Assembly: GCA_030268105.1 (NCBI GenBank)
Contig: BSDZ01000016.1
Location: 813,501 to 877,500 of the forward strand
Origin: Volvox africanus
Lineage: Eukaryota > Chlorophyta > Chlorophyceae > Chlamydomonadales > Volvocaceae
DNA: 64,000 nt
Direction of reading: 5' to 3'
The notes under the pieces are model-generated. The model searched no databases, was not told the origin of the DNA, and saw only the letters and a program-made list of their open reading frames with translations. The position numbers were made by a program, and so were the translations under genes. Shown here piece after piece: positions 1 to 64,000 of this stretch. Every line of letters starts with the position of its first letter. The first letter of the stretch is position 1.

Positions 1-189
1 TGTTTGAATGTTCGGCGATGGACGATGATAGTGTTACAGCGCATCCGTCGGATCTGCCGCTCCTCAGACGCGACTCCCTCCCTGGATTGTCCCGCTTCCC
101 AAACTGCATCACCTCACGACGATATATGTGTGGTATGAATATTCTCTTACCACCACCCCACCTCCACCCCACCCCCTGCTCCTGTTCAG

Positions 190-3100
190 GTCTCAACTAC
201 CCCGCCATCTTGGAGACAGCGGCGGACATCGCCAAGGCCATGCTGCACCTCCATATGAACGATGTACTGCACAGCGACCTCAAGGTGCGGTGTACAATGT
301 GCCGTACCATGCATGCATGCCTATTTGCATGCCAGTAGTACAAGTGCATGTCATTGTCCTGGAACTGTTCCCGGCACGGTTTCGGATTCTAATCGTATCT
401 AATCGTGTCTGTACTCATGTACGTGCACCGGGGGAAGGGGGATGGTTGCCGCATTACGATGCTTTCCGTTGACTTCCGTTACTTGTCCGTACTTCCGTTA
501 CTTCTCCGTACCTCCATCGTTTTCGGCAGAACCGGTCGTTTTTCCTCTCCCCCGCTTTTTAATCCGGCCCCCCCCCCGCCCCAGGCGACCAACGTGATGT
601 TGAAGAGCACGGGCTCCGACTCCGGCCGCGGAGTTACCGCAAAGGTGGCGGACTTCGGTCTGTCCGTCCGTCTGGACCACACCGCCACTCACATATCGCA
701 CGCTTTCCAGGGCTCGCTCACACACATGGCGCCGGTGGGGCGGAAGGGCGGGGCGGAAGGGGCCGGGGGCAGGTGCGGGGTGTGTAGGACTGGACTCAGA
801 CGCGAGGAAGAGCTGTCCTTTTGTGTGTGTGTGTGTGTGTGTAGAGGACGGCAGGCTGTAAGGTGATAGAATCTGGGAAACGGTGGGGCTGTGGGCACGC
901 TTGCTGTTTGCAGTTTGGGGACAGGGGGGGAGAAGGGGGAAGTAGCAGGTGCGCTGAAGGACGCGGTGGTGCTGGTGCTGGTGGTGGTGGCGGGAAGCAC
1001 CATAAGGCCTTCCGCGGACACCACACGGGGAGGGAGAGGGCAGGTGAAGTGGGATGTGGGATTTGTCGAACCCCTTACCGATCTATTCAAACCACTGCGG
1101 TGTAGCCGCATTCCGTCGTCAAATACATGTTGTCCAACTTCCCTTTCACCTGACGATTGGGCGATCGCCCGTAACCCCTTATCTGATACCTCCCCCCCCC
1201 CCCGACATACGCACTTTCCTGAAATCCCCTTTTCTACTCCCTCCCCCCTTCCCCCAACCCCCTCCGACCCCCTCAGGAAGTTATGTTGAAGGGGCACATC
1301 AGCAAAGCAGCGGATGGTGCGTTGCGGCAGTGGGGGGGGGAGGGAGAAAGGAGGGGCGTAGATGGTTGGGAGTGCATTTGCATGGGGCATGAGTTTGGCT
1401 GCGTGTGCGAGAGTGAGGGGGCGGGGCAGGGGGGGGGGATGATAGGGCGTAGGTAGGGACAGGTAGGACCTGACACCTTCGCCCCCCTTTTTTCACAAAT
1501 ACACCCACGCACCCTGCTGTCTCAATCCCTGTCGTTTAAGGCCCCTCTCTCCCCCTTTCCCCTGCCAACCTAGGTACCTAATTAATCCTCCTTCCCCTTC
1601 TCCTCCTTCCCCCTCCCCCGCCCCCTCCCCTGATGAATCGCAGTGTACGCTTTCGGCATCACAATGTGGGAGATTTTCACCGGGGGTCAGCCGTACCGCG
1701 GTACGTTGTACGAGTCTCCCACGTTAAATACGACAGAACGACGTGGTTCGCGATCCACCACATATTGGGCTCCGAGTCCTCAGTCAAAGTCACCTAGGTG
1801 CCCGATGGGCCGCTGATGCCGCTACCGGCTGAGGCTGCCACTGACCTCATCCCTTAGCGGTCATCCCTGGAGGCTCCGCGCATCCAACATCCGCTCACTG
1901 ACCCACGATCTGCCGTGTACCATATCGTGGATCGATGGCGACCTCTCCCTCACCGTAACCGCCCGGGCCCGGCTGTATTCTGCACCCCGTTGTAACCCCA
2001 TCCGAACCATCCACTCCGTTCCTCGGAACCCTCACACACCTGGTTGCAACGGCCCCCTGCAGGCACTCCTGGCGCGCTGTTGGGGCACCAGACTTCAAAG
2101 GAAGGCCGCCGCCCTACTTTCCCACTGGGCACCCCCGCCGCCTTCAAAGAGCTGGCGGAGAGGTGCTGGCATGCAGATGCGAGTGTGAGGTGAGGCGAGG
2201 GGAAGGGAAAGGGAAAGGGAAAGGGAAAGGGAAAGGGAAAGGGAAAGGGAAAGGGAAAGGGGACGAAAGGCAGCTGAAAATCACACAATTTTGGATTCTG
2301 GATTCTCCTTTGTATTTGCAGGCCGACGTTCTCTGAGGTCCTTGATCTGCTGACTCAAATGCGGGCGGAGATTCCCGGGCCCACCCCGCCACTGCAGTCC
2401 TTTGCGCCGCTGCACAAGAAGATGGCGCTGGCGGCGCAACAGCAGCAGCACCCGCATCCGGAGCCGGGAGGTATTGGGCAGTTCGGTGGGCAACAAGGTG
2501 ACGGCATGCAGGGCGTGGGTGGCAACTGCAACGGCGGCGGCGGTAGTACCACAGGCAGCGGCGTGGGCAGTGGCATCGGCATGCTGCATAAGATTGGCGG
2601 TCCGGCGGTGAGTGCAGGCGGCGTGTTTAGGTTTGGAGGAGGAGGGTTGAGGGAGAAGAGGGGGTGGGAGGCCGAGGTGTGGGACAAACCCAAGTCCTTC
2701 GTGCCACGTCGCTCACTTGGCGTATTGTCATCGACTTTACCCATTCTGTTTCCCCACGTGATCATATGGTGAGCTGTCCACATCCCCCCACTGCAGTCGG
2801 CCATACTGCCGTATCTATCGCCGGCCGCCTTTGTGCCTACTCTCCCTTCCCCCGTCCTGCCCACATATACACATCGCCACCAGGCGATCGTCGTTGGCGG
2901 CCGGTTGGTGTCTCTGAACGCCGCCATGCATTCGGCGGATTCTGGTGTCAGCGGCGGCCGAATGCTCTCGGGGAACAGCGCCGCTGCGGGGGGCACATTG
3001 GCGGGGCTGGGGCTGCCAGGGGTGCTGGAGACCATCAGCGAGGAGGGACATGGTGACGCCAGCGCAAAGCTGGCGCCGCCACCGACGGTGGCTGTCGTTG

Positions 3101-3210
3101 CCGCTGCTGCTGCTGCTGCTGCTGTAGCGTCAGCGGCGGCCGGCGTCGGATCGGGCGAGCCTCCGGCGACTGCTCCAGGGGATGATGAAAATGAGGGGAT
3201 GAGGGGATGA
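190..3210 (+). CDS. TKL/MAPKKK-like protein kinase, 3' part (N-lobe outside window)
   Basis: Seven exons are visible: 190-284, 585-734, 1277-1316, 1644-1700, 2063-2189, 2322-2607 and 2884-3210, joined by GT-AG introns in consistent phase and giving about 359 residues plus stop. The catalytic loop reads VLHSDLKATNVML (Asp, Lys and Asn kept, but Ser in place of the usual Arg, so a non-RD kinase). Next come the magnesium loop ADFGLS, the MAPE-VMLKG P+1 segment, DVYAFGITMWEIFTGG (subdomain IX) and CW-x6-RPTFSEVLDLL (subdomain XI). This order is typical of tyrosine-kinase-like Ser/Thr kinases that are abundant in volvocine algae. The C-terminal tail of about 200 residues is low complexity (Gln/His, Gly and a poly-Ala run near residue 330) and ends at 3210. 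The ATP-binding N-lobe must lie before the window. Bases 1-189 may hold part of an earlier exon, which I could not define. Substrate unknown. Confidence 0.82.
2196..2263. repeat. (GGGAAA)n microsatellite in kinase intron
   Basis: About nine to ten copies of GGGAAA lie in the short intron between kinase exons 2063-2189 and 2322-2607. The reverse strand reads as a Pro-Phe dipeptide ORF, an artefact of the repeat. Confidence 0.9.
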
Positions 3211-3814
3211 TGAAGATGCCGTTACCCTTACCTTGCCCTTACCCCTACCCTACCTCATATTGAAGGTAGGGAGATCATCGGAAGACGCCGACCCAATGAA
3301 CCAATTGGCCCGGCCCTTGGAGTTTGGATGTCTAGTTGGTTATTAGTACGATAATACGACATACGTACCGTACGCTGCAACCACGGTGCATTCACCTGTT
3401 GGTTCCGTGTATCATGTGTTTGGGCATGGGAGTTGCGATGCAGGGGGAATTCTTTCAAACCGATTTCCGTTAATTTCGGTTCAGTCGTGAGTACGACTCG
3501 CGAGTCAATAACGCGACTCGATGAGAGAGTCGTGGGTGGGGATCGGGCGGGTCGTGTGGAGATGGTCCAACGAACGTCACGGTCTGCATTCGGGGAAGAT
3601 GCGACGCGAAGAGGAGCCCAGATGCCAATCGAAACAAACCATGCTGGTAGTGGTGGAACACACAGTGGGCGGGTGAAGTGGTGTATGTTGCCAAGATAGA
3701 TAGATAGATAGGTTCGCGACATTCAGAGGGTCGTTGGGTGACGTCATGTATGGTCACTAAGTACTGTACGCCATGCTAGTACGGTGCGCGCGTTGTGACT
3801 CCTGGCGCCGTCTC
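3211..3814. other. Kinase 3' flank, no gene seen
   Basis: This is the 3' untranslated region and downstream flank of the kinase gene. I see no supported coding exon and no clear TGTAA signal. A short GATA repeat lies near 3696-3711. Confidence 0.5.
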
Positions 3815-4110
3815 TTTTGTAGCGTTGTCGGGGTAGGTGTGGGGAAACTACTGTGTGTTTGTGTGTGTGCGTGTTTTGTGACTTAAGCCGTATGTGGTAT
3901 GTTTTGATAGGGGGAAGTAATAAAGGAGGGAGGAAGTTGGGAAAGACTATACATACGGCTTCGGCAAGGCGTTAACAGCTCCCCCCGGATGTACTGAGTG
4001 TGAAGGCGTTCATGGGCGCCGAGGGCCATCTCTCGCGGTGGGCGCAAACGAAAGATGGGGTTTGGGGTCGTGGAGTGGAGGGGATTGGGATTGAGGGTAT
4101 GGGCTGAGGG
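3815..4110 (+). repeat. Decayed remnant of the array's gene 3' flank ('unit 0')
   Basis: The segment matches, with many substitutions and small indels, the flank just after the pherophorin-domain gene stop codons (13895-14108, 25535-25750, 36912-37125). Shared words include GTTTTGTGAC, GGCAAGGCGTTAACAG and a GATTGAG-GTA-GGGCTGA stretch, all in the same order. No pherophorin exon precedes it. I read it as the trace of a fourth, leftmost unit whose coding part has been lost. Confidence 0.6.
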
Positions 4111-5407
4111 GCTATGTATCGCATGAGCAGGGGGACTATAGCCACTGTACCTCCGAGCTCATTTCGTCAGATCGCCAGTTTCCCACCGTCGGCGACAGAC
4201 AGACAGACAACCAGGCAGGCATGCGGACAGACACATAGACGGCCACACAATGGTGATGGTACTGCTGCTGTTACTGCTGCTGTTGTTGTCAGTTGCTCGG
4301 TAGTTACTCGGTAGTTGCGAAATGGGGGATGCCTGCCTCATCGGCTGCTGCTGTGACAAAATCTCACCTCCCATCAGCAACATATTCATTGGGGTTCGTT
4401 CAGGTGGGCGATATTGCACGTTATGGTCGCGAAAACACGGAAAGTGAAAAAACTGAACTTGTGGTCGGCGTGCCTCACGCCGTCTGCTCTTTCATGCTCT
4501 CCCAGCCGAACCGCTGACTGACCGCTGCGTTGCTGGTCAAACCCTACTTTTTCGGTGCACTTGTTGTTGTTGTCATTGCGCTTTCCTTGAGGCCTTATGT
4601 CAGCGGCTTCATGGACTGCCGCGAAAGGTCAGAGGCCGTGATGCTGTGCCCTGCCCTTGGGGAGCAGATGTACGCCAGATACGGTTATATTGGCCGTTAA
4701 GTCGTTAAGATGTGGGTTGTGCTAGTAGATCCAAGTATCGGTACTGGCAGGATCCCGGTGACTTGCAAGTGAGCAGGCAGTGCGCGTCATGTCGTTCCAT
4801 CCGCATTGTCGCGCGTCAAAACTTGAGGGTTGAGAGTGAAAGGTGCGTTAAGATGTTGGGATATCTCCCACGAGGACATTGCGTTTTGGTCGGGGTGGTG
4901 TGATGTTACGGGGCCGAAAACAGGGGGCAGGGAAGGGAGTGAAGGAAGGGAGAGAGGTGAGGACGGGGAAGGATGAAGAGAAACAAGCGGAGGTGGATGC
5001 AGATGGACGGCAGATCCTCAAATTCTGGAGGGCGAAGGGCGCAGGAGGGAGCGGAGGAGGAGGGCTCCGATGCAGAGGAAGAGGCGGACCGTTCTTTGTG
5101 GCTACGAGGAGTGCCAGGACGAACATGTGGACACAGAAGTGTGGACACAGAATTAGTTCTAGAGGCGAAGGGCAGGGGAAAAAGGTGGTTGTACCGGACT
5201 GGCCAGGCCGGGGCGGAACTGGCGCGTGTCGTCCGCCTCACGAAGACTGGACCCGGCTGCTTTTTCCTAGTCTGAGTTGCGCGGCACCTGCTAACAAACT
5301 GCTTCTATGGCAGGACCAACGGCGAGATCTTGATTGTGACAGAGTGCCAGGCAGGGGACGTCGTGGTTGTGGGGTCATGATGGCGGTGGCTGTAGAGTCA
5401 GTGGTGA
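4111..5407. other. Unassigned segment between remnant flank and repeat unit A
   Basis: In units A-C the two flank blocks on either side of this place are separated by only about 75 bases, so about 1.2 kb here is extra or replaced. It contains GACA and CTG-type short repeats near 4196-4290 and purine-rich sequence at 4905-5090. Open frames up to 196 codons exist but have skewed composition and no recognisable domain. Confidence 0.4.
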
Positions 5408-7536
5408 ATGGGAACAGCCGCCAGGCAAGGTGTGCATTTTTGGCATCAGACCCGAGCAGGCGGAGGTAGGAGGTTGATTGTCACAGTTGTGGAGGAGGAG
5501 CGAGAAGGAAGAGGCGGTGAGTGGTGCTGGTAGATAGGAGGAATGAGGACTACACCGCTGCCCGTCCTCTTTCCTCTTCATAGCGAGCCTGACATTTCTC
5601 ACTTATCCAAGCAAGTGGACACCTGGACCTGCAGGAGTCTAAGGTCCCCACACACACAGACAATATCACGCCATGCGCTCCTGTGGCTGGGGTTGTGGGT
5701 TTCCTGTCTTCCAACGCACCCCGCATACCTCTGTCATCGGAATGTAGATGACACAGCACCGAATTGTTGTTTTGGGAACCTTTATTCAACTGCCTGCTGC
5801 TACGGCTGTGCGAGTTTGATTTTGTCGTGTTGCGTCCAGCGCTGGTTTGCATCGCCTGAAATTATGCCTGTTGCGTGCTTTCCTTGGCAAAGATCTCAGT
5901 TGTTAGCGAACCCTTCTGAAGGGACTTTAATTGTTGTATCTTTGTTATATCCGCCTAAACAGACAGAAAGTCCGGGTCGGAAGATGTCCATACATGGTCC
6001 ATCCCAGATACTGGTCTGTCCCAGATACATCGACAGCCTAATTAGGAGACTAGTGCCAGGTGGGTCGTCACCTACCTAGCTTCGCTTTTGTTGTGTTACC
6101 ACGTACGGATGAAGCGGACCGGACTGCATAACGCGAGCGAACGTGTAATTTTGTAAGCTGCATGCATCAACGTGTGATACGGGGCTGCAGCACGAACGTG
6201 TGGGAGAGCGAGGTCAGCACAAGTCCAGTTTATCAGTAAGAATACTGCGAACGTATGCATGCGCGTGTCTTTTCCGATAGCTGTTACTCATCCTATAGTT
6301 GCGCTCGTCCAGGTCAAAATCGGTCGCACGGTAAGAAAGTCTATGCATTCTGATGCATAAATAGCCTTTAAAAAGTGCCAAACACGGCAAAGCGTAAAAT
6401 GAAAGCGGATGGAGATTGCTCCATTGCTTTCGCGGAGTGCCGAAGCACTAGCGGGCGTCGTAAAGATTGCTACCCATATCGATACGGTACATTCCAGTGA
6501 GCATGTACTCATGCACACCTTTATACCTATTTAGACGAGTATGTTCCCCAAGCGCAGCCCGGGCCGTCTAACGCTGAGGCCGTCTTTTAAGCTAGAGCTC
6601 ATTTTGTATTTAAAAACCGCAAACCTGTATACAGCTTGTGGAGATGGACGAACGGGCAGTTGGTCGATGATGGACGGTGGATGCTGGAAGGCGCTCAGCA
6701 TTTTTGCATTTTTATAGGTAGACACCCACCCACCCATGCTGTCATGTTGCCTATCGGGAGCCCCTCCAAGGCATAACCATAATCCCTCAAAACAAAGCAC
6801 CAGGAGCGAACGAACAGGGAAGTGCTGTGCGAGTGCAGAATGGCTGGGCGATGACGACAGGGCGACAGTTGGAAGCAAGGACCCCCAAGAAGTGTAAGGA
6901 CATCATTTATATGCAACAAATGTGCAAGCAAGGAATAATGCAATTTTGGCAGCATCGTAAGAAATGAATATATTGGAGGAATCATAATAGCTCTTAGGAT
7001 GGCTCGTCCTGCCTCATCGATGGAGCACAGGGATACCCTTTACGTATTTGTTAAAGTTTCTAGCTCAAATGCTCGGCCTTCTCTTCTGTCGCCAAATCAC
7101 AGGCATGGAGCCCATCCTACAGTCCAGGCCGCGAAGGAGAAGCAGGACACCAAAGCGAATGAAACGGCAAAAACATTGATGAAGACATCTGTTCAGACAA
7201 ACATATGAAGGGAAAAATTTAGCGGCATTGGATTAGCAAAAGATACAGCTAGCTAGCAAATCATGTTAAGCTGCATTTCCTTTGCGATTGTTTGCGTTTT
7301 TGTTCGTTTTCGTGCCGCGGACGAGATAGTGGTGCACGGGCAGCCCTCCATGCGCAACGCATCACTCATGGTATAAATCTATTTTGCTTTAAAATTGTTA
7401 CCTGTCCTGTCTCTCACACTCTTCTCAACCGCGTGCGCTACAATGGTATTTGTTGCTTATCCATATCCACGTCACCTACCAGAGCGCGGTTCATGCTTGT
7501 CTACTTGGGGGAGATCAGGCCGGTTTCGGCGGGCTC

Positions 7537-7575
7537 GGACACGGGCACGGGCACGGGCACGGGCACGGGCACGGC
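7537..7575. repeat. (GGGCAC)n microsatellite, unit A
   Basis: Tandem GGGCAC hexamers about 480 bp before the start codon. The same repeat is at 17351-17389 in B and is two units longer at 28991-29041 in C, so it is length-variable between otherwise identical flanks. Confidence 0.9.
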
Positions 7576-8050
7576 GGCGGGTGCAGCAAAGGCTGACACA
7601 ATTTTGCGTAAGAATACTTTACGATAAAAAATTGAACGCTCATTCGATGAGGTTTTCACCTTGTTTTTAGCTGATATGACGAACGTTGCAACTTACGGCT
7701 ACCAGTAGGGTAGCTGCGCCGCAGCCGTACCGCTTATCGAAAGGCCGTATGATCGGCCAAAGCCGACCCTAATAAAACAGTACGGTTTCGCGCTCCATTG
7801 CTGCAGACATTCAAGCTGTTCTGCTGGCCACGAGCAAGCGCAGCGCTAAGCAATATCTAGGTGATGTTCTTTTGACACTTGAACAGCAGTCTCTGCCATA
7901 TCTGGCAAATACGGCAGCTCATAAACCTGCTTGCTTGCAACGAAGGATCAACGTCCGCATTTAAACATCTCCTACGAGCGAGTCTGCAACCTAGCCGCTG
8001 CGCAACGCGGCTTCTGACGGCACGGCTGCTGGCTGCGAATATTGCAGTTC

Positions 8051-8057
8051 TATATAA
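8051..8057 (+). promoter_or_regulatory. TATATAA motif adjacent to start codon
   Basis: TATATAA lies only three bases before the ATG in A, and the equivalent sites in B and C read TATATATAA. A functional TATA box this close would place transcription initiation inside the signal-peptide coding region, so this is probably leader sequence. If it is a real TATA box, the start codon model is wrong. Confidence 0.2.
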
Positions 8058-8059
8058 CA

Positions 8060-11000
8060 ATGCTTACTTGTACTGCGGCCCATTACTGGCGCACAGCGCT
8101 CCTCGTAATAGCCCTGTGGGCTTCATCAGGTGGTCCGTTAGGCGTCTTCGCATCGCATTTCCGGTCTGGCATCGTCACCTACGCACTCAACCGCGAAGAC
8201 TCCACACTCCTGGATGTCACAGTGACCACCACCTGGAGGTAAGTTCTGACACGCACTGTTCCTTATTACTGCTCGTGAACGAAGCGTGCGTGTCGCCACA
8301 GTTTACATCGCGACAGTGTAAATCGCGACAGCGGGCTCATCTACGTTAGCTGTGAAGTGCTGTGCATGCCTGCGTGCCAACCTGTCTGCCTCGCTCCCAT
8401 TATATTGACTTTTGTTTGAGGCGGCCATCCCGTTTCCTCGAACCCAAATTATTTCCTTCCAGGTATCCTTCCGAGAATAGCTATAAGCTTTCTGCCTACC
8501 TGCGGACTTCTGTCGGAGACGACACAAGGCTATTCAAAACCAGCTCGGACGACGTCGTTAGTTACGGCCAGGACCTGTTATACAAAGGCTACATCATGCT
8601 CAGGTTGGATGCTCAACGCTCGCTCCTCTGGTAGTTCGTTAGGTTTGGCCTTGCTTATTGACCAGCCAAAAACACTTCACAAAAACGTGAATCTTGACAT
8701 TTATTTACACTTATTTTTATCTTCTATTTTTTCTTATATGCAGATCAATAATGCACGCACATTGAGGCAATATAATTGAAATAAGATTTCCTTTTGTGGT
8801 CCCTAAAAGTTGACACTGCGATCTAATGGGATATTATTATGTTTCTTTTAGTAGGTAGATCCAACTAACCCGGCGGAGGGGGACAGAGCCTTCCGTCTTG
8901 GGGTGGGGTCGCTTCGCCCTGGCCCTGCGTGGCTGGGGGAGGGACCACATACGGCCAGAAAACACCCTACCACTGTAAAATAACTATAGCTAATAAATAC
9001 AGGTTCTCGTACGTGACGATGATCTACTGTGTAATCGGCAATCTTAGAATAGATAGAGGGACATCTCTGAAGTAGAGCTCGCTCCCTCTTCAACGAATGA
9101 CAATAATACTTGAATAGGTACAGCGGGCAGGTGTGGGTTTTAGTACCGACGCGCTGTATGTGATTACGTTTCACATTTCCATGCCGCATCACTGGTGGCA
9201 TGTATTTGTATGTATTCAGGACGACAAGATCGATACCAGTTCCCACCGATCTCCCAGCCACCATCTATATATCGGACTGCTGCCGGGCTTTGAATCTTGT
9301 CGGATTTGGCGACTATTCCGGATACGATGATTATTCATATTTTACTTTTTCCACACAGTATGTTGCCGAAGCCCCCCAATCCATCATAGTGGACGTACCG
9401 CCCGTCACGATCACCGTTAATGCAGCTCCCGGGGTAAGCCTGTTACGTCATAACCGCGCGCATGCATGCCTATTGAACCCTGCAGAATAAGTTCAAAGTT
9501 GTACAATGTCTGATATTAATGGCGTTCATTGACAGGTGTCCTCCCAGCCTGCCGGCCTGCAAGCCTTGACAATTATTTGAAATTTTATTTATTAAGTATA
9601 TATTATTAATTATTATTTTTGAATAATTATTTTTATATTATTATTTTACACATTAGATGTGTGTGTATCTATTTCCATCATGCCTGCTTGCTGGCGACAT
9701 CCCTGCTGCTGCGTGCTGCGTTGCGGCTCTGAGAACGGGAAAGGGCGAGCTCCCCGTACGTTACCATGACGGGGGAGCTCATTTCCTGGCATCACGCGCT
9801 ATTGCACCCTGTGCTACAGTAGTCATTAGCTGCTGTCGCTGATGACATACCACGTGGTAGCTGTAATTAATGACTCGACCTTTTGACTCATGACTCTTCC
9901 CGCCCCCCTTCCCAACCTTGCATTCAATGTACCTACATACACACGAACGCACATCTATGTACGCATCAGCACTATGCGTACTTCTTTGTGCCCGCAATCA
10001 GCCCCACTGGTGCTCCCATCATCTGTTCCATTAATCGTGCACTCGCTTTCACCGCCCCGGTGAGTAGTTGGTGAGGCGGATTGCTGTACGGTATAGCTTC
10101 CTAATCCTTATTTGTTTGCGTGATTAGTAGGTAAAAACCGGGTAGTCACCATTATGATCGATGGTGATTGTCACTCAATGAGGCTGGATCATACAAATGT
10201 GTTGCTGAAAAGGTCGACACGTCATCAAGGCACTATACACGCACATACACATACATAGCTAATCACTGGAGACAGCTAGGCCTACATGCCTTGATCATTG
10301 CTGTTGCACATAGGTTGGTCTACGAGATGGATGCTCCCACCCGAAAAGGGCAATGTATTTTCGGTAGACAGCAACTAATAACAACCACGTAGGGATATGC
10401 CGTACTCCGGCGTTGGAATGTGTGCCCGCACTTACCTTCATTTCACTTCATGCACTTACGTACGCATCTACTTGGGCCCCATCTGCACCCGTTACGCTGC
10501 AGGATGAGCTCACTGCGACTGAAGTCAACGGAGGCTGCAGGTACGTACGTACCAGTAGGGATGCATGGTCATGGCTCGGCCGACCAATGGCTGGGCTAAT
10601 TAAGTGCTAATGAAGTCTGATTAAGGTTCGTGAAGTCCTTAACCAGGTCTGACTGTCATGTCGGAGCTAATAATTGTACTTGGGGTCTGTCTATGTCGTA
10701 GCTGTACGTGATGATGACATCGTCAACTGTTCCGTATAATATGTCGTTTTTAATGTTAGCAGCTGCTGGTATGCTGACGAGCAGGCAACTAATAGAGGCG
10801 TCACTCCAATGCGCCGCACGTCTTGTCAGTTTCTTACACCAGTCGGGCATGTGCCTAGCTACATACATACATACATACTGCATAAACAACCATTCCACGT
10901 GTGCAGCATCGGCTGGAGGAACTCAGGATACAATGACGGAACCACGGTTCCTGTCGGGCTCCGAGTCATGGATGTTACCACTGGGCAGTTTAACGACCTC

Positions 11001-12457
11001 ACTTTCCTCGTGGTATGTACGAATGTCCAGGGAAAGGGTCCAGGGAAAGGCGCGATTATGAAGCGTACGTACATAGGGATACATAGACACACGGTTAGAG
11101 ACATATAAGTGACCTGCGAGCTGACCAGTAGCGGAGTTGACGCCTTAGTTGATTCGGCAGATTCCGCTGGATGCTGGTGGTGGGTGCTGAACCTGGGAAA
11201 ACCACTGATTTCGGAGAAGTCGGCATGGGAGACTGGATTAGGGTGCCCCGAAACACCGGGGAAGGTAGGGACTGCCAGGTTAGTGGCCACGGGTGATGTA
11301 CCCCCCTATCCTACACACATATAAATCAGTTAGTTATACCGGATGGGTAGCATAGTAGTATATATTGAGTAAATATATTTTATTTTCATTCAGTCGTATG
11401 TAGTACATTTTTTCTATGCTGACCTAAGTTGGGTGTATTTCATTTGCGTGCGCGTTGTACGTGTTGTATCTTTGCTATATCCTCCTAATAAGCAAAGGCC
11501 CAACCAATCGGAAGATGACCATACACGGTCCATCCTGGACACTACCCGTAGACACCCCAGGATACTGCAGTACGTTCATAATAAGCCCATGCAGCGGGCG
11601 GCCTTCCTTGTGCGCCATGCATGCCGGCATCCTTTCACATACGTGGATATTGCGTGTTATCATTGTTTTGCCCTTCCCCCCCCGACACACGCTTTTATTA
11701 TTCATTCCACACTCGCTCCAATCCCACCCGCAGATGGTCGTTAGGTCCAACTTTCTGCCGGTAGTGGGCAAAATTACATTCGGTGGCATGACGCTGCCGC
11801 AGAATGGTGGCAGCGTCACCATGTACGTCGGAAAACAGAGCCAGGTATGTATATCCTGGGGTGCATATATAATACCTGTTTGTTCGTTCCATTATACTGC
11901 TTATCACGATGAAGGACGCTGCTGAATGCATGAATGTGCTGTATCTTTGGACATAATAAGCACATGTGCGAATGCATATGTGTATAAAAGCACAAAATAA
12001 GCAACCTCCCGAGCCATATGCGCAGATAGGTAGATAGGTAGATAAGTAGATAGGTAGGTAGGCAGATGGATAGATTGACGGAATGATGGATGGATTCCCT
12101 TCCTTATGGTACCTGTTATCAGCCACAAATCATGTAGTCCAGGGAATGCTGGGATTCCTCGCTGTTCGGTGATAGTGATCCTCGCCATTTCTAAGACCGT
12201 CCTCGATCACCTTGACCTCGCCAAACCTGTTTGTCACATGACTTATATGACTTATATTCTAATATGACTTTTTGTCAGCTACATACGAGATGCCATGACC
12301 CTAACCCCTAACCCCTTAACTGTAAAACCCTATACGTATAACCCTAAAACCCAACACACATAAAGCCTATATTATCTTCCTCTTATTTTATTATATAGAC
12401 TATAATAAATGTTTCTTTTCATCAGTTAGGCGAAATATCATGTGAAGTCGTTTTGGA

Positions 12458-12493
<36 letters not shown>

Positions 12494-13862
12494 CATGGGC
12501 AGGGCAGGGGCCCCGAGGCGCTTCATGCTGGGGCCCCGCCCAGTCGATATTTGGGATTCCTGAAGCAAGAAGGTTATAAATAGACAGATGACAACGAGTG
12601 ACTAGACTAGCAAATAAACGACCTGCCTGACTGTTTGAGCCTGTTTGTCTACCCTAACCCTCGGAGGACTCGCAATACGTGTTGCTGCTGTCTGGCAAAC
12701 TCCATGCCTTTCATACCTACACATTTCTCATGTTAAGTTTTAGATTGTGCGCAATACCAGAGGATGACCAATATTGCTGCTTGGATTACTCATGCATACG
12801 CAGGTACTGATTACTGCCACGGACCCCGCTCGGTCCGATCTCAACGCCACAGGCAGTTCGCTGCCTTCAGGTGCAACTTTGAACACCACACGAGGAAGGA
12901 TCCCTTCCTCCGCGATAGTGACATTCACCTGGACGCCCACAAGTGCAGACAATGACCGCGGTCTCGTTGTCATCGTCATCGCAAGTAGCCTCAATTTCTA
13001 TACCACAGTCTCATTCAGTTACATAGTTATTTCCCCTATTCTCCCGTTACCACCCCCACCTAGCAACTCCTTGCTTGTGGACTCCTTCAACTTCACCACT
13101 AGCTGCCTCCGCGGGCGTAAAGCATCCCAATCCCCTCTCCGAATGTTGTCCCCGCGGGGCCCCATCGTGGACAAGCATAGCTCGGTAGCCAACTACTGCT
13201 TCAGCATCACCAAAAATACCTCCATGGTTGGTGTCGCATCAATGTGCAGGTTTATGAACTCGGTGCGAAATCTCCATTTGATCATCAGTAAGTATACATC
13301 TGTGCGATCGATGGAGCTCGTGTTGCGGTGCTCGATCGGTGACGTACGTTTGTTGCACGAATTTTATTATTCATTTATTATGGTTGATCTTGGCTTATTA
13401 CTTAAACGACTATGACGTATAATAATGTCGTAGGCCGCGCGCCATGCGAAGTACACGAAGTACATTATTCGCCAATATATAAGTCCATCCGTATTTGTAT
13501 GCGTCTATTTATCCCCGCCGCCTATTGGTGTGTTGCATGCTGCAGATGCCAACTGCCTTCCAGACTTCACAACATTTAAGGTAAATGCTACAATCTATCA
13601 AGACGATGAAGGCACATATCCCATTACCTCCACTTCGATTCAATGGAAAGGTACGACTTACGGCATGTTGACCATCAAGCGGATCAACGATTTCTACTTC
13701 CTTTTGGGCAAGAGGACTCCGGGCCTTCTCCTGGACATATGCCTCCCTCTGGGCGCCGCTAAGGTATGCAACAGCCCCTCCACCTTGTGTTTCGGCCCCA
13801 CCTGCGTGTACCAGCTGGACGATGACTTGGGCTGCTGCTCCACCTCAGAAGTGCCGTACTAA
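8060..13862 (+). CDS. Secreted pherophorin-domain ECM protein, copy A
   Basis: Exons: 8060-8238, 8463-8603, 9220-9433, 9970-10059, 10503-10540, 10907-11012, 11734-11844, 12804-13287, 13546-13862; 1680 nt, 559 aa. All introns are GT-AG and every join keeps phase. Residues 1-31 form a signal peptide (core ALLVIALWASSGGPLGV). Residues 32-256 contain a beta-sandwich-like region with a CCR motif at 127-129 and VDVPPVTITV strands. Residues 294-365 resemble a CADG/He_PIG Ig-like repeat (ITATDP..LPSGATL..FTWTPTSAD). A short PLPPPP linker lies near 373-379. Residues 385-559 are a pherophorin (DUF3707) domain with paired cysteines, the STLCFGPTCVYQL segment and a final CCSTSEVPY. Several N-x-S/T sequons are present. 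The likely role is in the cell wall or ECM, by family. Start chosen because it gives a clean signal peptide. Confidence 0.85.
8239..8462 (+). other. Intron 1 of gene A (near-identical in all copies)
   Basis: A 224-bp GT-AG intron. Its counterparts at 18054-18277 and 29706-29929 have the same length. By hand count it differs from B at 6 sites and from C at 3, giving a neutral-like yardstick next to exon 2. Confidence 0.8.
11845..12803 (+). other. Intron 7 of gene A with telomere-like and CA repeats
   Basis: A 959-bp intron. It contains GATA-type repeats near 12025-12075, CCCTAA/CCCTAAAA-like words at about 12298-12352, and an (AC)n tract at about 12459-12491. The homologous introns in B (1846 bp) and C (1585 bp) are longer through extra blocks. 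Confidence 0.6.
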
Positions 13863-14919
13863 TGGGATTTACAAGTATTCTCCTCCATTTTGTTAACTCC
13901 CTTTTGTCGCGTTGTCGGCGGGAGTGGGGTGGAGATGTGTGTACATGTGTGCATGTTTTGTGACCGATTGTATGTTCTGATGGCGGGAAGTATTGAGGGA
14001 GGGGGAGGGAGATGGGGAAGATTATAAACTCAGCAGCCGGCAAGGCGTTAACAGCCCTCCACTTTGTTCATGTGGGCCTGAAGTGGGATTGAGAGTACGG
14101 GCTGAATGGCGTGACGGTTGGCGTGGTGGAAGTCACTAACAATGTGTATGTATGTGGAAGAAGTGGGCGCATTGCTCCGAGGGATGGGAACAGCCGCCAA
14201 GCAAGGTGTGCATTTTTGGCATCAGACCCGAGCAGGCGGAGGTAGGAGGTTGATTGTCACAGTTGTGGAGGAGGAGCGAGAAGGAAGAGGCGGTGAGTGG
14301 TGCTGGTAGATAGGAGGAATGAGGACTACACCGCTGCCCGTCCTCTTTCCTCTTCATAGCGAGCCTGACATTTCTCACTTATCCAAGCAAGTGGACACCT
14401 GGACCTGCAGGAGTCTAAGGTCCCCACACACACAGACAATATCACGCCATGCGCTCCTGTGGCTGGGGTTGTGGGTTTCCTGTCTTCCAACGCACCCCGC
14501 ATACCTCTGTCATCGGAATGTAGATGACACAGCACCGAATTGTTGTTTTGGGAACCTTTATTCAACTGCCTGCTGCTACGGCTGTGCGAGTTTGATTTTG
14601 TCGTGTTGCGTCCAGCGCTGGTTTGCATCGCCTGAAATTATGCCTGTTGCGTGCTTTCCTTGGCAAAGATCTCAGTTGTTAGCGAACCCTTCTGAAGGGA
14701 CTTTAATTGTTGTATCTTTGTTATATCCGCCTAAACAGACAGAAAGTCCGGGTCGGAAGATGTCCATACATGGTCCATCCCAGATACTGGTCTGTCCCAG
14801 ATACATCGACAGCCTAATTAGGAGACTAGTGCCAGGTGGGTCGTCACCTACCTAGCTTCGCTTTTGTTGTGTTACCACGTACGGATGAAGCGGACCGGAC
14901 TGCATAACGCGAGCGAACG

Positions 14920-14932
14920 TGTAATTTTGTAA
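14920..14932 (+). terminator. Twin TGTAA poly(A) signals, gene A
   Basis: Two TGTAA pentamers at 14920-14924 and 14928-14932, the usual volvocine 3' processing signal. I saw no closer one after the stop at 13862, which implies a 3' UTR of about 1.07 kb. The same pair occurs in every unit, 10-13 bases before the ATCAACGTGTGA junction where the 1.03-kb segment begins. Confidence 0.5.
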
Positions 14933-14953
14933 GCTGCATGCATCAACGTGTGA

Positions 14954-15990
14954 GAGCATGGTGGCAGGGGGTGAGGGGCGACAGAAGGCAGTTTAGGCCA
15001 GGACCAGACCAATAATGGATCTTCCCTTCCATCTCTCTCTCTCTTGTTGGATGGGGAGTTGAGTCGCACAAGAGTGTTTCGGCATGTGATCGTGGGTCCC
15101 ACAGGAGGGGAGCATCTTGCGAGGGCCCGATGATAGAGTCTTGATGACAGGGTTGGGAAAAGCGTGAAGAGCTGAATATGTGGCGGATAGGGGGGGGGGA
15201 CAACGAACATAGTGCCTTTCCCTGCTGCGTTTGGAGTGTTTGTTGCCACCAGCACTGTTGAAGCTGGCTTCACTAGCCGCAGTCGTAGTATGATGCATTT
15301 TATCATGCATTCTCCAAAGGGAGAGGAGATAGAGGGGTGGGAAGCTGCGGCAGGCCTGATGTATGTATTATGTTACCCCTGTACAAGGTCGCACAGTAAG
15401 AGGGGACGAAGGGGTCATCTACAGGGCTCAGGGCAGGGGGCCGATATTTACACCCAGACGTTGCCAAGTGAAGCGCCTGGCAGCACCTTGGATGACACAC
15501 CGCTGCAGCAGCTTGCTGGGGAACGGGATGATGAGTCTTCCCCAAAACCTATCTTGCTGTCCAAACTGCACTTGTGCTGTACAACCTCACGAAACTTGCT
15601 TAGGGTTGTCGACACCAAGGAAGGGAAGCTGGCCGCTGTCATATCCTCCACGTACAGTATGGCCGGGGGGGGGGACGGCATCCCTAAGAATCAGGGGATG
15701 TGTAAAAGGTAGGTAGGTAGGTATTTGCTACTACTGAAGTTCATACATATTGGAGTATCGTAATATACAAGGAACCTCGCAAATGTCCTTCCAGCTCCTC
15801 CTAGCGCCGCAACTCACACGTGAAAGCAAAACCAGACTCTCTGCAAAAACCCCGCTACACCACTACAGCTGCTCCAAGAGATAGGATTTGGGCAGGTTAG
15901 TTGGTGACTGAGGTCGGAAATGTGCGTGATTGCGTCCGTGGCGGTTAAGACAACGGAGCTCGCTGGGGTAGGCGGCCTAAATCAATTGTC
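14954..15990. mobile_element. 1.03-kb presence/absence segment in unit B (possible insertion)
   Basis: Absent from unit A, present in C (26600-27631) and partly in D. In B the left copy of ATCAACGTGTGA is intact (14942-14953) but the right junction is altered (ATCAATTGTCATACGG). An open frame at 15212-15712 (166 codons) is kept in both B and C but I recognise no domain. No terminal inverted repeats are obvious. It could be a non-autonomous element with a 12-bp target duplication, or ancestral sequence deleted from A between short repeats. Confidence 0.45.
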
Positions 15991-17874
15991 ATACGGGGCT
16001 GCAGCACGAACGTGTGGGAGAGCGAGGTCAGCACAAGTCCAGTTTATCAGTAAGAATACTGCGAACGTATGCATGCGCGTGTCTTTTCCGATAGCTGTTA
16101 CTCATCCTATAGTTGCGCTCGTCCAGGTCAAAATCGGTCGCACGGTAAGAAAGTCTATGCATTCTGATGCATAAATAGCCTTTAAAAAGTGCCAAACACG
16201 GCAAAGCGTAAAATGAAAGCGGATGGAGATTGCTCCATTGCTTTCGCGGAGTGCCGAAGCACTAGCGGGCGTCGTAAAGATTGCTACCCATATCGATACG
16301 GTACATTCCAGTGAGCATGTACTCATGCACACCTTTATACCTATTTAGACGAGTATGTTCCCCAAGCGCAGCCCGGGCCGTCTAACGCTGAGGCCGTCTT
16401 TTAAGCTAGAGCTCATTTTGTATTTAAAAACCGCAAACCTGTATACAGCTTGTGGAGATGGACGAACGGGCAGTTGGTCGATGATGGACGGTGGATGCTG
16501 GAAGGCGCTCAGCATTTTTGCATTTTTATAGGTAGACACCCACCCACCCATGCTGTCATGTTGCCTATCGGGAGCCCCTCCAAGGCATAACCATAATCCC
16601 TCAAAACAAAGCACCAGGAGCGAACGAACAGGGAAGTGCTGTGCGAGTGCAGAATGGCTGGGCGATGACGACAGGGCGACAGTTGGAAGCAAGGACCCCC
16701 AAGAAGTGTAAGGACATCATTTATATGCAACAAATGTGCAAGCAAGGAATAATGCAATTTTGGCAGCATCGTAAGAAATGAATATATTGGAGGAATCATA
16801 ATAGCTCTTAGGATGGCTCGTCCTGCCTCATCGATGGAGCACAGGGATACCCTTTACGTATTTGTTAAAGTTTCTAGCTCAAATGCTCGGCCTTCTCTTC
16901 TGTCGCCAAATCACAGGCATGGAGCCCATCCTACAGTCCAGGCCGCGAAGGAGAAGCAGGACACCAAAGCGAATGAAACGGCAAAAACATTGATGAAGAC
17001 ATCTGTTCAGACAAACATATGAAGGGAAAAATTTAGCGGCATTGGATTAGCAAAAGATACAGCTAGCTAGCAAATCATGTTAAGCTGCATTTCCTTTGCG
17101 ATTGTTTGCGTTTTTGTTCGTTTTCGTGCCGCGGACGAGATAGTGGTGCACGGGCAGCCCTCCATGCGCAACGCATCACTCATGGTATAAATCTATTTTG
17201 CTTTAAAATTGTTACCTGTCCTGTCTCTCACACTCTTCTCAACCGCGTGCGCTACAATGGTATTTGTTGCTTATCCATATCCACGTCACCTACCAGAGCG
17301 CGGTTCATGCTTGTCTACTTGGGGGAGATCAGGCCGGTTTCGGCGGGCTCGGACACGGGCACGGGCACGGGCACGGGCACGGGCACGGCGGCGGGTGCAG
17401 CAAAGGGCTGACACAATTTTGCGTAAGAATACTTTACGATAAAAAATTGAACGCTCATTCGATGAGGTTTTCACCTTGTTTTTAGCTGATATGACGAACG
17501 CTGCAACTTACGGCTACCAGTAGGGTAGCTGCGCCGCAGCCGTACCGCTTATCGAAAGGCCGTATGATCGGCCAAAGCCGACCCTAATAAAACAGTACGG
17601 TTTCGCGCTCCATTGCTGCAGACATTCAAGCTGTTCTGCTGGCCACGAGCAAGCGCAGCGCTAAGCAATATCTAGGTGATGTTCTTTTGACACTTGAACA
17701 GCAGTCTCTGCCATATCTGGCAAATACGGCAGCTCATAAACCTGCTTGCTTGCAACGAAGGATCAACGTCCGCATTTAAACATCTCCTACGAGCGAGTCT
17801 GCAACCTAGCCGCTGCGCAACGCGGCTTCTGACGGCACGGCTGCTGGCTGCGAATATTGCAGTTATATATAACA
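15991..17874. other. Upstream region of gene B
   Basis: Nearly identical to the upstream region of gene A from about 6178 to 8059, including the GGGCAC repeat at 17351-17389. No gene recognised. Confidence 0.5.
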
Positions 17875-20800
17875 ATGCTTACTTGTACTGCGGCCCATTA
17901 CTGGCGCACAGCGCTCCTCGTAATAGCCCTGTGGGCTTCATCAGGTGGTCCGTTGGGCGTCGTCGCCGACGGTTTCCGGTCTGGCATCGTCACGTACGCA
18001 CTCAACCGCGAAAACTCCACACTCCTGGATGTCACAGTGACCACCACCTGGAGGTAAGTTCTGACACGCACTGTTCCTTATTACTGCTCGTGAACGAAGC
18101 GTGCGTGTCGCCACAGTTTACATCGCGACAGTGTAAATCGCGACAGCGGGCTCATCTACGTTAGCTGTGAAGTGCTGTGCATGCCTGCGTGCCAACCTCT
18201 CTACCTTGCTCCCATTGCATTGACTTTTGTTTGAGGGGGCCATCCCGTTTCCTCGAACCCAAATTATTTCCTTCCAGGTATCCTTCCAATGATATAGATG
18301 AGCTTTACGTCTTCCAGCTGACTTCTGGCGGAGACGACACATGGGCATTCAAAACCAGCTTTGACGACGTCGTTGATTACGGCCAGGACCCGTTATCCAC
18401 AGGCTACGTCATTTTCAGGTTGGATGCTCAACGCTCGCTCCTCCGGTAGTTCGTTAGGTTCGGCCTTGCTTATTGACCAGCCAAAAACACTTCACAAAAA
18501 CGTGAATCTTGACATTTATTTACACTTATTTTTATCTTCTATTTTTTCTTATATGCAGATCAATAATGCACGCACATTGAGGCAATATAATTGAAATAAG
18601 ATTTCCATTTGTGGTCCCTAAAAGTTGACACTGCGATCTAATGGGATATTATTATGTTTCTTTTAGTAGGTAGATCCAACTAACCCGGCGGAGGGGGACA
18701 GAGCCTTCCGTCTTGGGGTGGGGGCCGCTTCGCCCTGGCCCTGCGTGGCTGGGGGAGGGACCACAACGGCCAGACAACTCCATACCACCATAAAATAACT
18801 ATAGGTTCTAAATACAGGTTTTTGTACGTGACGACGATCTACTGTGTAATCGGCAACCTTAGAGCAGAAGCTCATCTCTATTGGATTATAGCTGCTGCTG
18901 CTGCTTCCCACCTTTATGTGTCCTTGCAGATATTTAGGTCGATAGATAGAGGTGAAGTAGAAACCAGCCGGTTTCAACCTTATACATTGCATGTTTTTGC
19001 TGGGGTCCTGTTCCATCATGTTCTTGATTGACTAGGTGAAGCGCAAGGCTATTGACGAGGCTTCATTCCTTAAGGCTTACAAACGGGGTCCGCAAGCAAG
19101 CGCCAAGAGCAAGCTGACTCTGCTTGGCTAGGATTAACGACGGATGCAATGCCCCGCTTTCACCCCACACAATGCAAACTTCCCCATCGTCACCCATCGC
19201 AATCTTTATCCTTACGATGAGGGGAGTTAGGAGCAATAGTAGTCATAAAGCCTTTTCTAATCTGGAATGTCATTTCCTTATGAAAGAATCTAAAGCTTTA
19301 TTTGGGAGCGCTGCTATTTGGGGTTTAAATTCCATCTTACATCCTCGGTTGATACTACTGTGCAGAGCGGACAACATGTCAAGTATATGTATATATATAT
19401 ATATATATCAGCTTTCCCTATCTGTCCTGCCGCGAGCTCACTCCCTCACTCCACCACACAGGCCCCTAGCCTGGCTACCAAAGGCACAGCGCCACCGACT
19501 AAGTCGTTCGAAAGAGATAGAGGACTGAAAGTTAGTTCTAAGACCTCAGCCGCTATATGTGTTGTATCACACGCATGTTGTAAACAAAGAGCTCGCGAGT
19601 ATTAACGCCAGTTACGTCAGGATCAGGATGTCTAGTCATTCCCACGATACTACATATATTCGCCGCCCTTACTAGCTGAGAGCGTACCCCCAGCCAGTCA
19701 GACAGGCTCTGTCTTAGGCTGGATTTGAACGAAGCCTCATGGCCCATTCATGAGAGCTTTCAACCCCCGTGCAAGAGGAGTCCATGAAGCCACTAACACA
19801 TGTTTAGCACGTGAGACAACACCCAAGCATCCACCTCCTCCACCACAGCACGCACCCAGGCCAATGCGTGGCACTGCACCCCTCAGACAGATGGGCTCTC
19901 TTAGATGAGAGGGGGCCAACGAAAGGAGACCCTCCTCCCACGCAGTTTCTCAGAAGATCAGCAAAACACACCTACATACAGCAGATGCAGTGCGGGAGGA
20001 ACGAATGTATGACAAGTAGTATTATAGATAGATGTAACACATAGAGGCAACCCCACCTCTGGCAACCTAGCACCACCACCCACAGACAGCAGCCCTACTC
20101 AAGCCTGCAACATACGCAACGAAGATAAAAGTTGTTAGATGTGGGTTTTAGTACCGACGCGCTGTATGTGATTACGTTTTACATTTCCATGCCGCATCAC
20201 TGGTTGAATGTATTTGTATGTATTCAGGACGACAAGATCGATACCAGTTCCCACCGATCTCCCAGCCACCATCTACATATGGGGCTGCTGCCGGGTATTG
20301 GATCTTGTCGGATATGGCGACTATTCCGGATACGATGATTATTCATATTTTACTTTTTCCACACAGTATGTTGCCGAAGCCCCCCAATCCATCATAGTGG
20401 ACGTACCGCCCGTCACGATCACCGTTAATGCAGCTCCCGGGGTAAGCCTGTTACGTCATAACCACACGCATGCACGCCTATTGAACCCTGATGTTTTAAT
20501 TTGCAGCTGTACAATGTCTGTTATTAATGGCGTTCATTGACAGGTGTCCTCCCAGCCTGCCGGCCGGCCGGCCAGCCTTGAAAATTATTTGGAATTTTTA
20601 TTATTTTTGAATAATTATTTTTATATTATTATTTTACACATTAGATGTGTGTGTATCTATTTCCATCATGCCTGCTTGCTGGCGACATCCCTGCTGCTGC
20701 GTGCTGCGTTGCGGCTCTGAGAACGGGAAAGGGCGAGCTCCCCGTACGTTACCATGACGGGGGAGCTCATTTCCTGGCATCACGCGCTATTGCACCCTGT

Positions 20801-23549
20801 GCTACAGTAGTCATTAGCTGCTGTCGCTGATGACATACCACGTGGTAGCTGTAATTAATGACTCGACCTTTTGACTCATGACTCTTCCCGCCCCCCTTCC
20901 CAACCTTGCATTCAATGTACCTACATACACACGAACGCACATCTATGTACGCATCAGCACTATGCGTACTTCTTTGTGCCCGCAATCAGCCCCACTGGTG
21001 CTCCCATCATCTGTTCCATTAATCGTGCACTCGCTTTCACCGCCCCGGTGAGTAGTTGGTGAGGCGGATTGCTGTACGGTATAGCTTCCTAATCCTTATT
21101 TGTTTGCGTGATTAGTACGTAAAAACCGGGTAGTCACCATTATGATCGATGGTGATTGTCACTCAATGAGGCTGGATCATACAAATGTGTTGCTGAAAAG
21201 GTCGACACGTCATCAAGGCACTATACACGCACATACACATACATAGCTAATCACTGGAGATAGCTAGACCTACATGCCTTGATCATTGCTGTTGCACATA
21301 GGTTGGTCTACGAGATGGATGCTCCCACCCGAAAAGGGCAATGTATTTTCGGTAGACAGCAACTAATAACTACTACGTAGGGATATGCCGTACTCCGGCG
21401 TTGGAATGTGTGCTCGCACTTACCTTCATTTCACTTCATGCACTTACGTACGCATCTACTTGGGCCCCATCTGCACCCGTTACGCTGCAGGATGAGCTCA
21501 CTGCGACTGAAGTCAACGGAGGCTGCAGGTACGTACGTACCAGTAGGGATGCATGGTCATGGCTCGGCCGACCAATGGCTGGGCTAATTAAGTGCTAATG
21601 AAGTCTGATTAAGGTTCGTGAAGTCCTTAACCAGGTCTGACTGTCATGTCGGAGCTAATAATTGTACTTGGGGTCTGTCTATGTCGTAGCTGTACGTGAT
21701 GATGACATCGTCAACTGTTCCGTATAATATGCCGTTTTTAATGTTAGCAGCTGCTGGTATGCTGACGAGCAGGCAACTAATAGAGGCGTCACTCCAATGC
21801 GCCGCACGTCTTGTCAGTTTCTTACACCAGCCGGGCATGTGCCTAGCTACATACATACGTACATACTGCATAAACAACCATTCCACGTGTGCAGCATCGG
21901 CTGGAGGAACTCAGGATACAATGACGGAACCACGGTTCCTGTCGGGCTCCGAGTCATGGATGTTACCACTGGGCAGTTTAACGACCTCACTTTCCTCGTG
22001 GTATGTACGAATCCTGGGTCCAGGGAAAGGCGCGATTATGAAGCGTACGTACATAGGGATACATAGACACACGGTTAGAGACATATAAATCAGTTAGTTA
22101 TACCGGATGGGTAGCATAGTAGTACATATTGAGTAAATATATTTTATTTTCATTCAGTCGTATGCAGTACATATTTTCTATGCTGACCTAAGTTGGGTGT
22201 ATTTCATTTGGGTGCGCGTTGTACGTGTTGTATCTTTGCTATATCCTCCTAATAAGCAAAGGCCCAACCAATCGGAAGATGACCATACACGGTCCATCCT
22301 GAACACTACCCGTAGACACCCCAGGATACTGCAGTACGTTCATAATAAGCCCATGCAGCGGGCGGCCTTCCTTGTGCGCCATGCATGCCGGCATCCTTTC
22401 ACATACGTGGATATTGCGTGTTATCATTGTTTTGCCCTTCCCCCCCCCGACACACGCACCGTTATTCATTCCACACTCGCTCTAACCCCACCCGCAGATG
22501 GTCGTTAGGTCCAACTTTCTGCCGGTAGTGGGCAAAATTACATTCGGTGGCATGACGCTGCCGCAGAATGGTGGCAGCGTCACCATGTACGTCGGAAAAC
22601 AGAGCCAGGTATGTATATCCTGGGGTGCATATATAATACCTGTTTGTTCGTTCCATTATACTGCTTATCACGATGAAGGACGCTGCTGAATGCATGAATG
22701 TGCTGTATCTTTGGACATAATAAGCACATGTGCGAATGCATATGTGTATAAAAGCACAAAATAAGCAACCTCCCGAGCCATATGCACAGATAGGTAGATA
22801 GGTAGATAAGTAGATAGGTAGGTAGGCAGATGGATAGATTGACGGAATGATGTATGTATTCCCTTCCTTATGGTACCTGTTATCAGCCACAAATCATGCA
22901 CTCCAGGGAACGAAGCCATTAGCCATTCCTAATACCGTCGGTACAAGCCATGTATTGTAAGTGGGAGTGCGCGCATGGACATAGGTTATAGTAGTAGTTG
23001 AAGTATAGTATGATATTATGTACTTGTCTTGCAAATGAGAACTGGAGTGACAAGAATCCAAGCAAGCAAGGGGGATGGTGATTATTTTGTATGTGTGCGT
23101 GTATTCGCATGCAAATCATCAAGGCATGTTTAATATATATTCATAATATTCATAAGCTGTGCTAATTTATTGACTTACCTAGGTTACCTTGGTTAAGGCG
23201 GGAGAGGCAAAGGTTGACTGCGGACTTGGACAATCGAGAAACCTTGAAACATTGTGAACTTTATTTACTTACTACACTCAACCGTGAAACGTTTTACTAC
23301 TTGCGGCCAAAGTGAATAATTATTTATATTCGAGTCAGCTCAGATTTTAGAAATGTGGACCTAAGCACGTTTTCGAAACAAATGTAGCTGGAAAAGCGTT
23401 GATATCATTACCTTGACCTCGCCAAACCTGTTACTTATATGGCTTTTATGATTCATATACTTTTTTGACTCATGTCAGCTAGATACAGACGATATGCCAT
23501 TCAATCTATCTATCAATCTATCTATTTATCAATCAATCTATCAATCTAC

Positions 23550-23633
<84 letters not shown>

Positions 23634-23741
23634 ATGGATATATGGATGTGTGTATAACCCTAGAACTCCATAGTCCTATATATTCTCTTCATTAATATAT
23701 ATATATATACACACATATATATACGTATACATATACACACG

Positions 23742-23773
<32 letters not shown>

Positions 23774-25502
23774 GAACCCTAAAACCCTACATACATAAAG
23801 CCTATATATTTTTCTTCCCCTAATTTTATTATATAGACTACAATAAATGTTTCTTTTCATCAGTTAGGCGAAATATCATGTGAAGTCGTTTTGGAGACAC
23901 ACACACACACACACACACACGGACATGGGCAGGGCAGGGGCCCCCGAGGCGCTTCATGCTGGGGCCCCGCCCAAACGATATTTGGGATTCCTGAAGCAAG
24001 AAGGTTATAAATAGACAGATGACAACGAGTGACTGGACTAGCAAATAAATGACCTGCCTGACTGTTTGAGCAAGGCAGGAACCACTTTGTTTAGTGGTTC
24101 CTGGCACATGCATATCACATACACATATCAATTGCTCATATCCTCATGGAGAGCTACGTAGACGCAAAACCATGCATTGGTCTGTGCACTACGTAGGGAT
24201 CATATATTTCATCAGCACCAATACCGAAATGATCTAACCCGGGCTTGAAGACAGCGCTGGACTGATACTCTCCCCTCCCCTTTCTGCTCCTTCCCCCCTA
24301 ACCCTCGGCGGACTCGCTATACGTGTTGCTGCTGTCTGACAAATATATAACTCCATGCCTTTCATACCTACACATTTCTCATGTTAAGTTTTAGATTGTG
24401 TGCAATACCAGATGATGACCAATATTGCTGCTTGGATTACTCATGCATACGCAGGTACTGATTACTGCCAGGGACCCCATTGGGGCCGATCTCAACGCCA
24501 CAGGCAGTTCGCTGCCTTCAGGTGCAACTTTGAACACCACACGAGGAAGCATCCCTTCCTCCGCGATAGTGACATTCACCTGGACGCCCACAAGTGCAGA
24601 CAATGACCGCGGTCTCGTCGTCATCGTCATCGCAAGTAGCTTCAATTTCTATACCACAGTCTCATTCAGTTACATAGTTATTTCCCCTATTCTCCCGTTA
24701 CCACCCCCACCTAGCAACTCCTTGCTTGTGGACTCCTTCAACTTCACCACTAGCTGCCTCCGCGGGCGTCAAGCATCCCAGTCCCCTCTCCGAATGTTGT
24801 CCCCGCGGGGCCCCATCGTGGACAACGATACCTCGGTAGCCAACTACTGCTTCAGCATCACCAGAAATACCTCTATGGTTGGTGTCGCATCAATGTGCAG
24901 GTTTATGAACTCGGTACGAAATCTCCATTTGATCATCAGTAAGTATACGTCTGTGCGATCGATGCAGATGCTCGATCGCTGTACGAACGTTTGTTGCACG
25001 GTTTATTATTCATTTATTTTGATTGATCTTGTCGTATTACTTGAGCGGCTATGACATATACATAATAACGCAGGCCGCGCGCCATGCGAAGTACATGAAG
25101 TACATTATTCGCCAATATATAAGTCCATCCGTATTTGCATGCTCCTATTTATCCCCGCCGCCTATTGGTGTGCTGCATGCTGCAGATGCCAACTGCCTTC
25201 CAGACTTCACAAAATCTAAGGTAAATGCTACAATCTCTTCTGGACTTCATAATAGATTACCCATTACCTCCACTTCGATTCAATGGAAAGGTACGACTTA
25301 CGGCATGTTGAACATCAAGCGGATCAACGATTTCTACTTCACTTTGGACAAGGGGACCCAAGGCCTTCTCCTGGAGATATGCCTCCCTCTGGGCGCCGCT
25401 AAGGTATGCAACAGCCCCTCCACCTTGTGTTTCGGCCCCACCTGCGTGTACCAGCTGGACGATGACTTGGGCTGCTGCTCCACCTCAGAAGTGCCGTACT
25501 AA
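17875..25502 (+). CDS. Secreted pherophorin-domain ECM protein, copy B
   Basis: Exons: 17875-18053, 18278-18418, 20228-20441, 20958-21047, 21491-21528, 21895-22000, 22498-22608, 24455-24938, 25186-25502; 1680 nt, 559 aa, same phases and lengths as copy A, with no stop or frameshift. Domains are as in A. Differences from A are concentrated in a few places: the signal cleavage region (GVVADGF against GVFASHF), exon 2 (21 of about 46 residues), the residues around the CCR motif in exon 3 (YIWGCCR), and two patches in exon 9 (SSGLHNRL; FTLDKGTQG). Exons 4-7 and most of exon 8 are almost unchanged. Intron 2 is 1809 bp because of an insertion. Likely a functional paralogue, by intactness. Confidence 0.85.
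18855..20130. mobile_element. Inserted block in intron 2 of gene B
   Basis: About 1.2 kb absent from the 616-bp intron 2 of gene A but present in B and C. It includes, after a TAG acceptor-like site, an exon-like open stretch at 19036-19131 ending in a stop (basic peptide beginning VKRKAIDEASFLKAYKRG), with a TGTAA motif about 450 bp further on. It looks like a captured 3' terminal exon plus 3' UTR, or the tail of a transposable element. A (TA)n tract near 19386-19409 is longer in C. Boundaries are approximate. Confidence 0.4.
23545..23633. repeat. (CTAT)n microsatellite in intron 7 of gene B
   Basis: More than twenty tandem CTAT tetramers, followed by TA/CA-rich sequence to about 23770. It is absent from the corresponding positions of A and C, so it marks a B-specific expansion. 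Confidence 0.9.
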
Positions 25503-26599
25503 TGGGATTTACAAGTATTCTCCTCCATTTTGTTAACTCCCTTTTGTCGCGTTGTCGGCGGGAGTGGGGTGGAGATGTGTGTACATGTGTGCATGTTTTG
25601 TGACTGATTGTATGTTCTGATGGCGGGAAGTATTGAGGGAGGGGGAGGGAGATGGGGAAGATTATAAACTCAGCAGCCGGCAAGGCGTTAACAGCCCTCC
25701 ACTTTGTTCATGTGGGCCTGGAGTGGGATTGAGAGTACGGGCTGAATGGCGTGACGGTTGGCGTGGTGGAAGTCACTAACAATGTGTATGTATGTGGAAG
25801 AAGTGGGCGCATTGCTCCGAGGGATGGGAACAGCCGCCAAGCAAGGTGTGCATTTTTGGCATCAGACCCGAGCAGGCGGAGGTAGGAGGTTGATTGTCAC
25901 AGTTGCGGAGGAGGAGCGAGAAGGAGGAGGCGGTGAGTGGTGCCGGTAGATAGGAGGAATGAGGACTCACGCCGCTGCCCGTCCTCTTTCCTTTTCATAG
26001 CGAGCCTGACATTTCTCAAGTATGCAAGCACGTGGACATCTGGACTTGCAGGAATGTATAAGGTCCTCCCCCCCGACATACACAATATCACGCCATGCGC
26101 TCCTGTGGCTGGGGTTGTGGGTTTCCTGTCTTCCAACGCACCCCGCATACATCTCGGCAATCACACGGCTGACTGGTAACGGTTGAAGGCAGGATGAGGA
26201 TCCAAAAAAGACGATGAAAATGACCATCGGAATGTAGATGACACAGCACCGAATTGTTGTTTTGGGAACCTTTATTCAACTGCCTGCTGCTATGGTGCGA
26301 GTTTGATTTTGTCGTGTTGTGTCCAGCGCTGGTTTGCATCGCCTGAAATTATGCCTGTTGCGTGCTTTCCTGGGCAAAGATCTCACTCGTTAGCAAACCC
26401 TTCTGAAGGGACTTTAATTGTTGAAGATGTCCATACATGGTCCATCCCAGATACATCGACAGCCTAATTAGGAGACTAGTGCCAGGTGGGTCGTCACCTA
26501 GCTTCGCTTTTGTCGTGTTCCTACGTACGGATGAAGCGGACCGGGCTGCATAACGCGAGCGAAGGTGTAATTTTGTAAGCTGCATGCATCAACGTGTGA

Positions 26600-27631
26600 G
26601 AGCATGGTGGCAGGGGGTGAGGGGCGACAGAAGGCAGTTCAGGCCAGGACCTGGACCTGGACAAATAATGGATCTTCCCTTCCCTCTCTCTCTCTCTTGT
26701 CGGTTGGGGAGGTGAGTCGCACAGGAGTGATGGTGGGTCCCACAGGAGGGGAGCATCTTGCGAGGGCCCGATGATAGAGTCTTGATGACAGGGTTGGGAA
26801 AAGCGTGAAGAGCTGAATATGTGGCGGGTGGGGGGGGGACAACGAACATAGTGCCTTTCCCTGCTGCGTTTGGAGTGTTTGTTGCCACCAGCACTGTTGA
26901 AGCTGGCTTCACTAGCCGCAATCGTAGTATGATGCATTTTATCATGCATTCTCCAAAGGGAGAGGAGATAGAGGGGTGGGAAGCTGCGGCAGGCCTGATG
27001 TATGTATTATGTTACCCCTGTACAAGGTCGCACAGTAAGAGGGGACGAAGGGGTCATCTACAGGGCTCAGGGCAGGGGGCCGATATTTACACCCAGACGT
27101 TGCCAAGTGAAGCGCCTGGCAGCACCTTGGATGACACACCGCTGCAGCAGCTTGCTGGGGAACGGGATGATGAGTCTTCCCCAAAACCTATCTTGCTGTC
27201 CAAACTGCACTTGTGCTGTACAACCTCACGAAACTTGCTTAGGGTTGTCGACACCAAGGAAGGGAAGCTGGCCGCTGTCATATCCTCCACGTACAGTATG
27301 GCCGGGGGGGGGGACGGCATCCCTAAGAATCAGGGGATGTGTAAAAGGTAGGTAGGTAGGTATTTGCTACTACTGAAGTTCATACATATTGGAGTATCGT
27401 AATATACAAGGAACCTCGCAAATGTCCTTCCAGCTCCTCCTAGCGCCGCAACTCACACGTGAAAGCAAAACCAGACTCTCTGCAAAAACCCCGCTACACC
27501 ACTACAGCTGCTCCAAGAGATAGGATTTGGGCAGGTTAGTTGGTGACTGAGGTCGGAAATGTGCGTGATTGCGTCCGTGGCGGTTAAGACAACGGAGCTC
27601 GCTGGGGTAGGCGGCCTAAATCAACGTGTGA
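26600..27631. mobile_element. 1.03-kb presence/absence segment in unit C with 12-bp flanking repeats
   Basis: Bounded by ATCAACGTGTGA at 26588-26599 and 27620-27631; unit A has a single copy of this word (6166-6177) with matching sequence on both sides. This is the cleanest junction in the array. The segment begins just downstream of the twin TGTAA signals. Coding content unknown. Confidence 0.5.
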
Positions 27632-29526
27632 TACGGGGCTGCAGCACGAACGTGTGGGAGAGCGAGGTCAGCACAAGTCCAGTTTATCAGTAAGAATACT
27701 GCGAACGTATGCATGCGCGTGTCTTTTCCGATAGCTGTTACTCATCCTATAGTTGCGCTCGTCCAGGTCAAAATCGGTCGCACGGTAAGAAAGTCTATGC
27801 ATTCTGATGCATAAATAGCCTTTAAAAAGTGCCAAACACGGCAAAGCGTAAAATGAAAGCGGATGGAGATTGCTCCATTGCTTTCGCGGAGTGCCGAAGC
27901 ACTAGCGGGCGTCGTAAAGATTGCTACCCATATCGATACGGTACATTCCAGTGAGCATGTACTCATGCACACCTTTATACCTATTTAGACGAGTATGTTC
28001 CCCAAGCGCAGCCCGGGCCGTCTAACGCTGAGGCCGTCTTTTAAGCTAGAGCTCATTTTGTATTTAAAAACCGCAAACCTGTATACAGCTTGTGGAGATG
28101 GACGAACGGGCAGTTGGTCGATGATGGACGGTGGATGCTGGAAGGCGCTCAGCATTTTTGCATTTTTATAGGTAGACACCCACCCACCCATGCTGTCATG
28201 TTGCCTATCGGGAGCCCCTCCAAGGCATAACCATAATCCCTCAAAACAAAGCACCAGGAGCGAACGAACAGGGAAGTGCTGTGCGAGTGCAGAATGGCTG
28301 GGCGATGACGACAGGGCGACAGTTGGAAGCAAGGACCCCCAAGAAGTGTAAGGACATCATTTATATGCAACAAATGTGCAAGCAAGGAATAATGCAATTT
28401 TGGCAGCATCGTAAGAAATGAATATATTGGAGGAATCATAACAGCTCTTAGGATGGCTCGTCCTGCCTCATCGATGGAGCACAGGGATACCCTTTACGTA
28501 TTTGTTAAAGTTTCTAGCTCAAATGCTCGGCCTTCTCTTCTGTCGCCAAATCACAGGCATGGAGCCCATCCTACAGTCCAGGCCGCGAAGGAGAAGCAGG
28601 ACACCAAAGCGAATGAAACGGCAAAAACATTGATGAAGACATCTGTTCAGACAAACATATGAAGGGAAAAATTTAGCGGCATTGGATTAGCAAAAGATAC
28701 AGCTAGCTAGCAAATCATGTTAAGCTGCATTTCCTTTGCGATTGTTTGCGTTTTTGTTCGTTTTCGTGCCGCGGACGAGATAGTGGTGCACGGGCAGCCC
28801 TCCATGCGCAACGCATCACTCATGGTATAAATCTATTTTGCTTTAAAATTGTTACCTGTCCTGTCTCTCACACTCTTCTCAACCGCGTGCGCTACAATGG
28901 TATTTGTTGCTTATCCATATCCACGTCACCTACCAGAGCGCGGTTCATGCTTGTCTACTTGGGGGAGATCAGGCCGGTTTCGGCGGGCTCGGACACGGGC
29001 ACGGGCACGGGCACGGGCACGGGCACGGGCACGGGCACGGCGGCGGGTGCAGCAAAGGGCTGACACAATTTTGCGTAAGAATACTTTACGATAAAAAATT
29101 GAACGCTCATTCGATGAGGTTTTCACCTTGTTTTTAGCTGATATGACGAACGCTGCAACTTACGGCTACCAGTAGGGTAGCTGCGCCGCAGCCGTACCGC
29201 TTATCGAAAGGCCGTATGATCGGCCAAAGCCGGCCCTAATAAAACAGTACGGTTTCACGCTCCATTGCTGCAGACATTCAAGCTGTTCTGCTGGCCACGA
29301 GCAAGCGCAGCGCTAAGCAATATCTAGGTGATGTTCTTTTGACACTTGAACAGCAGTCTCTGCCATATCTGGCAAATACGGCAGCTCATAAACCTGCTTG
29401 CTTGCAACGAAGGATCAACGTCCGCATTTAAACATCTCCTACGAGCGAGTCTGCAACCTAGCCGCTGCGCAACGCGGCTTCTGACGGCACGGCTGCTGGC
29501 TGCGAATATTGCAGTTATATATAACA
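27632..29526. other. Upstream region of gene C
   Basis: Almost base-for-base the same as the upstream regions of A and B apart from two additional GGGCAC units at 28991-29041. No gene recognised. Confidence 0.5.
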
Positions 29527-31034
29527 ATGCTTACTTGTACTGCGGCCCATTACTGGCGCACAGCGCTCCTCGTAATAGCCCTGTGGGCTTCATCAGGTGG
29601 TCCGTTAGGCGTCTTCGCATCGCATTTCCGGTCTGGCATCGTCACGTACGCACTCAACCGCGAAAACTCCACACTCCTGGATGTCACAGTGACCACCACC
29701 TGGAGGTAAGTTCTGACACGCACTGTTCCTTATTACTGCTCGTGAACGAAGCGTGCGTGTCGCCACAGTTTACATCGCGACAGTGTAAATCGCGACAGCG
29801 GGCTCACCTACGTTAGCTGTGAAGTGCTGTGCATGCCTGCGTGCCAACCTGTCTGCCTCGCTCCCATTGCATTGACTTTTGTTTGAGGCGGCCATCCCGT
29901 TTCCTCGAACCCAAATTATTTCCTTCCAGGTATCCTTCAAAGAATGGCTATGAGAGTTTCGTCTACCTGCAGAATTCTGGCGGAAACGACACACTGGTAT
30001 TCAACACCAGCGAGGACGTCGTCGTTGGTTACGGCCAGGACCCGTTTTTCAAAGGCTACATCATTCTCAGGTTGGATGCTCAACGCTCGCGCCTCCGGTA
30101 GTTCGTTAGGTTCGGCCTTGCTTATTGACCAGCCAAAAACACTTCACAAAAATGTGAATCTTTACATTTCTATTTACGCTTATATTTAACGAGTAATTTT
30201 ATTTACTTGCATATCAATAACGCACGCACATTCAGGCGATCTAAATGAAATAACATTACTTTTGCTGGTCCCTAATAGTTGACATTGCGATCCAATGGGA
30301 TATTGTTATGTTTCTTTTAGTAGATAGATCCAACTAACCCTGCGGAGGGTGACAGAGCCTCCCCTTGGGGTTGGGGCCGCTTCGCCCTGGCCCTGCGTGG
30401 CTGGGGGTGGGACCACAACGGCCAGACAACTCCATACCACCATAAAATAACTATAGGTTCTAAATACAGGTTTTTGTACGTGACGACGATCTACTGTGTA
30501 ATCGGCATCCTTAGAGCAGAAGCTCATCTCTATTGGGTTATAGCTGCTGCTGCTGCTTCCCACCTTTATGTGTCCTTGCAGATATTTAGGTCGATAGATA
30601 GAGGTGAAGTAGAAACCAGCCGGTTTCAACCTTATACATTGCATGTTTTTGCTGGGGTCCTGTTTCATCATGTTCTTGATTGACTAGGTGAAGCGCAAGG
30701 CTATTGACGAGGCTTCATTCCTTAAGGCTTACAAACGGGGTCCGCAAGCAAGCGGCAAGAGCAAGCTGACTCTACTTGGCTAGGATTAACGACGGATGCA
30801 ATGCCCCGCTTTCACCCCACACAATGCAAATTTCCCCATCGTCACCCATCGCAATCTTTATCCTTACGATGAGGGGAGTTAGGAGCAATAGTAGTCATAA
30901 AGCCTTTTCTAATCTGGAATGTCATTTCCTTATGAAAGAATCTAAAGCTTTATTTGGGAGCGCTGCTATTTGGGGTTTAAATTCCATCTTACATCCTCGG
31001 TTGATACTACTGTGCAGAGCGGACAACATGTCAA

Positions 31035-31075
<41 letters not shown>

Positions 31076-34000
31076 CTTTCCCTATCTGTCCTGCCGCGAG
31101 CTCACTCCCTCACTCCACCACACAGGCCCCTAGCCTGGCTACCAAAGGCACAGCGCCACCGACTAAGTCGTTCGAAAGAGATAGAGGACTGAAAGTTAGT
31201 TCTAAGACCTCAGCCGCTATATGTGTTGTATCACACGCATGTTGTAAACAAAGAGCTCGCGAGTATTAACGCCAGTTACGTCAGGATCAGGATGTCTAGT
31301 CATTCCCACGATACTACATATATTCGCCGCCCTTACTAGCTGAGAGCGTTTCCCCAGCCAGTCAGACAGGCTCTGTCTTAGGCTGGATTTGAACGAAGCC
31401 TCATGGCCCATTCATGAGAGCTTTCAACCCCCGTGCAAGAGGAGTCCATGAAGCCACTAACACATGTTTAGCACGTGAGACAACACCCAAGCATCCACCT
31501 CCTCCACCACAGCACGCACCCAGGCCAATGCGTGGCACTGCACCCCTCAGACAGATGGGCTCTCTTAGATGAGAGGGGGCCAACGAAAGGAGACCCTCCT
31601 CCCACGCAGTTTCTCAGAAGATCAGCAAAACACACCTACATACAGCAGATGCAGTGCGGGAGGAACGAATGTATGACAAGTAGTATTATAGATAGATGTA
31701 ACACATAGAGGCAACCCCACCTCTGGCAACCTAGCACCACCACCCACAGACAGCAGCCCTACTCAAGCCTGCAACATACGCAACGAAGATAAAAGTTGTT
31801 AGATGTGGGTTTTAGTACCGACGCGCTGTATGTGATTACGTTTTACATTTCCATGCCGCATCACTGGTTGAATGTATTTGTATGTATTCAGGACGACAAG
31901 ATCGATACCAGTTCCCACCGATCTCCCAGCCACCATCTACATATCGGAGTGCTGCCGGGTATTGGATCTTGTCGGATATGGCGACTATTACGGATACGAT
32001 GATTATAAACATTTTGCTTTTTCCACACAGTATGTTGCCGAAGCCCCCCAATCCATCATAGTGGACGTGCCGCCCGTCACGATCACCGTTAATGCAGCTC
32101 CCGGGGTAAGCCTGCTACGTCATAACCGCGCGCATGCATGCCTATTGAACCCTGCAGTTGTAATTTACTCCCAGCCTGCCGGCCGGCCGGCCAGCCTTGA
32201 AAATTATTTGGAATTTTTATTATTTTTGAATAATTATTTTTATATTATTATTTTACACATTAGATGTGTGTTTGTGTGTGTATCTATTTCCATCATGCCT
32301 GCTTGCTGGCGACATCCCTGCTGCTGCGTGCTGCGTTGCGGCTCTGAGAACGGGAAAGGGCGAGCTCCCCGTACGTTACCATGACGGGGGAGCTCATTTC
32401 CTGGCATCACGCGCTATTGCACCCTGTGCTACAGTAGTCATTAGCTGCTGTCGCTGATGACATACCACGTGGCAGCTGTAATTAATGACTCGACCTTTCG
32501 CTTCCCGCCCCCCTTCCCAACCTTGCATTCAATGTACCTACATACACACAAACGCACATCTATGAACTCATCAGGACTATGCGTACTTCTTTGTGCCCGC
32601 AATCAGCCCCACTGGTGCTCCCATCATCTGTTCCATTAATCGTGCACTCGCTTTCACCGCCCCGGTGAGTAGTTGGTGAGGCGGATTGCTGTACGGCATA
32701 GCTTCCTAATCCTTATTTGTTTGCGTGATTAGTAGGTAAAAACCTGGCAGTCACCATTATGATCGATGGTGATTGTCACTCAATGAGGCTGGATCATACA
32801 AATGTGTTGCTGAAAAGGTCGACACGTCATCAAGGCACTGTACACGCACATACACATATACAGCTAATCACTGGAGACAGCTAGGCCTACATGCCTTGAT
32901 CATTGCTGTTGCACATAGGTTGGTCTACGAGATGGATGCTCCCACCCGAAAAGGGCAATGTATTTTCGGTAGACAGCAACTAATAACTACTACGTAGGGA
33001 TATGCCGTACTCCGGCGTTGGAATGTGTGCTCGCACTTACCTTCATTTCACTTCATGCACTTACGTACGCATCTACTTGGGCCCCATCTGCACCCGTTAC
33101 GCTGCAGGATGAGCTCACTGCGACTGAAGTCAACGGAGGCTGCAGGTACGTACGTACCAGTAGGGATGCATGGTCATGGCTCGGCCGACCAATGGCTGGG
33201 CTAATTAAGTGCTCATGAAGTCTGATTAAGGTTCGTGAAGTCCTTAACCAGGTCTGACTGTCATGTCGGAGCTAATAATTGTACTTGGGGTCTGTCTATG
33301 TCGTAACTGTACGTGATGATGACATCGTCAACTGTTCCGTATAATATGCCGTTTTTAATGTTAGCAGTTGCTGGTATGCTGACAAGCAAGCAACTAATAG
33401 AGGCGTCACTCCAATCTGCCGCACGTCTTGTCAGTTTCTTATACCAGCCGGGCATGTGCCTAGCTACATACATACATCATGCATAAACAACCATTCCACG
33501 TGTGCAGCATCGGCTGGAGGAACTCAGGATACAATGACGGAACCACGGTTCCTGTCGGGCTCCGAGTCATGGATGTTACCACTGGGCAGTTTAACGACCT
33601 CACTTTCCTCGTGGTATGTACGAATCCTGGGTCCAGGGAAAGGCGCGATTATGAAGCGTACGTACATAGGGATACATAGACACACGGTTAGAGACATATA
33701 AATCAGTTAGTTATGCCGGATGGGTAGCATAGTAGTACATATTGAGTAAATATATTTTATTTTCATTTCAGTCGTATGTAGTACATATTTTCTATGCTGA
33801 CCTAAGTTGGGTGTATTTCATTTGCGTGCGCGTTGTACGTGTTGTATCTTTGCTATATCCTCCTAATAAGCAAAGGCCCAAGCAATTGGAAGATGACCAT
33901 ACACGGTCCATCCTGGACACTACCCGTAGACACCCCAGGATACTACAGTACGTTCTTAATCAGCCAATGCAGCGGGCGGCCTTCCTTGTGCGCCATGCAT

Positions 34001-36879
34001 GCCGGCATCCTTTCACATACGTGGATATTGCGTGTTATCATTGTTTTGCCTTTCCCCCCCGACACACGCACCGTTATTCATTCCACACTCACTCCAACCC
34101 CACCCGCAGATGGTCGTTGGTTGGAACCTTCTGCCGGCAGTGGACAAAATCACATCCGGTGGCATGACGCTGCCGCAGAATGGTGGCAGCGTCACCATGT
34201 ACGTCGGAGAACAGAGCCAGGTATGCATATCATGGGGTGCATATATAATACCTGTTTGTTCGTTCCATTATACTGCTTATCACGATGAAGGACGCTGCTG
34301 AATGCATGAATGTGCTGTATCTTTGGACATAATAAGCACATGTGCGAATGCATATGTGTATAAAAGCACAAAGTAAGCAACCTCCCGAGCCATATGCGCA
34401 GATAGGTAGATAGGTAGATAAGTAGATAGGTAGGTAGGCAGATGGATAGATTGACGGAATGATGTATGTATTCCCTTCCTTATGGTACCTGTTATCAGCC
34501 ACAAATCATGCACTCCAGGGAACGAAGCCATTAGCCATTCCTAATACCGTCGGTACAAGCCATGTATTGTAAGGGGGAGTGCGCGCATGGACATAGGTTA
34601 TAGTAGTAGTTGAAGTATAGTATGATATTATGTACTTGTCTTGCAAATGAGAACTGGAGTGACAAGAATCCAAGCAAGCAAGGGGGATGGTGATTATTTT
34701 GTATGTGTGCGTGTATTCGCATGCAAATCATCAAGGCATGTTTAATATATATTCATAATATTCATAAGCTGTGCTAATTTATTGACTTACCTAGGTTACC
34801 TTGGTTAAGGCGGGAGAGGCAAAGGTTGACTGCGGACTTGGACAATCGAGAAACCTTGAAACATTGTGAACTTTATTTACTTACTACACTCAACCGTGAA
34901 ACGTTTTACTACTTGCGGCCAAAGTGAATAATTATTTATATTCGAGTCAGCTCAGATTTTAGAAATGTGGACCTAAGCACGTTTTCGAAACAAATGTAGC
35001 TGGAAAAGCGTTGATATCATTACCTTGACCTCGCCAAACCTGTTACTTATATGGCTTTTATGATTCATATACTTTTTTGACTCATGTCAGCTAGATGGAT
35101 GGATTCCCTTCCTTATGGAACCTGTTATCAGCCACAAATCATGTAGTCCAGGGAATGCTGGGATTCCTCGCTGTTCGGTGATAGTGATTCTCGCCATTTC
35201 TAAGACCGTCCTCGATCACCTTGACCTCGCCAAACCTGTTTGTCACATGACTTATATGACTTATATTCTAATATGACTTTTTGTCAGCTACATACGAGAT
35301 GCCATGACCCTAACCCCTAACCCCTTAACTGTAAAACCCTATACGTATAACCCTAAAACCCAACACACATAAAGCCTATATTATCTTCCTCTAATTTTAT
35401 TATATAGACTATAATAAATGTTTCTTTTCATCAGTTAGGCGAAATATCATGTGAAGTCGTTTTGGAGACACACACACACACACACACACACGGACATGGG
35501 CAGGGCAGGGGCCCCCGAGGCGCTTCATGCTGGGGCCCCGCCCAATCGATATTTGGGATTCCTGAAGCAAGAAGGTTATAAATAGACAGATGACAACGAT
35601 TGACTAGACTAGCAAATAAACGACCTGCCTGACTGTTTGAGCCTGTTTGTCTACCCTAACCCTCGGCGGACTCGCTATACGTGTTGCTGCTGTCTGGCAA
35701 ACTCCATGCCTTTCATACCTACACATTTCTCATGTTAAGTTTTAGATTGTGCGCAATACCAGAGGATGACCAATATTGCTGCTTGGATTACTCATGCATA
35801 CGCAGGTACTGATTACTGCCACGGACCCCACTGGGGCCGATCTCAACGCCACAGGCAGTTCGCTGCCTTCAGGTGCAACTTTGAACACCACACGAGGAAG
35901 TATCCCTTCCTCCGCGATAGTGACATTCACCTGGACGCCCACAAGTGCAGACAATGACCGCGGTCTCGTCGTCATCGTCATCGCAAGTAGCCTCAATTTC
36001 TATACCACAGTCTCATTCAGTTACATAGTAACTTCCCGTCCTCCCCCGCCCCCTAGCCCGCCGTTACCGCCCCCACCTAGCAATTCCTTGCTTGTGGACT
36101 CGTTCAACTTCACCAATAGCTGCTTCCGCGGGCGTAAAGCATCCCAGTCCCCTCTCCGAATGTTGTCCCCGCGGGGCCCCATCGTGGACAACGATACCTC
36201 GCTAACCAACTACTGCTTCAGCATCACCAAAAATACCTCCATGGTCGGTGTCGCATCAATGTGCAGGTTTATGAACTCGGTACGAAATCTCCATTTGATC
36301 ATCAGTAAGTATACGTCTGTGCGATCGATGCAGCTTGTGTTGAGGTGCTCGATCGCTGTACGTACGTTTGTTGCACGGTTTATTATTCATTTATTTTGAT
36401 TGATCTTGTCGTATTACTTGAGCGGCTATGACATATACATAATGTCGCAGGCCGCGCGCCATGCGAAGTACATGAAGTACATTATTCGCCAATATATAAG
36501 TCCATCCGTATTTGTATGCTCCTATTTATGCCCGTCGCCTATTGGTGTGCTGCATGCTGCAGATGCCAACTGCCTTCCAGACTTCACAAAATTTAAGGTA
36601 TTTGCTACGATCGGTAATGAATATGATGACACATATCCCATTACCTCCACTTCGATTCAATGGAAAGGTACGACTTACGGCATGTTGACCATCAAGCGGA
36701 TCGACGATTTCTACTTCACTTTGGCCAAGGGAACCCCAGGCCTTCTCCTGGAGATATGCCTCCCTCTGGGCGCCGCTGAGGTATGCAACAGCCCCTCCAC
36801 CTTGTGTTTCGGCCCCACCTGCGTGTACCAGCTGGACGATGACTTGGGCTGCTGCTCCACCTCAGAAGTGCCGTACTAA
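29527..36879 (+). CDS. Secreted pherophorin-domain ECM protein, copy C
   Basis: Exons: 29527-29705, 29930-30070, 31892-32105, 32575-32664, 33108-33145, 33508-33613, 34110-34220, 35806-36304, 36563-36879; 1695 nt, 564 aa. Architecture as in A and B. Exon 8 is 15 bp longer, lengthening the Pro-rich linker to PPPPPSPPLPPPP. Exon 2 differs from A at 25 of 141 bases. Exon 3 reads SECCRVLDL and DYYGYDDYKHFAF. Exon 7 has changes found only here (MVVGWNLLPAVDKITSGG; VGEQSQ). Exon 9 has the patch GNEYDDTY. The reading frame is intact throughout. The protein should be secreted and N-glycosylated, with the pherophorin domain at residues about 390-564. Regulation cannot be read from the flanks, which are shared by all copies. 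Confidence 0.85.
30510..31795. mobile_element. Inserted block in intron 2 of gene C
   Basis: Same block as in intron 2 of B, with a longer (TA)n tract (about 31036-31072). The exon-like open stretch is again present near 30688-30783 and still ends in the stop, with a Ser/Ala to Ser/Gly change. Boundaries approximate. Confidence 0.4.
34221..35805 (+). other. Intron 7 of gene C, chimera of B-type and A-type blocks
   Basis: Bases up to about 35094 follow the B-type sequence (GTATGTATTCCC..., GAACGAAGCCATTAGCC...). At about 35095 the intron restarts with an A-type copy of the same segment (GATGGATTCCCTTCC... AGGGAATGCTGGG). The CCCTAA-like words and the (AC)n tract follow as in A. Confidence 0.65.
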
Positions 36880-37200
36880 TGGGATTTACAAGTATTCTCC
36901 TCCATTTTGTTAACTCCCTTTTGTCGCGTTGTCGGCGGGAGTGGGGTGGAGATGTGTGTACATGTGTGCATGTTTTGTGACTGATTGTATGTTCTGATGG
37001 CGGGAAGTATTGAGGGAGGGGGAGGGAGATGGGGAAGATTATAAACTCAGCAGCCGGCAAGGCGTTAACAGCCCTCCACTTTGTTCATGTGGGCCTGGAG
37101 TGGGATTGAGAGTACGGGCTGAATGGCGTGACGGTTGGCGTGGTGGAAGTCACTAACAATGTGTATGTATGTGGAAGAAGTGGGCGCATTGCTCCGAGGG

Positions 37201-38205
37201 ATGGGAACAGCCGCCAAGCAAGGTGTGCATTTTTGGCATCAGACCCGAGCAGGCGGAGGTAGGAGGTTGATTGTCACAGTTGCGGAGGAGGAGCGAGAAG
37301 GAGGAGGCGGTGAGTGGTGCCGGTAGATAGGAGGAATGAGGACTCACGCCGCTGCCCGTCCTCTTTCCTTTTCATAGCGAGCCTGACATTTCTCAAGTAT
37401 GCAAGCACGTGGACATCTGGACTTGCAGGAATGTATAAGGTCCTCCCCCCCGACATACACAATATCACGCCATGCGCTCCTGTGGCTGGGGTTGTGGGTT
37501 TCCTGTCTTCCAACGCACCCCGCATACATCTCGGCAATCACACGGCTGACTGGTAACGGTTGAAGGCAGGATGAGGATCCAAAAAAGACGATGAAAATGA
37601 CCATCGGAATGTAGATGACACAGCACCGAATTGTTGTTTTGGGAACCTTTATTCAACTGCCTGCTGCTATGGTGCGAGTTTGATTTTGTCGTGTTGTGTC
37701 CAGCGCTGGTTTGCATCGCCTGAAATTATGCCTGTTGCGTGCTTTCCTGGGCAAAGATCTCACTCGTTAGCAAACCCTTCTGAAGGGACTTTAATTGTTG
37801 TATCTTTGTTATATTCGCCTAAACAGACAGAAAGTCCTGGTCGGAAGATGTCCATACATGGTCCATCCCAGATACATCGACAGCCTAATTAGGAGACTAG
37901 TGCCAGGTGGGTCGTCACCTAGCTTCGCTTTTGTCGTGTTCCTACGTACGGATGAAGCGGACCGGGCTGCATAACGCGAGCGAAGGTGTAATTTTGTAAG
38001 CTGCATGCATCAACGTGTGAGAGCATGGTGGCAGGGGGTGAGGGGCGACAGAAGGCAGTTCAGGCCAGGACCTGGACCTGGACCAATAATGGATCTTCCC
38101 TTCCCTCCCTCTCTCTCGTCGGATGGGGAGGTGAGTCGCACAGGAGTGTTTCGGCATGTGATGGTATGTCCCACAGGAGGGGAGCATCTTGCGAGGGCCC
38201 AATGA
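37201..38205 (+). repeat. Truncated unit D (5' fragment only)
   Basis: Starts at the same word as the other units and carries the C-type flank, the twin TGTAA signals, ATCAACGTGTGA at 38009-38020 and the first 180 bp of the 1.03-kb segment, then stops matching at about 38200. No gene copy follows. The break falls in a 19-bp tandem duplication (38194-38212 and 38213-38231). Confidence 0.75.
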
Positions 38206-40197
38206 AACCCAGAGGGCCCGATGAAACCCAGCGTGAAACGCCGAAGGGGACCCTGCCCCGAAGGCAGGGTTGCCCATGTCCATGTATGTGTGTGTAAAAG
38301 TCAAATACGTGATAATGAAAATCTTTTTAGCTGTAATAATAAAGCATCCTCTGTGTCCTGGCAAAAATCATATTATGAGTATAAACAAGCAGTTTCAGGG
38401 TCTATTGTACGTGGCCGCGTGGAGTCAAACTTTTACATCTCTCGCTTTCACCTTAGTAACGTATAGGATTTCTGAGCTTGTGAAGAAAACTAAGGTTTTC
38501 GGCAATATACTGAGTACACGCGTCCATGGTTCTGTAGCCGGGTGCCTCATGTTGGGACACCATGATATCGGTGTTTGTATTATCGGCAATAGATGGTTAT
38601 GCGGGGGCCGGGGAGCTGGGGCCGGGGGAGAGGCCACGGGGGATTGGGCATGGGGCACGTAGGACGGGACACGGGGGAAGGGGGATGCGAGAGGGGGATG
38701 GGGGACGGGGCACGGGGGATGGGGACAGGGCATGGGGCACGGGGCCGACCGAAAAATCAGCAGTTACTGGCGATATAATAAGGTTGATGTTTCAATATTG
38801 ATGATGACACCGTAAAGACACACGGTAGAGGAACCCACTCCCACCACGCTGCAACCCACCTAAGCCGTACGCACCTGTTGTAGCCAGCCAGATGCAGCCA
38901 GAATCAAAACGCGAGGCGCCATGTCAGCCATGAGCTGAGGGCCACCATAAGGCCGTCGAGAGTGTGGGACATAAGTCCACCAGCTTCTGCGACATCGCAA
39001 CCACGAGCATCATCATCCCATGTTTGCACGATGCAGCATGGCAGAAGTCCAAGAGTAAGGTGTTGGCCACATCCTTATCGTGTGCGCATTATCGTAGGTG
39101 CACCCCTGTAGTAGTTGTACACGGTACACACTTCCCAGCATCTCGAGAGGCCTCTGCGGCTCTCATCTACTATAACTACGGTCAACACGCAGCAGATACC
39201 TCAGCCCTCCGGATTCCTCTTACCATGCCATGCTGGTTTCACTACTCAATAATATACCAAACCCTTTCCACTCAGATCCCATTTCGCACATCATCTGCCC
39301 CATCATCTTGCCATTGACATGGAGAGGCACTGTCGAATTGCCTTTCTTACCTGTCCCCAAGAATCTGCCCTTCGAAACTTATAAAGAGTGTTATCGGTGC
39401 CAAATGTGATTTAGTGGCCGAGACTTTCAAGCCAAAGGGGGAAAAAACCGCAAAACATAGCACAGTAGAGAACATACTAAGGGAACTACCAGGGACGAAG
39501 CATCGCAATGTCTTAACTCTTTCTGGTCACATTATTGTGTATGACGTGAGAATCCTAAGCATGGCACCTTCGCCATTCTTGGCATGCTGAGGTGCAGGGT
39601 CTTCTTCGTCACCTTCCTTCCTAATCTTTAGCTTGCCCAAAATTTGTATACCACGAATAGGGCAGCCGTTTGGCCCCACAAAATGCGTTGGCTTTCATAT
39701 GTACGTGAATGTTGTTGGACATTCCGCAGGCCACACTTACGCATCGCTGAAAAGAACGTATCATACGCGATGCGACACTCCCCCAAGTCTTGAAATTTCC
39801 TCATCACCCCTGTGACACTTCCGGATCTTATCCTACATCATTGTTACTTACGGCAAGGACCGTCACGGAGCTAACGGCTGAGCACGTATATACGGCTGAA
39901 ATGATTCCAAAGGCTAACCCCAAGTCAAGAGATTTCAAAGCTCTGATGGAGTCAAGCCAACTACCTCGGTATTTTAAACCCAGCCCGGTGCCACAGGCGC
40001 ACACACTACTCTCGGCGCGTAATCCCCATACACGCAAATCTGGCGCCATTTTTCTTTCATGTCATGCAATTAGAAAAATCGCCGTTGCCAGCCGTGTCAA
40101 GAGTTCATCTTTCCATATTACGTTACTTTCTTCACCGCATCGTGCCCGCCTGCTAATGCAGTCAAGGTAGGGCAGGGTCCTTTGCCACATGTACCTG
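38206..40197. other. Intergenic region right of the array
   Basis: No supported gene. A G-rich run lies at about 38600-38750. Open frames at 38964-39317, 39633-39815 and 39790-40170 show no domain I recognise. The last 60-100 bases border the end of the minus-strand gene. Confidence 0.4.
38598..38748 (+). repeat. G-rich degenerate minisatellite
   Basis: Many closely spaced GGGG runs on the + strand in words such as GGGGGATGGGG and GGGGCACGGG. This has potential to form G-quadruplexes. Confidence 0.6.
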
Positions 40198-43100
40198 CTA
40201 CCGATGTCCCCGTAGGCGGGGCTGCCACCAGGGCCCCGTTTTGCCACTGCTTCCTGCGGCGCCCAACCCCGTGGCCTCAGCCTCAGCTCTGGCGCTTCCT
40301 TTGGTCGCTACACTGCTGCCGATCGCTCGGGTTGCTGCGCCGCCGCAATCATCGTGGCTGCTCCCACTATTGGGGCCAGTCACATTGTCCATCTCCGGCA
40401 CGCTTCGCCGCCCAGGCCGCCACACCACCATGCCATAAATCAGCTGGAAAAAAGCCAAGAGGATCTTTCCATACAAAGCAGTACACCAGTGGATCGGCCA
40501 GTAGATCCAAAACATCCATCCGCGTCCGACCCATGGGTCGTCAGGGGCTCCATCACCGTTCAGCCATTCCAGATGAAGCGCGCGTGAGGCCCATCTGAGG
40601 ATGTGGCCGTCAATTGAGTTGCAATTGTTGACGGATACCATTGGCGCATGTGAGGCAAGCGGCCAGTGCGAGAGTGGGAAGACAGAGCTGCGACATCATG
40701 GACGCATCGAATCCAATCGAATCGAATCCATATGTAACGTAATGTTTTTCCCCAGGGTATTGCCTGACACCTGAGCATCTGATCCACCAGGACCTCTCCT
40801 GTACGGCTCAGCTTCCGAATTCAGCTTCCAAGCCATCGAGCAATACCCTTCATGCTTCTAACAGCCTACGCAGCCCCCGGACCCCTGCCCATCAAACCCA
40901 CCTGACGAACCAACGCAACGACCTCCCACCGGGAAACAACGCGTCAAGCGCAGCGAAGGCCGCACGCCGGACCTCGGGGGGCGCGTAGCGAGGGCCGCCA
41001 CCCGACGTCAGAGAGTATAGCTCGCTCTGAAAGCAGCGGGATTTGCAATCCGTCCAAGTCCATATTGAAGGCATATCATAGTGAAATATTCAGAGACAGC
41101 TACCCGTGCAGTCAACCTCTGTTCCCAGCTAACCACTTTTCCGTAAAAATGGTGTCCCAGATAGCAATGTCGGTTCCCGGAATCCACATTTGGGTCGCCG
41201 CACCCTGATGGCATCATGAGGCCTCCCTTGACTGTCCTTGATTGTTCTCCTAATTGTACTACGATAGCTGTACAGGCGGAATGCACAGCAGGAAGAGCCA
41301 AATGACACGGTGCCCTCTACCTCTTTCGCCACATTCCATGTTGGAACTGATTCCGCAAATTTACACGCCAGCGCCCAATACCTGGAGCCTTAATTTGGTG
41401 ATAGTTGGCAGCCCCGCCAGAGGTGGCGGCGGCGGCTGTGAGCTGCGCGGCCTGCGAGCAGCTGCGGTTGCTTTCGGATCACCTTCACGGGCCGGTACAG
41501 CGGTGATGGTGCCGTTGCCATCACCGCTACGGCTGCGAGCTCGTCCTGTAGCAAGATGTGCAGCCAGAACCTTCCTCCCTTGTGGCTGCGACGGTGTCGT
41601 GGCTTGAACAGGCTGAGGTATAGCCTTAGCCTCGGCCTTAGCCCCCGTCGCTACCGGCGTTGGCGGTGATTGCTGGGGGGGAGATGGCGGCTTTGCAAGA
41701 GCCCGCAGGGCGCTCAGGTACTTGAGGAGTCCCACCTGGCAAAACACGTGGAAAGCATCCAACACACACAAATGCTGTCTGCCAGCTGCCCAGTTTGCAC
41801 ACGCTCTAATGGCTAAGCGCCCAACCACGTCGTCAAATCCCATAGCCTAATGTGGCCTACCCCGAAAGTCCGAAAGCGCTGGATATTAGTCCGGGTCCGG
41901 GAATCAACCACCTTCGCTTCCGCGAGTAGCATGCGAGATAAATTACTAGGTTTCGGTGAGCTATGGAGAATTCCCTAACACACGGTCAGCTCCGTCTGCA
42001 CGTCCCGACCACTTCATAAATTCTCACCTCGCTGTTGATTCGGCCCAAAACGTCCGTGACTTCCACAAATAAAAAATCCAAACCAGCCAGTGATACCGCT
42101 GTTGACGCGCCAACGCTGCTGTCATCACCGCTGGCCATGGCAACCAATCCCGACTGCGTTGGTTCCACCCCTTCCAGCGGCGTCGGCGGCGGGAACCGCC
42201 GAGCTAGCTCCGATACCTGCTCGTCCAGGCAGTAGTAAGGCAAAAACGCCGCTGCCACTGCGAGCAGCCAAGGTCGCGCCGTCACTGGCACAGCGTCGAT
42301 GCCCGTCACGGGAGGCAGAGAGGCCCCCGGTGCCGCCAAGCCGCCGTCGCCGCCAGTACTGCCGACCGGCGCCGTGTGAGGCGCCAGACCCGCAACTTCG
42401 AACACCAAAAACGCCCACAGCGGTTGGAACCTGAAGAGACCTGAATGTACATCTCCGAGCAGCAACTGCCGCGCGCCATGTGCCAGCACATTCAGGTGCT
42501 TAACGCGCGGATCCGAGTACGAAATGCTGTATGGGGATTTGCAAGCACTGGAAACCCTAGCGGTGGTGTCAGAGGAAGCCGTCGCAGCAGCAGTGGGGGA
42601 AGTGGTGGTTTCGCGAGGCAGCAGAAGGAAGCTGCAAGGCGACGGGCGGGGCACGGGATCAAGGTAAGCGCAGGAGACAGGCATGACACCATACGCACAT
42701 CCGGCTGGCGGTAAGCGCGAGGTCCGGCACCCACCGCATCACCACAGCAAAACCAAGACCAGCAAAGGTCTCCAGCTTAATCAAGGCGGAAAAGCTAGGA
42801 GTAGCCACTGCTACTCTCCCCACTGCTCCCTTCAGAACTTCAGAACGAACCGCCGTGCGACGTGGTTTATACGCGGACGCACAACGGTAGCAAAAACACC
42901 CGCAATAGCAGAATTAGACACCCTTTTGTCTAGCTATCCGTGCTTGCTTACCGACGACACATGCAATCGGTGCGCTTACCGGTGCAGTAGCAGCGCGAAG
43001 ATGGGCGCCACCCAGGGCGTGTCCCACAACAGCTGGCACAGGTGCAGCAGGACCCGAGCTGAGTCGGCGGCATTGCGAGAGGCGTAGTAGACCGCTAGAA

Positions 43101-44978
43101 CCTGGAGTGGGAAGAAACCACATACCAAGGCTTTGATAAGTGCGCGGGAAGACGTGGGACGAAGTCCAAAAGTAGTCATATGTGGACAGTCGTTGCGATA
43201 TCTGAGCCTTGGCCCGAGTCACTTACTAAATATCGTTTGTGGGAAGGATTGTTGTATGATGGATAAAATTCAAAGAAGCGGGGAGAAGAGTAGTGCGCGT
43301 GTGCTTAATGAACATCCTCAACGCGTTCATAAATGCCGGCGTTCATAAAAGCCCCCTAACTATCGTCTGTCCGCAGCCGGCCTCTCGACTTGCCTCGTAA
43401 TAAAGCCGACCCCGCACGCAAGCCCTTCGGCCAGTGCCGCTGGCTCCCGTGGCTGCCGCGTCACCGTCACCTTCAACCGCGGCTGCATTCGCTACCATTG
43501 CAGGTCCCAGCAAAGCCACCTGAGCGGACGCATCCAGCGCACAAGTGATGTCCGCGAAGAGCTCCTCACAGACCTGCGAGACCCCGTTAGTTGGTTAGCA
43601 GCCGTTAGTTAGCAGCCATTGCGGTGTTACGCACAGGGAAGCGTGTCACGAAACGAAGGTAAACCAACTTGCCGCACCCCTCCCCCACAACGCTTTGTAA
43701 TTCATGTGCCTGAAGGCACATCCTTGCGCCTCAGGAACTACTTACCACGTGTCGATCTTCCGCATTGCCGGCGCTAGCTGCCAGCCGTAGCTTTCGAATG
43801 ACCTACAGCCGTGGGGCGTAGCTGAGATGAAACAGGGGTATTGCGGCTTATGGTAGTAGTTCCGCATGCCCAGAACCGTTTTGCCCCGCGCATGGACGCC
43901 ATAGGCCATCCTATTGCAGCCAAAGGACGTCGTCTAATGTGTGGAATGAGATGACAGTGCCACACGATACAAGAACGCTGCCATTCCCGGACGCGTAATG
44001 ACAACGTAAGAAACGTCATTGGCAATTATGACGTTTGGGACCTATGGCTGTGTGTATGCGACCTCAAGCTCACAGAGACCACATATTGGGAATGCAAGTT
44101 TTGCAAACCCCGGCAGGGGAATACTAGACCCTCTTATCCTGGCGCCCAACGATCTGAATTAGCAACGCCGCGACTTGTGGACACAGGTGCCCTTTGTTTT
44201 ACAAACATATGCACAGAGCCTCTTTGCAGATGTGATGGCCTGGAGAGACGTTCGTAGGCAACGTCCAAAGCCACTACCGTTCATACTGCAACCCTGACCG
44301 CACAGTTGTTCCCTGATTGCCAGCCAGTGACGCTGAAATTTGCAAGCTTACCTCGCGAGATACGTGCTCCAACATGGAACTGCTAATCCCTATGGCAAGC
44401 AGCTGTGAGGCGCTACTTCCACTACCACTGATGGTGAGGCCGCCAGCAACGCCAGTTGCCACGGTAGCGCTGACCGGTGCATCCATGCCACCGCCACTGC
44501 TGACATTGGAGCCAGATCCACTGGTACCTTCCCGCGTTGGAGCCACGGTTTCAGCTCCAGCTCTACTGCAGTTGCTGTCGCCCTTGCCGTTCCCAGCGGC
44601 ACCCACTATTACTCCGCTACCTATTAGACCTCTGGTATTGCTATTGGGGCTGCCCACACTAGAAAGAGGACTGCAGGGATTCGAGGCTTCTATAAACGAT
44701 GGACTCAGATGGCTCGATGTTGTGTGCTGCGGCGATGAACTTGCTGCTGCTGGTCCCGTTGCCGCTACCTCTTGGCCACCGCTGCCGCCAGGACTGTCGG
44801 ACCCAATGGCATGAGAGGTCACATCCTTCTCCATTCTTGACACAACTTCCGTACGGGAGCCGATGCCACGACTTGTGCCCGCGATGACCCTGTCGGGTGA
44901 AGCTTCCGAGAGCTTTACAGACGCAGCTGGCGACGATGCTGTGTCTAATGCTATCGGCTTGTGTTCAGAACAATTGTC
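40198..44978 (-). CDS. Multi-exon hydrophobic protein of unknown function (N-terminus incomplete)
   Basis: Proposed exons, in transcription order: 44978-44352, 43573-43394, 43101-42980, 42631-42028, 41735-41382, 41026-40902, 40594-40198. Phases agree at every join, giving about 802 residues plus stop. The N-terminal 209 residues visible are Ser/Gly/Ala-rich and low complexity. The conserved-looking core includes LYYE-VLAVYYASRNAADSA, LWDTPWVAPIFALLLHR, FRFQPLWAFLVFEVAG, WLLAVAAAFLPYYCL, SLAGLDFLFVEVTDVLGR, a Pro-rich insert, GGGPRYAPPEVRRAAF and finally GWMFWIYWPIHW followed by a hydrophobic stretch. Several segments could be membrane helices. The intron after 43394 has a GC donor (GAG|GCAAGT). 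I do not recognise the family with certainty; motif spacing suggests a conserved eukaryotic or plant-type membrane-associated protein. The start codon exon was not found; the gene is divergent from the HSP70-like gene. Confidence 0.6.
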
Positions 44979-45963
44979 CTGGCAAGTTATTATTAAAACA
45001 CTGCTCTTGTGGTCTTCGCATCGGGCGTCAGCTCCAAGCGCGGTGCGTCAGCGACCCCGGCGCCAAAGGTGAGCCCGGGGCCGTTTGCCATGCGGGCTCA
45101 TGCAAACGCCCTGAGGGCCGGCTTAATCACTACGTAGGTATAAGCAACCAGGGCTACGGTCAGCCCGGCCACAGCCAAAGCAAGCCACTGGGGATCGTCA
45201 ACGACAACAGAACCAGGCACCGATGCCATCCTTTTTTATAATTTGCTGTTTAGAGGGATTTCAACAAACAATCAGGCAAGAGCCAAAGGTTCCCCCTACG
45301 GGGTGAGGTCCGAGTTGGACTTAGGGCAGATCAACCGTAGGTTAAGAAATTTCTTAATAAATCAAAGGTAAATTTCGCCTCGTACTATTTCTCAAGTAGG
45401 TATTTTGACTGCTGTGAGGTAAAATCCATAATGTGCGATGAAAAGATTGTACACGGACCCTGATGAAGCGGGAACCCACCCCCCGATTCGCTGACTCCGT
45501 CAATTTTTATCATGAACCTAACGTAATTAAAAATATTCCGGTCACTGCGAGGCGCAAAACGGCACGTTGCTGCCCTAGCTTGTACCCATAATGTGCTCGA
45601 AGTGACTCAGTTAGAAATTCAGTCATAACATGTGGATCTATGGTTACACTTGCAACTTGACATTATAAATTACTGGTACGAGTCATTCGACGTCCCGCGA
45701 CGTAAGGCGGCTTCTATCTGCCGCTGGTTGGGCCAGCAGGTCCGCCGTATCGTGCTGGCATGAGAATATCACCATTCGACCGGCCCTTTTTTTCAGCCTT
45801 TTACTAGCACGTCGCCGCTGGATCACGCCCCGGGTTGAGGTATCCCCTGGCGGCGGATTGTTGCCCCGCAGCGCCGTATATCGTAACAGCTTCCTGCGTC
45901 CGGAGACATGTTGCCAATAAATGGCTTTCAAACCCCACCCCACAGCTGCTACCAGATGCAAGG
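44979..45963. other. Divergent intergenic region
   Basis: Should contain the missing first exon and promoter of the minus-strand gene and the promoter of the HSP70-like gene. I could not place either with confidence, and no clear TATA box or heat-shock element array stands out. Confidence 0.35.
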
Positions 45964-54748
<8,785 letters not shown>

Positions 54749-55519
54749 AAAGGCTCCCGTTGCTCAGGATGATGTCTTTCCGAGGAGTCGTCGGTGTTAT
54801 GGGGCGCACATGTCCAGGATGGCGCTTTTAGGTTCGGGCGACGGGTCGCGTCGGCTGCCCGTTAAACTCAGACTCCCCTTCGACTAGATACAAGAGGTGA
54901 TGGCTTACGCGGAAGATGTTCAGGAGGTGGGTGCTTGGCGGTTCTGGTTTGGAAGCGGGAGATTGGACTTAATGCTGCGCTTGCAGGGCTTGGGCGGCTG
55001 TGGATGCATGACGCTGTGCAAGTAGCGGTGAAGGGGCCACTGGAGGAAGGGAAGTTCGGATGTATAATGTGCCATGAATGGAAGTACGTGGTTTCGTGAA
55101 ACGCGTCGGATGTTTTGAAGTCTGGTACGGGGCATTGTGCAGGGCCAAGGCCGAACTGCGTAGAGAGGGGGTTGAGCCCACATCGTGACTACCTTTGGAA
55201 ATGAAGAACTAAAATGAATATTTCGATGGGAAAACCTTCACCTAGCACACAGCTTTCAGCGGTTTCAAAAAGCCGCAGAAACAAGATGAGTACGGCAACT
55301 AGATTATGTTGTACTGGCTCTTCGGTTATTCTGCATTCCTTCGGTGCAATTGCAGCATTCGCAACGCGCAGTTCTGCAGGCATTTACTACGTATCAATAA
55401 CCGTACCATCTCTCCTCGTAAAACATATAACACAAGATTTCTGAGTGCGGACATACACCAAGGTTGTTGATTGAAAGGATAAGGTTTCTGCTAGAGCTTT
55501 GGAAGCGTTTCACGTCAGT
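54749..55519. other. Intergenic: HSP70-like 3' flank and Serinc upstream region
   Basis: Tandem genes on the same strand, about 770 bp apart. No additional exon is supported and I did not find a convincing TGTAA after 54748. Confidence 0.4.
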
Positions 55520-58500
55520 ATGTTTCTGGGAGGTTACTTGGGCAGCTGCGCTGCTCAGCTTGCAACGTATGCAGCATGCACCGCCTGTCAGTGTGCATCC
55601 CGCGAGGTGTTGCGGCACAGCGCACGAGTCGCCTGGTCTGTACTCTTCTTCCTTGCTATGATTGTGGCCTGGGTTCTTCGTGACTTCGCAACTCCTATCC
55701 TTCAGAAAATTCCTTGTAAGGCCTGCCCGCACAGAGCTGACAAGGATTCTTGAATAATATTTCAATATTCTACACACTCCTATAACTTGCTGCTCACGAA
55801 TGTTTGCGACGGTGTTCCGACAGCACGACTTTACTCGTTTTCGACTTCCTGGGCCTGCAGGGATTGTAAAGGATGTAGGCCATGTGGATATGGACAAGTG
55901 GTTTGGACAACAGGCGGTGTATCGCGTCAGCATGGGCAACTTTGTAAGTAGTTAGTCTAATGGATCCTTTTTATCTATGCCTATCGAAAAATATCCAAAG
56001 TTAAGCTAGAATATTATTTGTAGCGGACATATAAAAACGTTTATCGCTGTCGGCGGGGCAGAGCTCTGGCTCATCACCCCTTCCTGGTCCCACGTGCCGC
56101 AGCTCTTCTTTGCATGCTTGTCGCTTGCCATGATTGGTGTCAAGTTTAAGGGCGACAAGCGTGACCGCTACCTGCACCACGCGCATCCAATGCTTAAGCT
56201 GGGGCTCTGGCTGCTGTTCACAGCACTGCCCTTTCTCTTCCCCAACGAGGTTCTGAACGCCTACAGTAAGTGGAGCCATGCTCTTTACGGTTCCCACTGG
56301 TCAGGGACTCGTAACTTCGTAAGGACGGAGGGCCTGCAACGGCACATAGAAGTACATGGAGGAGGGCGGGGAACATAGGAACAAAACCTGCAGGCCCCGT
56401 GCGTTATAAAATGAGTGCGGCGGTATTGTACCAGCCCATTCATAAGCCACCATCCAAAAGCGTGTTCTGTGTGTATTGGGTAGGTGTCCCTATGGAATTG
56501 CTTTTGCGGCATGCCGCGTCGAGTTCCTAACGTGTTGCCTGGATCCAGCCTGTTGCCTGGATGCTGCATATTGGGCTGGACATTTGGGCAGTCATACCTG
56601 GGCCCGCTCTTCTAAGTTGCTGTTGCATCATTCTAAGCGTTACGTTGTTGCATGGTGATGTCAGGTTGGATGGCGCGGTTTGGGTCCGGCGTGTTTCTGG
56701 TCATCCAGATGATCATCCTTCTGGACTTTGTACAGGTGCGGGGGGGCTAGCTGCTACACTGGTTTATAAACCAAAGGGCACTGCTGTCACGAGGCCGAGC
56801 CAATATATATTCAGTCGGAAGCCACGGTAGTGCGCTGTTGACAGATGACGATGTAGGTATGTGAGAGAAGGGGTTGAATTGTAAAGAGAAATGGGGCCGA
56901 TCTGAGCATGGACACACACTTTGTCAACGTGAGGCTCTGCCATTATCACCTTGAACATGTTCCTTTCTTCCCTCTCGGCTGCTGCAGTGCTGGAACGACA
57001 GCTGGGTGGCAAATGGCGAGGAGAATGACCGCTGGCTGTACGGCCTTATGGGGCTCACGTGCGTGGGTTATGGCGGCACGCTGACGCTCGCAGGTGCGCC
57101 TCGGTGCTCTTTGACGCGGGCTGATACCTCGATGGCATGGGGCGTCATGGGGCGTCGGGCACGGGCGCTGGCATCGGGTATTGTACGGCAGATGCTTGCT
57201 TGATGACTACAGAGGTTACGTCGGGGTGGTCGGCGCTGGCTCGCTTTGGGTCGGAGTTTTACAGGGGGGGTTACAGAGGGGTGTGGTTCTGCATGGGCCT
57301 AGGAACAGTAGCTGTGGCGAAGCATTATAGAAGACGGTTAAGAGGCAAACCAGCCAGGAAGGGACAGGCCATGGCCTCCAGGCCGGGCATCCTCCGTGAC
57401 ATGACAGACTAAAGCGTTTAAAGGTTAAAACTGCAACGTGGCTGCCGGGACATGGACCAGGGCAGTAGTACAAAAGGTCAGGGCAAGCATTAAATCCTGC
57501 GCGAATGGCTAGACTGACAAATTTGATCTCAAATGGGCGGAGATCCACAACTATCAGGACCGCAAACACAGGCCGATCATCCGCATGCACCTCTGCAGCA
57601 CCGGTTTACGCGTTTTAACACAGCTACCCGTCACGGCCGCTGCTGCTGTTGCCTGATGCCGCACTATGTCCGTCGTTCCATACGCCCCTGGTCAGCCTCT
57701 GCGCCGCTGCCATGCGCTGTGCCCGCAGGCCTCATGTACTACTGGTTTAAGCCCGCAGGTGCCGGCTCCTGCTCACTGAATATCGCGCTCATCACGCTCA
57801 CATTGCTGCTGGTCGTCGGGTTCAGCGTGTTATCTCTGGCGCCGCTGGCTAGGGGTGTGAGTCGCCCAACCTCCTGTGTGTGCGTGTCCTCAATGGCAAC
57901 AGCCATCCGGGTGTGAGAATGCACAACAACGTATATGCGCAGTCCCGTATATTGTGCGCCGGCAAGGTGATGACGTCACCAAGCAACACATCAATACACG
58001 ACGCCGATGGCGATATTTTGAATATGGGTCTAACATGACGATCTGGGTTTTAGCTGGGTTAGGACCGATACCCCATCATACGTCGCAGTGCTGCTCTGTC
58101 TCGGCCTTCTCGCCATCGTCCATGAGGGCCTTGCAGCCTACCGCAGTGCAAGGGCCAGCTATCCCTTGCACGCTATCGATCAGTGGCATCTAGTCTATAC
58201 GATTATATGGTGACACAGGGTGTGGGTATATGTTCACAGGGGGCCCACTTAACTATTCGTGCAAAATGCCCAGCTACCTGTGTTTACCCGTGTATGCCAC
58301 GCTACAACCGCGGGAAGTTCCTGCCTGACTGCATCCCTCCCGCTCCTGCTCCCTGCCCTGCCCGCGTACCAGGGCTCCATCTTTCCCTCCTCCATGATCT
58401 CCCTCTATGCTGTCTACTTGTGCTTCTCAGCACTCCAGTCAGAGCCGCGGGATTACCAGTGCAACGGTCTGGGCCATCGCTTAACCGTAGCATCGGGTAG

Positions 58501-60347
58501 GGTGGCTGGCTGGATTGGCGACTGGGTCCAGTATGGGGCGGCTCAGATGGGGAGCGAGCTGAATTAGTATCTGGCACACTGGGTAGCGAGCTGCGTATAC
58601 CAAACTGGCAGGGTGGATCCCGGATTCGTTGGGTTCGTGGCCGGCTGAATGGAGTGACCGACAGCTTGTCCGATGCCCCGCCCTGCTGTGCTAATGGGGT
58701 TAGGACCTTAGCACGGTATCATTCATACATGATACGTTTGATGCGTAATTTATTGCTCGTGTATTGCTTCGGTATTTATCCTTTCTTCACGACCTACCAG
58801 GTGGCACGCTGGCCCTCGGCATGGTGGTGACACTGGCGTCGGTGGTGTATGCGGCTTTCCGTGCGGGATCCAACACGGCGCTGTTCACACTCGAGGGTTC
58901 GGAGGAGGGCGAGCCGCTGGCGCAGCGGCAGGCGCTCCTGAGTGCGGAGGAAGGGGACACCAGCGCGGGACTTGACGGAGTGCCGGATGTGGCAGAGGCG
59001 ACACGGGACGCGGTGATGGGCGGGCCCAGCAAGTGAGGAGACAGGCATGGAGGGCAGAATGGGGACGGGGGAAAGGGACGTGGGCTGGCCCTTAGGGCAT
59101 GGTGCGCGGCTGGGAGGGGATAATAGGATACGGGTCTGTACGGGTCAGGTGACGGGCCAAGACACTTTATGATAGGGCTGGTGACGCCCACAAAGGGCAA
59201 GAGGGCCAGGCAATAGGTGCCAGGAGCTTTCACCTGGCGCGTTAGTGGGGCCTGCTTCCTCTTCAGGTAACTTAATTGTCATATTACCGGATATGGCTCT
59301 CGGGGAATGGGAACAACATAGGCGTCGGGTTTTCCGTTAACTCCGGTGTGGTGGAATTTGTTGCAGCAGACTCTTGTTTAGCTGCAATATCCCCCCGTCC
59401 CCCACCCACCCACTTACGGCCTAACAAATACTAGTTTGCGATTATGTTGCTGTGTTGCGCCGAGCCCTGATGGACGGGCGCGTATAGGGTCCGCATATCC
59501 AAGGAACAACTATAACATTTGAGGCTCGGACGTCAACGTCAGCCACTCGGCATGCTTCCTGTCAACCGCACATGTACTTGATTATGAAACCCCCTTCACT
59601 GCCCCAAGTTTGGCCCCTTGCCAACTGCAAAGTCAATGCTCTCCTCAATAGAGGTGCTGATTCATTAAGACTCGGCCCCCCGCGCAGCACTCTTCCCACG
59701 GAGGTCTAAACACCAACATGGGCGGCCCACCACCGCTGTCACGCAGGTCCGAAGCATCCGCGGCCCTAACTCCGGTGACGTACAACTACTCCTTCTTCCA
59801 CCTCATTTTTGCGCTAGCCTCCATGTATATCGCCATGCTCATGACAGGCTGGGGCAGCGTGGCGCAGGTGTGAAGGCGCGCTGGTGGTGGGGGGCGTCTT
59901 CTTGTCTCATACCGTGGGAATGTGGCGCCTGCCGTTGAAATGGGGATCAATCGTCCTTCCACCTGGTATCTCAAGGCAGTTTGGAGATTTCATCAAACGT
60001 GCCGTTTGTCGCGTATAGTGAGTGCACAACAGACGTGCATTGTTAACGCTACATTTTCACGCGCGTTTCAACGTTTCGGGGGTCTTTCTGGCGTAATACC
60101 GGCCTTTGATAGAATACGCTATTTCTCTTCGCGGATCAATTCATTTTCCATATCTGCATCCCCACATAACCTTAACCTTGCCGCCTGCCTGCGGCCGCTG
60201 TCATGCGCGTGATGACAGGAGAAGGATCGCATGGACGTGGGCTGGGTCAGCGTGTGGGTCAAGACGGCAGCTGAATGGGTCACTGGTCTGCTGTATATGT
60301 GGACCCTGGTGGCGCCTGCGCTGTTCCCGGACAGGGACTTCTCGTAA
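55520..60347 (+). CDS. Serine incorporator (Serinc/TMS1) family membrane protein
   Basis: Exons: 55520-55715, 55861-55943, 56103-56265, 56665-56735, 56988-57093, 57729-57856, 58373-58496, 58801-59032, 59747-59867, 60219-60347; 1353 nt, 450 aa, all GT-AG, all phases consistent. The family pattern is unmistakable: a Cys-rich N-terminus after MFLGGYLGSCAAQ, WFGQQAVYRVSMGNF, FFACLSLAMIGVKFKGDKRD, LHHAHPMLKLGLWLLF, LPFLFPNEVLNAYS, GVFLVIQMIILLDFVQ, SWVANGEENDRWLYG, MYYWFKPAGAGSCSLN, FPSSMISLYAVYLCFSAL, SEPRDYQCNGL, the acidic loop GSEEGEPLAQ, YNYSFFHLIFALASMY and a C-terminus with TLVAPALFPDRDF. About ten membrane helices are expected. The family was first linked to serine incorporation into phosphatidylserine and sphingolipids; more recent work points to lipid scrambling. 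Length is normal for the family. Complete and probably functional. Confidence 0.95.
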
Positions 60348-60906
60348 TGAGATGGAGTGGAGTGGCGCAGGAATGAAGATGGCGAAGTGGGCAGCAGAGC
60401 AGGATAAAAGCCGGGAAGTGCGCTTGGTTTAGGGCGACAATCTGCCACCAGGGCGATGGTGACAGGTAATTGCCTTCTCATGGCGTCGGTGGCTTCCACG
60501 ACAGCAAGCAACTGTAGCGGTAGCTGTCTGAACGGCTATAGCTACCGTTTTGTAATAGCAGCGGCAGGGTTGAGGCACGTACCGCGGGCAGTGCCTAATT
60601 GATTGATAAGTCCTACTGCAGCAGCGGCGGCATGAATTGCGTCGGGGAGTTCCGTCAGCAGTGGCAGAACGTAAGGGCAAATGTAGGTACGAAATGTAGG
60701 TAGAAGGCAGCGATTGAACGGACGAGGAAGATCCTGGTAGGTAGGGGGCGGTCGTCGGCTGGAAGTGTGCTCGGGCAAAGGGGGCCGTGGCACAGGGGTA
60801 TGGGTGCAGAATCGTCACATTGTGAACGAAGTGGTTGTTGTTTGGTCAATATGCCATGTGTGCGGACGTTTTGACTGTGATGCGTGCTCGTGGAGGAAGA
60901 CGAATA

Positions 60907-60911
60907 TGTAA
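60907..60911 (+). terminator. TGTAA poly(A) signal for the Serinc gene
   Basis: First clear TGTAA downstream of the stop at 60345-60347, implying a 3' UTR of about 570 bp. Confidence 0.45.
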
Positions 60912-61649
60912 TAGTAAGGCCTGAACTGTCTCGTTGCATTTGAGTCAAGGAGGTCTACTGCTTCGTTGCCTCCTTGCGTCTCCACCTCAAGGACTTTCAA
61001 GCCGTGTTTTGCCAGCTATTAAACAAACCCATCCAAGTATTAACAATGCAACACTATGAAAGTTATAAAAATAACAATCATAACCATACACAGCTACAAC
61101 AGGTAGTAGTAGTGGTAGTAGTAGTGGTAGTAGTACGCCGGACGCAGCCCAACGTGCGTTAAGGGTTTAAGGAACTGAGGGGTGTCATATAGCCTCCCGC
61201 ATGGCATAGCATAACCGCACCATTCGAATCAACAAGGTGAACTGATGTTCCTGCTAATTCCAAGAACGCATACATTTTTCGCTCCCTGCTTTCTCGCTTT
61301 GCTCCCGACTACGTGCACGGTGCATCATCATATTTACCATGCCAGCATCTGTTTCTCCCTCCGAACGTTCGAGCGCGTACACTCCTGTCATATGGTTCGA
61401 GGTCATGCATTACACCCCCTCCTAACCATTTCCCCGCGTCCAAAACTGAATGCTCGCCAGCAACGGAGCCTGGTACCCGACCAAACGGCGCGTGCCAATA
61501 AGCGGGGGGGAATGGTGGGTTGGTGGGTTGGGGGTTGGGGGGGCTGGGGGTTGGGGGTGAGGGGGGGATGGGGGATGGGGTATTGGGGGGATGGGGGTTG
61601 GGGGGATGGGGGATTGGGGGGGGCTCGGGTTAAAACCCTAAGCCCTCAC
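60912..61649. other. Region between convergent genes; G-rich tract
   Basis: Contains a GTA/GTG triplet tract (61103-61135) and a G-rich tract (61503-61623) next to a telomere-like GGGTTAAAACCCTAA. No coding exon recognised on either strand, although the minus-strand WDR70-like gene would be expected to continue here. Confidence 0.45.
61503..61640 (+). repeat. G-rich minisatellite with GGGGTT words
   Basis: Dense runs of four to eight G separated by TT, AT or CT; strong G-quadruplex potential on the + strand. It immediately follows, on the - strand, the last recognised WDR70-like exon. Confidence 0.7.
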
Positions 61650-63667
61650 CGACTTCATGCTGTGAAAGTCGCACACACGGACTGTGTAGTCGTACGACAC
61701 CGAGACCTGGACATTAAACATTAAAAAGTCGGCATGGATAACGTCGATACCGTCAATGCTTCCCCCTGTCCGCAAGACTTCACCTGGGTATTCGCCTGTC
61801 CACCTCCCTCTGCTGTTCTTGCGCCCTCCGTCCCTGTGCCCCTCTGCCTTGCGCATGAAGATTTGAGATTTGGAGACAAACACCGCAACCACCTCATCAC
61901 CGGTGTCAAGCCCACGTGTGCGGCCAAAGAAGTGGCGCGAACCAAACGAGGTCCACCACATGCAAAATCACACATCTAATTCGTACACCTATATCATATG
62001 ATCCGGGGTCCTCCCATTTGCTCCCGGCCCACCCCCACCCAAACCCCACCATGCGTGTGCCGCTGTGCTCCACATCCAGGCAGGACACCGCCTTCGTGTG
62101 GCCCTTCAGGATGGCCTGCGGGTCGGGGGTGGCGGAGGAGGGAAGGGGGGAAGGCGAATAACAATAACAGTAACGAGACCTGATACCGCTGTAGAGGCGC
62201 TGCTGTAAAGAATGGCTAACCGCGATGGTGGAGAGGACGACGTGTAGCTCCGTCCAAGGGTAAGGGGGAGGAACAGACCTGACACATTTTGCTCTTGTAA
62301 AACACTATCCAGGATAATCCCGAACATCAAAATTGGTGAGCGAAGACCGCTGGGGCCGACGGGCCGGACACAGGGAGCGATGCCGGAAAAGGGCGTAACA
62401 CCAAGACCTTGCGACAGCTGATGTGCCAACATAGTGTTTAAGTGTTAAAGTGGTTTGGGACGCGGGTGTGCGGGGTGGGATGAAGGGCGAACAGACGACG
62501 CCGGGCACTCTCAGTAGCAGACGCACAGACGGCCACTTAGGCCTAGGTGTTGCAAAGCGGTACACGGGGGACCGCTCAAGGCCTGGCTGCCGCCAGCTGC
62601 ATCATATCGCAAAATGCGACCTTGTCTGCATTTAAAACCATCCCCCTCACCTCGTGTGTGATTGGAAGTCCGTACGGGTCGTCGTCACCGGTTTCAACCA
62701 CACCACCGACCCTTGGGTCTACTGCTTCCTCATCGCTGCCACCGTCCTCCTCCTCCTCGTCCAAGTTATCCGGCTCTGTCATTACCGCCGCGCGGAAAAA
62801 AGGACTTCAGATTTACACACATACACGTACACATACAAACATCCCACCCCCCAAACCCACCATCTCATATCGTGAAGCTCCAAACCAGGCAGCTGGCTGG
62901 ATTGCCGCCAGGCTTCACCCACCTCTCCCTTTCCCGTCCCTTTAGCCTTCAGCTGCAGTTAGTCCGCATTTTCTCCTCCCCTCCCTTCCCTCCCCCCCCC
63001 TCTGCACCCCCGTCAGGCGATGCATGCGTCGAATCGGCCTCCGCGTCCTCCCCTCCCCCGGGCCCTGCGCCTCTGCTACTGCCGCTGACCCCAAGAGCAG
63101 CAATGTCAGGTACTAACCTGATGCCTACCCCCTGCTGGGCCCCCCGCAGCCCCCCCTTCCCCTCCCCTGAAGCCGTACGACATTTCTGCATCACTGCGGC
63201 ACTGCAGCACTCATTACACTTTCTGGCTAGAGGCCAAGCCTCCCTCGCGACATCGGGCGACACGATGTGCGCACCCCCTCCCACCTTGACTCGTGCCCTT
63301 TCCCGCGCCTTTGTCCCTCGGCCCCGATGCCGAGGCGGCACCAATGTTTCCAACGCCACTGACGCCAGTTGCCCGCCCTGGTGGTTTCGGAGGAACGTGC
63401 GGGTAAGAGGTGTTAAAAAGTTTAAGCCAGAAATCATGTTTATAAACATGGCAGAGGAATTGGTCAATGATGGTGAGGGAGTTCATGATAAGAACTCTTA
63501 GGGCTCTTACCGAACGCCACCGGAAGGTGAGCGCGAGCGAGATCGAGGTCGTCCATTCGGTCAGACTCCGACTGCATCGACCGGCCGGGGCCTAGGTCCT
63601 GATGCCCGCCCGCCGAAGCAACAACAGCAGCAGCATTGTCACTGCCATCGTCTTCGTCCATGTCATC
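61650..63667 (-). pseudogene. WDR70-like (GAD-1 family) WD-repeat gene, partial or truncated
   Basis: Recognised exons in transcription order: 63667-63511 (acidic start, ending AHLPVAFG), a Gly/Asp-rich exon near 63100-63010 (ends not fixed), 62775-62651 (EEEED run, then DDDPYGLPITHE), 62115-62050 (AILKGHTKAVSCLDVEHSG) and 61706-61650 (VSVSYDYTVRVCDFHSMKS). The last three join in phase and match the characteristic WDR70 order: acidic stretch, PITHE, HTK, SYDYTVR-x-xDF. The conserved Trp of the first WD dipeptide is Cys (TGC) here. No further WD repeats were found to the left before the convergent Serinc gene, where about six more would be needed. It may be a decayed or truncated copy, or a gene with exons I failed to see; the 5' end may lie beyond 64000. 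WDR70 acts in nuclear chromatin/DNA-damage contexts in other eukaryotes. Confidence 0.6.
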
Positions 63668-64000
63668 CTGAGTGACGCGACGCCAACCACGCGAGGCGCC
63701 CTAGGCAAGAGTGAAGGGGGGAAAAGGGTGCGGGAGTGAGGGGGGGCGGGAATCCGTGAGGGGGAAGAAGCGTGTGTGTATGTGCACTAAAACGTGGCAA
63801 GGGTTCGGCACAACTTCCATCAGCATCATCCGAGGAGAAACTTTGTATCATATATTACCGGTTAAAGACAGGAGCAAAGGTGACGGTGTGGACACACACA
63901 AACACACACAAAAACATGCTCTCTTCGTTGAGTGAGCAACACCCGCGCCTCAGACCCCGTCGCCCCCATCCCCCATCCCCGTCACCTCTGGAAGGCAGGA
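63668..64000. other. Right edge, upstream of WDR70-like exon
   Basis: G-rich on the + strand (63708-63770). It may hold the intron and earlier exon of the minus-strand gene: an in-frame alternative acceptor at about 63702 would extend the first exon with GASRGWRRVTQD. Nothing else recognised. Confidence 0.35.

Follow-up and report, generated by a model that had tools for sequence, protein, structure and literature searches.

Three tandem genes in Volvox africanus raise the question of why one small exon should differ so strongly among copies that are otherwise nearly alike. The window, the whole 64,000-nt stretch of contig BSDZ01000016.1 that we analysed and whose numbering is used here, contains three intact nine-exon genes, A, B and C, encoding 559, 559 and 564 aa, respectively.

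8060-13862, forward strand: gene A, nine exons, 559 aa, splice-consistent model.
8060-8238, 8463-8603, 9220-9433, 9970-10059 and 10503-10540, forward strand: exons 1-5 of gene A.
10907-11012, 11734-11844, 12804-13287 and 13546-13862, forward strand: exons 6-9 of gene A.
17875-25502, forward strand: gene B, nine exons as in A, 559 aa, splice-consistent model.
29527-36879, forward strand: gene C, nine exons as in A, 564 aa, splice-consistent model.
6166-8059, forward strand: upstream region of A, near-identical ahead of all three genes (from 15981 for B and from 27620 for C).
5408-6177, forward strand: extra copy of the 3' flank, 5' of gene A, matching 14184-14953 at 99.87%.

The gene starts are spaced 9.8 and 11.7 kb apart, with 94-98% likeness over long stretches. 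Judged by its match, the extra flank copy ahead of A looks like a remnant of one more unit. Gene C carries five additional residues compared with A and B, all in the proline-rich linker. Residues 13-208 of A are identical to the public partial gene model VaNZ11_006718 (P0008, 196 aa), and residues 301-559 of B to VaNZ11_006722 (P0005, 259 aa); an identical public model for gene C was not found among the database matches examined.

The original prediction drew attention to exon 2 as hypervariable and constant in length, next to an almost unchanged intron.

8463-8603, forward strand: exon 2 of A, hypervariable, 141 bp, 47 codons including split ones.
18278-18418, forward strand: exon 2 of B, hypervariable, 141 bp.
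29930-30070, forward strand: exon 2 of C, hypervariable, 141 bp.
8239-8462, forward strand: intron 1 of A, 224 bp in each copy, the near-identical 5' flank of exon 2.

These positions and the constant 141 bp were borne out, with AG/GT borders and an open frame in all three copies, none of which contains a frameshift or stop. The predicted counts of 27 (A-B) and 25 (A-C) differences were also reproduced, and B and C differ at 29 of the 141 bases. As had been claimed, none of the 21 changed codons is silent between A and B and only one of 21 between A and C, to which the B-C comparison adds one silent codon of 23; the framing residues YPS, YGQD and GY are indeed kept across all three genes. Residues 61-106 of exon 2 (46 positions) account for 27 of the 85 amino-acid sites that vary among the 559 (hypergeometric p 7e-13). 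Mutual identity of the three proteins is 53-57% in exon 2 versus 99-100% in exons 4-6. Variation within the exon starts at base 10 and ends four bases short of its 3' border. Compared with the V. reticuliferus relative P0006, exon 2 shows 36-43% identity and exons 4-6 show 72-73%, making exon 2 the least conserved of exons 1-6 (segments compared).

The surrounding DNA had been described as almost identical, and this description fits the 5' side. Intron 1 shows 6, 3 and 5 changes in 224 bases (A-B, A-C and B-C), significantly below exon 2 in each pair (Fisher p 1.7e-7, 1.1e-8 and 5.9e-9), and across the upstream region (A 6166-8059) the counts are 4/1893, 5/1894 and 5/1894. The description fails, however, on the 3' side in gene C.

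30071-31891, forward strand: intron 2 of C, 15-16% off A and B over 195 bases close to its 5' end.

Over this stretch (A 8686-8880), A and B differ at 1/195 bases, A and C at 30/195, and B and C at 31/195. Over the initial 224 bases of intron 2, divergence was not significantly lower than in exon 2 (A-C, p 0.29; B-C, p 0.057). A repeated block as the source of the divergent intron was rejected, as the C stretch matches the three genes only; the five matches to intron 2 of A likewise all lie inside these genes. Large length differences among the copies occur in introns 2, 6 and 7, and B contains a different block in intron 7.

Non-coding differences are arranged in tracts. Adjacent variable sites shared the same odd-one-out copy in 107 of 157 non-coding cases (58.9 expected, permutation p 0.0002), versus 9 of 32 in exon 2 (10.2 expected), and sites differing in all three copies were absent from non-coding DNA (0 in 5462 masked columns). 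Columns at most 10 from a gap were removed, and the non-coding test also omitted A 9040-9140 and 12148-12372. Over most of the unit, successive tracts set one copy at a time apart from the other two, a mosaic such as gene conversion or unequal crossing-over leaves behind.

A sliding-window check confirmed the concentration of divergence in exon 2. Across 2624 overlapping 141-column windows, minimum pairwise divergence was highest in the exon 2 window (0.177); the median over all windows was 0.007, and the best fully non-coding window reached 0.057 (n=1643, a count that excludes 12148-12372). The second-ranked window in the same scan, A 13583-13723, lies in exon 9 (0.135). The view of exon 2 as the hypervariable place is therefore right for the exon itself but not as a unique site, since exon 9 contains six consecutive residues that differ in all three copies.

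13596-13613, forward strand: exon 9 stretch of A, residues 472-477, YQDDEG, three-way differing residues.
25236-25253, forward strand: exon 9 stretch of B, SSGLHN, three-way differing residues.
36613-36630, forward strand: exon 9 stretch of C, GNEYDD, three-way differing residues.

Eighteen sites carry three different residues: nine in exon 2, six at 472-477 and three elsewhere. The exon 9 stretch is not its own small exon. Exon 7 shows 10/111 differences of C from A and B. At both exon 2 and these six residues of exon 9, each copy has followed its own course of divergence, mostly through amino-acid changes.

The proposed dN/dS check was run as codon ML on the three sequences, all from one strain, and gave an omega of 4.55 for exon 2 (LRT p 0.006) with kappa fixed at 2, and of 4.17 with kappa free. 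Omega was 1.02 outside exon 2 and 0.73 when exons 2 and 9 were both left out; exon 2 differed from the rest at p 0.016. On a star tree, exon 2 showed 39N/4S changes, with 10.5-12.4 synonymous changes expected (simulated P 0.0025-0.0068), and the contrast with the remaining exons, exon 9 excepted (45.25N/20.75S), was significant (Fisher p 0.005). The first 45 codons of exon 9, a segment picked post hoc, had an omega of 4.62 (p 0.013). The five extra linker codons of C were cut at a place of our choosing prior to codon counts. The star-tree and ML tests were adopted after pairwise binomial counts for exon 2 had been seen to be weak (p 0.0435, 0.161 and 0.0997 for the three pairs), and the significant tests are moderate, with p values of 0.0025-0.016 that rest on common data from three sequences of one strain and are not corrected for testing nine exons. 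These codon comparisons, three related and non-independent tests, support the action of diversifying selection on exon 2.

The main rival explanation is that exon 2 represents old divergence that conversion missed, under relaxed constraint, with no diversifying selection needed. Widespread mosaic tracts, the divergence of part of C intron 2 despite its being non-coding, the weak pairwise counts and the low conservation of exon 2 among the family's exons 1-6 are all in keeping with it. So is the somewhat high rate of synonymous change in exon 2 (4 changes over ~30 sites), which is ~2x that of the rest of coding DNA (P 0.16, with ~305 synonymous sites for the rest, hand-entered) and 3-4.5x the non-coding rate (P 0.013-0.038); part of the divergence island may thus be older, having escaped homogenisation. 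We also examined a comparator, the second tandem pherophorin-like cluster C5, in which omega across 155 codons was 0.94, 1.19 and 1.13 in the three pairs compared. This comparison covered 12 kb and, of four stretches, left out L050, whose rod junction is too near its start. The C5 island, with ~11% divergence, has nearly equal pS (0.101) and pN (0.116), indicating that islands can form without omega above 1. Against old divergence alone, the 39N/4S changes of exon 2 are improbable without selection, its omega is unlike that of the rest, and the top three-way windows, in exons 2 and 9, stand well above the best non-coding one. The retained YPS, YGQD and GY residues further argue that exon 2 is under constraint. 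Old divergence that escaped homogenisation probably contributes in part; as the whole explanation, we regard it as rather unlikely.

We favour, with moderate confidence, a pherophorin-related, matrix-type triplet homogenised in mosaic tracts by conversion or unequal crossing-over, with diversifying selection at the exon 2 and exon 9 segments. Among these three sequences, the triplet has both hallmarks of homogenised tandem genes under diversifying selection, namely omega above 1 in some exons only and mosaic tracts. Gene conversion or unequal crossing-over would keep the copies alike tract by tract, and selection would favour distinct sequences at the two segments and weed out conversion there. 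The segments could be parts of a putative binding surface, and a single alga would make three versions of one protein; the near-identical upstream DNA suggests that the three copies are probably under similar control. Candidate selecting partners, unranked, would be a mating or pheromone partner, a parasite or a matrix ligand.

Targeted exchange or targeted mutation of exon 2, both raised in the original prediction, were not supported, because donor copies were not found and the spectrum of changes is mixed. That variation ends near the exon borders would suit a cassette swapped from a donor reservoir, or a dedicated mutation system. However, exon 2 of A, B or C used as DNA query matched only the three genes in the 141-Mb assembly (best candidates scored), the two-state sites comprise 13 transitions and 20 transversions without adenine bias, and synonymous sites of exon 2 are less changed than non-synonymous ones. 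The similar variable stretch in exon 9, with no separate small exon, also argues against this explanation, which we consider very improbable. Least likely of all is an assembly artefact of collapsed or chimeric copies: the unit spacing and long stretches of likeness might invite one, but the three genes are intact and open with distinct introns, large indels and zero N, the vegetative stage of Volvox is haploid, and public partial gene models are identical to A and B, though from the same assembly. That assembly is reported to combine PacBio and Illumina reads in contigs without gaps (PMC10291315).

The assignment to an extracellular matrix (ECM) gene family stood up, with a reservation. In B, the C-terminal part (P0005) is pherophorin-like, with 55-56% identity to P0001 and P0002, which both bear the Pfam pherophorin domain, but A itself had no match to PF12499 (DUF3707) up to E 1 in a Pfam profile search. 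PF12499 was matched by 2 of the 6 members of set A2 (best E 1.4e-12). In the N-terminal region of A, the profile search, which may miss divergent domains, recovered neither the N-terminal globular pherophorin domain nor any other Pfam family above cut-off; residues 278-368 gave only sub-threshold Ig-like matches (E 0.029 and 0.049). The proline-rich linker is short, PILPLPPPP in A and B and PPPPPSPPLPPPP in C, and the relatives P0001 and P0002 have long rods. From the hydrophobic protein start and the family, the three proteins are predicted to be secreted. AlphaFold2 mean pLDDT was 49.3 for P0006 and 38.5 for the B fragment, such low confidence that the predicted structures are too poor for placing variable residues, and a solved-structure search with A2 returned a single chance-level match (E 0.18).

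Pherophorins are ECM glycoproteins of Volvox and Chlamydomonas and include the V. carteri sex inducer (PMC9818292, PMC12637917); two globular domains are joined by a proline-rich rod, and species-specific expansions are described (PMC9818292). The triplet resembles them in its pherophorin-like C-terminal part (in B), proline-rich linker and tandem copies, and departs from them in the short linker, the N-terminal region of A without a Pfam match and the lack of a PF12499 match in A. Plant NLR genes of the RPP8 type offer a parallel in process, with tandem copies, inter-locus conversion and selected ligand-contact residues: sequence is exchanged among duplicates while certain residues remain hypervariable (PMC6771003). 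Those genes, however, are plant immune receptors studied with population data, whereas ours encode an algal matrix-type protein from one genome. In animal venom gene families, exons outpace introns in divergence among recent tandem copies, as here, but the proteins and their role are different, and the Volvox triplet gives no hint of a toxin. Such a pattern in pherophorins was not found in the literature searched, which comprised titles and the starts of abstracts, with most subscription journals outside its scope.

A more specific proposal is that the triplet forms a Volvox recognition ligand set: three co-made variants in which the segments from exons 2 and 9 would together make up one polymorphic binding face marking species, mating partner or clone, on a scaffold kept uniform by conversion. 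We liken this to the pherophorin-type sex inducer, which is apparently species-specific, and consider the proposal improbable as it stands. The locus is short and could be amplified from its near-identical flanks, and the question is clearly testable; sequenced culture strains already exist for both V. africanus and V. reticuliferus (PMC10291315). Our analysis suggests that one small exon and one six-residue stretch have been diversified by selection, with the remaining sequence of the copies kept alike. Pherophorins have been studied as matrix building blocks and as kin of the V. carteri sex pheromone (PMC9818292, PMC12637917). If true, two selected segments in otherwise uniform, matrix-type tandem proteins would indicate a recognition role.

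Three tandem units encode the proteins compared here. Each has nine exons, GT-AG introns and a single open frame (559 residues in A, 559 in B and 564 in C), with a pherophorin-like C-terminal part.

Gene A: window 8060..13862, forward strand; exon 2 at 8463-8603
Gene B: window 17875..25502, forward strand; exon 2 at 18278-18418
Gene C: window 29527..36879, forward strand; exon 2 at 29930-30070

The window corresponds to positions 813501-877500 of contig C16 in the V. africanus genome that was searched (140,993,249 bases); the published assembly of strain 1101-NZ-11, built from PacBio and Illumina reads, has 129 contigs free of gaps that total 141.0 Mbp, and places a sex-determining-like region on contig0022 (PMC10291315). 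Two public partial gene models of V. africanus match exactly, VaNZ11_006718 (P0008) to residues 13-208 of A and VaNZ11_006722 (P0005) to residues 301-559 of B. Transcriptome data reportedly aided gene prediction for this assembly (PMC10291315), which is weak evidence of expression. Across three protein searches (4, 3 and 9 matches listed; in the 4- and 9-match searches the best 7999 candidates by shared words were scored, within length and word limits), all matches but one came from V. africanus or V. reticuliferus. Among those listed, the sole exception was a metagenome protein with Ig-like repeats (P0009; E 5.5e-7, covering 30% of the query). P0001 is the V. africanus protein VaNZ11_005471. 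Partial relatives of the family lie on contig C13 (3736050-3746389, a 3' part) and on contig C26 near 428.6 kb (the first exon only, within the 20 kb read). Within the window, the 3' flank occurs once more ahead of gene A (5408-6177, 99.87% identical to 14184-14953), and no similarity to the units appeared upstream of 5408 among the matches listed, which looks like loss or truncation of a preceding unit.

A sliding-window scan placed the top three-way divergence island of the unit at exon 2, where pairwise difference was 18-21% in A-B, A-C and B-C alike; a second three-way island lies in exon 9. On the 5' side of exon 2, the three copies agree at all of the 49 bases (40 intronic) that precede the first variable position. 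Similarity on the 3' side depends on which pair is compared: across the opening 224 bases of intron 2, there are 3 differences in A-B, 30 in A-C and 29 in B-C. Outside the islands, variable sites tend to come in runs in which a single copy stands apart. That copy is C early in intron 2 and again in exon 7, and A in the region downstream (B-C 0/654, A-B 26/648, A-C 26/648). The introns also differ in structure. Intron 2 is ~1.2 kb longer in B and C than in A, and intron 7 of B carries a block unlike A and C at about 23445-23795, which includes an (ATCT)32 array and positions 23504-23633. Telomere-like CCCTAA(C/A) motifs were seen by eye in intron 7 of A (12299-12360).

For a mosaic test, variable sites in non-coding columns away from gaps were classed by odd copy. 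The 158 sites fell into classes a (66), b (25) and c (67), with no three-way sites, and neighbours shared a class in 107 of 157 cases against 58.9 expected (p 0.0002). Exons other than 2 and 9 behaved like non-coding DNA (41/58, 20.0 expected), whereas clustering was absent from exon 2 (9/32, 10.2 expected) and exon 9 (11/29, 9.5 expected). We read this as conversion or unequal crossing-over tracts across most of the unit, with each copy having diverged separately in the two islands.

Of the 47 residues of exon 2, 27 vary, 9 of them three-way, and in exon 9 residues 472-477 are all three-way, six in a row (YQDDEG in A, at 13596..13613; SSGLHN in B; GNEYDD in C). The remaining three-way sites are residues 126, 302 and 509. 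Net charge in exon 2 is 0 in A, -7 in B and -2 in C, and C alone has N-glycosylation motifs there, at 79 and 85. This pattern fits a variable surface; structure predictions were too poor to place the variable residues on one.

Star-tree changes numbered 39 non-synonymous and 4 synonymous in exon 2, 33 and 5 in exon 9, and 45.25 and 20.75 in the other exons. Simulation of exon 2 without selection gave mean synonymous counts of 10.5, 11.7 and 12.4 at kappa 1, 2 and 3 (P for the observed count 0.0068, 0.0035 and 0.0025). Codon maximum likelihood at kappa 2 gave exon 2 an omega of 4.55 (p 0.006), different from the rest at p 0.016. These p values by exon are uncorrected for nine exons; a factor of 9 brings exon 2 to ~0.05.

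Omega by partition (codon maximum likelihood, kappa 2; p uncorrected)
Exon 1: omega 0.56, p 0.39
Exon 3: omega 1.38, p 0.62
Exons 4-6: omega 21, from one change only, p 0.47
Exon 7: omega 1.56, p 0.66
Exon 8: omega 0.52, p 0.09
Exon 9: omega 2.04, p 0.11
Exon 9, first 45 codons: omega 4.62, p 0.013
All exons minus exon 2: omega 1.02, p 0.93
All exons minus 2 and 9: omega 0.73, p 0.27
Whole gene: omega 1.35, p 0.15

Exon 2 could instead be old divergence that escaped homogenisation under relaxed constraint. Its synonymous rate is about twice that of other exons and also above that of non-coding DNA, which suggests that the island is in part older than the tracts around it. Islands also arise in such clusters anyway. 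A second tandem pherophorin-like cluster on contig C5 (its rod was recognised by eye, and its last exons share 39-40% identity with A) has, near 1.71 Mb, an island of ~11% divergence upstream of the proline rod (stretch L051, 449-778, against L053), with equal synonymous and non-synonymous divergence (pS 0.101, pN 0.116). Its flanks are nearly identical (0 differences in the 5' 120 bases, 3 in the 3' 120), and other 60-base windows mostly hold 0-4 differences, one holding 6. The claim of selection thus rests on the non-synonymous and synonymous counts, not on the island. Because the tests are uncorrected and the pairwise counts weak, we give old divergence slightly more weight, as a possible but doubtful account, and hold our favoured explanation with slightly reduced confidence, at somewhat better than even.

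Between species, identity to P0006, a V. reticuliferus protein, was 36-43% in exon 2, 65-66% in exon 3 and 72-73% in exons 4-6; among A, B and C it was 53-57%, 89-93% and 99-100%. The ratio of exon 2 to exon 3 divergence, calculated by hand from these identities, is ~5 within the triplet and ~1.8 between species, a lower value to which saturation may have contributed.

Elsewhere in the window, an ORF at 51967-52485 has a sub-threshold HSP70 match (E 9.5e-4), with an ATT array of 107 units (52662-52983) close behind it.

The divergence pattern among A, B and C is real and well bounded. Diversifying selection acting on two segments of a matrix-type protein is moderately supported, against a background in which exchange between copies maintains similarity. 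The V. carteri sex pheromone has a pherophorin domain and, in a preliminary test, was without effect on Eudorina (PMC12637917). No hypervariable exons in a pherophorin-type family were described in the titles and abstract openings of the papers listed by literature searches on pherophorins, the Volvox matrix, and volvocine conversion and selection. Such an evolutionary mode is already known from other gene families; the literature searched yielded no account of it in volvocine pherophorin-type proteins.
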